From Bacteroides sp. (GTDB lineage: Bacteria > Bacillota > Clostridia > Oscillospirales > Acutalibacteraceae), in assembly GCA_023665085.1 (NCBI GenBank), contig JAMPEQ010000003.1, positions 1 to 64,000 of the forward strand: a stretch of DNA of 64,000 nt, read 5' to 3'. Numbering within the stretch: the stretch's first letter is position 1; every line of letters begins with the position of its first letter. Under the pieces are notes generated by a model. The model was not told where the DNA came from, searched no databases, and saw nothing but the letters and a program-made list of their open reading frames with translations. A program made the position numbers and the translations under genes. Positions 1 through 64,000 of the stretch are shown piece after piece.

Positions 1-2
1 AA

Positions 3-1673
<1,671 letters not shown>

Positions 1674-1682
1674 ATGCACAAA

Positions 1683-1710
1683 GACGGCACAGTTTTTCAA
1701 CTGTACCGCC
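1683..1710 (+). terminator. Hairpin after the serine recombinase
   Basis: An imperfect 12-bp stem with two mismatches (GACGGCACAGTT / AACTGTACCGCC) and a 4-nt loop directly follows the recombinase stop. It is not followed by a clean T-run. It could be a weak terminator or part of the element end. Confidence 0.4.
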
Positions 1711-1747
1711 TTCATACATAAAACTTCGTTACCGCACCTTCGCAATC

Positions 1748-2359
1748 ATGAAAAATTTTGTTGTTACTCTTGGAAGACAGTTTGGATGCGGTGCACATGA
1801 AATCGGCACTAAGCTGGCTCAGAGACTTGATATAGCATATTATGATAAAGAGATTATTAAAAGGGCGGCTAAAGACAGCGGTTTTGATGAAAACCTGTTT
1901 GCTTTTTATGATGAAAGACCTAACAGAAGCTTTTTATTCAATGTTTCTATTGATGGCTTTTCTGCACTTAATGGCGAGAATATGACTTTAGAGGATAAGA
2001 TTTTTCAGTATCAGTTTGATACTATCAAAAAAATTGCCAAGGAGCAAAGTTGTATTATTGTAGGTAGGTGTGCTGATTATATTTTGCGTGAAATGCCTAA
2101 TATGTGTTCCGTATTTTTGCATGGCAGTGATGAATACAGAGTTAAACGTGTTATTGAAGAATACGGCTTTAACGAAAAAAATGCTGCTAAAGAATTAAAG
2201 TCGATTGATAAGAAACGTGCAAGATTTCATAACTTTTATTGTGATGACAAATGGGGAGATGCCTCTTCATATAATCTTTCAATTGATGTATCAAAGCTTG
2301 GAATAGATAAAACAGTTGACCTTATTGAATACTATGTAAAGCAGAATTTTGATAAATAA
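1748..2359 (+). CDS. Cytidylate kinase-like protein
   Basis: P-loop kinase of the cytidylate-kinase-like family (Cytidylate_kin2), expected to phosphorylate a nucleotide, although the true substrate of this subfamily is not settled. The N-terminal TLGRQFGCGAHEIG carries the nucleotide-binding loop at about residues 8-20. A second conserved stretch, CIIVGRCADYIL, is near residue 102, and a basic lid region (KSIDKKRARFHNFY) is near 150-165. At 203 residues it has full family length. The start matches the usual family N-terminus, but no Shine-Dalgarno sequence precedes it. This fits a mobile element having joined right upstream of the ATG and removed the native translation signal. Confidence 0.8.
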   Translation: MKNFVVTLGRQFGCGAHEIGTKLAQRLDIAYYDKEIIKRAAKDSGFDENLFAFYDERPNRSFLFNVSIDGFSALNGENMTLEDKIFQYQFDTIKKIAKEQSCIIVGRCADYILREMPNMCSVFLHGSDEYRVKRVIEEYGFNEKNAAKELKSIDKKRARFHNFYCDDKWGDASSYNLSIDVSKLGIDKTVDLIEYYVKQNFDK

Positions 2360-2407
2360 ATTTATGCAAAGCTAAACCTATTTTGTTCTGCTCGTTACCT
2401 AACAAAC

Positions 2408-2471
2408 AAAACACCGCTTGATTTTCAGTAACACTGAGTTATGATGCTCAGATTGAAAATCAGCGGTGTTT
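2408..2471. terminator. Bidirectional terminator between convergent genes
   Basis: A long stem pairs AACACCGCTTGATTTTCA with TGAAAATCAGCGGTGTT (one bulge), and an inner stem pairs ACTGAG with CTCAG. A-rich and T-rich flanks lie on both sides. It sits between the cytidylate-kinase-like gene and trmB, which converge. Confidence 0.8.
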
Positions 2472-2477
2472 ACTATT

Positions 2478-3146
2478 TTACATTCTTGCCTCAAGCCTGT
2501 AGATAGGATAACCCTGGGATGCAAATTTGTTTTCATATTCTGTAACGATATTTCCATCAAAATCACTGTTGTGTAAGTCTAGTGATATATTTGACAGCTT
2601 AAAGCTGCAGGACGAAAATGCCTCAAGAGAATACTCGAAGAAATGCATATTGTCTGTTTTCTGACAGATAGCTCCATAAGGTTTTAAAATTCTTTTATAA
2701 ATTTCAAGAAAATGCGGATTTGTCAGTCTGTGTGCAACGTGTTTGTTTTTGGGGAAAGGACATGAAAAATTAAGATAAATTTCTTCTATAGATTTTTCTT
2801 CTATGTATGACAGCAGATATTCTGCTGTTCCGCAAAGAAATTTTATGTTATCAAGTCCCATTTCTCTGGCACTGTCAATTGCAAGAATTAAAACATTTCT
2901 GTTTCTCTCAACGCAGAGTATGTTTTTATCAGGATTCAGCTTTGCAAATGTACAGCCGAACTGACCTTTACCGCTGCCTATTTCAAGATAAACAGGCTTA
3001 TCGTTTCCAAATAAATTTTTTAAGTCAATAAGATGATTCTCTTTAGCAGCGTCATTGAAGTTAAGAGAGTCATTTTTCATTATAGTTAAATAATCACTTG
3101 ATGCATTTATTCTTTCATCAAGATTTTTCTTTCTTTTCATTCTCAT
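2478..3146 (-). CDS. trmB: tRNA (guanine-N7-)-methyltransferase
   Basis: Transfers a methyl group from S-adenosylmethionine to N7 of G46 in tRNA. The SAM site is visible as VYLEIGSGKGQFG (about residues 52-64), followed by the acidic CVERN strand and FLCGTAEYLL. The substrate motif, usually NFSDPWPK, reads NFSCPFPKNKHVAHRLTN (about 127-144), so the family aspartate is a cysteine here. The tail YENKFASQGYPIYRLEA is typical of TrmB. Length (222) is normal. It is the last gene of a minus-strand run with two flavoprotein genes and ends at a shared terminator. Confidence 0.9.
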   Translation of the reverse strand: MRMKRKKNLDERINASSDYLTIMKNDSLNFNDAAKENHLIDLKNLFGNDKPVYLEIGSGKGQFGCTFAKLNPDKNILCVERNRNVLILAIDSAREMGLDNIKFLCGTAEYLLSYIEEKSIEEIYLNFSCPFPKNKHVAHRLTNPHFLEIYKRILKPYGAICQKTDNMHFFEYSLEAFSSCSFKLSNISLDLHNSDFDGNIVTEYENKFASQGYPIYRLEARM

Positions 3147-3166
3147 AATTTATACCACTCTTGATT

Positions 3167-4762
3167 TTAATGTTCGTCATTCAATACAGCATGGGCACAT
3201 TTGACGCCGTCAACCGCTGCGGAGATAATACCGCCTGCATAGCCTGCTCCTTCACCGCAGGGATAAACGCCTCTTATATTACACTGTAGCAGGTCATCAC
3301 GCAATATTCTTACTGAGCTTGAAGAACGTGTTTCAGGTGCAGTAAGAACTGCGTCATATAAATTAAATCCATTTAATTTTTTATCCATTTCAACTATTGC
3401 TGATTTCATTGTTGCTGATACCTTGGCGGGTAAGCAGCTGTCAAGATTTGTAAGTATTACACCTGTCGGACATGTAGGGTTTACATTTCCGAGTGATTTG
3501 CTTTCAATTCCTTTGAGAAAATCACCTACAAGCTGTGCAGGAGCTTTGTAGTTACCGCCTGCCAGTTCATAAGCCATATGCTCAATTTCTCTTTGATAAT
3601 ATATTCCTGCAAGTGCATGATCGCTTGGAAAATCCTTTGGCTCAATTCCTACAAGTAGTGCAGAGTTTGCATTTTCACCATCACGGGCTAATGAGCTCAT
3701 GCCATTTACTATCACACATTCTTTTTCACTGGCAGCAGCAACTACAGTGCCGCCGGGGCACATGCAGAATGTGTATGCACCTCTTTCGTGCAATCCGTGG
3801 CATGCAAGCTTATAGTCGGCAGCTCCTAGCTTTTTGTGACCTGCAAATTTGCCGTACTGTGCTTTGTCAATCAGACTTTGAGGATGCTCTATTCTTGCAC
3901 CTACTGAAAATGGTTTCTGTATAATTTCAACACCCATATTATAAAGCATTTCAACGGTATCTCTTGCACTGTGGCCGATAGCCATAATAACACTATCGGT
4001 TTCCAAATCACATTGCTTTCCGTTATGAGTATATGTAACACCATGAACAAATCCATTAGCGGTAATCAGTCTTTCCAGCTTACATTCAAGACGCACTTCA
4101 CCGCCAAGCTCTTCAATTCGCTTCCTAATATTTTTTACAACTATTGCAAGTCTGTCAGTTCCAATATGAGGCTTTGAAGAATACAATATCTCTTCCGGTG
4201 CACCGGCTTCATATAATTCCTGCAGAATTTTTTTTATATACGGACTTTTTATTCCGGTGGTCAGCTTGCCGTCACTGAAAGTTCCCGCACCGCCTTCACC
4301 AAATTGAACATTCGACTCTTCGTTAAGCTCTCTGGTCTGCCAGAAATGATTTACGTCTTTTGTTCGTGTGTCAACATCTTTTCCGCGTTCAAGAATTATC
4401 GGTTTGAGCCCCGCCTGAGCAAGTATCAGTCCTGCAAACATGCCTGCCGGACCAAAGCCGACTACTACAGGTTTGAATTTGCTGTGTCTGTTGTTTGCAG
4501 GGAGTTCGTATTTATACGGCTTAACAATCTGTACCTTATTTGATTTGCATTTTGCGGCAATTTGCTCTTCATCAAGACTGATAATTACATCAATGGAATA
4601 TGTAAAATGGACATCGTCTTTTTTTCGGGCATCAACACTTTTTTTGTATATTGTATAGCTTTTTATATACTTTTCATTGATTTTCAGAATTTTTGAAGCC
4701 TTCTGTTTCAGTATACTTTCTTCCTCTTCAAGTGAAATTTTTATTTCGTTAATTCTTATCAT
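3167..4762 (-). CDS. FAD-dependent dehydrogenase (COG2509-like)
   Basis: Uncharacterised flavoprotein of the COG2509 type; substrate unknown. An N-terminal region of about 90 residues, with a lysine-rich stretch, precedes the FAD/NAD-binding loop VVVGFGPAGMFAGL (about 98-111) and the acidic end of the second strand (IILERG). The stretch QFGEGGAGTFSDGKL (about 152-166) is highly conserved in this family. The C-terminal flavin-binding part has GVYPCGEGAGYAGGI near 503-517. The start is supported by AAGG upstream of ATG at 4762. It lies 14 nt downstream of a second flavoprotein gene, suggesting co-transcription with it and trmB. Confidence 0.85.
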   Translation of the reverse strand: MIRINEIKISLEEEESILKQKASKILKINEKYIKSYTIYKKSVDARKKDDVHFTYSIDVIISLDEEQIAAKCKSNKVQIVKPYKYELPANNRHSKFKPVVVGFGPAGMFAGLILAQAGLKPIILERGKDVDTRTKDVNHFWQTRELNEESNVQFGEGGAGTFSDGKLTTGIKSPYIKKILQELYEAGAPEEILYSSKPHIGTDRLAIVVKNIRKRIEELGGEVRLECKLERLITANGFVHGVTYTHNGKQCDLETDSVIMAIGHSARDTVEMLYNMGVEIIQKPFSVGARIEHPQSLIDKAQYGKFAGHKKLGAADYKLACHGLHERGAYTFCMCPGGTVVAAASEKECVIVNGMSSLARDGENANSALLVGIEPKDFPSDHALAGIYYQREIEHMAYELAGGNYKAPAQLVGDFLKGIESKSLGNVNPTCPTGVILTNLDSCLPAKVSATMKSAIVEMDKKLNGFNLYDAVLTAPETRSSSSVRILRDDLLQCNIRGVYPCGEGAGYAGGIISAAVDGVKCAHAVLNDEH

Positions 4763-4776
4763 AGTTATATACCTTA

Positions 4777-5883
4777 TTATATATTAGTATTTGCATCACT
4801 GATTTGATCCGCTGTTTTTATTCCGCTGTACCATGCAAAGCTTAGATTAAATCCACCGCAATCAAATTGTCTGTCCAACACCTCTCCGCATGCGTATACA
4901 TTGCTGTTGAATTTTGACCTGAAGCCGTCAAATTCATTCGTGTCTGCACCGCCTGATGAAATTTGTGCAAAATCAAAGCCTTTTGTACCCGTAATGATTA
5001 ATTTCCAGTTTTTTGCATATCTGGATTGATTGGTGCAGTCACCGTCAGCCTGCTTATAGATTATATCTGCCAGTTTTATTCCGAGTATTCCTTTGAGATT
5101 TTTGAATTTTTTCAGATACTCATATACCTCGTGTTCGCTCATGTCAGGAATTAAATCCAAAACAGCATGACATTTCTTAGGTTTTTTATCAGCAAAATTT
5201 CTGCTGACAAATCGTGACAAATTCATTGTAACTATGCCTGAAAGTCCATAGTCAGCAAATAAAACCTCTCCTGTTTCACTTCCGACACATTTATTGTCGA
5301 TAAGTATTGACATATTGCAGTGAACTCTGTGACCTTTTAATGCTCTTGGATATTTGCTTGAGGAGGTTATCTGTACAAGAGCGGGGAACACAGGTGTTAT
5401 AGTGTGCCCTAAAGATTTAAGCAGATTATATCCGCTTCCGTCGGATCCTAAAGCTTTTTGTGCTTTGCCCCCGGTGGCTATAACAATATTATCTGCCATA
5501 TATATGCCTTTATCAGTTTCTGCACAAAGATCATTGTCGATATTTTTGACAATGCATTCTGTTATTATTTCTATTCCAAGCTGAAAGCACTTTTCTGTAA
5601 GCAAATCAACAACTGTTGACGATTGATTTGAATACGGATAAACTCTGCCCTCGTCATCAATGCGCGTTATCAGTCCTAAGTTGTTAAAAAAATCTTTGAC
5701 GTCATTGTAATAAGGGGAGGCAGTGTTTGTCAGATTGCATCTGCCGTTACCTGTGGCAAGAATTTTTTTACCTGCTTGACCAAGCCTTTCAATTATAGTA
5801 ATATCACTATCAGGATTATTCTGTTTTAATCTTATTGCACAGGCAAGCCCTGAAGCTCCTGCACCTATGATAATTGTTGTCAT
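4777..5883 (-). CDS. HI0933/BaiN-family flavoprotein
   Basis: NAD(P)/FAD-dependent oxidoreductase of the HI0933/BaiN family. Some members reduce steroid or bile-acid substrates, but the reaction here cannot be read from sequence. It starts directly with the dinucleotide fold TTIIIGAGASGLACAIRL. The family signature QAGKKILATGNGRCNLTN is at about 36-53 and the C-terminal FAD loop VYACGEVLDRQFDCGGFN at about 330-348. At 368 residues it is slightly shorter than the usual 400 or so. GAGGT precedes the ATG. It is the first gene of the minus-strand run with the COG2509 flavoprotein and trmB. Confidence 0.85.
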   Translation of the reverse strand: MTTIIIGAGASGLACAIRLKQNNPDSDITIIERLGQAGKKILATGNGRCNLTNTASPYYNDVKDFFNNLGLITRIDDEGRVYPYSNQSSTVVDLLTEKCFQLGIEIITECIVKNIDNDLCAETDKGIYMADNIVIATGGKAQKALGSDGSGYNLLKSLGHTITPVFPALVQITSSSKYPRALKGHRVHCNMSILIDNKCVGSETGEVLFADYGLSGIVTMNLSRFVSRNFADKKPKKCHAVLDLIPDMSEHEVYEYLKKFKNLKGILGIKLADIIYKQADGDCTNQSRYAKNWKLIITGTKGFDFAQISSGGADTNEFDGFRSKFNSNVYACGEVLDRQFDCGGFNLSFAWYSGIKTADQISDANTNI

Positions 5884-5979
5884 TTTGATACCTCACGCTG
5901 TTGTTTGCCTGATAACAGTGATTTGCAGTAATATAATAATATAAAACTATTGTAAATGCAAACTTTTTTGAAAAAAGGC

Positions 5980-6008
5980 TTGACTATAAATACCAACTAT
6001 GTTATAGT
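5980..6008 (+). promoter_or_regulatory. Sigma-A promoter for rpmG-secE-nusG
   Basis: TTGACT, 17-bp spacer, TATAGT, about 120 nt upstream of rpmG. The untranslated leader that follows contains CCTCG (6016) and CGAGG (6084), which could pair. The 244-bp gap before rpmG holds nothing else I recognise. Confidence 0.8.
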
Positions 6009-6127
6009 AACAATACCTCGTTATGTAGGTTAATATGTGCCGATAGGCCTTATTTTTTTGTCCTGCATTTGCTTTGCGTGGCAGCGAGGGAGATTAATTT
6101 ATCGAAATTTTTATGGAGGTGCTATTT

Positions 6128-6277
6128 ATGAGAGTTAAGATTACCTTAGCTTGCACTGAATGCAAACAGCGCAATTACAACACAATGAAAAACAAGAAGA
6201 ACACACCTGACAGACTTGAAATGAACAAGTATTGTCCTTTCTGCAAGAAGCATACACTTCACAGAGAAACAAAGTAG
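6128..6277 (+). CDS. rpmG: 50S ribosomal protein L33
   Basis: Small ribosomal protein of 49 residues. It reads [17 protein letters not shown] and later [13 protein letters not shown], ending RETK. Cys9/Cys12 and Cys36/Cys39 form the two CxxC pairs of the zinc-binding form of L33. GGAGG lies 8 nt before the ATG. It leads the operon with secE and nusG, a standard Firmicutes arrangement. Confidence 0.95.
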
Positions 6278-6292
6278 TATAGGAGGACGAAA

Positions 6293-6667
6293 ATGGCTGA
6301 CGAGAAAAAGACTTCAAAGAAGGCTGAAAGCACTGATAAGTCTAAGGCTGCTGTAAAGAAGTCAAAGAAAAATCCTTTTAAATCCATTGCGTCATTTTTT
6401 AAGAGTGTAAAATCAGAAGGCAAAAAAGTTACATGGGCTAAGCCAAAGGATGTACTTAAGAATACTATCGTAGTATTAATTGTATGTGTTATTGCTGGTC
6501 TTGCTATTTTTGCTGTTGATACTGTTCTTTCTCAGGGTATGGGGCTTATAAAGAAAGCTGCCAATGCTAACAATGAAAGTACCAGTGTATCAACAACTGC
6601 CGAAGATACTACAGAGGATGTTACCGAGGGATTAGAGCCTGATACAACAGCTGAAAAAGCAGAGTAA
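6293..6667 (+). CDS. secE: Preprotein translocase subunit SecE
   Basis: Small membrane subunit of the Sec translocon. A Lys-rich N-terminal tail of about 45 residues precedes the conserved amphipathic helix (FKSVKSEGKKVTWAKPKDVLKNT, about 36-58) and a single membrane helix (VVLIVCVIAGLAIFAVDTVL, about 60-80). An unusual acidic Thr/Glu-rich tail of about 30 residues follows, longer than in textbook SecE. AGGAGG is 6 nt before the ATG. It sits 15 nt after rpmG and 45 nt before nusG. Confidence 0.93.
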   Translation: MADEKKTSKKAESTDKSKAAVKKSKKNPFKSIASFFKSVKSEGKKVTWAKPKDVLKNTIVVLIVCVIAGLAIFAVDTVLSQGMGLIKKAANANNESTSVSTTAEDTTEDVTEGLEPDTTAEKAE

Positions 6668-6712
6668 TCTGTAAATCGTTTGTTGTTATTCTAATTTCGG
6701 GAGGCTTTATTA

Positions 6713-7237
6713 ATGGAAGAGGCAAAATGGTATGTAGCACACACATTTTCGGGTTACGAAAATAAGGTTGCTGGAAATATTCTGACAGTAGTTGAAAACC
6801 GTAATTTGCACGACCTTATTCATGAGGTTGCTATTCCTACAGAAACAGTTGTTGAGGTTAAATCTGACGGCACGGAAAAAGAGTATCAGAGAAAGCTGAT
6901 GCCTGGCTATGTGTTCGTTAAAATGGTTATGACTGACGACAGCTGGTATGTTGTAAGAAATACCCGTGGATGTACAGGTTTTGTAGGTCCGGAAAGTAAA
7001 CCCGAACCGTTATCAGATGAAGAAGTCAAAAGACTCGGTGTAGAAAAGATAAGCGTTGAGGTCGGCTATGAGGTTGGTGATTTAGTCAACGTTGTCGATG
7101 GTCCTCTTGAGGGCTTCTCAGGTACAGTCGATGTAATTGATGCTGATAACAACAGTGTTCAGGTAACTGTATCAATGTTCGGCAGAGAAAACTCTGTTGA
7201 ATTTGAGCTTAACCAGCTTGAAAAGGTTAGTGAATAA
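6713..7237 (+). CDS. nusG: Transcription elongation/antitermination factor NusG
   Basis: Binds RNA polymerase and modulates pausing and termination. The N-terminal NGN domain opens with AKWYVAHTFSGYE and contains the conserved KLMPGYVFVKM and VRNTRGCTGFVG stretches (about 62-95). The KOW domain is at about 125-150 (VNVVDGPLEGFSGTV). Its 174 residues match the family. GGGAGG precedes the ATG. It is the last gene of the rpmG-secE-nusG group and is followed by the L11-L1 genes after a 119-nt structured spacer. Confidence 0.96.
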   Translation: MEEAKWYVAHTFSGYENKVAGNILTVVENRNLHDLIHEVAIPTETVVEVKSDGTEKEYQRKLMPGYVFVKMVMTDDSWYVVRNTRGCTGFVGPESKPEPLSDEEVKRLGVEKISVEVGYEVGDLVNVVDGPLEGFSGTVDVIDADNNSVQVTVSMFGRENSVEFELNQLEKVSE

Positions 7238-7296
7238 TTTTAGTAATTCGCAGTATATCTGCTTATTATCATTGTGACTGCAACTTGCCGGTTCGG

Positions 7297-7336
7297 TCAT
7301 GATGGTGGGAGAGATTTTTATCTCGCCAATTACCAC
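7297..7336 (+). promoter_or_regulatory. Candidate L1-binding leader of rplK-rplA
   Basis: In the 119-nt gap between nusG and rplK, a hairpin pairs GTGGGAGAGAT with ATCTCGCC...CCAC asymmetrically around a short loop, preceded by ATGATGG. L1 represses its own operon in many bacteria by binding an RNA that mimics its 23S site. The fit here is by eye only and was not folded. Confidence 0.4.
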
Positions 7337-7356
7337 AATATTAGGAGGAATTTATT

Positions 7357-7782
7357 ATGGCACAGAAGGTAGCAGGTTTAATTAAACTTCAGATCCCTGC
7401 CGGCAAAGCTACTCCGGCACCACCTGTTGGTCCGGCACTCGGTCAGCATGGTGTAAACATCATGTCATTCACAAAAGAGTTCAATGAGAGAACCAAGAAT
7501 GATGTTGGTCTTATCATTCCTGTAGTAATTACAGTATATGAAGACCGTTCATTTACATTCGTTACAAAGACACCGCCTGCAGCTGTTCTTATTAAGAAGG
7601 CTTGCGGTATTGACAAGGCATCAGGTGTTCCTAACAAGAACAAGGTTGCAACACTGTCAAAGGCAGATTTACAGAAAATCGCTGAAACAAAGATGCCTGA
7701 TCTTAATGCAGCATCTCTTGAAGCAGCTATGTCAATGATTGCCGGTACTGCACGCAGTATGGGTATAGTAGTAGAAGACTAA
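7357..7782 (+). CDS. rplK: 50S ribosomal protein L11
   Basis: Ribosomal stalk-base protein of 141 residues. It shows the classic N-terminal domain ([27 protein letters not shown]) and the C-terminal RNA-binding domain ending [16 protein letters not shown] lies 7 nt upstream of the ATG. It precedes rplA with a 49-nt spacer that carries its own AGGAGG-like signal. Confidence 0.97.
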
Positions 7783-7831
7783 TTCCCTTGTGGGAGGAAG
7801 TATCCGATTTAACCACTGGAGGTAATTTATT

Positions 7832-8539
7832 ATGAAACACGGAAAAAAATATACAGACGGTGCTAAGTTAATTGACCGTTCAAATTTATATGATTCAGCA
7901 GAAGCTCTTGATCTTTCAATCAAGACTGCTACTGCTAAGTTCGATGAAACAATCGAAGCTCACATTCGTCTTGGTGTTGACTCACGTCACGCTGATCAGC
8001 AGGTTCGCGGCGCTGTAGTTCTTCCAAACGGAACAGGTAAGGATGTTAAGGTTGCTGTATTTGCTAAAGGCGATCTTGCTAAGGCTGCTGAAGAGGCAGG
8101 CGCAGATGTAGTAGGCGATGCTGATTTAGTTCAGAAAATTCAGGGCGGTTGGATGGATTTCGATGTTGCAATCGCCTCACCTGATATGATGGGATTTGTT
8201 GGTCGTCTCGGTAAGGTTCTTGGTCCTCGTGGTCTTATGCCTTCACCAAAGGCAGGTACTGTTACAATGGACGTTGCTAAGGCTGTTCAGGAGGCTAAGG
8301 CTGGTAAGATTGAGTATCGTCTTGACAAAACAAATATCATTCACTGCCCAATCGGCAAGGCTTCATTCGGCACAGATAAGCTTCTTGAGAACTTCAATGC
8401 TCTTCTTGATGCTATCATTAAGGCTAAGCCTGCTGCTGCTAAGGGACAGTACATTAAGTCTGTAGCAGTTGCTTCAACAATGGGCCCTGGTATCAAAATC
8501 AATCCAAATAAGGTTGGTTCTGTAACTACAGCTGAGTAA
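7832..8539 (+). CDS. rplA: 50S ribosomal protein L1
   Basis: Ribosomal L1-stalk protein of 235 residues that usually also represses translation of its own mRNA. Conserved blocks are visible: the [17 protein letters not shown] region (about 44-60), the [22 protein letters not shown] block (about 116-137, nearly invariant in bacteria) and a C-terminal [13 protein letters not shown] precedes the ATG. No terminator follows; a new promoter for rplJ lies 16 nt after the stop. Confidence 0.97.
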
Positions 8540-8554
8540 ATTATTAAATAGGTA

Positions 8555-8583
8555 TTGACAAGGAATAATCCTTGTGATAAAAT
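8555..8583 (+). promoter_or_regulatory. Strong sigma-A promoter for rplJ-rplL
   Basis: TTGACA, 17-bp spacer, TAAAAT. It lies between rplA and the L10 leader and gives the L10-L7/L12 genes their own transcription start. Confidence 0.85.
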
Positions 8584-8589
8584 ACAATC

Positions 8590-8735
8590 GCTGTTCAGCC
8601 AAAGACAGTAGGTATCATTATTGATGTAAGTTTATCGCCTACCGAGGAATGAACATTCTGATAACTATTTTTGTTATTTTGTAATGTTATGTGCATTCCT
8701 CTATGGAATGCACTTTTATTTTTTGCTAAACAGCC
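8590..8735 (+). promoter_or_regulatory. Ribosomal protein L10 leader RNA
   Basis: The 230-nt region before rplJ has the order expected for the Firmicutes L10 leader: a CCAAAGACAGTAGG segment, a partner CCTACCGAGGAATG, then an intrinsic terminator. The upstream segment can pair with the downstream one, so binding of L10(L12)4 would favour termination. Two further hairpins follow before the ribosome site: AGGGC-AGAC-GCCCT and CCAC-TTCG-GTGG. Function is inferred from position and layout. Confidence 0.7.
8691..8724 (+). terminator. Attenuator terminator in the L10 leader
   Basis: Perfect 9-bp stem GTGCATTCC / GGAATGCAC with a 5-nt loop, followed by a T-rich run (TTTTATTTTTT). It lies upstream of rplJ, so it must act as an attenuator rather than a gene-end terminator. 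Confidence 0.85.
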
Positions 8736-8795
8736 TCTAGGGCAGACGCCCTAAATAAGACCACTTCGGTGGCAAATATTTATGGAGGTAAAATT

Positions 8796-9386
8796 ATGCC
8801 AAGTACAGCAGTTCTTGAAAAGAAAAAGCAAATGGTTGCTGACCTTTCAGCAAGAATTAAAAATTCTTGTGCAGGTGTAGTTGTTGACTACAAGGGCATC
8901 AATGTTGAGGATGATACAAAGCTTCGTAAAGAGCTTCGTGAGTCAGGCGTTGAGTATACTGTAGTTAAAAACTCAATCCTTGGTAGAGCAGCCGATGACG
9001 CAGGACTTGAAGGTCTTGAGTCAGTTCTTGAAGGTACTACAGCTATCGCAACATCTGCTGATGATTATGTTGCATCAGCTCGTATTCTTCAGAAATTCGC
9101 TGATACTCATGATAATTTCTCTCTTAAGAGCGGTTATCTTGATGGCGAGGTAATCTCTATGGAAAAGCTTATTGCTCTTGCAAAGCTTCCTTCAAGAGAA
9201 GTTCTCCTTGCTACAGTTTGCAGCGTATTCAATGCACCTATTGCAGCATTTGCTCGTGGTGTGCAGGCCATCGTTGATAAGGGTGGCGTAGAAGCTTGTG
9301 AGCCTGCAGAAGCAGAGGCTCAGGCTGAAGAAGCACCTGCAGAGGAAACTCCTGCAGAAGCACCGGCTGAAGAAACAGCTGAATAA
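8796..9386 (+). CDS. rplJ: 50S ribosomal protein L10
   Basis: Anchors the L7/L12 stalk on the ribosome. It starts MPSTAVLEKKKQMVADL and contains VVDYKGINVEDDTKLRKELRE and YTVVKNSILGRAA (about 30-70). The C-terminal part ends in an Ala/Glu/Pro-rich tail. The reading frame stays open to a GTG at 8769, but GGAGG at 8784-8788 lies 7 nt before ATG 8796, so the ATG is chosen (196 residues). rplL follows after 54 nt. Confidence 0.95.
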   Translation: MPSTAVLEKKKQMVADLSARIKNSCAGVVVDYKGINVEDDTKLRKELRESGVEYTVVKNSILGRAADDAGLEGLESVLEGTTAIATSADDYVASARILQKFADTHDNFSLKSGYLDGEVISMEKLIALAKLPSREVLLATVCSVFNAPIAAFARGVQAIVDKGGVEACEPAEAEAQAEEAPAEETPAEAPAEETAE

Positions 9387-9440
9387 TTAAATTCAAAAAT
9401 AACTTATAACTAAAATAAAATTTTATCGGAGGAAACTAAA

Positions 9441-9818
9441 ATGGCATCAGAAAAAGTTACAGCAATTGTTGAAGAGCTTAAGACTCTCACAGTTCTTGAG
9501 CTTTCAGAGCTCGTATCAGCAGTAGAAGAAGAATTCGGCGTAAGCGCTGCAGCAGCAGTAGCAGTAGCAGCACCAGCAGAGGGCGGCGCTGCAGCAGCTG
9601 AAGAGAAGACAGAGTTTGACGTTGTTCTTACAGATGTAGGCGGCAACAAGATTCAGGTTATCAAGGCTGTTCGTGAGGCTACAGGTCTTGGTCTTAAGGA
9701 AGCAAAGGCTATCGTTGACGGCGCTCCTGCAACAGTTAAGGAAGCTGTTCCAACAGCTGACGCTGAGGCTCTTAAGGCTGCTCTTGAAGGCGCTGGCGCT
9801 AAAGTTGAGCTTAAGTAA
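9441..9818 (+). CDS. rplL: 50S ribosomal protein L7/L12
   Basis: Stalk protein of 125 residues that recruits translation factors. The N-terminal dimerisation domain ([20 protein letters not shown]) is followed by an Ala-rich hinge and the globular domain with [18 protein letters not shown] and [21 protein letters not shown] precedes the ATG. It ends the operon at a strong terminator. rpoB, its common downstream neighbour, is absent here. Confidence 0.97.
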
Positions 9819-9853
9819 TTACAGCTTAATTTTACATTCCATTAAAAATATGT

Positions 9854-9888
9854 TGAGGCACTGTTTTATACAGTGCCTCAATTTTTTA
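9854..9888. terminator. Terminator after rplL
   Basis: 10-bp perfect stem TGAGGCACTG / CAGTGCCTCA with a short AT loop and a T6 run. A-rich sequence on the other side may let it also end the convergent minus-strand DUF2812 gene. Confidence 0.9.
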
Positions 9889-9896
9889 TGTTAATA

Positions 9897-10448
9897 CTAT
9901 TGCCTAGAAGATTTTATATATTTTCTCAGTTGTATTCTAAAAGAGATAAAGTTTATCAAATAAACGATCGCTAATACTATATATATTATAAATATGATTT
10001 TTCCCACTTCATTATTGTTATGGCTTTGAATAAATAGCTGAGGAATAATTATACCCATAAAAATAATGATCAGAGGTACTATTCGTCCTTTATAAACACG
10101 CTTCATCATGTCAATTCTTGAGTTTTCATCACAGAAAATTTCTTCTTTACCGTTAGGCATATTAGAAATAGGCTTTCTGAAATAACTATATCCAACAAAA
10201 TCCTGTAAGTATTCCCATCCGCAATCATTAAACATTTGAATATAATTTTCTTTGTTCAATGTATCCTTAGAATTAAAATCAAGTTGATAAATAACTTCTT
10301 CAGGCTCGCATTTTTCAAAATGATAAAGACAGAAGCCTACTTTTGTAAACTTCCAGCCATTTTGGTGCTGTTTTTGCAGATATTCCTGTTCTTTTTTCCA
10401 CTCGCACACACTAAAAAATTTAAAAGTAATCTTTTTATTACTATTCAA
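9897..10448 (-). CDS. DUF2812 membrane protein
   Basis: Membrane protein of unknown function. An N-terminal soluble part shows the DUF2812 pattern (FKFFSVCEWKKEQEYL, GWKFTKVGFCLYHFEKCEP, YIQMFNDCGWEYLQDFVGYSYFRK). Two C-terminal membrane helices follow (about 122-140 and 150-170). DUF2812 genes are commonly paired with PadR-type regulators and thought to be controlled by them. That pairing is seen here: its start overlaps the padR stop by 8 nt, implying translational coupling. Confidence 0.8.
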   Translation of the reverse strand: MNSNKKITFKFFSVCEWKKEQEYLQKQHQNGWKFTKVGFCLYHFEKCEPEEVIYQLDFNSKDTLNKENYIQMFNDCGWEYLQDFVGYSYFRKPISNMPNGKEEIFCDENSRIDMMKRVYKGRIVPLIIIFMGIIIPQLFIQSHNNNEVGKIIFIIYIVLAIVYLINFISFRIQLRKYIKSSRQ

Positions 10449-10764
10449 AAATATTCACCTCGTTTATGTTTTTGTATAAACGCTTTATACGTTTTACTTC
10501 TAACTCTAATATTTCTTTTCCTAAGTTGGTTATTATATAGATTTTTCTTTTGTTTTCTTCGCGCATAAATTTTATTAAACCATCTTTTTCCATTTTTGAC
10601 AGACTTCCGTACATTGTTCCTGGGCTTATGATGATTTCATTATTTGTCAGTTCCTGAACTTTTCGTACAATTCCGTAGCCATGATTTTCTTCGCATAGGC
10701 ACAGAAGAATATAAAATCCTGTTTCTGTCATAGGAATATATACTTTTTTTATATGAAAATCCAT
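10441..10764 (-). CDS. PadR-family transcriptional regulator
   Basis: Small winged-helix repressor of 107 residues. The PadR fold is visible in LLCLCEENHGYGIVRKVQ and IISPGTMYGSLSKMEKDGLI, followed by the wing REENKRKIYIITNLGKEIL and a C-terminal dimerisation helix. GGAGAATGAT precedes the ATG. A 7-bp inverted repeat overlaps its predicted transcription start, so it probably represses itself and the DUF2812 gene. The inducing ligand is unknown. Confidence 0.88.
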   Translation of the reverse strand: MDFHIKKVYIPMTETGFYILLCLCEENHGYGIVRKVQELTNNEIIISPGTMYGSLSKMEKDGLIKFMREENKRKIYIITNLGKEILELEVKRIKRLYKNINEVNIFE

Positions 10765-10785
10765 ATCATTCTCCTATGTAAATAA

Positions 10786-10804
10786 TATATCGCACCTCGA
10801 TATA
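10786..10804. promoter_or_regulatory. Probable PadR operator
   Basis: Inverted repeat TATATCG-CACCT-CGATATA just downstream of the minus-strand -10 box, where a bound repressor would block initiation. Assignment to PadR rests on position and symmetry. Confidence 0.55.
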
Positions 10805-10807
10805 AAA

Positions 10808-10836
10808 AGTATAACACTGCGATGTATATTTGTCAA
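10808..10836 (-). promoter_or_regulatory. Sigma-A promoter for padR-DUF2812
   Basis: Minus strand TTGACA, 17-bp spacer, TATACT, about 45 nt upstream of the padR start. Confidence 0.85.
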
Positions 10837-10853
10837 CATGAAAAATTGCCCTG

Positions 10854-10882
10854 TTGCTTTTTATTCACTTGTATGATATAGT
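10854..10882 (+). promoter_or_regulatory. Promoter for the GH25 gene
   Basis: TTGCTT, 17-bp spacer, TATAGT, 50 nt upstream of the lysozyme-like gene and divergent from the padR promoter. Confidence 0.6.
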
Positions 10883-10932
10883 GCTAATATATATGTTTTA
10901 TATCTGCTTATAACTGAAAGGTAATAGATTTT

Positions 10933-12384
10933 ATGAAGAGATTTTTGAGTGTGCTGTTATCACTTGTTTTAATAATTTCATCATTTTTAGTTGTTGATAT
11001 TTCTGTATTTGCAGTTCAGCAGAGCTTCGGCATAGATATTTCTGAATGGGATGAGAATTTTGATTTGAAGTCCTCTAAGGCTGACGGAAATGATTTTGTT
11101 ATGATTCGCCTTGGATATTATAATCATTTAGACAAATATTTTGAGAAGAATGTTGAAAAGGCTTATAATGAAAAGATGAATTTTGGTGTTTATCTGTACA
11201 GCTATGCCTATGATATGGAAGAGGCACAGGTTGAGGCTGATTTTGTTATTGATACATTAGCAAATCTTGACAGCAAGTACTTAGAATATATGACACTTCC
11301 TGTTGCTTATGATTTGGAAGAGCAAAAGATGAGCGAAAAATGTACTAAGAAACAGATTACTAATCAGATGGTGCTGTTTTGTGATGCTGTTAAAGATGCA
11401 GGTTATACACCAATGGTGTATGCAAATCAAAACTGGTTTAAGAATTATATTGATATTAACACAGCATTTTCAAAAGGATATAAGCTGTGGTATGCATACT
11501 ATCCATCCTCAGCACCTAAGTTTACTTCTCAGGCTGAGATAGGTGATACCGGTATAGCTGCAGACATGTGGCAGTATAGTACTACAAATGAAACTCTTGA
11601 TAAAAATGTAATGTATCCATCTATGAAATGTGACGGTCATACATATGATGACAGCACAGTTAATCCAACCTGTACCTCAAAGGGATATGTTTTGCATAAG
11701 TGCAGTAAATGCGGTTATTTTTATAAGACTGATTTTAAAAATACAATTGCTCATAAATATAAAGATTACACAACAAACGCAACAGTAAGTAAGAATGGAA
11801 GCATTATAACCAAGTGTTCAGTATGTGGAACAAAAAAATCAAGCAAAACTATTTATTATCCGAAAACAGTAACACTTTCAACTACAAGCTATACATACAA
11901 CGGCAAGGTAAGAAAACCGACTGTAACAGTTAAGGACAGTAAGGGTAATAAGATATCTGCAAGTAATTATACTGTTGCCTATGCAAGCGGAAGAAAGAAT
12001 GTCGGCAAGTATAATGTAACAATTAAATTTAAAGGCAGCTACAGCGGAACTGTTACAAAGACATTTACAATTAAACCGAAATCAACAAGCATATCAAAGG
12101 TGACTGCCGGAAAAAAGAAATTTACTGTAAAATGGAAAAAGCTGACTTCGCAAACAACAGGTTATCAAATACAGTATTCAACAAGCAGTAAGTTTACAGC
12201 AAAAACAACAAAAACTGTAACAGTAAGCAAGAACAAGACAACATCAAAATCTGTTTCAAAGCTTAAGGCAAAGAAAAAGTATTATGTAAGAGTCCGTACC
12301 TATAAGACTGTAAAGGTTAACGGAAAGAATACAAAGATCTATTCATCATGGTCAAAAGCAAAAACTGTGACAACCAAGAAATAA
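10933..12384 (+). CDS. Secreted GH25 lysozyme-like protein
   Basis: Predicted extracellular muramidase. A signal peptide (about 1-28, hydrophobic LLSLVLIISSFLVV) precedes a GH25 domain (about 32-230). Candidate catalytic acids are Asp35 in FGIDISEW and Asp127/Glu129 in VAYDLEE. A short Cys-pair segment (HKCSKCGYF, TKCSVCGTKK) and two Thr/Lys-rich beta-sandwich domains follow: one Ig-like (YTYNGKVRKPTVTVKD) and one fibronectin-III-like at the C-terminus. The accessory domains probably hold it to the wall or extracellular matrix. The gene is monocistronic, with its own promoter and a strong terminator. Confidence 0.85.
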   Translation: MKRFLSVLLSLVLIISSFLVVDISVFAVQQSFGIDISEWDENFDLKSSKADGNDFVMIRLGYYNHLDKYFEKNVEKAYNEKMNFGVYLYSYAYDMEEAQVEADFVIDTLANLDSKYLEYMTLPVAYDLEEQKMSEKCTKKQITNQMVLFCDAVKDAGYTPMVYANQNWFKNYIDINTAFSKGYKLWYAYYPSSAPKFTSQAEIGDTGIAADMWQYSTTNETLDKNVMYPSMKCDGHTYDDSTVNPTCTSKGYVLHKCSKCGYFYKTDFKNTIAHKYKDYTTNATVSKNGSIITKCSVCGTKKSSKTIYYPKTVTLSTTSYTYNGKVRKPTVTVKDSKGNKISASNYTVAYASGRKNVGKYNVTIKFKGSYSGTVTKTFTIKPKSTSISKVTAGKKKFTVKWKKLTSQTTGYQIQYSTSSKFTAKTTKTVTVSKNKTTSKSVSKLKAKKKYYVRVRTYKTVKVNGKNTKIYSSWSKAKTVTTKK

Positions 12385-12390
12385 AACATA

Positions 12391-12442
12391 AAACGGATTA
12401 GCCTGAACTGAGTTATATCTCAGCTAAGGCTAATCCGTTTTT
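12391..12442. terminator. Bidirectional terminator
   Basis: 14-bp stem AAACGGATTAGCCT / AGGCTAATCCGTTT, with an inner CTGAG / CTCAG stem and T-run. It separates the GH25 gene from the convergent anti-sigma-like gene. Confidence 0.9.
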
Positions 12443-12460
12443 AGATGTTAGAATTGTATT

Positions 12461-13426
12461 TTAATTCTCAAAATGCATATATCCGTCACTATCAAAGTAT
12501 AGATTAAGGCTTGCAGTTTTTACAGTTCCGTCATTAAATTCAACTGTAAAAGTGATTGTATCTTTAATTTCAGACAAATCAAAGTCCGGATTATTTCCGA
12601 TAGTATCATATAGCAATTCCAATGAAGGTTGCCATTGGATATGATATCCTTTGTTTACTTCATGCTTTGTTCCGCCTGCATATAATCCGTCTTTCTGACT
12701 TCTGCGAAGCTCATCACCTGTTATTTGAAATTCATGTCCCCAGCCACGAAAATCAAGAGAGTCCTGATCTGTATCAACATGATTCTCGTCAAAATAATCG
12801 TCCTGAGACATTTCTATCATTTTTTCTCTTTGACCTAGGTAGTCAAATTCAATATAACCATATTTGCTTGTGTTTTCGACCTTAAATGATTTAACCTTTG
12901 AATAATCATCAAGATTTAATGCAAAAGAGCCTGCCCTGACTGTATATAGAGTGGCTGTTTCCTCATTGTCAGCGTTATAGCAGTCATGTCCACCTTCACC
13001 TGAAAGACTGGCTGCAAATCCTTTATTTCCGAGTCTTTCGAGTTCATCATATAATTTATCATAATCAGATCTCCACCTTTTTTTTGCACTTTCCGCTTTC
13101 TTTATGTCATCTTTCGGTGCAATATAGAGAGAATAGAATAATTCCTGCTCATTTTCGCTGCCTATTTTAATATAATCTCCCGTCGATGCATAGGCAATAA
13201 GTACGCCAAGTTCCTTATTTGAATTGCTTTTTTGTAAAGCATAGTTTGTACCAAAGCCACCTCCCACTAAAATTGCTAAGGCAAGTGCAGCCACAGCAAG
13301 ACGTTTAAAGTTTATGCTGAATTTATGTTTGTTTTTTTGTGCCATATTCATTACCCCTTCAATAGATTCGTCAGACGGACGAATCTGAGAATAAGTTTTT
13401 TTGTAATTTTCAAAATTTTTATTCAT
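12461..13426 (-). CDS. Anti-sigma-factor-like membrane protein
   Basis: Probable membrane-bound partner of the ECF sigma factor encoded just upstream. A cytoplasmic N-terminus of about 40 residues is followed by one membrane helix (LAVAALALAILVGGGFGTNYAL, about 43-64) and an extracellular domain of about 255 residues rich in acidic and aromatic residues, with no motif I recognise. Its start overlaps the sigma gene stop by 8 nt, as expected for a coupled sigma/anti-sigma pair. No zinc-binding HxxxCxxC motif of the ZAS class is present, so the role is inferred from context. Confidence 0.7.
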   Translation of the reverse strand: MNKNFENYKKTYSQIRPSDESIEGVMNMAQKNKHKFSINFKRLAVAALALAILVGGGFGTNYALQKSNSNKELGVLIAYASTGDYIKIGSENEQELFYSLYIAPKDDIKKAESAKKRWRSDYDKLYDELERLGNKGFAASLSGEGGHDCYNADNEETATLYTVRAGSFALNLDDYSKVKSFKVENTSKYGYIEFDYLGQREKMIEMSQDDYFDENHVDTDQDSLDFRGWGHEFQITGDELRRSQKDGLYAGGTKHEVNKGYHIQWQPSLELLYDTIGNNPDFDLSEIKDTITFTVEFNDGTVKTASLNLYFDSDGYMHFEN

Positions 13427-13898
13427 TTATCCATTCATCCCCTAACTTTATTTTTAGTTTTTTTCTTGAACGATGCAGCAGTGATTTTATTGTTGACTCT
13501 TTTATATTTAAGAGTTTAGATATTTCTTTGACTGACATATCTTCATAATAAAACATATGTACTACAATTCGTTCCTTTTTCGGCAGTGAAGAAACTGCAT
13601 TGAATAAGTCTATATTGAAATATTGGTCACAGCATGAAATATCAACAGCCTCATCAAGCGGAGAATTTTTTCTGAAAGACAGTCTAAAAATATCTTTGCA
13701 TGCATTGATACAGACTTTTATCAGCCATTTGTCCATGTGCTCATGGCTTTCAAAAGTAATTTTGCTGTTCCATAATTTCATGAAAGTTTCCTGCATAATA
13801 TCTTCAGCATCATGCTGATTTTTCATATATGAAAGAGCAATCAGAAATATTCGATGATTATTTCTTTTTACAGCCGATATATATTCATTCTCTGTCAT
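13419..13898 (-). CDS. ECF-type RNA polymerase sigma factor
   Basis: Alternative sigma factor of 159 residues. Region 2 is visible in IFLIALSYMKNQHDAEDIMQETFMKLW (about 15-41), and region 4 in SLPKKERIVVHMFYYEDMSVKEISKLLNIKESTIKSLLHRSRKKLK (about 103-150). The open frame extends upstream to 14036, but GGAGGTGAAGAA directly before ATG 13898 fixes the start at MTENEYISAV. A promoter of ECF type lies 39-64 nt upstream, so the gene probably activates itself. It is coupled to the downstream anti-sigma-like gene. Confidence 0.88.
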   Translation of the reverse strand: MTENEYISAVKRNNHRIFLIALSYMKNQHDAEDIMQETFMKLWNSKITFESHEHMDKWLIKVCINACKDIFRLSFRKNSPLDEAVDISCCDQYFNIDLFNAVSSLPKKERIVVHMFYYEDMSVKEISKLLNIKESTIKSLLHRSRKKLKIKLGDEWINE

Positions 13899-13936
13899 TT
13901 CTTCACCTCCCTGTTGAAAGGTCCTTTCACTATAAT

Positions 13937-13962
13937 TACGTATGAAAGAGGAAAAAGGTTGC
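13937..13962 (-). promoter_or_regulatory. Probable ECF sigma autoregulatory promoter
   Basis: Minus strand GCAACC, 16-bp T-rich spacer, CGTA. This matches the general AAC-N16-CGT layout of ECF promoters of the SigW/SigM kind. Confidence 0.6.
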
Positions 13963-14135
13963 ATGTATTTTAAAATTCTATAACAATTTGTGAAATATAA
14001 TGATATTGGCATAATTATAACATGTTTTATATGCAAAGCCTATGATTTGAGGTTTTTTGGGTTTCTACTTTTATTCTACCTGAATTTTATTGATTAAAAA
14101 CTGCCATTTTGCTATACTTTCGTTGAGGTGATCAG

Positions 14136-15416
14136 ATGGATTATTACAAATTTGGAAATACTCTTTGTAAACTTAGAGAAGAGCATAATTTAACTCAGAA
14201 AGAGCTGGCGAAAATTCTTGATGTTTCTGACAAAGCAGTATCAAAGTGGGAAAACGGACAGGCAATACCGCGAATGGAAACTCTTGAAAAAATTGCAGAT
14301 ACTCTTGAAACTTCTGTTGAAGAGTTGATTATAATAAGTAAAGATAATTCAAAAAGAGTTTATATTGTTAATAACTATGCCGAGGTTACGCATATAGAAA
14401 TTGACGGAGAGCTTTACAGTATTAAAGGAGACGAGGGAAAATGGATAGAGCTTAATCCGTCTTTAAGTGAGCATATAGTTACTGTCAGCGGTGAGTTTTC
14501 TGTGAATATTGATGATATTACTGAAAAGGGGAAGAATTTTAAAGACAAGCTGATAAACTTCGGTATAAAAAAAGTAACAAAATATGCTCAGAAATTAGTT
14601 GAAAATTGTATTCTTCATGCCGAATGTACATATTGCCTGACAGATATAGAAAATGAAAGTAATATTGAAATTGTTTTTGATGGATTTTCTATTGGTGATA
14701 AAGCGTGGATTTGTGAGGATGTTGTAATCGGATATCCAAAGATTAATGTCAAAGGCGGAAACACATGTCTAATAAGTGCTGTAGGAAAGAACAGCAAAGA
14801 ATTTTTGAGACACAAGAAGAAACTTGCTATGGTAAGTGAACTTGGAATAGACATTCCGATGATGATTATGGCCTTCCCGTTTAGAATGGCTTATTTTAAA
14901 AGTATCTGCAAGCCTCAAAAACTTAAAGATTATATAAATAAAGCAGATTATTATAATGAAAAATATGACAGAAAAGAAGAAAAACGCAAGAAGAGAAAAC
15001 ATCCTTTTTTTAAATCACTTTTTATAGTAATATTTTTTATTGCCGCTTTTTTTGCTGTTGATTTTGCAGGTGATGTAATGAATGTTGAAACTGAAAAGCC
15101 TGCACTTGTTTCTGCCGACTACAGCAGTATTGAGCTGTTCAGAGATGAGTATGCAAGAATTGAACAAATGCCTTTTGATGCAATTCCCGCAAAGGAATTC
15201 GGTATTGAAACATGGTATGATGCAAGGCTTGACGGTATGTCAAAGCTTGATCAGACACTTTCAGAGAATAAGGTAACTATTTTTGAAGATACTCACGGCA
15301 AAAAGTATCTTTGGCTGGTTTGTAATTACACAGATAATATATATAATGACGATGGAGAGTATAAGGAGTTTAAAGACTTTGATAATCCTATGGTATATGA
15401 AATTATAGAAGCGTAA
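14136..15416 (+). CDS. XRE-family regulator with membrane anchor
   Basis: An N-terminal helix-turn-helix of the XRE/Cro type (LREEHNLTQKELAKILDVSDKAVSKWENG, about 13-41) is followed by a soluble region of about 220 residues. Then come a very basic stretch (DRKEEKRKKRKHPFFK), one membrane helix (SLFIVIFFIAAFFAVDFAG, about 292-310) and an extracytoplasmic tail of about 115 residues. It may couple an external signal to DNA binding; its targets are unknown. It is transcribed alone, divergent from the sigma operon. The CtsR operator palindrome follows its stop and may also end its transcript. Confidence 0.75.
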   Translation: MDYYKFGNTLCKLREEHNLTQKELAKILDVSDKAVSKWENGQAIPRMETLEKIADTLETSVEELIIISKDNSKRVYIVNNYAEVTHIEIDGELYSIKGDEGKWIELNPSLSEHIVTVSGEFSVNIDDITEKGKNFKDKLINFGIKKVTKYAQKLVENCILHAECTYCLTDIENESNIEIVFDGFSIGDKAWICEDVVIGYPKINVKGGNTCLISAVGKNSKEFLRHKKKLAMVSELGIDIPMMIMAFPFRMAYFKSICKPQKLKDYINKADYYNEKYDRKEEKRKKRKHPFFKSLFIVIFFIAAFFAVDFAGDVMNVETEKPALVSADYSSIELFRDEYARIEQMPFDAIPAKEFGIETWYDARLDGMSKLDQTLSENKVTIFEDTHGKKYLWLVCNYTDNIYNDDGEYKEFKDFDNPMVYEIIEA

Positions 15417-15452
15417 AATTGATTTTTTGTTTATAATAAGTATAAAACAATA

Positions 15453-15496
15453 AAGGTCAGAAAAAGTCAAAAAATATCTTGACTTTTTCTGACCTT
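15453..15496. promoter_or_regulatory. CtsR operator, palindromic pair
   Basis: Two perfect 17-bp inverted copies, AAGGTCAGAAAAAGTCA and TGACTTTTTCTGACCTT, separated by 10 bp. Each contains the GGTCA/AGTCA heptad pair of CtsR sites. The second copy overlaps the -35 box. Confidence 0.8.
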
Positions 15497-15507
15497 TGTG
15501 CTATTCT
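15479..15507 (+). promoter_or_regulatory. ctsR operon promoter
   Basis: TTGACT, 17-bp spacer, TATTCT. It lies between two CtsR operators, so repressor binding should block polymerase. Confidence 0.75.
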
Positions 15508-15515
15508 AACGATAG

Positions 15516-15540
15516 AAGGTCAAAGAAAGTCAAAGTCAAA
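15516..15540 (+). promoter_or_regulatory. CtsR operator, downstream site
   Basis: GGTCAAAGAAAGTCAAA matches the CtsR heptad-repeat consensus closely. A third AGTCAAA half-site follows directly. Confidence 0.85.
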
Positions 15541-15597
15541 TAAAAAATTGCTCTTTGATTACCGACGTATTGACCTATAGTATAAGGAAGTGATGAA

Positions 15598-16047
15598 GTG
15601 AAGCTAAGTGATGTTATTGCTGATATGATACTTGATATGTTTGATGATGACACACCGACAATTCAAATTCAAAGAAATGATTTGGCTGAGCGTATAGGTT
15701 GTGTTCCAAGTCAGATTAACTATGTTATAACCTCAAGATTTACACCTGAGCAGGGTTATCGTATTGAATCAAGACGCGGCGGCGGAGGATGTATAATGAT
15801 TACAAGAGCCGCCACAAAAGAAAATGCAATTGTTTCGCTGATAAACTCAATCGGTGCAGAAATTGATGAGAAAAATGCCCGAGCACACATATATAATTTG
15901 AATTATCAAAATCTTATCAGTGACAGAGCAGCAAGTATGATGCTTGCAGTTATATCTGACAGCAATTTTAAAGGACTGCCGCCAGAATTCAGAAATGCTA
16001 TAAGAGCAAGCCAGCTTAAACAGATATTGCTGGCATATATTAATTAG
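15598..16047 (+). CDS. ctsR: CtsR heat-shock repressor
   Basis: Repressor of clp genes; 149 residues. The winged-helix N-terminus is clear (ADMILDMF, LAERIGCVPSQINYVITSRFTPEQGYRIESRRGGGGCIMITR, about 30-75), including the glycine-rich wing that senses heat. The C-terminal dimerisation domain follows. The start is GTG 15598 with AAGGAAG about 8 nt upstream. It heads the operon with mcsA, mcsB and clpC, and its own operators flank the promoter. In Bacillus CtsR is inactivated by heat and cleared through ClpC. The degenerate McsB here leaves the clearing step open. Confidence 0.95.
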   Translation: MKLSDVIADMILDMFDDDTPTIQIQRNDLAERIGCVPSQINYVITSRFTPEQGYRIESRRGGGGCIMITRAATKENAIVSLINSIGAEIDEKNARAHIYNLNYQNLISDRAASMMLAVISDSNFKGLPPEFRNAIRASQLKQILLAYIN

Positions 16048-16058
16048 GAGGGATTTAT

Positions 16059-16601
16059 ATGTTATGTCAACATTGTAATCAAAATGAGGCTACTACTCAT
16101 ATAAAAAGAAATATAAACGGTCAGCGTGAAGAAATGCACCTTTGCAGTGAATGCGCAAAAGAGCTTGGTGTTATGGAGGAATTTAAAATGCCTTCAATGA
16201 GCGAATTTCTCAGTGAAAGCCTGTTTGGAAGTTTACTTGGTTCAGGTGCTTCTGCAATGAATTCTATTGCTGAAATTGAGCGCTGCAGAACCTGCGGATC
16301 ATCATTTGATGATATTGTGAACAGTGGACATATAGGATGCAGTGACTGTTATGACAAGTTCAGTGAACGTCTTGAGCCGTCTATCAGAAAAATCCACGGC
16401 AAAACAAAGCATTTAGGCAAATTTATTTCATATACTCAGCAGGATGAAAAAAAGAACAAGTTTAACAACAAGGATATAGAAAAAGAAAATCCGGTAGAAG
16501 CCTTAAAAAAGGATTTGGAACAAGCAGTTAAGGAACAGCGTTTTGAGGATGCAGCGACACTCAGAGACAAGATAAATGAGCTGGAGGGACATAATGGGTA
16601 A
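16059..16601 (+). CDS. mcsA: McsA-like zinc protein with UVR motif
   Basis: Partner protein of McsB and ClpC; 180 residues. Four CxxC pairs are visible: CQHC at residue 3, CSEC near 28, CRTC near 74 and the GCSDC segment near 90. Together they form two zinc fingers. The C-terminus has a UVR motif (VEALKKDLEQAVKEQRFEDAATLRDKINELE, about 145-176). GGAGG precedes the ATG. Its stop overlaps mcsB by 8 nt. In Bacillus McsA stimulates the McsB kinase; here that partner lacks key residues, so McsA may act mainly as a ClpC adaptor. Confidence 0.92.
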   Translation: MLCQHCNQNEATTHIKRNINGQREEMHLCSECAKELGVMEEFKMPSMSEFLSESLFGSLLGSGASAMNSIAEIERCRTCGSSFDDIVNSGHIGCSDCYDKFSERLEPSIRKIHGKTKHLGKFISYTQQDEKKNKFNNKDIEKENPVEALKKDLEQAVKEQRFEDAATLRDKINELEGHNG

Positions 16602-17607
16602 GTGGTATAACAAAGAAGGAAACAATGGTGATGTAGTAATTGCGTCAAAAATAGGGATTGCAAGAAATATCGAAAGCACACCATTTCCCTGTAAAATGAC
16701 AAATGAGCTTAGAAAATCGGTGTGCAAAAAGATTTTTGCCGCTGTACAGAACTCAAAGCTGGCAGGAGAATTTGATCTTTTTGAATTACCTTTTCTTAAA
16801 AATTATGAGAGAGCAGCGCTTTATGAGAAAGGTCTTATAAGTGCAAAAATGGCAAAACAGAATGAGTATGGTGCTGTTCTTATTTCTAAGGATGAAGATA
16901 TCAGCATAATGCTCTGTGAAGTGGATCATATCAGAATTAACGGCAGACTGATAGGGCAGGATTTAAAAGCACTTTATGCAAAGGTTGATTATATTGACAA
17001 CATATTAATTGACAATATCCGTATTGCTTTTAATGAAAATTATGGATTTTTAACCTCAAATCCTATTCATTTAGGCACAGGAATGAAAGCATCTGTTTTG
17101 CTTCATCTTCCTGCAGTGAAATCACAGAATATGATTTTATCTCTTGGCAATATGGTGAGCAAGCTGGGATTTTCTGTTAAACCTGCATTCGATGGAAATG
17201 GTGATTTATTTGAGTTGTCAAATGAAATATGCCTTGGAATCAAAGAAGAAAATGCACTTGATAATCTGGACACAATATGCAAACAGATTATTAAGCAAGA
17301 GCGTATTATAAGAGAAAATCTTACATCACTTGATGATTTTGATGACAGACTATACAGAGCTGTTGGAACATTGCAAATGGCAAGAAAAATCAGTATGCAG
17401 GAGATGTATTCTCTGTTGTCTGTTGCAAGATTAGGTATAGCAAAAGGAATTTTTGACGACAATGATAATATCAGCAACGAGCTGATGAATAAGCTGCTGT
17501 TTACTCTTGGTACTGCTTCAATTATGCAGACATCACACGAACAGCTTACATCTGATGAGGCCGATAAGCTTCGTGCAGGCTATATAAGAGAAATACTGAA
17601 GCAATAG
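16594..17607 (+). CDS. mcsB: McsB-family protein, probably kinase-dead
   Basis: Homologue of the protein arginine kinase McsB by position and by blocks such as HIRINGRLIGQDL, LGTGMKASVLLHLPAV and DRLYRAVGTLQMARKISMQE. Compared with the B. subtilis protein from memory, key residues are changed. The SSRIRLARN arginines are K19 and G21. NEED is CEVD (Val110 for the second catalytic Glu). The catalytic Cys of LTSCPTN is Asn156. The RGxYGEGSEA loop is shortened to about KPAFDGNG. Start 16594 is preferred over ATG 16576 because GGAGGG lies 5 nt upstream of it. It probably has no kinase activity and serves as an adaptor or remnant. Confidence 0.88.
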   Translation: MGKWYNKEGNNGDVVIASKIGIARNIESTPFPCKMTNELRKSVCKKIFAAVQNSKLAGEFDLFELPFLKNYERAALYEKGLISAKMAKQNEYGAVLISKDEDISIMLCEVDHIRINGRLIGQDLKALYAKVDYIDNILIDNIRIAFNENYGFLTSNPIHLGTGMKASVLLHLPAVKSQNMILSLGNMVSKLGFSVKPAFDGNGDLFELSNEICLGIKEENALDNLDTICKQIIKQERIIRENLTSLDDFDDRLYRAVGTLQMARKISMQEMYSLLSVARLGIAKGIFDDNDNISNELMNKLLFTLGTASIMQTSHEQLTSDEADKLRAGYIREILKQ

Positions 17608-17653
17608 AACAGAATAGAATATTCTATTGCTTTTAGCGGTAGGAGGTACTATT

Positions 17654-20074
17654 ATGTATAAATTTAATTATTTTACGGTAAAAGCTAATGAAGTATTGAA
17701 TTTGGCAATCAAAGCCGCTGAGGCATTTGGTCACAATTATGTAGGCAGTGAGCATTTGCTGGTAGGCTTGCTTTCAAAAGATGAAGGTATTGCTTATTCG
17801 GTGCTTGAAAATAAAGGCTTAAGCTATAATGATATAGAAGAATTTATTAAAGATAACATAGGTATAGGCACAAGCACAAGACTTACACCTGATGATTTTA
17901 CACCAAGAAGTAAAAGAATACTTGATGTTTCTTTTCAAATAGCGAGAAGTATGATGCATACATTTGTAGATACTGAACACATTCTTCTCGGAATACTTCA
18001 GGAAAGTGACTCGTTTGCAGTAAAATTTTTGAATTCACAGGGAATTGACGAACAGACACTTTTTGAAGAACTGGTAGCAACTATAGGAAAAGTGTCCAGC
18101 CAGACAGGTGATACTAACAGTAAAAAAGGAAAAAATACAAGATCAAAGACACCTACTCTGGATGAATTCGGAAAAGACTTGACAGAGCTGGCTAAGCAGG
18201 GGAAGATAGATCCCGTTATCGGAAGAGAAAAGGAAATTGAACGAGTAGTACAGATTCTTTCACGGCGTACAAAGAATAATCCATGCCTTATAGGTGAACC
18301 CGGTGTAGGTAAAACTGCAATTGCTGAGGGGCTGGCATTAAAAATCGTGCAGGATGAAGTTCCCGAGTTGTTACATGGAAAAAAGTTGGTAGCACTTGAT
18401 TTAACATCTATGGTAGCAGGAACAAAGTACAGAGGTGACTTTGAAGAGCGAATTAAAAAGGCAATGGATGAGGTTAAGGCGGCAAAGAATGTTATCCTTT
18501 TCATTGATGAAGTGCATACTCTTATGGGTGCAGGTGCGGCAGAAGGTGCAACAGATGCTGCCAATATCCTTAAACCGTCTCTTGCCCGCGGTGAAATTCA
18601 GGTTATCGGTGCAACTACAATTGATGAATACCGAAAGAATATCGAAAAGGATGCCGCTCTTGAAAGACGTTTTCAGAGTGTTATGGTAGGTGAGCCTACA
18701 GAAGAAGAAGCAGTACAGATACTTAAAGGACTTCGGGATAAATATGAGGCACATCATAAGGTTAAAATAAGTGATGAGGCTATAGAAAATGCTGTTAAGA
18801 TGTCATCAAGGTATATTGCAGACAGATTTTTGCCTGACAAGGCAATTGATCTTATTGATGAGGCGGCATCAAGAGTTAGATTAAAAGCACTTACTGTTCC
18901 CGATAATTTAAAAGAAATGGAAAAGGCACTTAAATCTCTTGAAGAAGAAAAGGCATCTGCTGTAAGAGCACAGAACTACGAACAGGCCGCTGTTATAAGA
19001 GATAAGGAAAAAAATCTTAAAACCCTGCTTGAAGAAGAAAAAGAAAAGTGGAAAAACATCTCTGCCCATCAGGTCAAAGAGATTTCAACAGAGGATATAG
19101 CATCAGTTGTTTCTGCGTGGTCGGGAATTCCTGCAAATCAGATTACACAGGAGGAATCGCAAAGACTTCTTAATCTTGAAAATATTCTCCATGAAAGAAT
19201 TGTAGGACAGGATAAGGCGGTTAAGAGTGTTGCGAGAGCTATCAGAAGAGGTAGAGCAGGACTTAAAAATCCTAAGAGGCCTATTGGATCATTTATTTTT
19301 CTTGGTCCGACAGGTGTTGGTAAAACAGAGCTTTGCAAAACTCTTGCAGAAGCAATGTTCGGCAATGAAGAAGCTATTATAAAGCTTGATATGAGTGAGT
19401 ATATGGAAAAGCACACCGTTTCTAAGCTTATCGGCTCACCTCCGGGATATGTAGGCTTTGATGAGGGTGGACAGCTTACCGAAAAGATAAGAAGAAAGCC
19501 ATATTCTATAGTTCTTTTTGACGAAATAGAAAAGGCTCATCCTGATGTGTTCAATATGCTTCTTCAGATTTTAGAGGACGGTGTACTGACAGACTCACAA
19601 GGCAGAAAGGTAAGCTTTAAAAATGCCGTAATTATTATGACATCAAATGTGGGAGCGTCAAAGATAACAGATCCGAAATCTGCATTGGGATTTGGTAAAG
19701 ACAGTGCTGAAGATAACATAGAAAAGCTTGTTATGGCAGAGCTTAAGTCCACTTTCAAACCTGAATTTCTTAATCGTATTGATGAAATTATTGTATTCAA
19801 TCAGCTTGAACAGGAGGATATTGAGAAGATCGCAGGAGGAATGCTTAAAAATCTGGCAAAACGTATGAAAGATCTTAATATTGATCTCAGCTTTACAGAT
19901 GATGCTGTATCTGCTGTTGCAAAAGCAGGCTTTGACAAGATTTATGGTGCAAGACCTCTAAGAAGAGCAATTCAGACTAAAATTGAAGATCCGCTCAGCG
20001 AGCTGCTGCTTGAAAAGAAAATTTCAGACAAATTCACAGTTGATTTTGCCGATGATAAGTTTATTTTCAATTAA
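17654..20074 (+). CDS. clpC: ATP-dependent Clp protease ATPase ClpC
   Basis: HSP100 unfoldase that feeds proteins to ClpP; 806 residues. The N-terminal double Clp repeat (about 1-145) is followed by AAA domain 1 with GEPGVGKT (about 215-222) and ILFIDEVHTL. A middle region with a UVR-like motif (EEEKASAVRAQNYEQAAVIRDKE) follows, then AAA domain 2 with GPTGVGKTELCKTLAE and VVLFDEIEKAHPDV-like residues. The open frame reaches 17627, but AGGAGG at 17641 selects ATG 17654. It is the last gene of the CtsR operon. Confidence 0.96.
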   Translation: MYKFNYFTVKANEVLNLAIKAAEAFGHNYVGSEHLLVGLLSKDEGIAYSVLENKGLSYNDIEEFIKDNIGIGTSTRLTPDDFTPRSKRILDVSFQIARSMMHTFVDTEHILLGILQESDSFAVKFLNSQGIDEQTLFEELVATIGKVSSQTGDTNSKKGKNTRSKTPTLDEFGKDLTELAKQGKIDPVIGREKEIERVVQILSRRTKNNPCLIGEPGVGKTAIAEGLALKIVQDEVPELLHGKKLVALDLTSMVAGTKYRGDFEERIKKAMDEVKAAKNVILFIDEVHTLMGAGAAEGATDAANILKPSLARGEIQVIGATTIDEYRKNIEKDAALERRFQSVMVGEPTEEEAVQILKGLRDKYEAHHKVKISDEAIENAVKMSSRYIADRFLPDKAIDLIDEAASRVRLKALTVPDNLKEMEKALKSLEEEKASAVRAQNYEQAAVIRDKEKNLKTLLEEEKEKWKNISAHQVKEISTEDIASVVSAWSGIPANQITQEESQRLLNLENILHERIVGQDKAVKSVARAIRRGRAGLKNPKRPIGSFIFLGPTGVGKTELCKTLAEAMFGNEEAIIKLDMSEYMEKHTVSKLIGSPPGYVGFDEGGQLTEKIRRKPYSIVLFDEIEKAHPDVFNMLLQILEDGVLTDSQGRKVSFKNAVIIMTSNVGASKITDPKSALGFGKDSAEDNIEKLVMAELKSTFKPEFLNRIDEIIVFNQLEQEDIEKIAGGMLKNLAKRMKDLNIDLSFTDDAVSAVAKAGFDKIYGARPLRRAIQTKIEDPLSELLLEKKISDKFTVDFADDKFIFN

Positions 20075-20085
20075 ATATTCAAAAA

Positions 20086-20123
20086 AAACAATAGCAGTTG
20101 ATTTAATCAACTGCTATTGTTTG
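20086..20123. terminator. Terminator after clpC
   Basis: AACAATAGCAGTTGAT / ATCAACTGCTATTGTT, a perfect 16-bp stem with a 3-nt loop, A-run before and T-rich after. Confidence 0.9.
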
Positions 20124-20180
20124 TTACGACAAGCATATAGTACACTTTCTCTGTTGTATTGATATAAAAAAATATTTATA

Positions 20181-20642
20181 TTATATTTTTGCATCAATAA
20201 GCATGATATCATCACCTATAATATCTATCATTCCGTATTCGCTGTTGGCAACCGATCCGGGATTCATTACGGCAAGATTTTCTCTGTATTCTTTATATTG
20301 CACATGAGTATGTCCGAATAAAACTATATCTGCCTCTCTCTTTTCTGCTTCTTCTATAATCATATTATAACTGTGCTTAACAGAAAACGGATGGCCATGA
20401 GAGAAAAATATGTGCTTTTTATCAAAAATAATTTCCTTGTATAAAGGTTTGGTTGAATACCAGTCACAATTTCCGGCAACTATGTGAATAGGCAGATTTG
20501 GGTATAATGCGATAACATCTTCAATATCAGATTCACCGTCACCTAAAAATATAAACAAATCCGCATCATTAAGATGCATTTCAACAATATTAAATAAGTT
20601 TCTTTTGTTTCTATGCGAGTCAGACATTACTACTATTCTCAT
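20181..20642 (-). CDS. YfcE/MJ0936-type metallophosphodiesterase
   Basis: Small calcineurin-like phosphoesterase of 153 residues. All metal-binding motifs are present: VMSDSH (Asp8/His10), FLGDGE, AGNCDW, SHGH and FGHTHV. This is the short YfcE/MJ0936 class, which acts on phosphodiesters in vitro; its natural substrate is unsettled. GGAG lies before the ATG. It is divergent from the small-protein cluster that follows. Confidence 0.9.
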   Translation of the reverse strand: MRIVVMSDSHRNKRNLFNIVEMHLNDADLFIFLGDGESDIEDVIALYPNLPIHIVAGNCDWYSTKPLYKEIIFDKKHIFFSHGHPFSVKHSYNMIIEEAEKREADIVLFGHTHVQYKEYRENLAVMNPGSVANSEYGMIDIIGDDIMLIDAKI

Positions 20643-20706
20643 TCATAAATCTCCTGCCAAAAACATATATTTTATTAGATTATACTATAAAGAGGAGAGT
20701 TTTTCA

Positions 20707-20934
20707 ATGAGTAAAAATATATTTGACGATGTAAAAAACAAGGCAGGCATAGATGTGTCAAAAATGAAGCAGGCTGCAGATGAGGGCAAACTTGATGATT
20801 TTATCAACAAAAATCTGTCACAGAAAGCATCACAGCAGCTTAAGAACGTACTCAGCAATAAAGAGGCTACGGAAAAGCTGCTGTCAACACCGCAGGCGAA
20901 GGAGCTGCTGAAAAAATTGACAGAAAGAAAGTAG
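20707..20934 (+). CDS. Small hypothetical protein, 75 aa
   Basis: Cytoplasmic, Lys-rich, helical protein without a recognised domain. It starts MSKNIFDDVKNKAG and ends ELLKKLTERK. The open frame begins at 20605, but GAGGAG about 9 nt upstream supports ATG 20707. It leads a tight cluster with the next two unknown genes (gaps of 4 and 0 nt). The family is not identified. Confidence 0.65.
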   Translation: MSKNIFDDVKNKAGIDVSKMKQAADEGKLDDFINKNLSQKASQQLKNVLSNKEATEKLLSTPQAKELLKKLTERK

Positions 20935-20938
20935 TAAT

Positions 20939-21331
20939 ATGGATAACCTTAATATAAATGATATTATATCAAGCCTTAGTTCCGACGATATAGATATGCT
21001 AAAGGGAGTGGCATCATCTATTCTGGGCGGTGATGACAAATCACTTTCATCGGCTTCATCTTCAAATTCACATAAGAGCACATCTGAAAATTTAAATAAA
21101 TCTTCTGCGGCAGATGCTCTTGGCAGTCTCGGGCTTGATGGCGTGGATTTTGAAATGATAATGAAAGCAAAAAGCATATTTGAAAAAATGAATAATACTA
21201 AAAATAAAAATGTTGATTTGATAATGGCGCTTAAACCGCATCTTAATAAGGAAACTCAAAATAAGGCAGATAATGCTCTGCGTATATTAAGACTTTTCGA
21301 GGTGTTGCCGCTTTTGAGGGAGCTGTTTTAA
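20939..21331 (+). CDS. Hypothetical protein, 130 aa
   Basis: An acidic N-terminal part (ININDIISSLSSDDIDMLKGVASSIL) is followed by a Ser/Asn-rich linker (about 35-65). A helical C-terminal part carries IMALKPHLNKETQNKADNA and RILRLFEVLPLLRELF. The C-terminal pattern looks like a conserved helical hairpin, but I cannot name the family. It lies 4 nt after the 75-residue gene and its stop abuts the next ATG, so the three are surely co-translated. Confidence 0.65.
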   Translation: MDNLNINDIISSLSSDDIDMLKGVASSILGGDDKSLSSASSSNSHKSTSENLNKSSAADALGSLGLDGVDFEMIMKAKSIFEKMNNTKNKNVDLIMALKPHLNKETQNKADNALRILRLFEVLPLLRELF

Positions 21332-21634
21332 ATGCCTGCTTTTTCTGAAAATGAAATAGAAGCTGCAAAAAGACGTGTACAGGAAATGCGAAATCGTGCA
21401 AGTAAATTTAAAGAGGAAGAGGCTCAGGATTTTGTTCCCTTTTTGCCAGAAAAAGATGATAAATTATCAGGCAAAAGCAATTCATCAAATCATAATGATG
21501 AAAATGAGCAGGCAGAGGAAAAAGAACCTTTGCAGGACAAATCCTTTGTGTTGATTTTAGCTCTTATATTGATTTTATCTCAGGAGGGTGCAGATAATAA
21601 ATTAATTCTTGCTTTGCTTTATTTATTACTTTAA
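21332..21634 (+). CDS. Hypothetical tail-anchored protein, 100 aa
   Basis: An N-terminal helical, charged region (EIEAAKRRVQEMRNRASKF) is followed by a disordered acidic/Asn-rich middle. The C-terminus is hydrophobic (FVLILALILILSQEGADNKLILALLYLLL, about 72-100), consistent with membrane attachment or an oligomerising helix. Its ATG directly follows the previous stop. Function is unknown. The three-gene set probably forms one complex. Confidence 0.65.
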   Translation: MPAFSENEIEAAKRRVQEMRNRASKFKEEEAQDFVPFLPEKDDKLSGKSNSSNHNDENEQAEEKEPLQDKSFVLILALILILSQEGADNKLILALLYLLL

Positions 21635-21710
21635 ATAAAATGTGGAAATTTTGCCAATAATATGTTATATTGTATTTGTATTTTCTATTATATTATTTGG
21701 AGGAATGATT

Positions 21711-22988
21711 TTGAGCTGTAAGATTTATGAAATAGCTGAAGGTGTTGAGTTTGTAAGTGTTAATACAAACATATTTAAAACAAATGAGCTTTCAGTTTCT
21801 CTGGCACTTCCGCTTAAAAAGGAGACTGCCTCAGTTAATGCTCTTATGATAAATTTAATTTCGCGAAAAACTGCAAACTATCCAACAATTCTTTCGCTTA
21901 ATAAAAAACTTGCGAATCTGTATGGTGCAATTGTTTCTTCTTCTGTATCAAAGCTTGGTGACTGCCAGATTTTAAAAATTAATATGACAGGTGTAGACGA
22001 TAGATTTTCTCTGGATAATCAGAGTATTGCTCTTGAGGGTGTAAAGCTGCTTTGTGACATGTTGTTTAACCCCAGACTTGACGACAGCGGATGCTTTTTT
22101 GCAGAAGATATTGATGCTGAAAAAAGAATTCTGACAGAAAAAATAGAGGCTGAAGAAAACGAAAAGCGTACCTATGCCTTAAAGCAGGCTGAAAAGCTGA
22201 TGTATGCCGATGATGTTTATGCTGTTGACCGTTACGGAACAATTGATGACATAAAGAATATTCAGTGCAGTGATGTTTTTACAGCGTGGAAAAATGCTCT
22301 TTCTTCATCAAAAGTATTAGTTACAGCTGTCGGCAGTGCTGACATGGAGGCAATTAAGAATTTGCTTTCTTCTGCGTTTGCAGCTGTTGACAGAGATTAC
22401 AGAAATGTAATTAAAACAAATATAATTACAAAATGTGATGATAGCATAAAAGAAAAAATTGAACGTCAGGATATAAAGCAAGGCAAATTAGTTCTCGGAC
22501 TTAAAACGGGATTAAAACCTGATGATGAGTTTTCACCTGCGATGCGGGCATTTTGCGATATTTTCGGCGGAGGACCTTATTCAAAGCTATTTGCTAATGT
22601 AAGAGAAAAAATGAGTCTTTGCTATTATTGTTCAGCAAGATATGTGCGTGCAAAAGGTCACATTATTATTCAGTGCGGCTGCAATGAAGATAATATGGAC
22701 AAGGCAGTTAACGAAATATTAAATCAGCTCGAAATAATAAAGAATGGTGATTTTGATGAAGAGCTTAAATCGTCAAAAATGGCTCTGTCAGATATGTATA
22801 AGTCTGTAAATGATACACCTGATGCTATTGAAGCATGGTATTCATCACAGATAATTTATGATGAGCTTAAGTCACCGTTACAGTATGCTGACGAAAATAA
22901 TTCAGTCACTAAAGAGCAGGTACAGCAGTGTGCCTCTCTGGTTAAACTTGATACTATTTATAAGCTTGCAGCAAAGGAGGCAGAATAA
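21711..22988 (+). CDS. M16 peptidase-like protein, YfmF type
   Basis: Homologue of the M16 zinc-protease fold that lacks the HxxEH active-site motif, so it is probably the inactive partner of the next protein. Such pairs in Firmicutes are annotated YfmF/YfmH, linked to EF-P modification. M16-like features include FGGGPYSKLFANVREKMSLCYYCSARY (about 287-313). ATG 21705 sits too close to GGAGG (21699-21703), so TTG 21711 with a 7-nt spacing is the likelier start (425 residues). Its stop overlaps the next ATG by one base. Confidence 0.8.
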   Translation: MSCKIYEIAEGVEFVSVNTNIFKTNELSVSLALPLKKETASVNALMINLISRKTANYPTILSLNKKLANLYGAIVSSSVSKLGDCQILKINMTGVDDRFSLDNQSIALEGVKLLCDMLFNPRLDDSGCFFAEDIDAEKRILTEKIEAEENEKRTYALKQAEKLMYADDVYAVDRYGTIDDIKNIQCSDVFTAWKNALSSSKVLVTAVGSADMEAIKNLLSSAFAAVDRDYRNVIKTNIITKCDDSIKEKIERQDIKQGKLVLGLKTGLKPDDEFSPAMRAFCDIFGGGPYSKLFANVREKMSLCYYCSARYVRAKGHIIIQCGCNEDNMDKAVNEILNQLEIIKNGDFDEELKSSKMALSDMYKSVNDTPDAIEAWYSSQIIYDELKSPLQYADENNSVTKEQVQQCASLVKLDTIYKLAAKEAE

Positions 22989-24265
22989 TGAAAGAAATTA
23001 AGTCAGCCTCTTTAGGCGAGAAATATTATGAAATAGATCATAAATCAGGACTTAAAATATTTGTTATGCCGAAGGAAAATTACAGCTCAGCGTATGCTGT
23101 ATTCGGTACAAAATATGGTTCAATTGATACTAAATTTAAAAGATCTGACAGCAATAGCTGGACAACTGTTCCTGAGGGCATAGCGCATTTCCTCGAGCAT
23201 AAGCTTTTTGAAAGTGAAGAACTTGATGCCTTTACCAGATATGCAAAAACAGGTGCGTCTGCAAATGCATATACCTCATTTGATAAAACCTGCTATCTAT
23301 TTCAGTGCAGTGATAATTTTGCAGAATCACTTGAAATTCTGCTTGATTTTGTAACTCATCCATATTTTACAAAGGAAACTGTTGAAAAAGAGCAGGGTAT
23401 AATCGGTCAGGAAATTACTATGTATTATGATGTTCCGGGCTGGATGAGCACCTTTAATCTTCTTAAATGCCTGTATAAAAATCATCCTGTCAGAATTGAT
23501 ATTGCAGGAACTGTTGAGTCTATTGCAGAGATTACGGATAAGCTTCTTTATGATTGTTATAATACATTCTATAATTTACACAACATGGCATTAGTTGTTG
23601 TCGGAAATGTTACTCCTGAGCAGGTGCTTGAAATTTGTGACAAAAACTTAAAAAATGCTTCTCCTCTTGAAATTGAGCGTTCATTTGAAACTGAACAGAG
23701 AGAGATTGTTAAGACTTATGATGAATATAATCTTGCTATGAGTGTTCCTGTATTTTCCTTTGGCTACAAAGAAAAATGCAATAAAATGGTACAGACTGTA
23801 AAAGACGAAATTGAAACGGCTATTCTTCTTGAAATCATTGCAGGAAAAACATCATCTCTTTATGAGGATTTATTTAATAAAGGTCTTATCAATGCAGGAT
23901 TTTCAAAAGAATATTTTACAGGCTTTGGATATGAAGCAGTAATATTTGACGGCGAAAGCGAAAATCCTCAGGCAGTTGCGGATGCAATCAAGGCGGAGGT
24001 GAAAAGACTTAAGCAGGACGGCATTGACAGTGAACAGTTTGAAACTGTCCGCCGTATGCTTTACGGTCAGGAGATTATGGGGTATAATGATATTGATGGT
24101 CTGGCAAATGCAATTATATCAGATTATTTTTCAGGATATTCTATTTTTGAATGCATTGAAGAATATAAATCTGTAACCAAGGAAGACATCGAAAAACGTC
24201 TGGCTGACATGATGGATGAGCAGTACAGTGCATTGTCAGTTGTCAAGGAGAAAGAAAATGAGTAA
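22988..24265 (+). CDS. M16 zinc peptidase, YfmH type
   Basis: Zinc metallopeptidase with an intact HxxEH motif (GIAHFLEHKLFE, His66/His70 by count) and the downstream acidic ligand region EKEQGIIGQEITMY. It pairs with the preceding motif-less homologue, as pitrilysin-like heterodimers do. Length 425. It is translationally coupled on both sides: a one-base overlap with the previous stop and an 8-nt overlap with lgt. Confidence 0.85.
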   Translation: MKEIKSASLGEKYYEIDHKSGLKIFVMPKENYSSAYAVFGTKYGSIDTKFKRSDSNSWTTVPEGIAHFLEHKLFESEELDAFTRYAKTGASANAYTSFDKTCYLFQCSDNFAESLEILLDFVTHPYFTKETVEKEQGIIGQEITMYYDVPGWMSTFNLLKCLYKNHPVRIDIAGTVESIAEITDKLLYDCYNTFYNLHNMALVVVGNVTPEQVLEICDKNLKNASPLEIERSFETEQREIVKTYDEYNLAMSVPVFSFGYKEKCNKMVQTVKDEIETAILLEIIAGKTSSLYEDLFNKGLINAGFSKEYFTGFGYEAVIFDGESENPQAVADAIKAEVKRLKQDGIDSEQFETVRRMLYGQEIMGYNDIDGLANAIISDYFSGYSIFECIEEYKSVTKEDIEKRLADMMDEQYSALSVVKEKENE

Positions 24266-25235
24266 TTATACAAGAGTATATTTTGAAGGACTCGGGATTG
24301 ATTTTGACCTTCCGTCAGTTGCATTTTCAATTTTTGGACATGATGTTCATTGGTACGGAATAATAATTGCCTTTGGCTTTACTCTTGCGGTATTATATGG
24401 CGGAAGAATGGCTTATAAGTGGAAAATGGGCCTTGACGGAATGACAGATGTTTTAATCTGGGGAACAATTTTCGGAATTATATGCGCCAGAGCATATTAT
24501 GTGTTTTTTGAATGGGATTATTACAGTCAGCATCTTGCAGAAATTCCTCAGATATGGAATGGAGGAATAGCAATTTACGGCGGTATTATAGGTGCAATAA
24601 TAGGTGCTGCCATAGGATGCAAAATCGGAAAAATTAATTTTCCTAATCTTCTGGATTTAGGTGCTCTCGGTCTCCTTATCGGACAAGGCATCGGAAGATG
24701 GGGGAACTTCTTCAATCAGGAAGCTTTTGGCTGTAACACTGATACTGCACCATTTAGAATGTGGAGTTTTAAAATTAAAGAGACTTTAATAGAGTCTGCA
24801 GATGAGCTGGCGGCAAAGGGTATGGAGGTTAATCCTGATATTCCCGTTCATCCAACATTTTTGTATGAGAGTGTCTGGTGTATATTAGGTTTTTTCATAT
24901 TAAATTATCTCATTCATAAGCATAGAAAGTTTAAGGGAGAAATATTCTTGCTTTATGGTGTATGGTATGGATTAGAGAGAGCTGTTGTCGAAGGCCTGAG
25001 AACAGACTCATTGTATATCGCAAATACTTCTCTTAGAGTAAGCCAGCTTCTTTCAATGGTAATTGTAGTTGTTTTTGCGGCAGCATTTGTATTATTTATG
25101 ATAAAATATAAAAAGGGCACATTGCCTAAATCTCTAGTTATTAACAATTTGGTTGATGAAAATAAAATATCAGCAGGGACTGAAAGGGTTTCTGCAAACA
25201 ATAAAGCGGAGGATAAAAATGGCACAGATAATTGA
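24258..25235 (+). CDS. lgt: Prolipoprotein diacylglyceryl transferase
   Basis: Membrane enzyme that adds diacylglycerol to the lipobox cysteine of prolipoproteins. Several membrane helices are visible. The Lgt signature [21 protein letters not shown] (about 139-160) is intact, as is the [10 protein letters not shown] entry segment, and HPTFLYES lies before the last helices. Start 24258 follows AAGGAGAAAG. The C-terminus is extended by a hydrophilic tail that overlaps folD by 17 nt. A lipoprotein substrate candidate is encoded at 54587. Confidence 0.93.
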
Positions 25236-26070
25236 CGGTAAAGCAGTATCAAGACAGGTAAGAGAAAGAGTTGCAAAGGAAACAGAACAGCTCAAGGCTA
25301 AAGGAGTTACACCGGGACTTGCTGTAATTATAGTAGGTGATGATCCTGCATCACAGGTTTATGTAAGGAATAAAGAAAAAGCATGCGAAGAGGTAGGATT
25401 TTACAGTGAAAAGTATGCCCTTCCTGCTGATACTACTCAGGAGGAACTTAATGCTCTGGTAAAAGAGCTGAATAACAAAAAAGATATTTCAGGCATATTA
25501 TGCCAGCTTCCTTTGCCTAGCCACCTTGACGACAAAGAGGTTATAAACCTTATTGATCCTATCAAGGATGTTGATGCTTTTCATCCTGTAAATGTAGGCG
25601 CTATTATGATAGGAGATTATAATTTCCTTCCATGCACTCCTGCAGGTGTAATGGAGCTTATTCATTCAACAGGTGTTGAAGTAAGCGGAAAGAAAGCAGT
25701 CGTTATAGGCAGAAGTAATATTGTCGGAAAACCGCAGGCAATGCTGCTTCTTCATGAAAATGCTACTGTTGAAATTACTCATTCAAAAACAGTAAATCTT
25801 GCAGAGGTTACAAGCAGTGCTGATATTCTTGTAGCAGCAATCGGAAAGGCAAAATTTGTTACTTCAGATATGGTAAAAGAAGGTGCTGTTGTAATTGATG
25901 TCGGCATGAACAGAGATGAAAACGGCAAGCTTTGCGGCGATGTTGATTTTGAAGATGTAAAGGATAAATGCTCGTTTATAACACCTGTACCGGGTGGAGT
26001 AGGTCCTATGACTATATCAATGCTTATGCAGAATACTCTCACAGCAGCTAAAATTCAAAATAAAATATAA
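25219..26070 (+). CDS. folD: Methylenetetrahydrofolate dehydrogenase/cyclohydrolase
   Basis: Bifunctional folate enzyme interconverting 5,10-methylene- and 10-formyl-tetrahydrofolate. Motifs: [22 protein letters not shown] (about 35-56, with the catalytic Lys), [12 protein letters not shown], the [10 protein letters not shown] region, [17 protein letters not shown] (NADP loop) and [18 protein letters not shown]. Length 283 is typical. GGAGG precedes ATG 25219, inside the end of lgt. Confidence 0.96.
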
Positions 26071-26082
26071 AAGGATGATTTT

Positions 26083-26553
26083 ATGGCGTTAGAAGAACGT
26101 CTTGCAGAGAAATTAATAGAAAAAAATTATCATATTTCTTTTGCAGAGTCTTGCACAGGAGGGCTCTGTTGTGGTACACTTGTAAATGTTACAAATGCTT
26201 CAAAGATACTTGATGTCTCTTTTGTGACCTATGCTAATGAGGCTAAGATGAAGTTTCTCGGTGTCAGTGCAAATACAATCCTCTCCAATGGAGTGGTTAG
26301 TGAAGAAGTTGCCTATGAAATGGCTGAGGGTGTTGCAAAAACAGCTGAAAGTGATATTGGTGTAGGAATTACCGGTATAGCAGGTCCGGGCGGAAGTACA
26401 GATAAAAAACCCGTCGGAATGGTTTGCTTTGGATTTTACATTCAGGGTAAGACCATTACCTTTACTAAACAGTTTGGCGAAATAGGTCGCAATCAGGTGA
26501 GAAAATCAAGTGTAGAGTTTGTATTTCAAACACTTCTTGAATTAATTGATTAA
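26083..26553 (+). CDS. CinA C-terminal domain amidohydrolase
   Basis: Stand-alone CinA C-terminal domain (156 residues), the PncC-type nicotinamide-nucleotide amidase that recycles NMN to NaMN. Motifs are SFAESCTGGLCCGTLVN (about 18-34), FVTYANEAKMKFLGV and GVGITGIAGPGG (about 98-109). The N-terminal CinA domain is absent. It lies 12 nt after folD and is probably co-transcribed. Confidence 0.88.
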   Translation: MALEERLAEKLIEKNYHISFAESCTGGLCCGTLVNVTNASKILDVSFVTYANEAKMKFLGVSANTILSNGVVSEEVAYEMAEGVAKTAESDIGVGITGIAGPGGSTDKKPVGMVCFGFYIQGKTITFTKQFGEIGRNQVRKSSVEFVFQTLLELID

Positions 26554-26577
26554 TAATGATAGAGGATAAAGAATATT

Positions 26578-26808
26578 ATGAAAAAGCTTTATAGAAACAG
26601 AACAGAAAAAATGATTTCAGGTGTATGCGGCGGAATTGCTGTGTATTTTAATATTGATCCTACAATTGTAAGACTTTTATGGGCAGTCATTTCTTTGTTT
26701 TCAGCAAGTGTTCCGGGAATATTGTTATATGTTATTTGCTCTGTTGTTATACCTGAAGAGCCTGACTCATTTGATACTACAGGCTATTATCATGATGAAA
26801 ACAGATAG
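26578..26808 (+). CDS. PspC-domain membrane protein
   Basis: 76-residue protein with the PspC pattern: KKLYRNRTEKMISGVCGGIAVYFNIDPTIVRLLW, then a membrane helix (AVISLFSASVPGILLYVICSVVIP), then a short acidic tail. Stand-alone PspC proteins are linked to envelope stress. It is the last host gene before the tRNA-Thr and the integrated element. Confidence 0.88.
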   Translation: MKKLYRNRTEKMISGVCGGIAVYFNIDPTIVRLLWAVISLFSASVPGILLYVICSVVIPEEPDSFDTTGYYHDENR

Positions 26809-26834
26809 TTGTTAGGTTAATAATTTAATAGTAA

Positions 26835-26882
26835 GCTGGTGTGGCGCAGCTGGCAGCGCAACTGATTCGTAATCAGTAGGTC
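26835..26882 (+). pseudogene. tRNA-Thr(CGT), 5' half, split by element
   Basis: Contains the acceptor strand GCTGGTG, a D-arm, and the anticodon arm ACTGA-TTCGTAA-TCAGT with anticodon CGT, then stops at the variable loop. The missing T-arm and acceptor strand are found at 49309-49337. Joining the two gives a complete tRNA with a perfect GCTGGTG/CACCAGC acceptor stem and encoded CCA. Confidence 0.9.
26866..26882 (+). repeat. attL core of the integrated element
   Basis: TTCGTAATCAGTAGGTC, identical to 49292-49308, spanning the anticodon loop and variable loop of tRNA-Thr. Confidence 0.88.
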
Positions 26883-26917
26883 ACTGAAATACACCAAAAA
26901 TATAAAACTGAATAATC

Positions 26918-26993
26918 GCTGATATGGCTCAGTAGGTAGAGCAGTTCACTCGTAATGAACAGGTCGTCGGTTCGAATCCGACTATCAGCTCCA
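26918..26993 (+). tRNA. tRNA-Thr(CGT), intact, inside the element
   Basis: Complete cloverleaf. Acceptor GCTGATA / TATCAGC, D-arm GCTC...GAGC, anticodon arm GTTCA-CTCGTAA-TGAAC (anticodon CGT), T-arm GTCGG-TTCGAAT-CCGAC, discriminator T and encoded CCA. It lies 35 nt inside the left attachment core, so it appears to be element-borne and has the same anticodon as the disrupted host gene. Confidence 0.95.
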
Positions 26994-26997
26994 AAAA

Positions 26998-27035
26998 ATC
27001 CCCATACTGAATTCTCAGTATGGGGATACTTTTTA
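26998..27035 (+). terminator. Terminator after tRNA-Thr
   Basis: 13-bp perfect stem ATCCCCATACTGA / TCAGTATGGGGAT followed by ACTTTTT. Confidence 0.9.
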
Positions 27036-27041
27036 CTCTCT

Positions 27042-27061
27042 GACCATCTAAAGACCATTTA
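27042..27061 (+). promoter_or_regulatory. Left arm-type integrase site (candidate)
   Basis: Direct repeat GACCAT...GACCATTTA with an 11-bp offset. The same arrangement and orientation is found near the right end (49160-49179). Confidence 0.5.
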
Positions 27062-27131
27062 TGATTGAAAAAAGAAACTTAGTGTTAATTATTATTAGTT
27101 TATTTGAATCAGATACGATTTTTCATATTAA

Positions 27132-27160
27132 TTGAAATAAACACTCTAATATGATATAAT
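27132..27160 (+). promoter_or_regulatory. Promoter for the predicted nuclease gene
   Basis: TTGAAA, 17-bp spacer, TATAAT, 45 nt upstream of the GTG start at 27205. Confidence 0.8.
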
Positions 27161-27204
27161 TAACTTGAATTTACTAATATAAAATATCAGGGGAATTTAT
27201 TAAA

Positions 27205-28578
27205 GTGAAACAAAAAATTGTAGGTTTAAATACGGAATTTTCTTCTTTAAAATTTAATGGGTTTGAAGAATTTGACTTTATGTCTTGTATTTCTTTATTG
27301 GATTATGATTCTGTGATAATAGATACAGACCATATTGCAGATAAATATAATGGTGATTTTCATAATAATAGTATGTTCCAAAATAAGCGTTGTTTATCTG
27401 AAGACGCTTCGGTACAAATTAAAGAAGATTATGAAAGAATTAAAGATCAATTAATAGAGTTATTGAAGCATGGCAAAAACATTTATATTCTGTTAGGCAA
27501 AAATGAAAACTGTTATATTTATACTGGAGCAAAACAATATAGCGGAACAGGTAGAAATATGAAAACTACAAACATAGTTAATATATTTGATGTTTATTCA
27601 TTTTTGCCAATAGATATTTCCGTAACACATATTTTGGGTGATAATATGGATGTGTGCTGTGAACAACCATTTTCTCAATTTTTTAAGAACACAGATGATT
27701 TGTATTGCTATTATGCGTGTTTTTCATCAAATATATTAAAGTCTTTAGTAAAGATACATAATAGTTCTAAAATGGTTTCGGCAGTATGTGAATATGAAAA
27801 TGGCAAAATTATTTTTTTACCGCGACCATATTATGAAGATGGCTATGAAAGTGGAACTTATTGGAAAAAATACGGAAAACTCTATTTAAAATCTTTATTT
27901 GAGTTAGAAGCGTGTTTGAGTTCCAGTCTTAATGAATTTACTCTGCCAGAATGGACAAATTCTTTTACCATCTTAAATGAAAAAGAAGAGCAAGACAAAC
28001 TTGAAACAAGTATAAAAAAGATAGATAGACTAAAAGAAAAAATAGAAAAGCAGAGAAATGTAATTAGAGATATTCAAAAATATAAAATGCTTTTAACCTC
28101 TACAGGTACACAATTAGAAGAAATTGTAAAAATCGTTTTATCTGAACTTGGTTTTTCGCTAATTGAACCAGAGAAAGGAAGAAGTGATATTATAGCTAAA
28201 TATAAAAATATTGATGTTGTGGCAGAAATAAAAGGTATTTCAAAATCGGCAGCTGAAAAGCATGCTGCTCAATTAGAAAAATGGGTTTCACAATTTATTG
28301 AAGAAAATGATAAAGTGCCTAAGGCTTTATTAATTGTTAATGGATTTTGTGAGATGCCTGTTCAAGAAAGACCGAAATCTATTTTTCCTGATCAAATGTT
28401 GTCATATTCTACAGTTCGAAATCATATATTAGTTTCTACAACGCAGCTTTTATGCTTGTATATAGATGCCAAGTTGAATAATGACTGTGCAGAAGAAAAA
28501 ATAAAAGAATTACTTTCAACTGTAGGTGTTTATCAAAAGTATGAAAATGTAAATGAATTTTTAAAATTTGAACAGTAA
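27205..28578 (+). CDS. Predicted PD-(D/E)xK nuclease with coiled coil
   Basis: No named family recognised. The N-terminal part of about 250 residues looks like an alpha/beta domain (IYILLGKNE, ISVTHILGDNM, GKIIFLPRPYYEDG). A coiled coil follows (about 255-295). The C-terminal domain has the spacing of a restriction-endonuclease fold: LEEIVKIVLSELGF (Glu305/306), GRSDIIAKY (Asp328), VVAEIKG (Glu341, Lys343), then a helix and ALLIVNGFCE. Start is GTG with AGGGGAA about 11 nt upstream. It stands alone under its own promoter next to the element's left end, a typical place for defence cargo. Confidence 0.65.
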   Translation: MKQKIVGLNTEFSSLKFNGFEEFDFMSCISLLDYDSVIIDTDHIADKYNGDFHNNSMFQNKRCLSEDASVQIKEDYERIKDQLIELLKHGKNIYILLGKNENCYIYTGAKQYSGTGRNMKTTNIVNIFDVYSFLPIDISVTHILGDNMDVCCEQPFSQFFKNTDDLYCYYACFSSNILKSLVKIHNSSKMVSAVCEYENGKIIFLPRPYYEDGYESGTYWKKYGKLYLKSLFELEACLSSSLNEFTLPEWTNSFTILNEKEEQDKLETSIKKIDRLKEKIEKQRNVIRDIQKYKMLLTSTGTQLEEIVKIVLSELGFSLIEPEKGRSDIIAKYKNIDVVAEIKGISKSAAEKHAAQLEKWVSQFIEENDKVPKALLIVNGFCEMPVQERPKSIFPDQMLSYSTVRNHILVSTTQLLCLYIDAKLNNDCAEEKIKELLSTVGVYQKYENVNEFLKFEQ

Positions 28579-28673
28579 TTTCTTTAATGGAGATTCTTTA
28601 GAAAGTTAAATAAAACTAAAAATAATCCTCACTTTGATTGAAGTGAACCCAAAAGATTAGACAAAATTAAATA

Positions 28674-29543
28674 TTAACTTGCAGCAAGATGAGTTCGGTA
28701 ATTAACTGGACTCATCTTTAGTTTTGTAATGATTCTATCATTGTTGTAGTAATCAATGTAGGCATTCAAACAGTTGATGAATTCATCAACTGTTTGAAAA
28801 CTCCCGCCATAAAACATCTCGACTTTAAGCCTGCCGAAGAAATTCTCCATAGCTCCATTATCCATGCAATTACCTTTCCTTGACATACTTTGTACAATGT
28901 TGTGTTCTTTAAGTAATCGCTGATATTCTTTGTTTTGATACTGCCAACCTTGATCTGAATGAAATATCGGTTTTGCACCTATCGGTAATTTATCAAATAG
29001 TCCATTAAGCATATCTCTGATTTGTTGCATATTCGGACTTGTTGAAATTGAGTATGATACAATTTCTCGATTGTATAAATCTAATACAGGAGACAAATAT
29101 ACCTTTTCATCACCAATTTTAAATTGTGTAACATCTGTTGTTAGTTTTTCAAATGGCTTGTCTGCTGTAAAATCTCTTTTTAGAATATTATCAGCAATTT
29201 TACCAACTGTACCTTTATATGAATGATACTTATCATTTCTCCTTTGCTTAGCTTTTAAGCCTAATTCATTCATTAACTTTTGTACTGTTTTATGGTTAAT
29301 TGTATACCCAATATTTTTAAGCTCAATAGTTATTCTTCGATAACCATATCTGCCTTTATGCTTTTCAAATAACTCTTTTATGCTTGCTCGTTCTGTTTCA
29401 TATTTATCTACATCTTTTTGATTAATGTGATAGTAATATGTACTTCTTGCAATTCCTGACAACTCTAACAAAGCTTTTAGCGGATATTTTTGTCTTAGCT
29501 CAGAGATAATCATTGCTTTTTGTTTTCTCTCGCTCTTCCGCAA
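28674..29543 (-). CDS. IS3-family transposase OrfB
   Basis: DDE integrase-type transposase of 289 residues. An N-terminal HTH_21-like region (KHKGRYGYRRITIELKN) precedes the catalytic core: TTDVTQF (first Asp), HSDQGWQYQ (second Asp) and GNCMDNGAMENFFGRLK (Glu). All appear intact. It overlaps orfA by 44 nt in the -1 frame, and A-rich runs in the overlap suit programmed frameshifting to make the OrfAB fusion. The copy is probably still active. Confidence 0.92.
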   Translation of the reverse strand: MRKSERKQKAMIISELRQKYPLKALLELSGIARSTYYYHINQKDVDKYETERASIKELFEKHKGRYGYRRITIELKNIGYTINHKTVQKLMNELGLKAKQRRNDKYHSYKGTVGKIADNILKRDFTADKPFEKLTTDVTQFKIGDEKVYLSPVLDLYNREIVSYSISTSPNMQQIRDMLNGLFDKLPIGAKPIFHSDQGWQYQNKEYQRLLKEHNIVQSMSRKGNCMDNGAMENFFGRLKVEMFYGGSFQTVDEFINCLNAYIDYYNNDRIITKLKMSPVNYRTHLAAS

Positions 29544-29880
29544 GAACTAAGGCACTCAGTTTTTTTAAGTATTCTATTTCCATTCGCAAACGTTGATTTT
29601 CTGCGATTAAATCTTCTTCTGTTTTCTTATCCAACTTTGGTGGACGACATTTATTCCCTTTGCCTCGTCTTTCTTTCATCAGACCTTCGGCTCCTTCTTC
29701 CAAGTATATGCGTTCCCACCGTTGTATTTGTTTTATGTAGTTTGGTTCCTGTCCTATATTAGTGTTCCAATATTTTCGTACAGTTTCTCTATATCCCAAA
29801 TGGTGTTCTCGCATATCCATTATAACACCTATTTTGAATTCTGCACTATACACTTTATTTTTTCTTCCTGTTTTACCCAT
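29500..29880 (-). CDS. IS3-family transposase OrfA
   Basis: 126-residue helix-turn-helix protein that binds the IS ends. MGKTGRKNKVYSAEFKIGVIMDM is followed by the HTH and a C-terminal leucine-zipper-like coil (EDLIAENQRLRMEIEYLKKLSAL). AGGAGG upstream selects ATG 29880, although the frame is open to 29928. It is read with OrfB by -1 frameshift. Confidence 0.9.
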   Translation of the reverse strand: MGKTGRKNKVYSAEFKIGVIMDMREHHLGYRETVRKYWNTNIGQEPNYIKQIQRWERIYLEEGAEGLMKERRGKGNKCRPPKLDKKTEEDLIAENQRLRMEIEYLKKLSALVLAEEREKTKSNDYL

Positions 29881-29924
29881 AAAAAATATGCACCTCCTAA
29901 AGTGTCTAACTTTTGGGGTGCATA

Positions 29925-31112
29925 TCATTTCACAATTTTGCTATCCTTAACACTTGACTCTAACAATGTTCCCATCGTATCAGCAACTGTCTGTTGCATA
30001 TTGTCAGTAACATGCATATAAGTGTTCATTGTAAAACCTGCATCTGTGTGACCGAGCATGTGAGATACGGTTTTAATGTCAACGCCTTGTTCAAGTGACA
30101 GTGTTGCAAAGCTATGCCTTAAATCGTGAAATCTGATTCTCGGCAGTCCTGCTCTGTCCTGCATTCTGTGCAGCCTTCTTGTTACAGCAGATGTGTCTTT
30201 CATCTCGCCTGTGAGTGGCGATGGGAATATATATTTTGAATCACTCGGCTGACGCTGTCTTAGTGCAACAAGCAAATTCACACACTCATCACATAACTTT
30301 ATTGTTCGGATTGAAGTTTTTGTTTTAGGTGTATTGATAACGATTTCGTTATTTACTCGTTGAACACTTTTGTTAACGGTAATCGTTTTGTTTTCTACAT
30401 CCAAATCATCCCAAGATAAAGCACATATTTCGCCAAGTCTTAATCCTGTTGTGAGTTCGAGATAATAGAATTCATAGCAATCTGATTTCTTTGTTTCTTC
30501 AAGAAATGCTGTTAGTTCTTCTTTCTTTAGAGTTTGCATTTCAGGCTTTTCTGCGTTTGGCAGTTTAACTTTTGAACAAGGATTTTTGCTGATTAATTCT
30601 TCATCAACTGCCTTTTGTAAGCAAACGCTGAGTGTTCTTTGAATACCTTTTACGGTGTAGTAGGAAAGTCCGTTACCTTTTTTGCTCCTGCCCCTTTCTC
30701 TGCCGTTATTGTAAAGATTAATCAGAAACTGTTGACAGATTACTGTTGATATTTCGCTGAGTTTTAGTTTTCCTAACTCTGGTAAAATATAAAGTCTAAA
30801 TCTTTGTGCATATCCCTGAACAGTATAATCTTTGATAACATTTTTGCAGAATGTGTTTATCCAAATTTCATACCATTCGTTAAGCGTAGGATTTGAGTTC
30901 GTAAGATAGGTGTGTGAATTCAGCATTTTCTGCTCATTGAAATAATCTTCTTTAGCTTTGTTGAGCTTTTCTTGGCATTCAATTTTAGTTTTGGCAGTAA
31001 CGCTTTTGCGTTTGATTTTACCATTTTCGTCAGCACCGATATTAAACCAGCCTTCCCATCTGCCGTCCTTTCTTTTTCTCAAAGTACCGTCACCTTTTGC
31101 TCGTCTTGCCAT
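29925..31112 (-). CDS. Tyrosine integrase, Tn916-Int-like
   Basis: Site-specific recombinase of 395 residues that most likely integrates and excises this element. The N-terminal arm-binding domain (GDGTLRKRKDGRWEGWFNIG) precedes the SAM-like core-binding domain and the catalytic domain. The active site shows TTGLRLGEICALSW (Arg), HDLRHSFATLSLEQGVD (His-x-x-Arg), LGHTDAGFTMNTYMHV (His and Tyr nucleophile). GGAGGTGATAT selects ATG 31112. The stop lies at the edge of the IS3 copy, yet the protein end looks normal. An excisionase gene lies 64 nt upstream. Confidence 0.93.
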   Translation of the reverse strand: MARRAKGDGTLRKRKDGRWEGWFNIGADENGKIKRKSVTAKTKIECQEKLNKAKEDYFNEQKMLNSHTYLTNSNPTLNEWYEIWINTFCKNVIKDYTVQGYAQRFRLYILPELGKLKLSEISTVICQQFLINLYNNGRERGRSKKGNGLSYYTVKGIQRTLSVCLQKAVDEELISKNPCSKVKLPNAEKPEMQTLKKEELTAFLEETKKSDCYEFYYLELTTGLRLGEICALSWDDLDVENKTITVNKSVQRVNNEIVINTPKTKTSIRTIKLCDECVNLLVALRQRQPSDSKYIFPSPLTGEMKDTSAVTRRLHRMQDRAGLPRIRFHDLRHSFATLSLEQGVDIKTVSHMLGHTDAGFTMNTYMHVTDNMQQTVADTMGTLLESSVKDSKIVK

Positions 31113-31176
31113 TATATCACCTCCATTTTTTATTTTAGCAACCAAGACATTACCACATAATTTATTCAATATCCAG

Positions 31177-31374
31177 CTAATTTGTAGATATTTTTGAATT
31201 AATCCAATTTATAAGATGCTCTTTTGGAATGACCTTCCTTCTGCCCATTTCAATAACCGGGAAGGTATGGTCTTTTTTAATCAGTTTGTATAAGCTGACT
31301 GTTGATATTCCAAGCACTTCTGCTGCCTGAGCAACAGAAAGCATAACAGGTAATTCATCAAAATCCTTATACAT
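31177..31374 (-). CDS. Excisionase-type HTH protein
   Basis: 65-residue MerR-like winged helix of the excisionase DNA-binding family: LSVAQAAEVLGISTVSLYKLIKK...FPVIEMGRRKVIPKEHLINWI. It lies directly upstream of the integrase on the same strand, so it probably directs excision. Confidence 0.88.
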   Translation of the reverse strand: MYKDFDELPVMLSVAQAAEVLGISTVSLYKLIKKDHTFPVIEMGRRKVIPKEHLINWINSKISTN

Positions 31375-31417
31375 AATACTCCTTTCTGCCTGCCGATTAT
31401 TCGTCAGGATTTTTAAT

Positions 31418-32776
31418 TTACATAATTAAATTTGGACCTTGCTCTTCTTCGTAGTCATCATTGTAATTGCCGTCAGAAGATAAATCTCTTAGCCCGTGAG
31501 CAAGTCGTTTTTCCTGCTCTTTTGATAACTGTTTTTTGTCAATTTGATTGTTTAGATTATCAAATCTTTTCTGTGCACTCATATTAAACATATCAGCAAG
31601 CAAACTTACAACAGAAGATAAAATCATTCCGTTGTCAGTGTAATGCCACTGTTGATATGGAATATTGCAATTCATATTTAGTACGGCTTGAATAATTTTA
31701 TTTTTGATTGATCTGAACTCTTTGTTATCTTCAATCGGAATAGATTTATTTTTGTTGTCATAGTAGAGCGATAATTTTTCATTGTTAATCTCATTCCACT
31801 TGTCATATAATTCCGAAAGATTTTCATCTTTCATCAATTCTTTTAGAATTTTATTGACGATATCTTTAGTCTTTTTGGGAAGATAGCCATACACTTTCTT
31901 ACCTTTGCAGTTATCAAGCTGCTTCCTTAAATCTAAAATCAAACTGAAAAGCTGTGGTGAAGCATCGAAAGAATAATTACAATCGTCAATAATTTCTTCA
32001 AGCAATTCATCAAAGCTGTCTTTCAACTCTTCTCGATATTCAGTTTGTTGTTTGAATAATTTGTATTGTTCATTACGAAAAATATCATTACCAAATGCAC
32101 TTCGCATAGTTTCAATACCTTTGTTTGTCAGATAACCTTGTCCGCTTTTTGAATAAACAAGCAAATGAATGTGTGGGTGGTTTGTTGTATTATGGAATGC
32201 TGCATACCATTGTAAATCTGATGTTTGGATATTATGAGCCTTTGCTATCTCAATCATATTTTTTCTGACTTGCTTTTTCCATTTGTCAGCATTGTTATAG
32301 CCAAGTCTTTCGGCATCTTCTCGCTTAAGACTTATGACATGCGTCCATACAATTCCTTTGTGATTTGCAACCTCATCTGCAACAGAATCAAGGTTGATTT
32401 TATCATCACTCTGCGAAAACAGTCCGTGCTTGCCTAATTTTTCTACGCTTGGTCGTTCTGCAATATATGAAACTAATGCTTTCAGTTCTTCAGCCCTGTC
32501 TGCATTTCTTTCTATGAATGTATCAATAAATTCTGTTGCATTTGCTTTCGTTTGCTTGCTTTCATAGTCCTTGTATTCTAAATATTTTTTAGAGTCAGGA
32601 TAATTTTTAACTATGCTTCGCACAAGATTTTGTTGTCTTTTAGTCGCAGGACTGTTATCAATTCCGTTTGGGAGTTTCTCTACACCTTCACGAGTTCCCA
32701 TATATTTTACGAGCTTTCCGATATTAGAATGCTTAGGATTTCTGAAATATCTGCTTGTTAAAATTATCTTAGCCAT
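31418..32776 (-). CDS. MobP-type relaxase
   Basis: Conjugative relaxase of 452 residues, resembling the MobP3 class. It would nick oriT and stay bound to the transferred strand. The catalytic metal motif is HNTTNHPHIHLLVYS (about 198-212, HxH ligands). N-terminal conserved residues include KYMGTREGVEKL. The C-terminal half is helical. No type IV secretion genes are present, so the element would need a helper conjugative element. Its start overlaps the upstream accessory gene by 8 nt. Confidence 0.88.
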   Translation of the reverse strand: MAKIILTSRYFRNPKHSNIGKLVKYMGTREGVEKLPNGIDNSPATKRQQNLVRSIVKNYPDSKKYLEYKDYESKQTKANATEFIDTFIERNADRAEELKALVSYIAERPSVEKLGKHGLFSQSDDKINLDSVADEVANHKGIVWTHVISLKREDAERLGYNNADKWKKQVRKNMIEIAKAHNIQTSDLQWYAAFHNTTNHPHIHLLVYSKSGQGYLTNKGIETMRSAFGNDIFRNEQYKLFKQQTEYREELKDSFDELLEEIIDDCNYSFDASPQLFSLILDLRKQLDNCKGKKVYGYLPKKTKDIVNKILKELMKDENLSELYDKWNEINNEKLSLYYDNKNKSIPIEDNKEFRSIKNKIIQAVLNMNCNIPYQQWHYTDNGMILSSVVSLLADMFNMSAQKRFDNLNNQIDKKQLSKEQEKRLAHGLRDLSSDGNYNDDYEEEQGPNLIM

Positions 32777-33185
32777 AGCACTCCTTTGCCAAATCGTTGT
32801 TATATTTTATTGTTTCAAAGTCAATAATTCCATTTGTTTCAGCTACTTTTTCTGCACAGATATTTTGAATTTTATCCGATAATTCATCATCAATTTTATA
32901 AGCACAGCTTAAAATAAAATTCTGTTTTGCTGATTCTACCGCTAATTTGAATATCATTTCTGATAAACAATCCTGTAAAGATTCAACTTGATTCTTGATT
33001 TCATTGCTTATCAGAGGAGTGATATAGTCAGCACTTTGTTTGTGCATAAGGTAGCCGATATAGAAGTTCACCGCTGATCTGACGAATGAACTTCGGTTGC
33101 TGTCATACGAATATGGCAACGCTTTTTCGATTTCTTTTATCATTTCTGGACGCATCCAGAACGAATATTTCTCTTTGTTTCCCAT
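32769..33185 (-). CDS. Ribbon-helix-helix mobilisation accessory protein
   Basis: 138-residue protein with an N-terminal ribbon-helix-helix (KYSFWMRPEMIKEIEKALPYSYDSNRSSFVRSAVNFYIGYL), then helices. Such proteins bind oriT beside the relaxase, in the role of MobC. It is coupled to the relaxase by an 8-nt overlap. The oriT is expected just upstream. Confidence 0.8.
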   Translation of the reverse strand: MGNKEKYSFWMRPEMIKEIEKALPYSYDSNRSSFVRSAVNFYIGYLMHKQSADYITPLISNEIKNQVESLQDCLSEMIFKLAVESAKQNFILSCAYKIDDELSDKIQNICAEKVAETNGIIDFETIKYNNDLAKECYG

Positions 33186-33219
33186 AAATGCCTCTCTTTC
33201 TTACATACGCCTATTATGG

Positions 33220-33404
33220 CGCATATTCAATATTTCTAAAATTCCTTGAAATTCGGTCGGCTCTGCCGTCCGATGTGATTCGTCAGGCGTCATAGCATAC
33301 GCCTGACTTTAACCTGCTTAAAATAATAAATTGCAAAACCTTTGAAAACGAGTTGAAAAGTATCGTCACAAGTGGCGTATATTGGTATTAGGAGTTTATT
33401 TCGG
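33220..33404. other. Candidate oriT region
   Basis: Noncoding stretch upstream of the mobilisation genes with a perfect 9-bp inverted repeat GTCAGGCGT / ACGCCTGAC (33282-33307), a GTCGGCTCTGCCGTCCG hairpin nearby, and repeated GGCG(C/T)ATATT motifs (near 33213 and 33374). The position is right for oriT; no nic site is identified. Confidence 0.4.
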
Positions 33405-33509
33405 TTAGTGACTTTCCCAAAATACAAACTCTGCAAATTCTGCCGACAGCTTTGCGACAGGCTGTTTATTATTTTGAAATGGACAGGCTTTTATATTGTT
33501 TGTCATCAT
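33405..33509 (-). CDS. Possible 34-aa peptide
   Basis: Short frame MMTNNIKACPFQNN... ending FVFWESH, between the mobilisation genes and the decayed HTH gene. The ribosome site is weak. The DNA around its start is one of two copies of a 44-bp repeat (the other at 49070), which suggests conservation. Function unknown. Confidence 0.3.
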   Translation of the reverse strand: MMTNNIKACPFQNNKQPVAKLSAEFAEFVFWESH

Positions 33510-33535
33510 ATTTTAAGGTAGGGGTACATTAAATT
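33492..33535. repeat. 44-bp direct repeat, copy 1
   Basis: 39 of 44 positions match 49070-49113, including GTTTGTCA and TTTTAAGG. It covers the start of the small peptide frame and the stop of the decayed HTH gene. Confidence 0.7.
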
Positions 33536-33860
33536 CTGTTGACCGTATAAATGTTACTTTGCTGCACATTATCACGGTATCTTTCAGAAATATCAATGTA
33601 TCCTTTTTATTTTAATGATGATAACGCCTTGCGACAAGTAGTATCGCATATCCCACAGTAATGAGCCATATTAGGTACTGACCAGTAGCTCTGATTTTTC
33701 TTGTCTTTGGCTCTTGTCAGAAATGAATATACAACAAATTCATTTGGTGTTAGACCTTCATCAAATATTTTATTTGGCAATATAAAATAATTTCCCTTGA
33801 TACTATCAAACCTCCTTTTATATTTTTGGAGAAGAAGTGTGGAATTTTCTTCTTTAATTT
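33529..33860 (-). pseudogene. HTH/replication-initiator-type gene with nonsense mutation
   Basis: Minus-strand frame readable as GNYFILPNKIFDEGLTPNEF, YSFLTRAKDKKNQSYWSVPN and CRKALSSLK, then TAA (33607-33609), then KGYIDISERYRDNVQQSNIY. The winged-helix pattern matches helix-turn-helix proteins of integrative mobilizable elements. The premature stop sits in LK-stop-KGYI, where relatives usually have Glu (GAA to TAA). The true start is not clear. Confidence 0.75.
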
Positions 33861-34258
33861 TTGGTACAATTGATTTTTATTTTGAATAGGTACACGGTGC
33901 TTATAACAGAATAAAAACTCGTTATATCGTCACACTGGGTTTAATAACTTGTTTTATTTATCTTGTTTATATATTACCGTCCACTATGTGACCACATTAG
34001 TCAGATACAAAACCATCAAGAAAACAAGCAAAAAAATTTCCTCTCATATATAGAAAATATGGGGGATATCTTTTTTGGAGTATTGCAGAAATGTTTACAG
34101 ATTGTTCAAAAAGAAGAGGTCAAACAGAAACATCAGATAAAGCAATCATTGAAATCTATGTTCTGTTCAACCTCTCCATATATAAGGACACTAAAATGCA
34201 ATTTGTAAACCAAATTTGTAAAAATTTTAAAAAAATATTTTTACACAGAAAAAGGAAC

Positions 34259-34663
34259 CTATGTCGCCATGAGTTCCTTAAGCTTTTTGATGACACGATT
34301 ATGTCGTTTAGATACAGCCATTCGGCTGATTCCAAAGTGCTACCCGATTTGTTCCATACTCCAATCCTTGTAATAGTACAGATCAATCAATACCTGTTCA
34401 TCCGAACTAAGCATTTGCAGTGCACCTTGCAATTTTTCCAGTTCCATTTTATGAATAACCTCAAGATAGGTTTCGTCAGTATAAATAGGCACTCGCTGTG
34501 AGCCAATGCAGTCCTGTTCAAAAGTTCCTTTACTAAGGTGCCGCCTGTCACTGCGCTCTTGTGCCTGCTGACGCCTCCTGTCCTGTTCAAGATATTCATA
34601 AACTTCATCGGAAATATCTACTTCAATACAATCGTCATCATATTCAATTGTGGTTTTAACCAA
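34259..34663 (-). pseudogene. Sigma-70-like element gene with nonsense mutation
   Basis: Starts MVKTTIEYDDDCIEVDISDE and continues through LSSDEQVLIDLYYYKDWSM-EQIG, then TAG (34340-34342), then in the same frame HFGISRMAVSKRHNRVIKK...LMAT. The two halves together make the sigma region 4-like HTH common in conjugative elements. The stop replaces a residue inside the helix-turn-helix (probably GAG to TAG), so the product is likely inactive. The remaining sequence from 33861 to 34258 shows no gene I can support. Confidence 0.75.
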
Positions 34664-34822
34664 ACCCAGCCTTTCCGTCAGAAAAGCGGTAAGCGTGGCA
34701 TAGCCGAAACAGTACCACAGCTGTCAATTCCTCAGCGTTTCGCTATTATTATCAGGATTGCAATGGCGGCAGCCAAGAAATCTAAGGTTGAACGAATTAC
34801 AACCTTACCGACTATTTTATTT

Positions 34823-34840
34823 CATTAGCACAAGCTAATG
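34823..34840. repeat. Short perfect hairpin
   Basis: CATTAGC-ACAA-GCTAATG in the 355-bp gap between the sigma-like remnant and the STAND gene. There is no T-run on the minus side; its role is unknown. Confidence 0.5.
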
Positions 34841-34931
34841 ATATTTATATTGTATTCTATTATTATTTTTTGTCAACAAAATTTTTTAATGTGATTTTTT
34901 TTGCGAGTAATGCAATTTTATAGTATTGTCA

Positions 34932-34940
34932 TGTTATAAT
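34932..34940 (+). promoter_or_regulatory. Extended -10 promoter for the STAND gene
   Basis: TGTTATAAT (TGn-TATAAT) about 80 nt upstream of the start; the -35 region is poor. Confidence 0.55.
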
Positions 34941-35019
34941 ATCTTATATTCCTTTATTCCTTGTAAAATTTATCATTTGCTTATATAATATTAACAACAA
35001 TGTAATGGAGGATAAAATA

Positions 35020-38000
35020 ATGAAAGTTACTTGGCAACAATTTGAATATTATAATCCTGATACTACAAGTGCATTTGAAAATTTATGTAGGCTTTTATTC
35101 AAAAGAAAGTTTTTTAATAAAGAGATGATATTACATTCAAATCATAATAATCCTGGTGTAGAGGTTGAACCTGTTTTTTGCCCTAAAATCAGAAAAAATA
35201 TAAGCTTTCAAGCTAAATATTTTGAAAAATTGAATTATTATCAGATTAAGCATTCTGTTGAAAAAACTGTTGAGTATTATGCTCAAAAAATAGATGCTCT
35301 TTATCTTTATTGTAATAAGGATATTTCTACAAACAGTCAAGCTTACAAAAAGATAAAAAACATTTTGCATTCAAATAATATAGAACTAGTTTTAATAACA
35401 AATCAGGAAATATTAGATGATGTACAATTAGATCCAATATTAATAAGTGGTTATTTTGGTAGGCCCTCCTTGTCGAGAAATTGGTTTGAAGATAGGTTGA
35501 GAGATAGTATTGAATCATTGGGTTCTAGACACAACGAATTTAATGTTCCAACGAGTGAGGAAGACTTTCTTGATTTGTTTACCCAAAGTAGTAAGTCGAT
35601 AGATTACATAAATACTAAAATTATAAATGCTGTTGATGAAATAAAGCATCATAAAAGCAAAGTTCCTAAATATACACTTTTATTAAATCATATATCTGAA
35701 AAGATATCCAATATTAAAAAGGTGAATTATGCAAATGTTTGTGAATGCTTACAATGGAAAGATATAATTTATAATGAATTTAAAGATGAATTTAAGAAAA
35801 TCGAGGCTGCAGTTTCTGAAAAAGAAAAGTTATTGAGTACAGTTAATCGGGAGGAGAAAAATAGTAAATATGAGGAAATACAAAATTTAAATTGGATTTT
35901 AGACATACCATATAAGTTGTCTTTAACAAAGTATGAAGAAAATTTGTTAGCAAAGAAATGCTTAATAATAAAAGGTGATGCTGGAACAGGAAAGACACAG
36001 TTATTATCGAATAAAGCTGAAGAACTTATCAATGATGGAAAATTTGCAATTTTATTGTTAGGACAGAATTTTATATCAAGTGTTATGTTTTCAAATCAAA
36101 TATTATCATATCTGGAATTTGATGGTAGTATTGATGATTTGTTAAATGCTTTTGAATGCCTCGGTGAAGAAAACGATTGTATGATTTCAATATTTATTGA
36201 TGCACTTAATGAAAGTACAGATAGAACAATATGGAAAAGAGGTCTAAATTCGTTTTTAAACAAAATTGAAAAGTACAATCACCTGAAACTTGCAATATCA
36301 ATTAGAACCGGATATGAATCTTTTGTTTTTGATGATTCAGTGAATAAAAAATTAGCGCAAGACAATATACCAAGACTAATACATCGTGGCTTTTGGGAAG
36401 ATACAATTGATAAGATGAGAACTTTTTTGGATTATTATCAAATACCATTTTCGCCATCCTATTCTTTGAGCTATGAAATGACAAATCCTATGTTCTTAAA
36501 ACTGTTTTGTGAAACATATGATGGTGAAAAGTTAGATATGTTTTCGTTATTTGAAAGGCTTATAAAAAAAGTTGATAAAGAACTTAAAGAAGTGTTTAAA
36601 ATTGAAAGTGATTTGGATTTATTAACAAATTTACTGAGTGAAATTATAGAATATCAATTAATTTACGGGACTAGAATTTCTGCGAATGATTTGTTAAATC
36701 TATCTTTTTGGAATACTTATGGTTTAAATGATAAAAAAGTGCAATATATCTCTGTTGCAAGCAGAACTAGTATATTAAATAATTTTGCAAAAGAGGATAC
36801 TGAATATTATTATTTAGGTTATAACCTTTTAGAAGATTTTTTAACTGCAAAGCTTATTTTTAATCAGTTTACTAATAAAAATAAGCTAATAGACTATATT
36901 AAAAATGATTTATTAAAAATTGTAAATGATGACATTTCCAATTATGGTAATATTGGTGCTTTTGTTGTTCTTTGCAGTTTGATTTATAAGCAATATAAAG
37001 AAGAAGTAGTTGAAGTATTTTTAAGTTCTATAAAAGATGATTCAACTAGAAGTAGTATTATAGAATCTTATATAGAATCATTTCAATGGAGAACAGAGGA
37101 TTCAATAAATAGTGAAATTTTTCTTGAATTTATAAATAAATATAATGTTGAAAGGGATTGTATTTTTGATGTTCTTTTTCAAAATGCAGTTAAAATTAAT
37201 AATCCATTAAATGCGGATTTCTTGCACAACATATTACTTAATAAATCATTATCTCATCGTGATTATTTATGGACAACATATATCAATAATTATTTAGGAG
37301 ATGAGAGCAGAATTTTTCAGTTAATAGAGTTATTTGAAAAAGGAAATACATTTGATGATTTTGACAGAGAAAGTATTAGGTTGATACTTGTTTTATTTTC
37401 TTGGCTATTAACATCTTCAAACAGATATCTGCGAGACATAACATCAAAAGCTATTATTGAAATTCTAAAAGATAATTTTGATTTGTGTTTGGATTTATTA
37501 GGAAAATTTGAAAATGTAAATGATCCTTATGTAATACAAAGACTTTATGGAATAGTGTTTGGCGCTTGCACGAAAAGGATTGACCTATGTAAAAATGATT
37601 ATAAATTATTAGTTGAATATGTGTACAATACAATATTTAATAAAGAATTAGTTTATCCAGATATATTACTTAGAGATTATGCTAAACTTATAATTGAAAG
37701 ATATGTTTATGAATTTAGTATAGACGAACTAAATATTGATGTTAATAAAATTTATCCTCCATATAAATCTATAGAGATACCAATTGTAGAAAAAGAAGAA
37801 TATTACAAAGAAAAAGATTATTGTAGTGGATTCAATAGAATTGATATGTCAATGAGACCTGCATGCAAGAGCCATATGTATGGCGATTTTGGAAGATATG
37901 AATTTGAATCTGCACTAAATGAATTTGATGGTGTAGATGTTGAAAATGTTTACCATTATGCTATGCAGTATATTAAAGATGAATTGGGATATGATGATGA

Positions 38001-39189
38001 ACTCTTTAGCAATTATGATTGCAACATAATTGGCTATAGATATAGAAATGAAACTAAAAAAATTGAACGTATAGGTAAGAAATATCAATGGATTGCAATG
38101 TATAATATACTTGCTAGAATTTCTGATAAACATTTACTCGATAATTATAATGATGATGCTCAACCTTATCAAGGTACCTGGGAACCATATGTTCGTGATT
38201 TTGATCCAACAATAAATTTGCATTTTTTAATATCAGATAAAACTCCAACATTCAAGTTTAAAGATTTTGATTTTGAATTGTTATTTACTAATTCTGATAG
38301 TGATGATGAAATTCGTAAATGGGCAAAAACTGAAATTGAATTCTTTTCTGAGCATAAAAATGATTTGTTATTAGAAGATAGTGATGGCAATGAATGGATT
38401 TTATTACATCAATATCAAAAAATAGTAAATAAGAAATATGAAGAAACCAAGGAACACTCAATTTTATCAAATGGTAATCAAGATATTTGGAAAATGTCAA
38501 GAGGATATTTAGTTGATAGTAGTATTTTTGAAGAATTTAAATCATCCTTGCAAAATACAAATTTTTTAGGTAGATGGTTTCCTGAAATTAGAGAAACATA
38601 TCAATTATTTAACAGAGAGTATGCTTGGTCAAATGGATATAATAGCATTTTTTCGGATTTACAGTTGCAGTTTGAAGTAGATAATGGTGAATTTGAAACT
38701 GTAAAGTCAATTGCTCTTAAACCAGTCTTTGATAGTGAAGAAATCATTCTAAAGAGTTTTGAGGTTGAGCGTGAGGTTCCAATAAAAAAATATATTGGAG
38801 AAGTTACACAATCATTTCTTATATATTTATGGGAATGCCAATATGATGCATCACAAAATGATGCTACTACTCTATATGTTCCATGTAAGAAAATAATTGA
38901 TTGTTTTAATTTAAAACAAAAGAAATATGATGGATATTATTACGATGAAGATATTCTTGTAGTTTATGATGGAAGCAATTCAGGTATTGATAGTGGATTA
39001 TTGATAAGAAAAGACTATCTTATTCAATTTTTAGAAAAAAGCAATATGAAATTATTTTGGACATGTCTTGGAGAAAAACAATATTTTCGAGGAGATAAAA
39101 ATCAAATATGGAGCGAGTGGAGTGGATTTCTTTATCTAAACAATAATGGCAATATAGAAGGTTCTATGAAATTCAAAAAAATCAAATAG
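35020..39189 (+). CDS. Avs-like STAND NTPase with nuclease-like N-terminus
   Basis: 1389-residue protein built like antiviral STAND ATPases. The N-terminal domain (about 1-150) has a PD-(D/E)xK pattern, NPGVEVEPV...ISFQAKYF, with an acidic residue then Q-A-K, as in Cap4/Mrr-type nucleases. After a helical linker comes the NTPase: Walker A GDAGTGKT (319-326), Walker B ISIFIDALNE (about 391-400) and a sensor arginine region (LAISIRTGYESF). A long helical-repeat region and a C-terminal part with IERIGKKYQWIAMYNILARIS would form the sensor. GGAGG 8 nt upstream selects ATG 35020. It stands alone. Phage-protein sensing is inferred from family resemblance. Confidence 0.72.
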   Translation: MKVTWQQFEYYNPDTTSAFENLCRLLFKRKFFNKEMILHSNHNNPGVEVEPVFCPKIRKNISFQAKYFEKLNYYQIKHSVEKTVEYYAQKIDALYLYCNKDISTNSQAYKKIKNILHSNNIELVLITNQEILDDVQLDPILISGYFGRPSLSRNWFEDRLRDSIESLGSRHNEFNVPTSEEDFLDLFTQSSKSIDYINTKIINAVDEIKHHKSKVPKYTLLLNHISEKISNIKKVNYANVCECLQWKDIIYNEFKDEFKKIEAAVSEKEKLLSTVNREEKNSKYEEIQNLNWILDIPYKLSLTKYEENLLAKKCLIIKGDAGTGKTQLLSNKAEELINDGKFAILLLGQNFISSVMFSNQILSYLEFDGSIDDLLNAFECLGEENDCMISIFIDALNESTDRTIWKRGLNSFLNKIEKYNHLKLAISIRTGYESFVFDDSVNKKLAQDNIPRLIHRGFWEDTIDKMRTFLDYYQIPFSPSYSLSYEMTNPMFLKLFCETYDGEKLDMFSLFERLIKKVDKELKEVFKIESDLDLLTNLLSEIIEYQLIYGTRISANDLLNLSFWNTYGLNDKKVQYISVASRTSILNNFAKEDTEYYYLGYNLLEDFLTAKLIFNQFTNKNKLIDYIKNDLLKIVNDDISNYGNIGAFVVLCSLIYKQYKEEVVEVFLSSIKDDSTRSSIIESYIESFQWRTEDSINSEIFLEFINKYNVERDCIFDVLFQNAVKINNPLNADFLHNILLNKSLSHRDYLWTTYINNYLGDESRIFQLIELFEKGNTFDDFDRESIRLILVLFSWLLTSSNRYLRDITSKAIIEILKDNFDLCLDLLGKFENVNDPYVIQRLYGIVFGACTKRIDLCKNDYKLLVEYVYNTIFNKELVYPDILLRDYAKLIIERYVYEFSIDELNIDVNKIYPPYKSIEIPIVEKEEYYKEKDYCSGFNRIDMSMRPACKSHMYGDFGRYEFESALNEFDGVDVENVYHYAMQYIKDELGYDDELFSNYDCNIIGYRYRNETKKIERIGKKYQWIAMYNILARISDKHLLDNYNDDAQPYQGTWEPYVRDFDPTINLHFLISDKTPTFKFKDFDFELLFTNSDSDDEIRKWAKTEIEFFSEHKNDLLLEDSDGNEWILLHQYQKIVNKKYEETKEHSILSNGNQDIWKMSRGYLVDSSIFEEFKSSLQNTNFLGRWFPEIRETYQLFNREYAWSNGYNSIFSDLQLQFEVDNGEFETVKSIALKPVFDSEEIILKSFEVEREVPIKKYIGEVTQSFLIYLWECQYDASQNDATTLYVPCKKIIDCFNLKQKKYDGYYYDEDILVVYDGSNSGIDSGLLIRKDYLIQFLEKSNMKLFWTCLGEKQYFRGDKNQIWSEWSGFLYLNNNGNIEGSMKFKKIK

Positions 39190-39334
39190 TTGGGATAATT
39201 ATCAATAAGTTAGAATTGACTTTATAGTCTTATAAAATAGAGGTTTAATCAGATTATGATTAGGCTTCTATTTTTATTCTAATTAAGACTTGCAATCAAT
39301 TAGAAACAGAGTTAACATACGAAAAAAAACAAAA

Positions 39335-39356
39335 CCGTTGGTGAGTACACCAACGG
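39335..39356. terminator. Terminator after the STAND gene
   Basis: CCGTTGGTG / CACCAACGG with a 4-nt loop and CTTTTT shortly after. The rest of the 388-bp gap to the next gene is AT-rich with no gene visible. Confidence 0.75.
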
Positions 39357-39375
39357 CAATTACTTTTTCGCAGAA

Positions 39376-39391
39376 TATCCACATAAATGAA
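39376..39391 (+). repeat. 16-bp inverted repeat, left of recombinase 2
   Basis: TATCCACATAAATGAA, exactly inverted at 40736-40751, so the pair brackets the second tyrosine recombinase gene. Confidence 0.75.
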
Positions 39392-39577
39392 CAGTAAATT
39401 TAATGATTTTCTTTTCAAATTATGTGTATTTTTAAAAATTATATCAAATATTTATGCATATTTCAACATATTTGTTCATATATAGGGTTATTTTGTATTG
39501 ATTTATTTTTATTTATGGTCAAATATTTGGTATTCATTTTAGAATATATCTGTGCTTGCACAGAAAGGGTGATGAAT

Positions 39578-40654
39578 ATGCCAAGACGAGGCGAGAATAT
39601 TTACAAGCGTAAAGATGGCAGATGGGAAGCAAGATATGTCAAAGAGGTTTTACCTAACGGCAAGAAAAAGTACGGATCTGTTTATGCTGATAACTACAAG
39701 GATGTCAAGGTTAAACAACAGCAATGCCTATTACATCCAACGAAAGCAGTTTGTAATTCAATGAATATGACTGTTAATGTTCTGATTGCAGAATGGCTTG
39801 ACAGTATTAAAAATCAAGTTAAACCAAACACTTATCAAAAATATGAAAGTGTATGTAAAAATCATATAGTTAATGAGATTGGCTCAGTGTTAGTTAAACT
39901 GATTTCAAATTATACAATTATCAATGTCACAAACAAACTTAAAGAAAAGAATTTATCTGCTAAAAGCGTTAATGATATTTTAATTGTATTGGGTTTAGCT
40001 TTTAAGTATGCAGAGGAAGAATATGAAATAATCACACCAAGAATTCGTTATCTTAAAGAAGAAAAGAGGGAAATGAGAGTGTTGTCTGTAAATGAGCAAT
40101 TACAATTAACAACTTATCTTAATCTAAACATTGATATTTACAAATTTGGAATTCTGCTTGCGCTATATACTGGCATCAGAGTTGGCGAGCTTTGTGCATT
40201 ACAATGGGATGATATAACTGACGACTATATTCAAATTAACAAAACTATGACAAGAGTGAAAACAGATAATAAAACAGCAATTAAAATCGGTTCACCTAAA
40301 AGTGACAGTTCAAAAAGATTAATACCTACACCACAATGCTTGCTGCCATTAATAAGTCAATTAAAAAGTATAGGTTATGTATTATCAACGGATAAATTAG
40401 ATTATACCGAACCGAGGTTAATGCAAATTAAGTTTGAAAAGATAATTGCAGAATCAGGTTTAGAAAAGACTAATTTTCATGTACTCCGTCATACCTTTGC
40501 AACACGATGTGTTGAAGCAGGTGTAGATGTTAAAACCTTATCTGAAATACTTGGTCATTCAGATGTTAAAACTACACTCAACAGATATGTTCATTCATCT
40601 TTTGAATTAAAGCAAAAGAGTATGAAACAGTTTGAATTATCCTTAATTTCATAG
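39578..40654 (+). CDS. Second tyrosine recombinase
   Basis: Phage-integrase-family recombinase of 358 residues. It starts MPRRGENIYKRKDGRWEARYV, an AP2-like arm-binding region, followed by a core-binding domain. The catalytic domain has YTGIRVGELCALQWDD (Arg), HVLRHTFATRC (His-x-x-Arg) and LGHSDVKTTLNRYVHSS (His, Tyr nucleophile). The frame is open to 39422, but AAAGGGTG selects ATG 39578 (or 39572). Exact 16-bp inverted repeats flank it, and terminators lie on both sides. It may serve its own small element, be a relic of an earlier insertion, or invert the DNA between the repeats. Confidence 0.88.
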   Translation: MPRRGENIYKRKDGRWEARYVKEVLPNGKKKYGSVYADNYKDVKVKQQQCLLHPTKAVCNSMNMTVNVLIAEWLDSIKNQVKPNTYQKYESVCKNHIVNEIGSVLVKLISNYTIINVTNKLKEKNLSAKSVNDILIVLGLAFKYAEEEYEIITPRIRYLKEEKREMRVLSVNEQLQLTTYLNLNIDIYKFGILLALYTGIRVGELCALQWDDITDDYIQINKTMTRVKTDNKTAIKIGSPKSDSSKRLIPTPQCLLPLISQLKSIGYVLSTDKLDYTEPRLMQIKFEKIIAESGLEKTNFHVLRHTFATRCVEAGVDVKTLSEILGHSDVKTTLNRYVHSSFELKQKSMKQFELSLIS

Positions 40655-40667
40655 TTATAAATAAAAC

Positions 40668-40718
40668 AATAACCGTCAGAATTATGGTCAGCAAATGCCG
40701 TAATCCCTGACGGTTATT
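40668..40718. terminator. Terminator after recombinase 2
   Basis: AATAACCGTCAG / CTGACGGTTATT, a perfect 12-bp stem with an AT-rich flank. Confidence 0.75.
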
Positions 40719-40735
40719 ATATTATTTATCCCTTT

Positions 40736-40751
40736 TTCATTTATGTGGATA
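40736..40751 (-). repeat. 16-bp inverted repeat, right of recombinase 2
   Basis: Exact inverse of 39376-39391. Confidence 0.75.
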
Positions 40752-40802
40752 ATAAATGAATAGATGTATATCGGTAAATGAAAAGAAAGGGAAATTTTTA
40801 TT

Positions 40803-40958
40803 ATGAAAAAAGAAATAACTCCAGATATTGAAAGAACATTAAAAAAAGAATTAAAGCATCAAAACAGAATGGCTGAAATTAAAATTAGTCGTGGTAATTT
40901 AGATAGTGCTGATTTTAATATCAAGAAAGCAAAAGAAATTGCAGATCGTTTAAAATAA
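40803..40958 (+). CDS. Small helical protein, 51 aa
   Basis: Frame MKKEITPDIERTLKKELKHQ... ending KEIADRLK, highly charged and helical, with GAAAGGGAA about 8 nt upstream. It sits between recombinase 2 and the dynamin/HerA operon. It could be a small regulator or excisionase-like partner of the recombinase; no family is recognised. Confidence 0.5.
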   Translation: MKKEITPDIERTLKKELKHQNRMAEIKISRGNLDSADFNIKKAKEIADRLK

Positions 40959-41027
40959 ATCAATTAAGTATGTCAATATGCATCTATTCACTAACATTAA
41001 ATATACAGATAATTTTGAAAGGAAATG

Positions 41028-41192
41028 TTAGTGTGAAAAATTACACTGCTCCGATTATACACCCTCAAAATTTGCCTAAAGCATAATTTTGAGATGGTTA
41101 AATTTCCATTATACGCCTTGTCTGGCTACAACGAGGCGAATAGGTGATTTTTAATAAACTATTTGTAGCCAGAAAGGCTATGGAAATTATTA
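41028..41192 (+). repeat. 165-bp palindromic repeat, copy 1
   Basis: Noncoding repeat about 91% identical (about 14 mismatches, no gaps) to the inverse of 51405-51569. It contains a GTGTGAAAAATTACAC hairpin, CTCAAAATT...AATTTTGAG, and a long palindrome from AATTTCCAT to ATGGAAATT with GTCTGGCTACAA/TTGTAGCCAGA arms. It ends exactly at the start codon of the next gene, so it forms its whole 5' region. Confidence 0.85.
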
Positions 41193-41914
41193 TGCAAGAA
41201 ATTAATGAAATTAAAGTTAACAACATATTTGATGATGAAAGATTTCAAATAAAAAAGGAAATTGATCAAATCTACAAAAAAATTGAAAATGATATTATTG
41301 AGGATAATGTGGCTATTGAGAATATGTCAACCAACGAATCTGATGAACTTGAAAAATGTATTGATAAAGTCAATTACAATTTGAAGGAAAAGCTTTTAGT
41401 GGTTTTAGAAGAACTTGAAATTCCAACAGAGGCAATAGAGATTATTTGGTCAAGAATAAAGAGAAGTGTTGATTATCCTCAAATTAAGTCGTGTGGTACC
41501 GAAAAAATATCATATAGTGATTTGATAGAAAATTCGAAAGAAGAGTATTCTGATAATCAGGAATTTGAAAAATATAAAATGATCAGAAATATTAGTGGCA
41601 CGGTAGCAGGCATTACAGGCATAACAACAGTACTGTTGCTTATGGTACCTGCATGGCGAGAGATAAGTGCGATAATAAAAATTGCTGATTCTGTCTTATG
41701 TGTCGGAAGCTCTGCTTTAGCCGTATATTCGCATTCAAAGTACAATAATATGGCTAACAGTGATTATATACCTGAATTTACCATTAATGATTACATCAAA
41801 GGTGTTTGCAATGATCAGGCAGATTTAAATAAAAGCGCTATTATAGATTGGCTTGATAAAGTTAGAGACGCATTTATAAAAGAATGTGAAAATGAAATGG
41901 AATATTACCAATAA
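41192..41914 (+). CDS. Two-helix membrane protein of the dynamin/HerA operon
   Basis: 240-residue protein, no family recognised. An acidic helical region (about 1-125) precedes two hydrophobic segments (SGTVAGITGITTVLLLMVPAW, about 133-155, and ISAIIKIADSVLCVGSSALAVYS, about 157-180), then a soluble tail. ATG 41192 is chosen (GGAAA 7 nt upstream); the frame is open to a GTG at 41144 inside the palindromic repeat. It is first of four closely spaced genes (gaps of 12, 21 and 13 nt). It may anchor the complex at the membrane. Confidence 0.65.
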   Translation: MQEINEIKVNNIFDDERFQIKKEIDQIYKKIENDIIEDNVAIENMSTNESDELEKCIDKVNYNLKEKLLVVLEELEIPTEAIEIIWSRIKRSVDYPQIKSCGTEKISYSDLIENSKEEYSDNQEFEKYKMIRNISGTVAGITGITTVLLLMVPAWREISAIIKIADSVLCVGSSALAVYSHSKYNNMANSDYIPEFTINDYIKGVCNDQADLNKSAIIDWLDKVRDAFIKECENEMEYYQ

Positions 41915-41926
41915 GGAGTTCATTGA

Positions 41927-42859
41927 ATGAAAAATATTATACTGGTTGATTATGATTGTAAAGAGATATGGAAAGACAAAGAATCAATAAAAGATATCAT
42001 TAGCGAGAATTGTGAAGAAGTTGTATTTTTGGAAGATTTAAAAGATTATTCTCTTGAAGAATTCAAGAATTCAAGAATTCAAAAGTGTTTTTTATTAACA
42101 AAATTCAAAAATGGAGCAATGCGATATCACGATGATTTAGTATTAAAAAATCCATATTTTAAATGTTGGTTTGTTGTAGCGCTTGACTGTCATAGCGATT
42201 ATTTTAAATCTCAATTTGTATCGCAAGTTGATTCTTTATTTTATGCAAAAAATTTAATGTACCATATTATTTTTGATGACAAAAGATTAATTGAAACAAT
42301 AAAAGAATGTAAAAGAGAATTAGATAGCAAGAAAAAATTTTTTATTGTTTCAAAAAATAAAAAAATCATTAATAGGTGCGAAAACATAATGACAAAGTAT
42401 TTATCACAGAACGATTGGGATATTATTACATATGATGATATTTTAAGTGACACTTACAATATAGCCGAAAAAATTCTTGTGGTTGGAGAAACATCGGAAG
42501 ATTTTGTAATAAATCCACCAGTATATAACAAAAGAAGAGTTAAACTATGGTTGAACATACCAATTGGACAACCATTTGATATTACGATGAAAAGTATTAG
42601 TGAAATACAGGTAAAGATGAATGAATGTGGATGGAATATTGCAGATTATTCACATTGCACATATTACAGTAATGAAATCTATGAAGAATTTTTATCAAAA
42701 ATTAGGAATAATGAAATGACTTATTTGTCACTGAAAGACAATGATGATTTTGTAATATGGGACAAATATCTATTACCAATAAGCAATAGTGAATATACAA
42801 TTCAGAATATAGAAAGTTTTTTAAATGATTATTGTTGTTTTGATAAAATAGCACAGTGA
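41927..42859 (+). CDS. Unknown two-domain protein of the dynamin/HerA operon
   Basis: 310 residues. The N-terminus reads MKNIILVDYDCKEIWKD, like the first strand and acidic pocket of a receiver or other Rossmann-type fold. A second alpha/beta unit begins near KKKFFIVSKNKKIINRCENIM (about 135-155) and ILVVGETSEDFVI. No catalytic motif is recognised. AAGGAG precedes the ATG. It is the second gene of the operon; it may bind a nucleotide or pass a signal to the GTPase encoded next. Confidence 0.55.
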   Translation: MKNIILVDYDCKEIWKDKESIKDIISENCEEVVFLEDLKDYSLEEFKNSRIQKCFLLTKFKNGAMRYHDDLVLKNPYFKCWFVVALDCHSDYFKSQFVSQVDSLFYAKNLMYHIIFDDKRLIETIKECKRELDSKKKFFIVSKNKKIINRCENIMTKYLSQNDWDIITYDDILSDTYNIAEKILVVGETSEDFVINPPVYNKRRVKLWLNIPIGQPFDITMKSISEIQVKMNECGWNIADYSHCTYYSNEIYEEFLSKIRNNEMTYLSLKDNDDFVIWDKYLLPISNSEYTIQNIESFLNDYCCFDKIAQ

Positions 42860-42880
42860 TCGAAAAAGGAGAGTATAACT

Positions 42881-45460
42881 ATGAAATTTGGGGATTTATT
42901 AAAAAAAGCAAAGTCACAAAATAATACCACTAATGGTGAGCGTGAAAAATTGGAGGATTTTCAGGAAACGATTGGTTTAGAATCAAACGGAGAAGCTGAC
43001 AAATTTATTACAAGTCTATATAATACTACATCGGCATTATTGCAGAGCATAAAGCCTATTATTGAGAAGTATAATTCTGATGTTTCCGATAAAGCATATA
43101 CAAATACTGTAAAGGCTTTGGAAAATCTTAAGGATTTTGAATATAACATCGGTTTTGCCGGTGAGCAATCTTGTGGAAAATCAACCCTTATAAATGCTAT
43201 TATTAAGTATCCTCTTATGGCAACCTGTAACTTACCAACTACAGGAAATGTTGTTCAATTGAAATATGGAAAAAATATACATATATCAGTTTTTGACAAC
43301 AAAGAAGAACTTGTAAAGGATTTTAATTGTTCGAATTTTTCAACAACCCAGTATAATTCGCTTCTAAGCTATATTTGTGCTGTTATGCCTATAATGCTTA
43401 TTGAAAATATATGCTATTTTACCGATAAAATAAATACAGAGGATTTGAATTCTAATGATATTGCCTCATTTGAAAGCGTCAAACTTAGTCCCTCTGATAT
43501 AGATATGAATAATGACAATCCAAAACACATAGCAATTTTGTTGTTGATTTTGTTATCGGTTTATGTTGGAGAGGACAATAGAGAAATTGCAGATGCTGAT
43601 AAAAGGCATCTCATCGATTTAAGGACGAAAACATTTAAGTTTTTTGGTTTAAACGATTCTATAAACTATTCTATTACTGTTCATTGGAACAGCCCATTTT
43701 TGAAGCAAGGATTGGTAATTACTGATTTACCCGGTCTTGGTGCAAGAGCAAAAGAGCATGACAATATAACTCAAAAAGCTATTGAAAAAACAGATGCAAT
43801 TGCGTTTATAGCGACTCCAGAGTTGCGTAATGCAGGTACACCCGTATTAGAGAATTTGTTGTCAAATGAAGATTTGAAAGGTGTTGTAAGCAAGAATAAT
43901 AGAATCGTTCCTATCATAAATCAAGCTGACAGATTAAATAAATCAAATGCGATTCAGACTATAAATGAATTTTTAGGGGTTTTCAGCGCGAGTGGAATAG
44001 AAATGGAAAAAGATAATATTCATTTATGTTCTGGACTTTATGGTGAATATAGCTATGCTTCCAATGAAATACCCTTGGAAAGAACGATGTTCTATAACAA
44101 AAACTCGAACTCACCATTTTTAAAATATTCTCAAGATGATCCTAAATTAATTATAAAAGAAATGCTAAAAAAAGAGTTTGACAATTCTGGAATAAATAAA
44201 TTGAATACATTCTTTTACACAACTTTTATAGAAAAAGGTAAATTCAGTAAGTCCGTAGAAGTTTTGAATGCAGTAAAGAGTTTATATATGACAACGGCAT
44301 TCAGAATGAAAAATGATGAAAAGAATTTTGCTGCTTCTTGTGAAATTGATGCAAATTTATTAGCAGATATTAATGGGAATGCTCAGCGTAGAATAACTAA
44401 AATAACATCCGATAATATAAAAACAATTGATAGAGAATTAGATAAAATAAAGAACGAGACTATAAAGAGCATCGAAAAAGAATTAAAGAATCTTCCTGTA
44501 AAATATGATGAAATGATTCAAACTTCTTTTTCTCAATACAAGAATAATTTAATGGAAATTATCAAGAAACTTCCATTTAACAATCTCTTGCATTTGAATT
44601 CGTGCTGTATAGAGAAGCCAGATGCAAAAAAAGTTTATGAAGAGCTTGTGTCTGCTAAAAGCAATGTTCCTATAGAATTTAAAAATGTAAATTTTTTATT
44701 GAAAAATATATTTGAAATTGTAACAATTAAAGTAAATGAAATGTTTCTTTCCGAAATCAAGATTTTAGATGCATCACATAAAACTATAGTCGAACAGTTG
44801 AATTTAAATAATGAGTATGAAAAGAATGCAGATGCCGCAATCCATATTGATTCCTTAAAACAATCAATGATTGGTCACATAGATGAACAAGTCGTATTGG
44901 CAAATGCTGCATCTGAAAATAAACAAAAAGAAATTATAAATTTCAGTAGTGAAAGTATTCAAAAAATAATTAATCAAAATAATCAAGTTGTACAAATTAT
45001 TACAGAAGTTCTGTCAGAGCAAATAGATGTCGCCTCAAGAGATGGAATGTTGTTTGATATGGGCAAAAGATATCTAGTTGTTGATGGTAATAGAGGTATA
45101 AAAGGGAAAGTTACCACTTTAAAATTACCTGATGAAATTTATGCACCGGTAATTAACGATATTTATCTGTCGATTAGAGAGAATATTAAAATTTGGTTAA
45201 GGGAAACAGTAAATTCTATATCAGGAGTTAACGAAGACTTTAGACACGAGGTTGCCGAGCAAATTAAAAAGACTACTGTTATTATGAAGGAACAAGCTTT
45301 TGACAAAAAAACTTATTTGAAAGAACTTCATGAAAATTCAAATACCCTTACTTCAGAATTTTCACAGTATAATAAAAAAATACTTCCTGAAATTAAACAA
45401 GCTATTAAAATCTCAGGTGATAATGATTTGAAAAATTTTAAAGGAAATTTGTTTAAATAA
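42881..45460 (+). CDS. Dynamin-like GTPase
   Basis: Large GTPase of 859 residues. The P-loop is GEQSCGKS (94-101), a switch I Thr lies in NLPTTGNVV, the G3 motif is DLPGLG (282-287) and a G4-like IINQADRL lies near 350. The G domain has a large insertion between G1 and G3. The remaining 450 residues or so are helical and coiled, as in bacterial dynamin-like proteins that form membrane stalks. No transmembrane helix is visible, so membrane contact may come from the first gene's product. It sits directly upstream of a HerA-type ATPase, a pairing I do not recognise from named systems. Confidence 0.8.
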   Translation: MKFGDLLKKAKSQNNTTNGEREKLEDFQETIGLESNGEADKFITSLYNTTSALLQSIKPIIEKYNSDVSDKAYTNTVKALENLKDFEYNIGFAGEQSCGKSTLINAIIKYPLMATCNLPTTGNVVQLKYGKNIHISVFDNKEELVKDFNCSNFSTTQYNSLLSYICAVMPIMLIENICYFTDKINTEDLNSNDIASFESVKLSPSDIDMNNDNPKHIAILLLILLSVYVGEDNREIADADKRHLIDLRTKTFKFFGLNDSINYSITVHWNSPFLKQGLVITDLPGLGARAKEHDNITQKAIEKTDAIAFIATPELRNAGTPVLENLLSNEDLKGVVSKNNRIVPIINQADRLNKSNAIQTINEFLGVFSASGIEMEKDNIHLCSGLYGEYSYASNEIPLERTMFYNKNSNSPFLKYSQDDPKLIIKEMLKKEFDNSGINKLNTFFYTTFIEKGKFSKSVEVLNAVKSLYMTTAFRMKNDEKNFAASCEIDANLLADINGNAQRRITKITSDNIKTIDRELDKIKNETIKSIEKELKNLPVKYDEMIQTSFSQYKNNLMEIIKKLPFNNLLHLNSCCIEKPDAKKVYEELVSAKSNVPIEFKNVNFLLKNIFEIVTIKVNEMFLSEIKILDASHKTIVEQLNLNNEYEKNADAAIHIDSLKQSMIGHIDEQVVLANAASENKQKEIINFSSESIQKIINQNNQVVQIITEVLSEQIDVASRDGMLFDMGKRYLVVDGNRGIKGKVTTLKLPDEIYAPVINDIYLSIRENIKIWLRETVNSISGVNEDFRHEVAEQIKKTTVIMKEQAFDKKTYLKELHENSNTLTSEFSQYNKKILPEIKQAIKISGDNDLKNFKGNLFK

Positions 45461-45473
45461 TTGGAGAAATTAA

Positions 45474-48341
45474 ATGAAAGAAAACCAAAAGTCAACAATT
45501 GAAAAAAGCATAAACAATCTTAATGTTTTTTTAGATTATGAGCCTCATAAAGACAAAGATAAAATGGAAAAAGTCCAAGGAATTCTTGAAAATATGAATT
45601 TGGGAACCCTTGAGGAATCAAATATCAAAATTAATGATTTAATCGACGATTTAACCGATATTTCAAGTTATAGCTTACCTTTAGAAGATATTGCATATAA
45701 GACGAATTTGGCGATTAAGCGTCTGGGTAAAGAAAAAAATGATGAAAAAAATAAAGCTCAGACTGAAAAGCCATTAGTAAAAATGGCAAGAATTTTGTCT
45801 GCTTATGAAGAGGATTTTGCAATAAGCGTTATTTCCTCAAACAATAATGGAAGACCTTCAATGAATTTTATTGTTTCAACAAACGATGAAAGCAATAGCA
45901 ATATTGAAGCTATGGTAAATGGTGGGTATGGAAGAGTTGAAGTACAGAATTTTAATGATTTTCCTGATTTCACTATTAAACCAATTTACGCAATAGGAAA
46001 ATTTGTGAATCGGGACAAAAGGGATATTAAGCATGTCTCCGAGAAAGATTACAGTAAATTTGAGTCATGGACTTCATCTATATTGTCATCTATGCCTGAA
46101 GATAAAAACTATTGTGTAAAAATTCGTTTTTCTCCAATAGAGGATAATAGTGAAATAGAAAGAATATACGAGAGTCTGAATGGATTTTATAAGAAAGTTA
46201 AATTCTATTCTGAATTCAGTTGGGGTAATTCTCAAACCACAGGTGTGGCAAAAAATTTACGGGAAAGCAAAGGAAAAGAGTTTTCTGATGCTGTAAAAAA
46301 GTGGATTACTTCATTATATAAGCATTCATTTAATTATTCATCAGCATATTCACTTTCAAGCAAAGATATTAACAAAAAATTTGCTATTATAGCAGATGAG
46401 ATTGAATATGAAATGCTGAGATTGGAGCGTGGTATAAATTCAAAACTTTGGAATGTTTGTATAAGTGTTGAGGCTAACGATGAAAATACACTGCAAAGTT
46501 TAACTTCCATTCTATCCGGTGTCTTACAAAATGCAAATCTAAAACTTGATTGGTCATTAGAACCAAGAAATGCACTTGTTGGCTCTACAGTAGAAATATT
46601 GTCATTAATGTTTTTCCCGACAAAAGAATTCCCGGGCTTTGAATTTGTTGAAAATGAAGAGTTTTCTCTTGTTTCTCCAGCAAACATAAATGATGGATTT
46701 GAAATAGGTAAAATATTATGGAACGGTAAGAATATAGATGATTTTTATTTTTCAAAAAATGCATTGAATCGGCATGGTTTCATTTGTGGAATGACCGGTG
46801 CAGGAAAAACTAATACATTATTTAACATTATTGAACATATAGATATGCCATTTTTGGTAATTGAACCTGTAAAAGGAGAATACAGATCCTTGCAAAGTTC
46901 ATATTCCGATATGAATATTTACGTAATGAAAACAGGATTTGGAAATTCTAATGCCGAATTATTGCGTGTTAATCCTTTTTGGTTCCCGGAGAATGCCAAT
47001 CTTGCGTTTCATATAGACAGTATAAAAACTATTCTTGCATCGGCATTTGAGTTAACTGCCGCAATGCCTAATATTCTGGAGCAATGTCTTTATAACATAT
47101 ATATTAAATCTGGATGGGATCTGGTTTCAAATAAAAACAGATATGCTGGTAAATTACCTGAGGAATTTTTTTATCCAACCTTTAATGATTTATGTAATGA
47201 GATTGAATTCTATCTTAATAACAGTGATTTTGGTGCAGAAACTTTAGGAGACTATAAAGGTGCATTATTAACAAGATTAAGATCTTTTATAAATGGTTTT
47301 AAAGGAATACTTCTTAATACAAACGAGCATCCTGATTATGAAAAACTTATGTCAGGAAGAAGTGTTATAGAACTTGAAGGATTGGCTGATGATGCGGACA
47401 AATGTCTGGTTATGGGAACCATAATTGTTCAGTATTATGAATATCTAAAGTTGAATTTTAAAGACAATGATAAACAAAATTCATTAAAGCATCTTATTGT
47501 AATCGAAGAAGCTCATAGATTATTCAAAAATGTAAAAAAGAACAATAATCAAGAAACTGCTGATCCAGCAGGACAACTCGTTGAAACATTAAGCAATATT
47601 ATGGCTGAAATCCGTGCTTTCGGTGAAGGTATACTTGTAGTTGATCAAAGTCCTACCAAAATCGCAGAAGATGTAATTAAAAATTCAGGTACTAAAATTA
47701 TTCACAGAATGGATAATGAAAAAGATATTAAGATTTTACAGTCGTCATTACTTTTGAATAATGATTTAACTAGCATTCCTTCACTTAAGCAAGGAGAAGC
47801 ACTAATCCGAACAGAAGGAATGTTGAAGCCTTGTAAAGTTAAGATTTTTCGTTCAGATGTTAAAGAAGCATATTCTCTTTCATATTCTTTTAATACTAGC
47901 AGTATTAAAATTGAAAATGTTGAAAATATATTTGCGGCTGCTTCGATATTTTCTAATGAATTTTTACGTTACGAAGTTCAAAATAGCATAATAGATTATC
48001 TTAATTGGTTTGACGAATTTAAAGAAACAAATGATTGGTATGAAATAACATATCAGTTTATAATTGTTTTAATATATATAATAGATTATTATCAGATGAC
48101 CGATTATCTTAATAACAAAGCTGATGTTTTATTTAATCTTGTATATTTAGTAATAAAGAATATGTGTTTAAGTAAAAAAGATATAGGATATTTGCTTATG
48201 CTTTTTAGAAAAACATTTGATTTTTACCTTTATAGTAAAAATGGAGGTTTTATAAAAAAAGGAGCAATTGAATTGTTAAAGAAGTATTGGCTTTATAATA
48301 TAAAACATATATTGGAAGAACAATTACAAGAAAATTTGTAA
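45474..48341 (+). CDS. HerA/FtsK-type ATPase (DUF87)
   Basis: 955-residue ATPase. An N-terminal region of about 430 residues has alpha/beta and coiled-coil parts. It precedes the HerA core with Walker A GMTGAGKT (439-446), LVIEPVKGEYRSL, Walker B HLIVIEEAHRLF (about 673-684), and the sensor stretch EIRAFGEGILVVDQSPTKIAEDVIKNSGTKIIHRM. A helical C-terminal domain of about 150 residues follows. HerA-type ATPases form hexamers that move DNA or regulate bound nucleases. It is the last gene of the operon, 13 nt after the GTPase. No nuclease domain is seen in it. Confidence 0.8.
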   Translation: MKENQKSTIEKSINNLNVFLDYEPHKDKDKMEKVQGILENMNLGTLEESNIKINDLIDDLTDISSYSLPLEDIAYKTNLAIKRLGKEKNDEKNKAQTEKPLVKMARILSAYEEDFAISVISSNNNGRPSMNFIVSTNDESNSNIEAMVNGGYGRVEVQNFNDFPDFTIKPIYAIGKFVNRDKRDIKHVSEKDYSKFESWTSSILSSMPEDKNYCVKIRFSPIEDNSEIERIYESLNGFYKKVKFYSEFSWGNSQTTGVAKNLRESKGKEFSDAVKKWITSLYKHSFNYSSAYSLSSKDINKKFAIIADEIEYEMLRLERGINSKLWNVCISVEANDENTLQSLTSILSGVLQNANLKLDWSLEPRNALVGSTVEILSLMFFPTKEFPGFEFVENEEFSLVSPANINDGFEIGKILWNGKNIDDFYFSKNALNRHGFICGMTGAGKTNTLFNIIEHIDMPFLVIEPVKGEYRSLQSSYSDMNIYVMKTGFGNSNAELLRVNPFWFPENANLAFHIDSIKTILASAFELTAAMPNILEQCLYNIYIKSGWDLVSNKNRYAGKLPEEFFYPTFNDLCNEIEFYLNNSDFGAETLGDYKGALLTRLRSFINGFKGILLNTNEHPDYEKLMSGRSVIELEGLADDADKCLVMGTIIVQYYEYLKLNFKDNDKQNSLKHLIVIEEAHRLFKNVKKNNNQETADPAGQLVETLSNIMAEIRAFGEGILVVDQSPTKIAEDVIKNSGTKIIHRMDNEKDIKILQSSLLLNNDLTSIPSLKQGEALIRTEGMLKPCKVKIFRSDVKEAYSLSYSFNTSSIKIENVENIFAAASIFSNEFLRYEVQNSIIDYLNWFDEFKETNDWYEITYQFIIVLIYIIDYYQMTDYLNNKADVLFNLVYLVIKNMCLSKKDIGYLLMLFRKTFDFYLYSKNGGFIKKGAIELLKKYWLYNIKHILEEQLQENL

Positions 48342-48602
48342 GATAATATGTATTAGGAATTTTACAATGATTTAGCATGCCGAATAAATGAGATTAACAA
48401 TATGAACCAATTAATATCACAAGAATAGTTATATGATATGTCATATAGCTTAATTAAGAAAAAGGCAATTCTTATAAAGATAGTAGTTGATTCTTGGAAA
48501 TATTTTCATATTTCAAGTGGGCGAGTATATAAATCATGAAAACTTATCAAAGTGTGAAGCAATAGCTATGATGATAACGGAGAAATGAAAAAACGGAGTT
48601 AA
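48342..48602. other. Degenerate gap after the HerA gene
   Basis: AT-rich 261 bp. One frame reads EFYNDLACRINEINNMNQLIS, then a TAG, then LYDMSYSLIKKKAILIK, which looks like a broken small gene, but I cannot identify it. No terminator is evident. Confidence 0.4.
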
Positions 48603-48983
48603 ATGTATATGGAAAATAAACAAAGTTATTATGATCGACTGAAGTTATTAATTGGAAAGTGTTTTGAAGGTATACTCAAATGGACAGAAACAGAGGAAGA
48701 TACCACTTATTATAGTGGATACTATTTTAAAATTCCCGAGGGAAATAATATGGGTTGTGTCAGACTGATTAATCCGAGTGAAGCAGACAGACGACTTGAA
48801 ATTTTCGTGACTATCGGAGATACGGATTACAAAGTTTCTTCTTACACTTCGAAGTGTAATAGCATTGAAGAAATGCGTACGTATCTCAAAGACGAAAGTA
48901 ATATTGCTGAAGTTGCAGACATAGTTGTCGATTTGAATGAATCAGCAGATAACAAGAGCAGTGAATATCCATTTTGGAGTTGA
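48603..48983 (+). CDS. Hypothetical protein, 126 aa
   Basis: Small acidic soluble protein with no recognised domain. It has alternating strands (YYFKIPEGNNMGCVRLINP, RLEIFVTIGDTDYKVSSY) and a helical end. GGAG lies 4 nt before the ATG, and a second Met is two codons on. It is the last gene before the right end of the element. It could be an orphan immunity or regulatory protein; nothing specific supports that. Confidence 0.55.
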   Translation: MYMENKQSYYDRLKLLIGKCFEGILKWTETEEDTTYYSGYYFKIPEGNNMGCVRLINPSEADRRLEIFVTIGDTDYKVSSYTSKCNSIEEMRTYLKDESNIAEVADIVVDLNESADNKSSEYPFWS

Positions 48984-49069
48984 AATTATTAATAATGTAA
49001 CTTTAGTTTAAAAGGCTTCTACATTTGAGAAGAGGACCAATCAATAAGTAAAAAATAAGATAGAGTTTG

Positions 49070-49113
49070 TATATTGTTTGTCAACAGATTTTAAGGCAGG
49101 GGTACTGTAAATT
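49070..49113. repeat. 44-bp direct repeat, copy 2
   Basis: 39 of 44 positions match 33492-33535. It lies near the right attachment site, next to a terminator-like hairpin. Confidence 0.7.
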
Positions 49114-49137
49114 ATGCAGTGAATCCCTGCCTTTTGT
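49093..49137. terminator. Terminator-like hairpin near the right end
   Basis: AAGGCAGGG / CCCTGCCTT 9-bp stem with a 23-nt loop, followed by TTGTGTT. It overlaps the 44-bp repeat. Confidence 0.5.
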
Positions 49138-49159
49138 GTTATCAGATATAATTTTTAAC

Positions 49160-49179
49160 GACCACTTATTGACCATTTA
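49160..49179 (+). promoter_or_regulatory. Right arm-type integrase site (candidate)
   Basis: GACCAC...GACCATTTA with an 11-bp offset, the same spacing and orientation as at 27042-27061 inside the left end. Confidence 0.5.
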
Positions 49180-49291
49180 TTATCGGAAGACGGTTTATAA
49201 AGAGAGTGCTGAATGAAAAATCAAGCAAGAATTGTATAAAAGAAAGCACTGAAAATCGTTAAAAAGCATTAGATTTATCTATTCAGAGCTG

Positions 49292-49337
<46 letters not shown>

Positions 49338-49340
49338 AAA

Positions 49341-49369
49341 GAGGTTATCGTTTTGATAACCTCTTTTTT
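49341..49369 (+). terminator. Native terminator of the split tRNA-Thr
   Basis: GAGGTTATC / GATAACCTC stem followed by TTTTTT. Confidence 0.88.
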
Positions 49370-49370
49370 G

Positions 49371-49399
49371 TTGCGTAAATTAAAAATATGTGCTACTAT
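49371..49399 (+). promoter_or_regulatory. Promoter for the two-component genes
   Basis: TTGCGT, 17-bp spacer, TACTAT, 29 nt upstream of the response-regulator ATG. Confidence 0.6.
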
Positions 49400-49428
49400 T
49401 TTTATAGACTCACAAAAGGGGTGACATT

Positions 49429-50124
49429 ATGAAAATACTGATTTGCGATGATGAAGAAGAACAGCTTAAAGAATTAAAATTACGTATAGAAGAATATATG
49501 AAAAATCATTATATCAAAGCAGATTTTGTTACTGCAACCTCACCGAGTGAAATACTTAAAAGTGATGATGCTTTTGATTTTGCTTTTTTAGATATTCAGA
49601 TGCCTGAAATTGACGGTATTACCCTTGCTAAAGAATTAAAAAACAGAAATGAGAAAGTAATACTATTTTTTATAACAGCATTTGACGAATATCAGGATGA
49701 AGCAATGGATTTGCATATTTTCAGATTTTTTGACAAGCCGCTTGATGTTGACCGTCTTTATTCCAGCCTTGACAGAGCAATAGAATATCTTGATGAATCA
49801 TATATAGAAATTTACATTGAAAATGACAGCAGGCATATCAAACTCCCTGTTGACGAAATCAAATATATCAAACGAGAGAACAGAAAAAACACTGTGTTCA
49901 CAAATAACGGAAATTATGTGGTGAGATGCAGTTTTGATGAACTGATTAGCAAATTGCCGAATACATTTTTCTATTTGGTGCATAAATCATTTTATGTAAA
50001 TCTTCATTACATTACGGAATACGGATATAAAGAAATTTTTATTGACGATACCCGAATATCTATTGCAACACGAAAACAAGCAGATTTTCATAAATATTGG
50101 TTTAACTATGTTAAAAGGAGATAA
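49429..50124 (+). CDS. LytTR response regulator (AgrA-like)
   Basis: 231 residues. The receiver domain has the acidic pair in LICDDEEEQL, the phosphorylated Asp in FAFLDIQMPEIDG (about residue 56) and the Lys in RFFDKPLDV. The LytTR DNA-binding domain follows (VDEIKYIKRENRKNTVFTNNG...FFYLVHKSFYVNLHYITEY). It is followed after 2 nt by its GHKL kinase. A direct-repeat site of LytTR type lies upstream of the protease gene at 51705, the likely target. Confidence 0.9.
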   Translation: MKILICDDEEEQLKELKLRIEEYMKNHYIKADFVTATSPSEILKSDDAFDFAFLDIQMPEIDGITLAKELKNRNEKVILFFITAFDEYQDEAMDLHIFRFFDKPLDVDRLYSSLDRAIEYLDESYIEIYIENDSRHIKLPVDEIKYIKRENRKNTVFTNNGNYVVRCSFDELISKLPNTFFYLVHKSFYVNLHYITEYGYKEIFIDDTRISIATRKQADFHKYWFNYVKRR

Positions 50125-50126
50125 AT

Positions 50127-51407
50127 ATGCTGAATAATATTGCAATTTGTGCAACATATTTTTTGGAAATGCTTATTGCTTATATATTCTTTTCACAAAT
50201 TGGCGAGAAAAAGTATAACCTTTGGATATGCTGTCTTATCGGCACTGCCGTTTTTGAAATCGGTGCAATCAGTGACATTGTTTTTTCAAATACAATATGG
50301 ATAAATGCAATTATGTTTATCATCATTAACTTTCTGTTTGCATTTTTCTGTTTTAATATCAAGACAACAAAAATACTGTTTTATTCTGTAATATTAGACA
50401 TATTTTCAACAGCTCTTGAGTTTGCTGCTATCTTTTTAATATCCACCATAACAAACACAGAAGTGACTGCTTATGTCGACAATATAACATTTTTCATTAT
50501 TGATGTTTCTGTAAGTAAACTTTTATATTTTATAACCTGTCTTATACTTTCGGCTTTGGTAAAAAAGGAAAAAAGGAATGTTAAAATTCCTATTGCATTG
50601 TATTTTTATCCGGCAGTAATCATATTTGCACTAATTATCTTTTGGAGCATTTGTGCAAACTATGATTTAAGTAACACGCATCAGGTGTTATTGTCTGTTG
50701 TAAGTGCAGCAATGTTTCTTGCTACTGTGATATTGTTTATTGTATATCAGGATAATGTTGCTAAAGAAAATCAATATTTAATTATTGAACAGGAAATTGA
50801 AAAAACAAATATAGATAAAAAGTTCTATGATATTCTTGAACAGCAAAACAGCGAACTGATGATTTATGCTCACGATACTAAAAATCATCTTAATGCAATT
50901 AAAGCATTGAATACAAACGAGCAGATAGACAAATATTTAACCAAAATGACAGATGAGTTAAAAGCACACAGCAGCACCTGCCACAGCGGAAACCATACGC
51001 TTGATGTGTTAGTAAATAAGTGTGTTACTGAATGTGAAATAAAACATATCCGTTTTGATTTTGACCTTAGATTATCCAATCTGAAAATTGTAGATGATTA
51101 TGATTTGGTAACAATTCTCGGCAATATTCTTGACAATGCCGTTGAATCGGCAAGCAAAGCTGAAAATAAATATATATCATTAACAACAAACAAGGTAAAT
51201 ACTTATGATTCCATAATGATTATTAACAGCTGTGATACCCCTCCAAAAAGTGTAGAGCGAGAGTTAAAGACCACAAAGAAAGATAAAAAATCTCACGGTT
51301 TGGGAATAAAAAGCGTTATGAAAATACTGAAAAAGTACAAGGGTGATTTAGAGTGGGAATATGACAGTGAAAAAAGGCAATTTACAACAACAATAATATT
51401 AAAATAA
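50127..51407 (+). CDS. GHKL sensor histidine kinase (AgrC-like)
   Basis: 426 residues. About six N-terminal membrane helices (residues 1-210), as in peptide-sensing kinases of the AgrC type, are followed by a coiled linker. The His box is MIYAHDTKNHLNAIKAL (about 248-264). The GHKL ATPase domain has TILGNILDNAVESASKAENK (N box) and KKDKKSHGLGIKSV (G box). AAAGGAG precedes the ATG. The signal is probably a peptide. No agrB-like processing gene is in the window; the protease and peptide genes downstream are candidates for signal production. Confidence 0.88.
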   Translation: MLNNIAICATYFLEMLIAYIFFSQIGEKKYNLWICCLIGTAVFEIGAISDIVFSNTIWINAIMFIIINFLFAFFCFNIKTTKILFYSVILDIFSTALEFAAIFLISTITNTEVTAYVDNITFFIIDVSVSKLLYFITCLILSALVKKEKRNVKIPIALYFYPAVIIFALIIFWSICANYDLSNTHQVLLSVVSAAMFLATVILFIVYQDNVAKENQYLIIEQEIEKTNIDKKFYDILEQQNSELMIYAHDTKNHLNAIKALNTNEQIDKYLTKMTDELKAHSSTCHSGNHTLDVLVNKCVTECEIKHIRFDFDLRLSNLKIVDDYDLVTILGNILDNAVESASKAENKYISLTTNKVNTYDSIMIINSCDTPPKSVERELKTTKKDKKSHGLGIKSVMKILKKYKGDLEWEYDSEKRQFTTTIILK

Positions 51408-51569
51408 TAATTTCCATAGCCTTTCTGGCTACAAATAATTTATTAAAAATCACCTAAACACCTTATTGTAGCCAGATAAGGCGTATAATGGAAATTTAAC
51501 CATCTCAAAATTATGCCATAGGCAAATTTTGAGGGTATATAATCGAATTAGTGTGATTTTTCACACTAA
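51405..51569 (-). repeat. 165-bp palindromic repeat, copy 2
   Basis: About 91% identical to the inverse of 41028-41192. It begins exactly at the kinase stop codon and lies in host DNA outside the element, so this is an interspersed repeat rather than an element end. Confidence 0.85.
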
Positions 51570-51610
51570 TTACACTTAAAGCGATTTGACAATGTCAAGT
51601 CGCTTTTTTC

Positions 51611-51641
51611 TTGCGTTTCGACACAAATTTCTTGCGTTTCG
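51611..51641 (+). promoter_or_regulatory. LytTR-type direct-repeat binding site
   Basis: Two identical TTGCGTTTCG units start exactly 21 bp apart, the two-helical-turn spacing seen at AgrA-type sites, and end 10 bp upstream of a weak -35 box. Confidence 0.7.
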
Positions 51642-51651
51642 TCATTTGGTA

Positions 51652-51680
51652 TTAAGTATTTTACGAATAAATGATATAGT
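51652..51680 (+). promoter_or_regulatory. Activator-dependent promoter of the protease gene
   Basis: TTAAGT, 17-bp spacer, TATAGT. The poor -35 box directly after the direct repeats suggests activation by the LytTR regulator. Confidence 0.6.
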
Positions 51681-51704
51681 TGATTTATCTTAGGAGGTAT
51701 ATTT

Positions 51705-54455
51705 ATGAAAAAATTTATTAGTATAATACTGACATTAACAATGTTTACATCTGTGATATATCCTTGTCAAAGTGTACTGGCGCAGGAAAAGAAGTTAGAT
51801 AACATTCTTTCAATCGGGCAGGATATATCAGAAATGTGTGCTGAATATGATGAGGATTATATCGACAAATCAACTTCATCAAGTAATGAAGATAAAATCA
51901 TTTATACAAGATTAATTGTAAAAACGGATGATCCCATTGATGAATACGGTGCAATTGACAGTATATATGGTTTCGGCTATGCCTTTCTGCAATATACAGA
52001 TGATGAAACAGCAGAATTTGCAAAAAAACAATATGAAACTTCAGGTTATGCAGCAGATTATGACAGTGTTATTACCACTTCTTCTACATCCATAAGCACA
52101 GGAAGCAATTGGAGTGATGAGTGGGCATATGAAGAAACAGATGCAGCTGCAGCTCTTGATTATTATAAGTTAAAGGTTAAATCTAATATAAATATTGCCA
52201 TATTGGACAGTGGAATAAACTATAACCACGAATTGTTCAAAAACAGAGTTGTTCGCACTAAAGCAGATTTCAGTACAAATACTGATGACGAAATGGATAA
52301 ATATGGTCATGGAACAAAGGTTGCAGGTGCAATTGCAAAAAGCACACCAAGTAATGTTAAATTATATGGCTATAAGGTCTTAAGAGATAATGGAACAACT
52401 AATTCTTCTATGCTTTTCAGTGCATTAGAATATATCAAACAGCTTTCAAATAAGCCGGATATAATCAGTTGCTCCTTTGAAATTGGTTCAGGTCTTGGTA
52501 CTGCAGTAGATGAACTTGTCGATATGGGTGTAACTGTTGTTGCCGCTGCCGGAAATGAGGGAAAAGAAGTGTACAATCAGCCTGCAATATTTGACAGTGT
52601 TATAACTGTTGCAGCCACCAATCCATATGGTAATGCGTGGGAGTCCTCTAACTATGGTTCTTGCGTTGATATTGCTGCACCGGGCGTAAATGTATACACG
52701 GCTGATTTTCCGGGGTACGACACCTATACTCTTGCCAGCGGTACATCACTTGCAACACCTCTTGTATCTGCAGCAGCTGCCTATATTTTGATGGAGAATA
52801 AAAAATATACACCCGAACAGGTTAAACAAGAACTTATTGCAACTGCAACACCATTCAAAAAGAGTTCATGCTACTATGACCGTTATGGTGCAGGAATTAT
52901 AAATTTTTCTAATATTATAAACGGCACAAGATGCAAGGATGTCACAGCCAATTATGTCAGTGGAGCATATCGTGAAAATATAAGTGTTGAATTGAAATGT
53001 GCCAACACGCTTGTGGATATTTACTACACAACAGACGGCACATTGCCAACAGAAACAAACGGCACAAAATATACTGCACCTATTGATATTACAGATTCTA
53101 CAAGAATTATTGCAGCTGCCTTTGCAAGAGCAGGTACACCTATGCACAGTAAGTTCACTTGCCTTGATTACTATATTTTAGAAGATGACGAAAGTGAATT
53201 TGTAATTGACAACGACCGCATTATAAAAGCGTATCTTGGTAACGAAACAAATGTTGTTGTTCCTGATGTAGTAAATGGAATAGTGCCAACACAAATAGGC
53301 TCAAAGGTCTTTAGTAACAGCAATATTGAAAATATCGTTTTACCTGATTCAATTAAAACAATCGGTAATGATGCTTTTAGTAACTCGAATCTGAAATCAG
53401 TAACTGCGAATGGTATCGAAAATTTAAATGAACGCTGTTTCTATGGTTGCAATAAACTTGCTGATATTGATTTATCAAAAGTAAGATATATTGGCAGTGA
53501 GGCTCTTTCAGGTTGTGAATTGCTGAATCAGGATTTGGAACTTCCATTACTTGATCGTGTTGGCGATAAGGGATTAGCAGGAACATATTTCAAAAGCATT
53601 AAACTGCCAAATTGTATTCAGGCAGGCGATAGTGCGTTTGAAAATTGTACTGCAAAGGACATTGTTCTGAATACGGCTGAAACAATTGGAAACGATGCTT
53701 TTAATAATTGCAAAAATCTTATAAACCTTTATGTTCCGAATGCTAAAGATTTGAGTGGTAGTATGAATGGATGCACTAAACTTGAAGTGATTTTTGCTCC
53801 TAAAATTACTTATATTACACTATCTATTCCAAATAACACAACAATTTATTGCAGTGAAAAATTAACAGGTGTTGATTTCCCTGATGAATATACGGATTAT
53901 ATCTATACATTTATAAGTCCGGAATACACACCGGGGCTTAATGAAGCCGACAGAGATGGTTATACTGATAGATTTACTCGTGTAAACAGTGATAAATTTG
54001 CCTCAAGCAAAGGTGGACAAATACGCACACGAGATAATGGCTTGCGTTTTGGTTTTGAATTTGACGAATCAAACATTGATTTTGATTTTGGAAAATATGC
54101 TGAAAATATTGATTATGGTTTTGTTTATACTTTTGATTCTCTTGAAAAAAAGAGCGATTTTCAAAAGAATCTTAATTTGAGGGCAAACAAAAACAATGTT
54201 CTTGTAAAATATGCAGATAAACGAAATGTTGACGGCACAGTTTCAACCTACAATGCTGTATTTACGGGTATTCCCGTAAGCCATTATTCAGATAAAATTT
54301 CTGCAAGAGCTTATGTTTATATTGACGGAATGTATTTTTATTCACCTGTAACAACAAGAAGCTTTAACGATGTTGCAACAAAGATTATTGCAGATGATGA
54401 AATAGATCAGAATACTAAAAATGAAGTAAAAACTTTATTAGGAGAAGAGGTGTAA
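51705..54455 (+). CDS. Secreted S8 subtilisin-like protease with LRR domain
   Basis: 916 residues. The signal peptide (about 1-26) is followed by a pro-region to about residue 140. The S8 catalytic domain has Asp168 (AILDSGIN), His202 (GHGTKVAG), the oxyanion Asn284 (AAGNEG) and Ser347 (GTSLATPL). Next come a chitobiase-C-like beta domain (VDIYYTTDGTLPTE, about 440-490), BspA-type leucine-rich repeats (IGSKVFSNSNIENIVLPDSIKTIGNDAF and others, about 525-740) and a C-terminal domain without a name. No sortase or membrane anchor is seen. AGGAGG precedes the ATG. It is first of three genes behind the LytTR site. It may process the small peptide. Confidence 0.88.
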   Translation: MKKFISIILTLTMFTSVIYPCQSVLAQEKKLDNILSIGQDISEMCAEYDEDYIDKSTSSSNEDKIIYTRLIVKTDDPIDEYGAIDSIYGFGYAFLQYTDDETAEFAKKQYETSGYAADYDSVITTSSTSISTGSNWSDEWAYEETDAAAALDYYKLKVKSNINIAILDSGINYNHELFKNRVVRTKADFSTNTDDEMDKYGHGTKVAGAIAKSTPSNVKLYGYKVLRDNGTTNSSMLFSALEYIKQLSNKPDIISCSFEIGSGLGTAVDELVDMGVTVVAAAGNEGKEVYNQPAIFDSVITVAATNPYGNAWESSNYGSCVDIAAPGVNVYTADFPGYDTYTLASGTSLATPLVSAAAAYILMENKKYTPEQVKQELIATATPFKKSSCYYDRYGAGIINFSNIINGTRCKDVTANYVSGAYRENISVELKCANTLVDIYYTTDGTLPTETNGTKYTAPIDITDSTRIIAAAFARAGTPMHSKFTCLDYYILEDDESEFVIDNDRIIKAYLGNETNVVVPDVVNGIVPTQIGSKVFSNSNIENIVLPDSIKTIGNDAFSNSNLKSVTANGIENLNERCFYGCNKLADIDLSKVRYIGSEALSGCELLNQDLELPLLDRVGDKGLAGTYFKSIKLPNCIQAGDSAFENCTAKDIVLNTAETIGNDAFNNCKNLINLYVPNAKDLSGSMNGCTKLEVIFAPKITYITLSIPNNTTIYCSEKLTGVDFPDEYTDYIYTFISPEYTPGLNEADRDGYTDRFTRVNSDKFASSKGGQIRTRDNGLRFGFEFDESNIDFDFGKYAENIDYGFVYTFDSLEKKSDFQKNLNLRANKNNVLVKYADKRNVDGTVSTYNAVFTGIPVSHYSDKISARAYVYIDGMYFYSPVTTRSFNDVATKIIADDEIDQNTKNEVKTLLGEEV

Positions 54456-54458
54456 CAA

Positions 54459-54584
54459 ATGAAAGAATTATATACCAAGCCACAAGCAGATATTGAAGAA
54501 TTCAAAACTATCGATGTCATTACAACAAGTGGTGAAATTACCGACAATGAACCTGACACAGACATCAAAGTACCTTGGAGTTAA
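54459..54584 (+). CDS. 41-aa peptide, possible signal or RiPP precursor
   Basis: Short frame with GAGG about 9 nt upstream, 3 nt after the protease stop and 2 nt before the lipoprotein ATG, so it is clearly part of the same transcript. It reads MKELYTKPQADIEEFKTIDV, then ITTSGEITDN and an acidic Pro/Asp tail ending VPWS. The YxKPxxxxEEFxxxDVITTSG pattern resembles leader-like short peptides that I associate with gut Clostridia, from memory only. It could be the pheromone of the neighbouring kinase, a modified-peptide precursor, or a protease partner. Confidence 0.6.
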   Translation: MKELYTKPQADIEEFKTIDVITTSGEITDNEPDTDIKVPWS

Positions 54585-54586
54585 TT

Positions 54587-55120
54587 ATGAAAAAGCAAAT
54601 ACTCATAATTTCAGTGTTAGTTATAATAGTCAGCATTTTCGTTTCCTGTTCTGCTAACAGCAGTGGTGAGGATATTTCAACTACTGCTGTTACGGACAGT
54701 AAAGGCACAACACATTACTATGAACCTGTTACAGATAATAAAGGCAATGTGTCGACAACAGAAAAACAACAAGGTGTTTTTGCTGAAATTGAAACACAGT
54801 CAAACGGCAAGGCAGTTACTAAAAAAGATGGTACATATGTTACAAATGAGCATACAACTGTTCTGCCGATTGAAAATACAACAAACAGTACAACTATTTC
54901 AACAACACAAAAATCAACATCTGATACTACAAAAAACACTGATGATGCTGATAACGAAATTGAATTCAAGCCTGATGAAACCACAACTTCAAAACCGACT
55001 GTAACAACTACTACTGAAAAAGAAACAACAAGCACTACAGTAACCACAACCGAAACCACAACGGAAAAAGAAATTCCACCTGCAACTGACAAAGACGGGT
55101 GGATAACAAAGTGGTATTAA
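54587..55120 (+). CDS. Thr-rich lipoprotein
   Basis: 177 residues. A lipoprotein signal (MKKQILIISVLVIIVSIFVSC, Cys21) is followed by a disordered Thr/Ser/Glu-rich stretch and the hydrophobic end DKDGWITKWY. The frame reaches 54575, but ATG 54587 gives the signal peptide directly. It is the third gene of the protease operon. The low-complexity body suggests a surface spacer or tether holding the C-terminal motif away from the membrane; function unknown. Confidence 0.75.
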   Translation: MKKQILIISVLVIIVSIFVSCSANSSGEDISTTAVTDSKGTTHYYEPVTDNKGNVSTTEKQQGVFAEIETQSNGKAVTKKDGTYVTNEHTTVLPIENTTNSTTISTTQKSTSDTTKNTDDADNEIEFKPDETTTSKPTVTTTTEKETTSTTVTTTETTTEKEIPPATDKDGWITKWY

Positions 55121-55179
55121 AAAATGTTATCATAATTTGAGGTATATAACTCAGTGTTGCTTTAATTTAAGATTATTAA

Positions 55180-55213
55180 AAAATCCCATTAGGACGATGC
55201 CTAATGGGATTTT
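55180..55213. terminator. Terminator after the protease operon
   Basis: AAAATCCCATTAGG / CCTAATGGGATTTT, 14-bp stem with a 6-nt loop. Confidence 0.88.
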
Positions 55214-55326
55214 ATGCCGTATGTTGATTGAAAATTTAATGATTTTAAGTGTTATGCAGTTTCTCACCAATGAAATCAGCAAAATATAATATAAAATAAT
55301 GAATAATTTATTTTATATTATTATCT

Positions 55327-55533
55327 TTATTCATCTGTTTTTTTATTATCTTTAACAAATATTATTATAAATAAAATAGCCAGTAGAATATATCCGATAA
55401 ATGAAATGATATCAGTTCCTATTGAAGATGAATTGTTTTCGTCAGTCCAGCTAAAAATACAATTGCTTATAGCGAAGGTGCATAATGCCAATTCTGCAGT
55501 AAGAATTAATATGCTTTTTAATTTTCTTTTCAT
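55327..55533 (-). CDS. Small membrane protein, 68 aa
   Basis: Two membrane helices (ILILTAELALCTFAISNCIFSW and IISFIGYILLAILFIIIFV) with basic ends. No family recognised. It begins 5 nt after the esterase stop, so it is probably co-transcribed. Confidence 0.6.
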   Translation of the reverse strand: MKRKLKSILILTAELALCTFAISNCIFSWTDENNSSSIGTDIISFIGYILLAILFIIIFVKDNKKTDE

Positions 55534-55538
55534 ATGTT

Positions 55539-56678
55539 TTAGTCAGCAGTTTCTTTTTCTGATATAACGTTTCTGAAAAATTCGGTTGCATCATCAATTG
55601 TGCTTGTTCCGATTTCGTCAAAAGGTTCTAACACACTGAATACATGGGGAAGGCTTTTTCCGTTGAATTTATCATAATCCCTTACTGTAGCGTCAACGCC
55701 TTTGTTTTGAAGCAGTTCACCTGCTTTGAGTGTTTGGCTGTGGGCAAGACTGTCACCGCTGCTTGTAATCAGATATGTAGGAGGAAGCTGAGCATAATCA
55801 ATGATTTCATCAAGATTCATATAATTATACGTGGCTTTGTTTTTATAATCTTTGCCCCACAGCAATTTTGTATATATGCTGAGAGCACCATCCTTCATAT
55901 ACGAAACAGGCGAAGTAAGCAGGAGTGCATCAATATCCATTTCAGGATCAACAACATCAAAGATATTTCTGAGTTCTTCGCTTTGTGCCAGCACTGCAGA
56001 ATATGCAGACAGCATACCGCCTGCTGAGTCACCTGTAAGCATTATATTTTCAATATCGCAAGGATAATTCTGCATGTTTTCGTTAATCCATTTAAGAGCA
56101 GACATACAGTCCTGAATCTGCTCATTGACTGTTACGTCAGGCACCAAACGATAGCTTATATTGAATACAACGAAGCCTCTGTCTGCAAGGGCACGGCAAT
56201 AATATTCATTAAGGTCCTTTGTTGCGTACATCCAGCCGCCGCCGTGAATATCAATGATAACAGGCAGCTTATCAGTTTGTGCTGTTCCGCGTGGATAATA
56301 TACGTCAAGCTTATGATAAAGATTTCCGTCATCAATGTAAGAGATATCCTTAACCATATCCACTTCAGGAGGTGATTGCTTTGCGTGCTTAGCCATATCA
56401 CCTGAAGAGCAGAAGTACCATATCATTTGCATAAGCTTGATTACAGGATTTTTTTCAAGTCCCTTTGCACTTTCGCTCTGATAGTCTATAGTGCTTGATG
56501 AAAGCATACCGCCGACATATACAACATTTTCTTTTGTATCATCCTGTTTTCTGGTTACAACGCTGATGAAAATTGTTGCAACAACGGCAATAATTAATAT
56601 TATTGAAATTATTATTTTCACTGCTTTTAATCCTTTGCTTTTACTTTTTACATTTACTTCTTTAACTGTTTCTGCCAT
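55539..56678 (-). CDS. Membrane-anchored alpha/beta hydrolase (HSL type)
   Basis: Esterase or deacetylase of the hormone-sensitive-lipase type; 379 residues. An N-terminal membrane helix (AVKIIISIILIIAVVATIFISVV, about 19-41) is followed by the hydrolase domain with the oxyanion motif IDIHGGGWMYA (about 142-152) and the nucleophile elbow LTGDSAGGMLSAY (about 215-227). Later Asp and His of the triad lie near SSGDSLAH and GKSLPHVFS. The catalytic domain would face outside. GGAGGT precedes the ATG. Substrate unknown. Confidence 0.85.
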   Translation of the reverse strand: MAETVKEVNVKSKSKGLKAVKIIISIILIIAVVATIFISVVTRKQDDTKENVVYVGGMLSSSTIDYQSESAKGLEKNPVIKLMQMIWYFCSSGDMAKHAKQSPPEVDMVKDISYIDDGNLYHKLDVYYPRGTAQTDKLPVIIDIHGGGWMYATKDLNEYYCRALADRGFVVFNISYRLVPDVTVNEQIQDCMSALKWINENMQNYPCDIENIMLTGDSAGGMLSAYSAVLAQSEELRNIFDVVDPEMDIDALLLTSPVSYMKDGALSIYTKLLWGKDYKNKATYNYMNLDEIIDYAQLPPTYLITSSGDSLAHSQTLKAGELLQNKGVDATVRDYDKFNGKSLPHVFSVLEPFDEIGTSTIDDATEFFRNVISEKETAD

Positions 56679-56772
56679 ATAAAGATACCTCCAATTAATT
56701 TAATTTTATCATAGCATCAAATATGTGTCAATTAATAATATATTATAATTAAGATATATATAACAATTATAT

Positions 56773-56819
56773 GAAAAATGCAGACCGGTTATAGTTTGTT
56801 AGCTTTTTCCAGTCTGCAT
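56773..56819 (-). terminator. Terminator of the glycogen operon
   Basis: Read on the minus strand, TGCAGACTGG / CCGGTCTGCA (one wobble) followed by TTTTTC, just after glgA. Confidence 0.7.
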
Positions 56820-56836
56820 AAATTTTTTGATAATGA

Positions 56837-58255
56837 TTATTTCATAAGAGAACGATACATCTTAATGTATTCGTTGGCGCTCTTGCCCCAGCTCATATCA
56901 CAATTAAGGGCTCTTTTAACAAGGGTATCCCATCCATCACTGTAATATGCATCATTAGCACGGTAAATAGCACCGAGCATGTCATAAGCATCATAGGTTT
57001 TAAAGGTAAAGCCATTGCCTTCACCGTCACCGCTGTCTGTGATAGAGTCTTTAAGACCGCCGGTTTCACGAACAATAGGAATTGTTCCGTATCTAAGTGC
57101 AACCATTTGTGATAATCCGCATGGCTCTGATTTACTTGGCATAAGGAACATATCTGAGCCTGCATAGATTTTTCTTGCCAAATCAGGAACAAATCCGATA
57201 GTAATTCCAACCTTGTCAGGATATTTGTCATGGAGATAGCGGAAATAGTTTTCATACTGCCATTCGCCGCTTCCGAGTACCACATACTGAATATTGCGCT
57301 CGCACAGGCTTTTTTCAAGAACCTCTTTCATCAGGTCAACACCCTTATGACCTACAAGACGCGTAACAATACCGATAACAGAAACATTAGGATCAACGTT
57401 AAGTCCCATCATTTTCTGAAGCTCTTCCTTGTTCTTAGCTTTATTTGAGTAATCTTCAGCGTTGTAGTTAACCCAGATATCCTTATCTGTTTCAGGATCA
57501 TAACCTACTGTATCAATACCATTAAGAATACCGCAAAGCTTCCAGCTTCTTTGATTTAAAATAGGATCAAGTCCATGACTGAACCAAGGATCAAGTATTT
57601 CTTTTGCGTAGGTAGGTGATACGGTAGTAACCTTGTTAGAACATTCAATACCTGCCTTCATAAAATTCACAAGGCCGTCATACATGATGAGGTTATTATG
57701 TTCAGGCGCAATACCCAGAACATCATTAAGAAGCTCATCACCGTATTTGCCCTGATACTGAATATTATGAATTGTAAATACAGTTTTGATATTTTCATAT
57801 CCCATTCTATTTGCATAGTAACAGCTGTAGTAAAGCGGAGTAAGTGCACTCTGCCAGTCGTTGCAATGGATAATATCAGGCTTCCAGTCAATTGCAGGGA
57901 TAATTTCAAGCACTGCTCTTGCAAAAAAAGCAAAACGCTCTGCATCATCATAGTGACCGTAAATACCGTCACGCTTGAAATAATACTGATTATCAAGCAG
58001 GTAGTAAATAACACCATTTACCTTTGCCTCAAATATACCGCAGTATTGTCTGCGCCAAGAAACAGGAACAGAAATTGATGTGATGAATTTCATCTGATCC
58101 TTAAGCTCCTGCTTAATGCCGTCGTAAAGAGGCATTACAACTCTGCAGCCAATAAGTCTTTTTCTGAGAGCAACAGGAAGAGAGCCTGCCACATCACCGA
58201 GTCCTCCGGATGCCATAAACGGCAGTGCTTCGGATGCTACATATAAAACTTTCAT
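56837..58255 (-). CDS. glgA: Glycogen synthase (ADP-glucose)
   Basis: GT5 glycosyltransferase that extends alpha-1,4-glucan from ADP-glucose; 472 residues. The N-terminal VLYVASEALPFMASGGLGDVAGSLP is the ADP-glucose loop, but the usual K-x-GGL lysine is Ala here. HCNDWQSALTPLY and the second-domain motifs (GIVTRLVGHKGVDLM, SKSEPCGLSQMVALRYGTIPIVRETGGL) are intact, including the catalytic Glu of EPCG. It is last gene of the glgB-C-D-A operon, 10 nt after glgD. Confidence 0.95.
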   Translation of the reverse strand: MKVLYVASEALPFMASGGLGDVAGSLPVALRKRLIGCRVVMPLYDGIKQELKDQMKFITSISVPVSWRRQYCGIFEAKVNGVIYYLLDNQYYFKRDGIYGHYDDAERFAFFARAVLEIIPAIDWKPDIIHCNDWQSALTPLYYSCYYANRMGYENIKTVFTIHNIQYQGKYGDELLNDVLGIAPEHNNLIMYDGLVNFMKAGIECSNKVTTVSPTYAKEILDPWFSHGLDPILNQRSWKLCGILNGIDTVGYDPETDKDIWVNYNAEDYSNKAKNKEELQKMMGLNVDPNVSVIGIVTRLVGHKGVDLMKEVLEKSLCERNIQYVVLGSGEWQYENYFRYLHDKYPDKVGITIGFVPDLARKIYAGSDMFLMPSKSEPCGLSQMVALRYGTIPIVRETGGLKDSITDSGDGEGNGFTFKTYDAYDMLGAIYRANDAYYSDGWDTLVKRALNCDMSWGKSANEYIKMYRSLMK

Positions 58256-58265
58256 TTTTATCCTC

Positions 58266-59384
58266 CTAAATTCTTGTTCCCTTTGTTAAGCAGATAGGGA
58301 AGGTGGATGCTCCGGAAAGCTCTACACCGTCTTTTATGCTAACTTTTTTGTCAGATATGATACAGCTTATTTTTGCGTTTCTGCCGATTACTGTATCCTG
58401 CATAATTATAGAGTCCTTAACAACAGTATCTTCACCAATTTGTACACCCTTAAATATGATACAGTTTTCAACAGTGCCTTTAATTATACAGCCGTCTGCA
58501 ACAAGTGAATTTTTGAGCGAAGAATCAGGACCGTAAATTGTAGGCATATCATCACGTTCTTTTGTAGAAATAGGTGATTTGAAAAGCTTGCTTCTGCCTT
58601 CTTTTTCAAGCAGTGACATAGAAATGTCATAATAGCTCTGAATAGAGTCAATTGTTCCTACAAAGCTGTCTGTTGCGTCATATGCATGGATTTTAAGCTT
58701 ATCAACATTAGCCATAATAATATTTCTTTGATAAGACACTTCATTTTTAGAATGAGCTGTAGTTACAAGTGTTTCCAGAAGATATTTTTTCATTATCATA
58801 ATATTGCAGGAGTAGAATACTTCGCCGTCAGTTTTTTTGTCAAGGCTCATTTCCCTTATTCTGCCGTCTTCGTCAACCTTATCAAAGCACAGAACTGATC
58901 CGATATTATTAGGCATTTTGCTCTTTACACCCAGAATTGTGATATCAGCACCGCTTTCTTCATGAGCATCAAATAGCTTTGAATAATCGACTGAAAGCAC
59001 ATTATTGCAGTCTGATATAAGGACATATGTCTGATTTGACTGCTGAAGAAAACTCATATTACCGTAAAGAGCATCAATTCTGTTGCCCCACATAGATGTA
59101 CTGCCGAGTGAAAACGGAGGAAGAAGATATAAACCGTCGTTTTTTCTGCTTAAGTCCCAAGGCTTTCCTGTGCCGACATGATCCATAAGTGACTGGAAAT
59201 TGGCATTTGTTACAACACCGATTTTAGTTATTCCGCTTGCCACCATATTAGAAAGAGGAAAGTCAATTAATCTGAATCTTGAACAAAACGGAACTGAACC
59301 CATTGTTCTCATAGCTGTTAAAGAGTCGAGTGCCTCTTCATGAACATTAGCAAATACAATACCTAATACTTTATTACCGTTCAT
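58266..59384 (-). CDS. glgD: ADP-glucose pyrophosphorylase subunit GlgD
   Basis: Paralogue of GlgC, 372 residues, found in Firmicutes as its partner subunit. The first nucleotide loop is altered (GIVFANVHEEAL in place of the LAGGxGxRL loop), and the catalytic GDH motif reads SDCN, so it is probably a regulatory rather than catalytic subunit. RLIDFPLSNMVASGI and PWDLSRKNDGLYLLPP keep the family frame. The C-terminal beta-helix repeats are present. It starts 4 nt after glgC. Confidence 0.93.
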   Translation of the reverse strand: MNGNKVLGIVFANVHEEALDSLTAMRTMGSVPFCSRFRLIDFPLSNMVASGITKIGVVTNANFQSLMDHVGTGKPWDLSRKNDGLYLLPPFSLGSTSMWGNRIDALYGNMSFLQQSNQTYVLISDCNNVLSVDYSKLFDAHEESGADITILGVKSKMPNNIGSVLCFDKVDEDGRIREMSLDKKTDGEVFYSCNIMIMKKYLLETLVTTAHSKNEVSYQRNIIMANVDKLKIHAYDATDSFVGTIDSIQSYYDISMSLLEKEGRSKLFKSPISTKERDDMPTIYGPDSSLKNSLVADGCIIKGTVENCIIFKGVQIGEDTVVKDSIIMQDTVIGRNAKISCIISDKKVSIKDGVELSGASTFPICLTKGTRI

Positions 59385-59388
59385 TGAC

Positions 59389-60597
59389 TTATACCTCCTC
59401 TCCTGACTTAATCATTACCCCGGGTTCAATATATTTGCCCTTGGTGATTTTTGCGCCTGCACCGATAACAGGAATTCCCCATGCTTCAGGATTTTCGAGA
59501 AGCTCAGGAATTTCACCGATTTTTGCATCCTCTTCAATAACTGCATTTTCTGCAACGATTGAGTAATATACCTTTGCACCTTTTTTGATATGAGCACCGG
59601 GCATTATTACGCTGTATCTTACATCAGCATCCTCTTCAATAATAACATTTGAAGATACTACACTGTAGTCAACATCACCCTCAATTTCACAGCCTTCACT
59701 GATAGATGAATTTTCTACCACCGCATTTTTACCGATATAGTGAGGAGGTGCTAATGGATTTCTTGAATAAATTCTCCAGCTTGAATCACTTAAATCAAGA
59801 TCAACATTTGGATTGATAATATCAAGATTTGCTTCCCAGAGAGAATCAATTGTGCCAACATCCTTCCAATATCCCTTAAAAGGAAATGCAAACATTCTTT
59901 CACCTGAATCAAGCATGGTAGGAATAATGTTTTTGCCGAAGTCATTTGATGAGCCTTCGGTGTTTTCGTCCTGAATAAGATACTGTCTGAGCTTATCCCA
60001 GCTGAATACATATACACCCATAGAAGCCTTGTTGCTTTTAGGTTCAGCAGGTTTTTCAGCAAATTCATAAATTTCGTTATTATCCTTTGTGGCAAGAATA
60101 CCAAAGCGTGAAGCCTCTTCCCACGGAACTTCCAGAACTGCGATAGTGCAAGCTGCATTGTTCTTTTTGTGGAAGTCTATCATTTTTGCATAATTCATTT
60201 TGTATATATGGTCACCTGAAAGAATTACCACATATTCAGGATCATATTTTTCAATGAAATTAATGTTCTGATAAATTGCATTTGCAGTTCCCTTATACCA
60301 TTCAGCACCGCCGATAGCCTCGTACGGTGACAGAATATGAACTCCGCCGTTCTGACGGTCAAGATCCCATGGCTGACCGTTTCCGAGATAGTCGTTTAAT
60401 TCAAGGGGCTGATACTGTGTAAGAACGCCGACAGTATAAATGCCGCTGTTTACACAGTTTGATAACGGGAAATCAATTATTCTGTAGTTACCGCCGTAGG
60501 GAACTGCAGGCTTTGCAATGTTTTTTGTTAATACACCCAAACGGCTTCCCTGACCGCCTGCCAAAAGCATTGCAACAACATCTGTTTTATGTGCCAT
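59389..60597 (-). CDS. glgC: Glucose-1-phosphate adenylyltransferase
   Basis: Makes ADP-glucose from ATP and glucose-1-phosphate, the committed step of glycogen synthesis; 402 residues. Motifs: [27 protein letters not shown] (about 10-36), [35 protein letters not shown] (catalytic Asp) and a C-terminal left-handed beta-helix with hexapeptide repeats. It forms the catalytic subunit with GlgD. It lies 24 nt after glgB. Confidence 0.96.
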
Positions 60598-60621
60598 TTT
60601 TTATCTCCTTATATGGTTAAA

Positions 60622-62547
60622 TTATTTATTTGCTTTTTTATTTGGTTTTTTAGAATCGGATTTTTTGTTGTCTGATTTTTCAAGATAAATTGCCGATAAT
60701 CCGTTCAGTTTCAATCCGATACTCTGCTCATATGAGTGCATTGCAATCGGCTTTGCCTTGTAAGTGCCGGAAAGGCGTGGCTTTTCACCGCCGTATTTTG
60801 CTAATGATGTGTCAAGAACAACTTTGTATGTGCAGTTTTCAGGTACACCGATTCTGTATTCTTCAAAATTATTAGGTGTAAAATTAAATACTGCAATAAT
60901 TTCTTTTCCTTTTTTATCTATTCTTCTGAAAGCTATAACTGAATTTGCATTATCTTCGCTTGAAATCCACTGAAAGCCTTCCCAGCTGTAGTCTATTTCC
61001 CACAATGCCGGATTAGATTTGTAAAATTTGTTAAGCTCTTTTGTAAAGCCCTGAAGCTTTTTGTGCTTTTCATAATCAAGCAATAACCAGTCAAGCCCTT
61101 GTTTATAGTTCCATTCAATAAACTGGCCGAACTCACTGCCCATAAATAACAGCTTTTTGCCGGGATGTGCAAACATGTATGCGAGAAATAAGCGTATTCC
61201 GCTGAATTTCATATCATAATCCCCGGGCATCTTATTAATAAGACTTGCTTTGCCGTGAACAACCTCATCATGACTTATAGGAAGAACAAAATTTTCGCTG
61301 AAAGCATAGAAAAAACTGAAAGTAATGCAGTTATGATTGCCTTTTCTGAATAACGGATCCATAGAAGTGTAGCGAAGCATATCGTTCATCCAGCCCATAT
61401 TCCATTTGAAATTGAATCCGAGGCCGCCGATATCAGTCGGCATTGTAATCATAGGCCATGCTGTTGACTCTTCGGCAATCATCATTACCTCAGGGTGTTC
61501 TTTGAACATAGCACAGTTCAGTTCCTTGAAAAATTCTACAGCTTCAAGATTTTCTCTGCCGCCGTTTGTGTTTGGAACCCATTCGCCTGCTTCTCTTCCG
61601 TAATCAAGATAAAGCATAGAAGCTACGGCATCAACTCGAATTCCGTCAAAATGAAATTTGTCTACCCAGTACATTGCTGATGAAATAAGAAATGATTTTA
61701 CCTCATTTTTACTGTAGTCAAATACTCGTGTACCCCATTCCTTATGCTCGCCTTTTCTTAAATCAGAGTATTCATAGGTGCATTCTCCGTCAAATTCATA
61801 TAATCCGTGTGCATCCTTTGGAAAATGAGCAGGTACCCAGTCAAGTATAACACCTATATCAGCCTTGTGGCATGTGTCAATAAAGTACATCAGGTCTTCA
61901 GGAGTTCCGTATCTTGAAGTCGGAGCAAAATAACCTGTTACCTGATATCCCCATGAACCGTCAAACGGAAACTCCATGATAGGCAGCATCTCAATGTGCG
62001 TATATCCCATTTCCTTAACATAAGGAACAAGCTCTTCAGCCATTTGTCTGTAAGAAAGAAAATCACCGTTTTCATGCTGTTTCCATGATCCGAAATGAAC
62101 TTCATAAATATTAACGGGTTTTTCAAGAATATTTCCTTGTTTGTTTTTATCCACCCATTTTTTATCGTTCCATTTATATGACGGATTTACATAAATTTTT
62201 GATGCAGTACCTGGTCTTGTTTCTGCATGAAAGGCATATGGATCAGCCTTTACAATTGTTTTTCCGGTTCTTCCTGTAATTGAATATTTGTAGCAGTTGT
62301 ATATATTTATGTTATCAATCTCTGCTTCCCAGATTCCAGGTGAAATAACATTCATTTTATTTTCTTCGGCATTCCAGTTGTTAAAGTCGCCTATAACTGA
62401 AACAGCCTGTGCATGAGGTGCCCAGACTCTGAATACAAATCTGTTACCATCTATTCTATGACAACCGAAGAATTCATATGCTTTATAATTCTTGCCGCTG
62501 TGAAAAAGATAAAGCGGAAATTTATATTCCTCTTTTATTTTTGGCAT
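60622..62547 (-). CDS. glgB: 1,4-alpha-glucan branching enzyme
   Basis: GH13 enzyme that makes alpha-1,6 branches; 641 residues. An N-terminal CBM48 (FRVWAPHAQAVSVIGDFNNWN) precedes the barrel with DWVPAHFPKDAHGL, the nucleophile in FDGIRVDAVASMLYLDYGR, the acid in MMIAEESTAWP and PISHDEVVHGK. A C-terminal all-beta domain and a Lys-rich tail follow. The frame is open to 62643, but GGAGATGAT selects ATG 62547. First gene of the glycogen operon. Confidence 0.96.
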   Translation of the reverse strand: MPKIKEEYKFPLYLFHSGKNYKAYEFFGCHRIDGNRFVFRVWAPHAQAVSVIGDFNNWNAEENKMNVISPGIWEAEIDNINIYNCYKYSITGRTGKTIVKADPYAFHAETRPGTASKIYVNPSYKWNDKKWVDKNKQGNILEKPVNIYEVHFGSWKQHENGDFLSYRQMAEELVPYVKEMGYTHIEMLPIMEFPFDGSWGYQVTGYFAPTSRYGTPEDLMYFIDTCHKADIGVILDWVPAHFPKDAHGLYEFDGECTYEYSDLRKGEHKEWGTRVFDYSKNEVKSFLISSAMYWVDKFHFDGIRVDAVASMLYLDYGREAGEWVPNTNGGRENLEAVEFFKELNCAMFKEHPEVMMIAEESTAWPMITMPTDIGGLGFNFKWNMGWMNDMLRYTSMDPLFRKGNHNCITFSFFYAFSENFVLPISHDEVVHGKASLINKMPGDYDMKFSGIRLFLAYMFAHPGKKLLFMGSEFGQFIEWNYKQGLDWLLLDYEKHKKLQGFTKELNKFYKSNPALWEIDYSWEGFQWISSEDNANSVIAFRRIDKKGKEIIAVFNFTPNNFEEYRIGVPENCTYKVVLDTSLAKYGGEKPRLSGTYKAKPIAMHSYEQSIGLKLNGLSAIYLEKSDNKKSDSKKPNKKANK

Positions 62548-62633
62548 TATATCATCTCCTCGTGTGAGTATAAAAATACTCTTTTTAATCATTTGAAGTC
62601 TGATTTTTACGGAATATTTTTCTATACAACAAC

Positions 62634-62662
62634 ATAATAACATTATTAGAGATAATAATCAA
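62634..62662 (-). promoter_or_regulatory. Glycogen operon promoter
   Basis: Minus strand TTGATT, 17-bp spacer, TATTAT, about 90 nt upstream of glgB. Confidence 0.65.
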
Positions 62663-62761
62663 GGCATTTTTGTTTAGTTTGTTACAAAATATAGATAAAA
62701 ATTCTTAAATTATGTGTATTTTGCCGCAATTGTGCAATATAAAAATATCATATATTTAGTA

Positions 62762-62791
62762 TTGAACATTTTGCATGTCTTATGATATAAT
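62762..62791 (+). promoter_or_regulatory. Promoter for the ANTAR regulator
   Basis: TTGAAC, 18-bp spacer, TATAAT, divergent from the glycogen promoter. The 300-bp gap between glgB and this gene holds only these two promoters and AT-rich leader. Confidence 0.75.
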
Positions 62792-62847
62792 AGGTATAAC
62801 CTGAGAGAGCGGAAAATAGTATGGAATAGCAGAAAGATAGCAAAAAT

Positions 62848-63366
62848 ATGAAAGAAATAATTATAGCATACCCTGTAAAAGATGTTGCCTTACAGCTCCG
62901 TTCCATGATTGAGAATGAAGGTTATCATGTTTCGTATATATGTGCCTGCGGTGCTACTGTTTTGAATATTGCCCAAAGAATGAATGAAGGTGTTATTGTG
63001 TGTGCCTCTATTCTGAGTGATATGGGTGCAGGCGTTCTGGCTGAAAATTTGCCTGTTGGCTTTGATGTTGTTGCATTGTCAAAAAACGGTGTTGAAAGCT
63101 ATATGGGAAATCTTATCAGTCTTCCTCTTCCTGTAAACAGGTCAGAGTTTCTAAACACAATTGCAATCCTTGTTAGCTCACGCTCAGGCTTTACAAGGCG
63201 AAAAGATAACGAAAATGAAATTATCTCAGATGCAAAGACAATTTTGATGAATAATAATGATATAACAGAAATGCAGGCACACAAGTATCTGCAAAAGGAA
63301 AGTATGAAAAGCGGTAAAAAAATGGTTGAGCTTGCAAAAGAAATTATAAATGACTTTAGGCAATAA
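62848..63366 (+). CDS. ANTAR-domain response regulator
   Basis: 172 residues. A receiver-like N-terminus (IIIAYPVKDVALQLRSMIENEGYHV) lacks the usual phospho-Asp context: the central strand reads GVIVCASILSD. The C-terminal ANTAR RNA-binding domain follows (AKTILMNNNDITEMQAHKYLQKESMKSGKKMVELAKEII, about 127-165). ANTAR proteins prevent termination by binding paired hexaloop hairpins in leader RNAs. Its RNA targets are not evident nearby. The ribosome site is weak. Confidence 0.85.
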   Translation: MKEIIIAYPVKDVALQLRSMIENEGYHVSYICACGATVLNIAQRMNEGVIVCASILSDMGAGVLAENLPVGFDVVALSKNGVESYMGNLISLPLPVNRSEFLNTIAILVSSRSGFTRRKDNENEIISDAKTILMNNNDITEMQAHKYLQKESMKSGKKMVELAKEIINDFRQ

Positions 63367-63513
63367 ATTGTAATCCAAACGTGTCTAAACGGTAATTAAA
63401 AACGAACAGAACACCATTTGCATACTTCACAGCATTATTAAATATTTTGTCTGCGGATATTTCAGGTATAATGTTGAAAAAGAAGACTTAATTTATTACG
63501 AGGGTGAAACGAT

Positions 63514-64000
63514 ATGAAATTTACCAAAATGCACGGCTGCGGTAATGATTATATTTATATTGACGGTTTCAAAGAAACAGTTGCTGATGAAAGTGCTGCA
63601 GCAATAAAGCTTTCAGACAGGCATTTCAGCATAGGCGGTGACGGTCTAATTATCATAAAAAAAGGTACAAAAGCCGATTTTGAAATGGTTATGTATAATG
63701 CTGACGGCTCGCGTGGTGCAATGTGCGGCAATGGTATTCGATGTGTTGCAAAATATGTATATGATCATGGTCATACAGATAAATCCTGCTTTTCCATTGA
63801 GTCAATGGGTGCAGTAAAATATATTGATGTTTCAGTTGAAAACGGCAAGGCAGTATCAGCAAAGGTTGATATGGGAAAACCTGCTTTAAAAGCAGCTGAT
63901 ATTCCTGTTGTCAGTAAAGATGACAAGGCTATTATGCAAAATGTAAATATAGACGGCAGAGAATTTAAAATGACATGTGTGTCAATGGGCAATCCTCATG
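63514..64000 (+). CDS. dapF: Diaminopimelate epimerase (partial)
   Basis: Converts LL- to meso-diaminopimelate for lysine and cell-wall synthesis. MKFTKMHGCGNDYIYID is the family start, and the first catalytic cysteine lies in YNADGSRGAMCGNGIRC (about residue 75). The gene runs off the window at VSMGNPH, so the second cysteine motif is not seen. GAGGGTG lies 7 nt before the ATG. Confidence 0.95.
   Translation, partial: MKFTKMHGCGNDYIYIDGFKETVADESAAAIKLSDRHFSIGGDGLIIIKKGTKADFEMVMYNADGSRGAMCGNGIRCVAKYVYDHGHTDKSCFSIESMGAVKYIDVSVENGKAVSAKVDMGKPALKAADIPVVSKDDKAIMQNVNIDGREFKMTCVSMGNPH

What the first reader, a model, noticed from the sequence alone, without database searches (positions are those of the whole stretch)
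41192..48341. Unnamed four-gene operon: membrane protein, two-domain protein, dynamin GTPase, HerA ATPase
Four genes with gaps of 12-21 nt lie on a mobile element among other defence-like genes. Dynamin-like proteins remodel membranes and HerA-type ATPases move or guard DNA; coupling them with a two-helix membrane protein suggests a machine acting where phage DNA crosses the membrane. It resembles parts of known systems (dynamin-like Eleos/Leo proteins; HerA-nuclease pairs) but has no visible nuclease and a different gene set. This is the best candidate here for an undescribed system.
Basis: partly seen in the sequence, partly recalled or inferred. Interest (0 to 1): 0.85.

Follow-up and report, generated by a model that had tools for sequence, protein, structure and literature searches.

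The report
Dynamin–HerA four-gene bacterial conflict operon
A gut-type bacterium carries, on a mobile DNA element beside an antiviral gene, four linked genes (a membrane anchor, a worn-out double switch protein, a membrane-shaping dynamin and a ring motor) that recur as a set in other species, and because relatives of the set often sit next to a toxin gene and its antidote, it is probably a weapon or defence machine for which I found no name.

Summary
Four intact ORFs (gaps 12, 21, 13 nt) lie on an integrative element near an Avs2 gene. The same four genes, in order, are complete in 12 of 47 loci fetched with the HerA profile; three more are cut by contig ends. Their HerAs form one clade (support 100).

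The second gene models confidently as two tandem G-domain-like folds without a P-loop: a double pseudo-GTPase. The dynamin is of the BDLP/SynDLP/mitofusin type.

No named system matched. But 12 of 26 dynamin-linked HerA loci have a polymorphic-type toxin (LHH or WHH nuclease, papain-fold amidase) beside or inside the gene set, eight of them with an immunity-type gene seen directly. One of these 12 is among the window's eight nearest relatives. Around 14 relatives PADLOC hits were few (no matched control).

I favour a membrane-anchored conflict machine whose family handles or exports toxins, over a guard of phage DNA entry. No toxin was found beside the window copy, so for this copy the reading rests on homology. 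Defence stays a real rival.

The parts
41192..41914 (+). g1: small membrane protein, soluble N-part, two close hydrophobic segments (134-152, 158-176), soluble C-part
   Evidence: homologue at the head of the set in 12 of 47 loci; start could also be 41144 or 41180
41927..42859 (+). g2: double pseudo-GTPase; two tandem G-domain-like folds (residues 1-132 and 133-310), no P-loop, conserved C-terminal motif around WD..GLP....Y
42881..45460 (+). g3: dynamin-like GTPase of BDLP/SynDLP/mitofusin type, motifs GEQSCGKS, DLPG, NQAD intact
   Evidence: Pfam Dynamin_N 9.5e-16; model pLDDT 80.8, pTM 0.61; Foldseek SynDLP 9e-18, BDLP 2.4e-15, LeoA 3e-7; motifs
45474..48341 (+). g4: HerA/FtsK-superfamily ATPase, Walker A GMTGAGKT, Walker B LIVIEEAH; long N- and C-terminal parts without a family
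   Evidence: Pfam HerA_C 7.6e-9; PADLOC HerA 8.2e-21; profile against solved HerA 4d2i 1.4e-13; motifs; tree
48603..48983 (+). 126-aa ORF after the operon; membership in the system not shown
   Evidence: no family above noise; only match among ORFs of 65 loci is the window's own copy
35005..39189 (+). Avs2 antiviral STAND protein on the same element (context, not part of the operon)
   Evidence: PADLOC 1e-217
39422..40654 (+). tyrosine integrase (context)
   Evidence: Pfam Phage_integrase 5.2e-25
26862..49309 (.). integrative element bounded by the att repeat of a split tRNA (26862-26882 / 49289-49309)

Best explanation
The four genes encode one membrane-anchored NTPase machine used in bacterial conflict. 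g1 anchors it in the cytoplasmic membrane. The dynamin g3 assembles on the membrane and deforms or opens it. The pseudo-GTPase g2 is a scaffold or regulator of the GTPase step. The HerA ring g4 is the motor that threads or pumps a polymer. Judged from the wider family, the cargo is most likely a toxin protein with a short N-terminal leader, moved to or across the membrane, so the family would be a toxin-mobilisation or export apparatus into which toxin/immunity cassettes are plugged. The window copy would use cargo that was not recognised, or has been turned to another use such as defence. Shown: gene set, order, conservation, predicted folds, intact motifs, toxin/immunity genes beside relatives. 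Inferred: complex formation, membrane action, transport, direction and cargo.
For: Conserved unit: complete in 12 of 47 loci, 3 more cut by contig ends; HerAs one clade. All 3 genomes of 391 hit by the g2 profile have it inside this unit. Dynamins beside HerA also occur in other parts of the HerA tree (L006/L039/L043; L034/L059; four Actinomycetota; L065). Toxins: among 26 dynamin-linked loci 12 have one beside or inside the gene set: LHH in L034, L039, L043, L059; WHH/colicin-DNase in L006, L023, L029, L030, L051; papain-fold in L028, L031, L032. Ten lie downstream of HerA, L023's upstream of g1, L028's between g1 and g2. L023 is in the window's own branch, and its WHH ORF (9e-30 to L029's) is followed by a SUKH-type ORF. 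Pfam on 30 downstream ORFs: LHH 4, WHH 4, Gln_amidase 2, SUKH_5 7; on 32 upstream ORFs none of these toxin families among the 25 of 31 families shown, and 1 SMI1 (Fisher 0.0003 and 0.02, rows not independent). Shared leader: L029's WHH ORF and L030:14429-15292 align over 73 N-terminal residues (45%, 8e-13), while the latter has HEVGH and no Pfam family. Related HerAs also sit with tubulin plus vWA before an LHH ORF (L017) or with weakly GTPase-like proteins before a WHH ORF (L042).
Against: No toxin or immunity ORF was found in the window: 21 such or similar neighbour proteins of relatives and four profiles gave no hit at E 1 in 543 window frames. In the window's genome SMI1_KNR4 is absent in a controlled search; Colicin-DNase, Gln_amidase and L023's toxin were also not found, but those searches had no positive control. 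Of the window's eight nearest relatives only L023 has a toxin; the others have Sel1-repeat, metallophosphoesterase or other genes. In the four-gene clade 6 of 15 loci have a nuclease or papain-type toxin (7 with L027's HExxH protein). The upstream control is not clean: its one SMI1 hit is L023's immunity-type ORF, and it contained L027's HExxH protein. There was no control with unrelated operons. The leader of L030's WHH toxin recurs only once more in that genome. Toxin plus immunity could act inside the cell. The window copy sits beside Avs2 on a mobile element, as defence systems do. L029/L030, L031/L032 and L021/L026 are close pairs.
Confidence: 0.48

Rival explanations
1. Anti-phage system: a dynamin-based membrane device, like Eleos, combined with a HerA motor, which blocks DNA entry or opens the membrane when phage is sensed.
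For: Avs2 and integrases on the same element; g3 partly resembles LeoA (9.4e-13) and g1 weakly LeoBC (5e-5) in PADLOC; HerA models of defence systems match g4; patchy distribution; no toxin found in the window.
Against: Few PADLOC hits in 109 flanking ORFs of 14 relatives (no matched control); relatives carry toxin/immunity pairs, with immunity-type proteins that a pure defence device would not need, one of them in the window's own branch; no relative of g3 found in phages, plasmids or viral contigs by single-sequence searches.
Confidence: 0.3
2. Element-maintenance or DNA-transfer machine: HerA pumps element DNA while dynamin and g1 hold it at the membrane, helping the integrative element move or persist.
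For: The element has a MobL relaxase and two integrases; g4 also scores against CedD, a DNA-translocating ATPase (NCBIfam 1.8e-23, 83 bits against a cut-off of 600); HerA relatives occur on 63 of 72,556 plasmid records, covering at most 53% of g4 in the rows shown.
Against: Relatives L021/L026 lie beside SecG-like and RNase R-like ORFs (read by eye); Pfam shows one integrase among 32 upstream ORFs of 16 loci (25 of 31 families shown); toxin/immunity genes are unexplained.
Confidence: 0.1
3. Intracellular abortive machine: toxin and immunity form a toxin-antitoxin pair that the dynamin/HerA device releases on damage or infection; nothing is exported.
For: No TM-like segment in 16 toxin-type ORFs of relatives (19-residue window; a short signal peptide could be missed); [quoted passage not shown]
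Against: Exchangeable C-terminal toxin domains are the mark of polymorphic toxins (abstract start and passages of PMC3482391); that SUKH proteins are their usual immunity proteins is recalled.
Confidence: 0.12

Closest known systems
Eleos / LeoA-LeoBC dynamin defence system
   Same: Dynamin-like GTPase; the window's g3 scores LeoA 9.4e-13 and its model matches LeoA 4aur (3e-7)
   Different: No second nucleotide-competent dynamin in the window operon; HerA ATPase and double pseudo-GTPase added; homologues of g3 score only LeoC/LeoBC 5e-5 (L013) or no Leo model (L014), and homologues of g1 no Leo model
HerA-effector defence pairs (HerA with nuclease, SIR2 or DUF4297; pairings recalled)
   Same: HerA-type ATPase with intact Walker motifs; PADLOC HerA models match g4
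   Different: No nuclease, SIR2 or DUF4297 match among g1-g3 or the 126-aa ORF; g4 is longer, with parts that match no family
GAP1-N2 / DO-GTPase / tubulin-vWA conflict systems (PMC7159879, passages and section 29 read)
   Same: Membrane-near GTPase machines of Firmicutes and Actinobacteria; loci such as L017 (Tubulin_2, vWA) with a related HerA look alike
   Different: Those use tubulin or double GTPases; in the held text dynamin does not occur and HerA occurs once, in a reference title; g2 shows no profile similarity to the DO-GTPase-like protein of L042 (hhalign probability 0.2)
Type VII secretion (FtsK/HerA-type ATPase)
   Same: FtsK/HerA-superfamily motor tied to export of toxins in Gram-positive bacteria (PMC3482391 passages)
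   Different: No WXG or other T7SS family among the neighbour families shown; dynamin present; the number of ATPase domains in EssC is recalled, not tested

Membership tests
Eleos (Leo) dynamin system | Dynamin-like GTPase related to LeoA | tested here: inconclusive
   Window g3: PADLOC LeoA 9.4e-13, partial, Foldseek LeoA 4aur 3e-7 behind SynDLP and BDLP; homologues L013 and L014 score LeoC/LeoBC 5e-5 or nothing
Eleos (Leo) dynamin system | Second dynamin-like partner LeoBC (or LeoB + LeoC) with a GTPase domain | tested here: not met
   g1 has no GTPase family and scores LeoBC only 5e-5, homologues in L013/L014 not at all; g2 has no P-loop
HerA-effector defence pair | HerA ATPase with intact Walker A/B | tested here: met
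HerA-effector defence pair | Adjacent nuclease, SIR2 or DUF4297 effector in the operon | tested here: not met
   Pfam, PADLOC and NCBIfam scans of g1-g3 and of the 126-aa ORF
Dynamin superfamily | GTPase motifs plus long helical bundle | tested here: met
   motifs; model with helices up to 98 residues; matches to SynDLP, BDLP, Mfn1
Polymorphic toxin system | Toxin with exchangeable C-terminal domain and shared N-terminal leader | tested here: inconclusive
   Seen in relatives L029/L030; no toxin found in the window
Polymorphic toxin system | Adjacent immunity gene | tested here: inconclusive
   SUKH_5 in 7 of 30 downstream ORFs of relatives and in L023 upstream; none in the window or its genome by PF09346
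Anti-phage defence system | Protection against phage | not testable with these tools
   needs phage challenge

The most novel reading that the evidence does not exclude
A previously undescribed class of secretion or membrane-delivery machine in which a HerA ring motor works with a membrane-remodelling GTPase (dynamin here, tubulin or other GTPases in sister systems) to move leader-tagged toxins, with the window's branch adding a dead double-GTPase regulator and recruited onto a defence-carrying mobile element.
Probability: 0.3. Interest if true: 0.88.

Novelty: new variant of a known kind. Interest (0 to 1): 0.68.

Why it matters
Bacterial dynamins have few known jobs, and HerA ATPases are usually filed under DNA repair or nuclease defence (general knowledge). 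A conserved pairing of the two, found in several phyla and often placed beside toxin/immunity cassettes, would give both a shared testable role and could reveal a route by which soluble toxins reach other cells. The four-gene form is a compact set for biochemistry: anchor, pseudo-GTPase, dynamin and ring motor.

Tried and rejected
Relatives of g3 in viral contigs, phages and plasmids: none; g2 in plasmids: none; g4 profile in viral contigs: none. g2 as a relative of the DO-GTPase-like protein of L042: no profile similarity. g1 and g2 against solved structures by sequence: nothing significant. g1 as a LeoBC remnant: of the three g1 proteins scanned the window copy alone scores, so I treat it as probable helical noise. 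Promoter scan: 53 found, 54.3 expected; terminator-like sites 7 against 2.4 expected, none clearly closing the operon. The 126-aa ORF as an immunity protein: no family and no relative. Literature: 'dynamin, HerA, anti-phage' listed 2 papers, not opened; 'polymorphic toxin, HerA, dynamin', 'dynamin, DUF87' and 'dynamin-like, polymorphic toxin, bacteria' gave none; the listings (20 of 61 shown) show no paper that I recognised as describing the set. PMC3482391, PMC2875224, PMC7159879 and PMC8195603 were seen as passages, plus section 29 of PMC7159879; the library lacks most subscription papers.

Searching with the toxins themselves showed a WHH toxin and SUKH ORF upstream of the set in L023, a papain-type ORF between g1 and g2 in L028, and a HExxH protein just before g1 in L027. 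The count is now 12 of 26; without L051, whose dynamin score is weak (2.5e-4) and which the tree counts as without dynamin, 11 of 25. Because of this the odds of the best explanation rose from 0.45 to 0.48 and those of defence fell from 0.33 to 0.30.

Rows: the 26 dynamin-linked loci are L019-L033 (15, L031 included although its dynamin would lie beyond the contig end) and L006, L034, L035, L036, L038, L039, L041, L043, L051, L059, L065. Alignment A5 (30 downstream ORFs) held 19 of them. L022 (next ORF read by eye as a peptidase), L027 and L036 (no co-directional ORF within 150 nt), L035 (contig ends), L038 and L041 (GC-rich, unreliable ORFs) and L065 were left out; all 26 were searched. L032's toxin lies 153 nt after HerA and was added by hand. 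The upstream control A11 held 32 ORFs of 16 loci, at most two per locus. The set without dynamin, A6, held 30 ORFs of 19 loci; L007, L008, L015-L018, L037, L040, L050 and L056 were left out. Which locus carries which toxin comes (first member), as one search gives counts only.
Full report
Observation. The window holds four intact, co-directional ORFs at the stated place, with gaps of 12, 21 and 13 nt. Pfam gives Dynamin_N for g3 (9.5e-16) and HerA_C (7.6e-9) and DUF87 for g4; g1 and g2 have no family above noise. The nucleotide-binding motifs of g3 and g4 are intact. g1 has two close hydrophobic segments.

Context. The operon lies near the right end of a 22-kb integrative element. A 21-nt piece of a tRNA is repeated at 26862 and 49289. 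The 5' part of that tRNA stands before 26882 and its 3' part at 49294-49340; an intact tRNA-Thr(CGU) lies just inside the left end at 26918-26993 and probably replaces the split one (inference). The element has a MobL relaxase, two tyrosine integrases, a transposase with rve and HTH_21 domains, and an Avs2 gene upstream of the operon (PADLOC 1e-217).

Conservation. g3 searched in 391 genomes of the class hit 3: the window's, G416 and G101; both others have all four genes in order. A HerA-profile scan with two degenerate patterns over 84,980 species genomes brought 47 loci. With iterated profiles for all four proteins, 12 of the 47 have the complete set (L020-L030 and L032); L019, L031 and L033 begin inside the set at a contig end. 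L024 and L032 are the same contigs as G416 and G101 by length and gene layout, and L021 and L026 are near-copies, so about 11 are distinct. In L028, g1 stands 2.9 kb ahead of g2. The g2 profile found 3 of 391 class genomes and 1 of 398 family genomes, the window's included, each inside this set. The set is real and rare.

Tree. On a tree of 56 HerA ATPase domains the 16 four-gene HerAs (window included) form one side of a branch with SH-aLRT 100. HerAs with dynamins but no g1/g2 hit need 4 changes, of which starred branches force 3: L006/L039/L043, L034/L059, four Actinomycetota and L065 (a quick search without bootstraps, several long rows). Dynamin was called by the iterated profile and, outside the window, checked with Pfam only in L006. 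L028 and L033, inside the four-gene clade, carry an extra dynamin after HerA. L034, L059, L043 and L006 have a small protein with a hydrophobic segment between dynamin and HerA, without sequence match to g1.

Neighbours. Twelve of 26 dynamin-linked loci have a toxin of polymorphic type beside or inside the set. LHH: L034, L039, L043, L059. WHH/colicin-DNase: L006, L023, L029, L030, L051. Papain-fold: L028, L031, L032. Immunity-type ORFs were seen next to the toxin in L006 (DUF6985), L023, L029, L030, L034, L039, L043 and L059 (SUKH-type); one search's count of seven SUKH ORFs suggests L051 too. HExxH proteins lie in L027, L029 and L030. In 30 downstream ORFs Pfam gives 10 toxins and 7 SUKH_5. 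In 32 upstream ORFs it gives none of these toxin families among the 25 of 31 families shown and one SMI1. That one SMI1 is L023's immunity-type ORF, whose toxin ORF was not in the control set, so the up/down contrast understates the association, and toxins are not confined to the downstream side. Among loci without dynamin, 3 of 30 downstream ORFs match WHH/colicin-DNase, 2 DUF6985 and 1 SMI1. Some of those HerAs sit with Tubulin_2 and vWA proteins before an LHH ORF (L017) or with proteins of weak, below-cut-off similarity to DO-GTPase2 and GAP1-M before a WHH ORF (L042). L029's WHH ORF and L030:14429-15292 share a leader (73 residues, 45%, 8e-13), but the latter has HEVGH and no Pfam family; that leader recurs in its genome only at these neighbouring ORFs. 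No TM-like segment was seen in 16 toxin-type ORFs.

Against this. In the window itself no such toxin or immunity ORF was found, nor was SMI1_KNR4 in its genome; three further genome searches were negative without positive control. Of the eight nearest relatives only L023 has a toxin. Sel1-repeat proteins follow HerA in L020, L021, L023 and L026, and metallophosphoesterases lie in L019, L020, L024 and L033. The next ORF in the window (126 aa) is an orphan.

Mechanism. Best reading: g1 anchors, g3 remodels or opens the membrane, g2 regulates as a dead double switch, g4 pulls or pushes a polymer. In the family at large the cargo is probably a leader-bearing toxin; for the window's copy it is unknown. 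Anti-phage use remains likely enough to test first, because of Avs2 and the mobile element. Around relatives, 109 flanking ORFs of 14 loci gave few PADLOC hits at 1e-10, without a matched control.

Known or new. No PADLOC, NCBIfam or Pfam entry covers the set. Ten literature searches listed no paper that I recognised as describing it; most subscription papers and bioRxiv are not held. Eleos membership fails on the second dynamin, HerA-effector membership on the effector. I file it as a new variant of a known kind (NTPase-centred bacterial conflict systems); a new kind of toxin-transport machine is the boldest reading still open.

Noticed in passing
window 26837-49340: Element split a tRNA-Thr(CGU)-like gene in its anticodon arm; 5' part before 26882, 3' part at 49294-49340, intact tRNA-Thr at 26918-26993 inside the element.
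   Followed up: partly
window 33489-33538 and 49067-49116: 50-nt direct repeat (86%) that may mark a second, nested element holding integrase 2, Avs2 and the operon.
   Followed up: no
window 41121-41173: Inverted repeat TCTGGCTACAA / TTGTAGCCAGA around the upstream start codon of g1; possible operator or RNA hairpin.
   Followed up: no
window 27205-28578: 457-aa protein without Pfam or PADLOC match; by eye a possible nuclease-like C-part.
   Followed up: no
L015-L018 (same-genus genomes): HerA in clusters with Ser/Asp-rich proteins; tubulin-like and vWA proteins confirmed by Pfam in L017 only, LHH profile matches in L015 and L017; looks like a sister machine.
   Followed up: partly
L042, L040: HerA after large proteins; in L042 weak matches to fn3, DO-GTPase2 and GAP1-M and a WHH toxin downstream. 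L040 has a similar layout by gene sizes, not scanned.
   Followed up: partly
L019:5298-5735, L020:14190-14630: 145-146-aa ORFs that look alike by eye and resemble half of g2, near the operon.
   Followed up: no
L019, L020, L024, L033: Related calcineurin-like phosphoesterases downstream of the gene set in four loci (in L020 about 5 kb away).
   Followed up: partly
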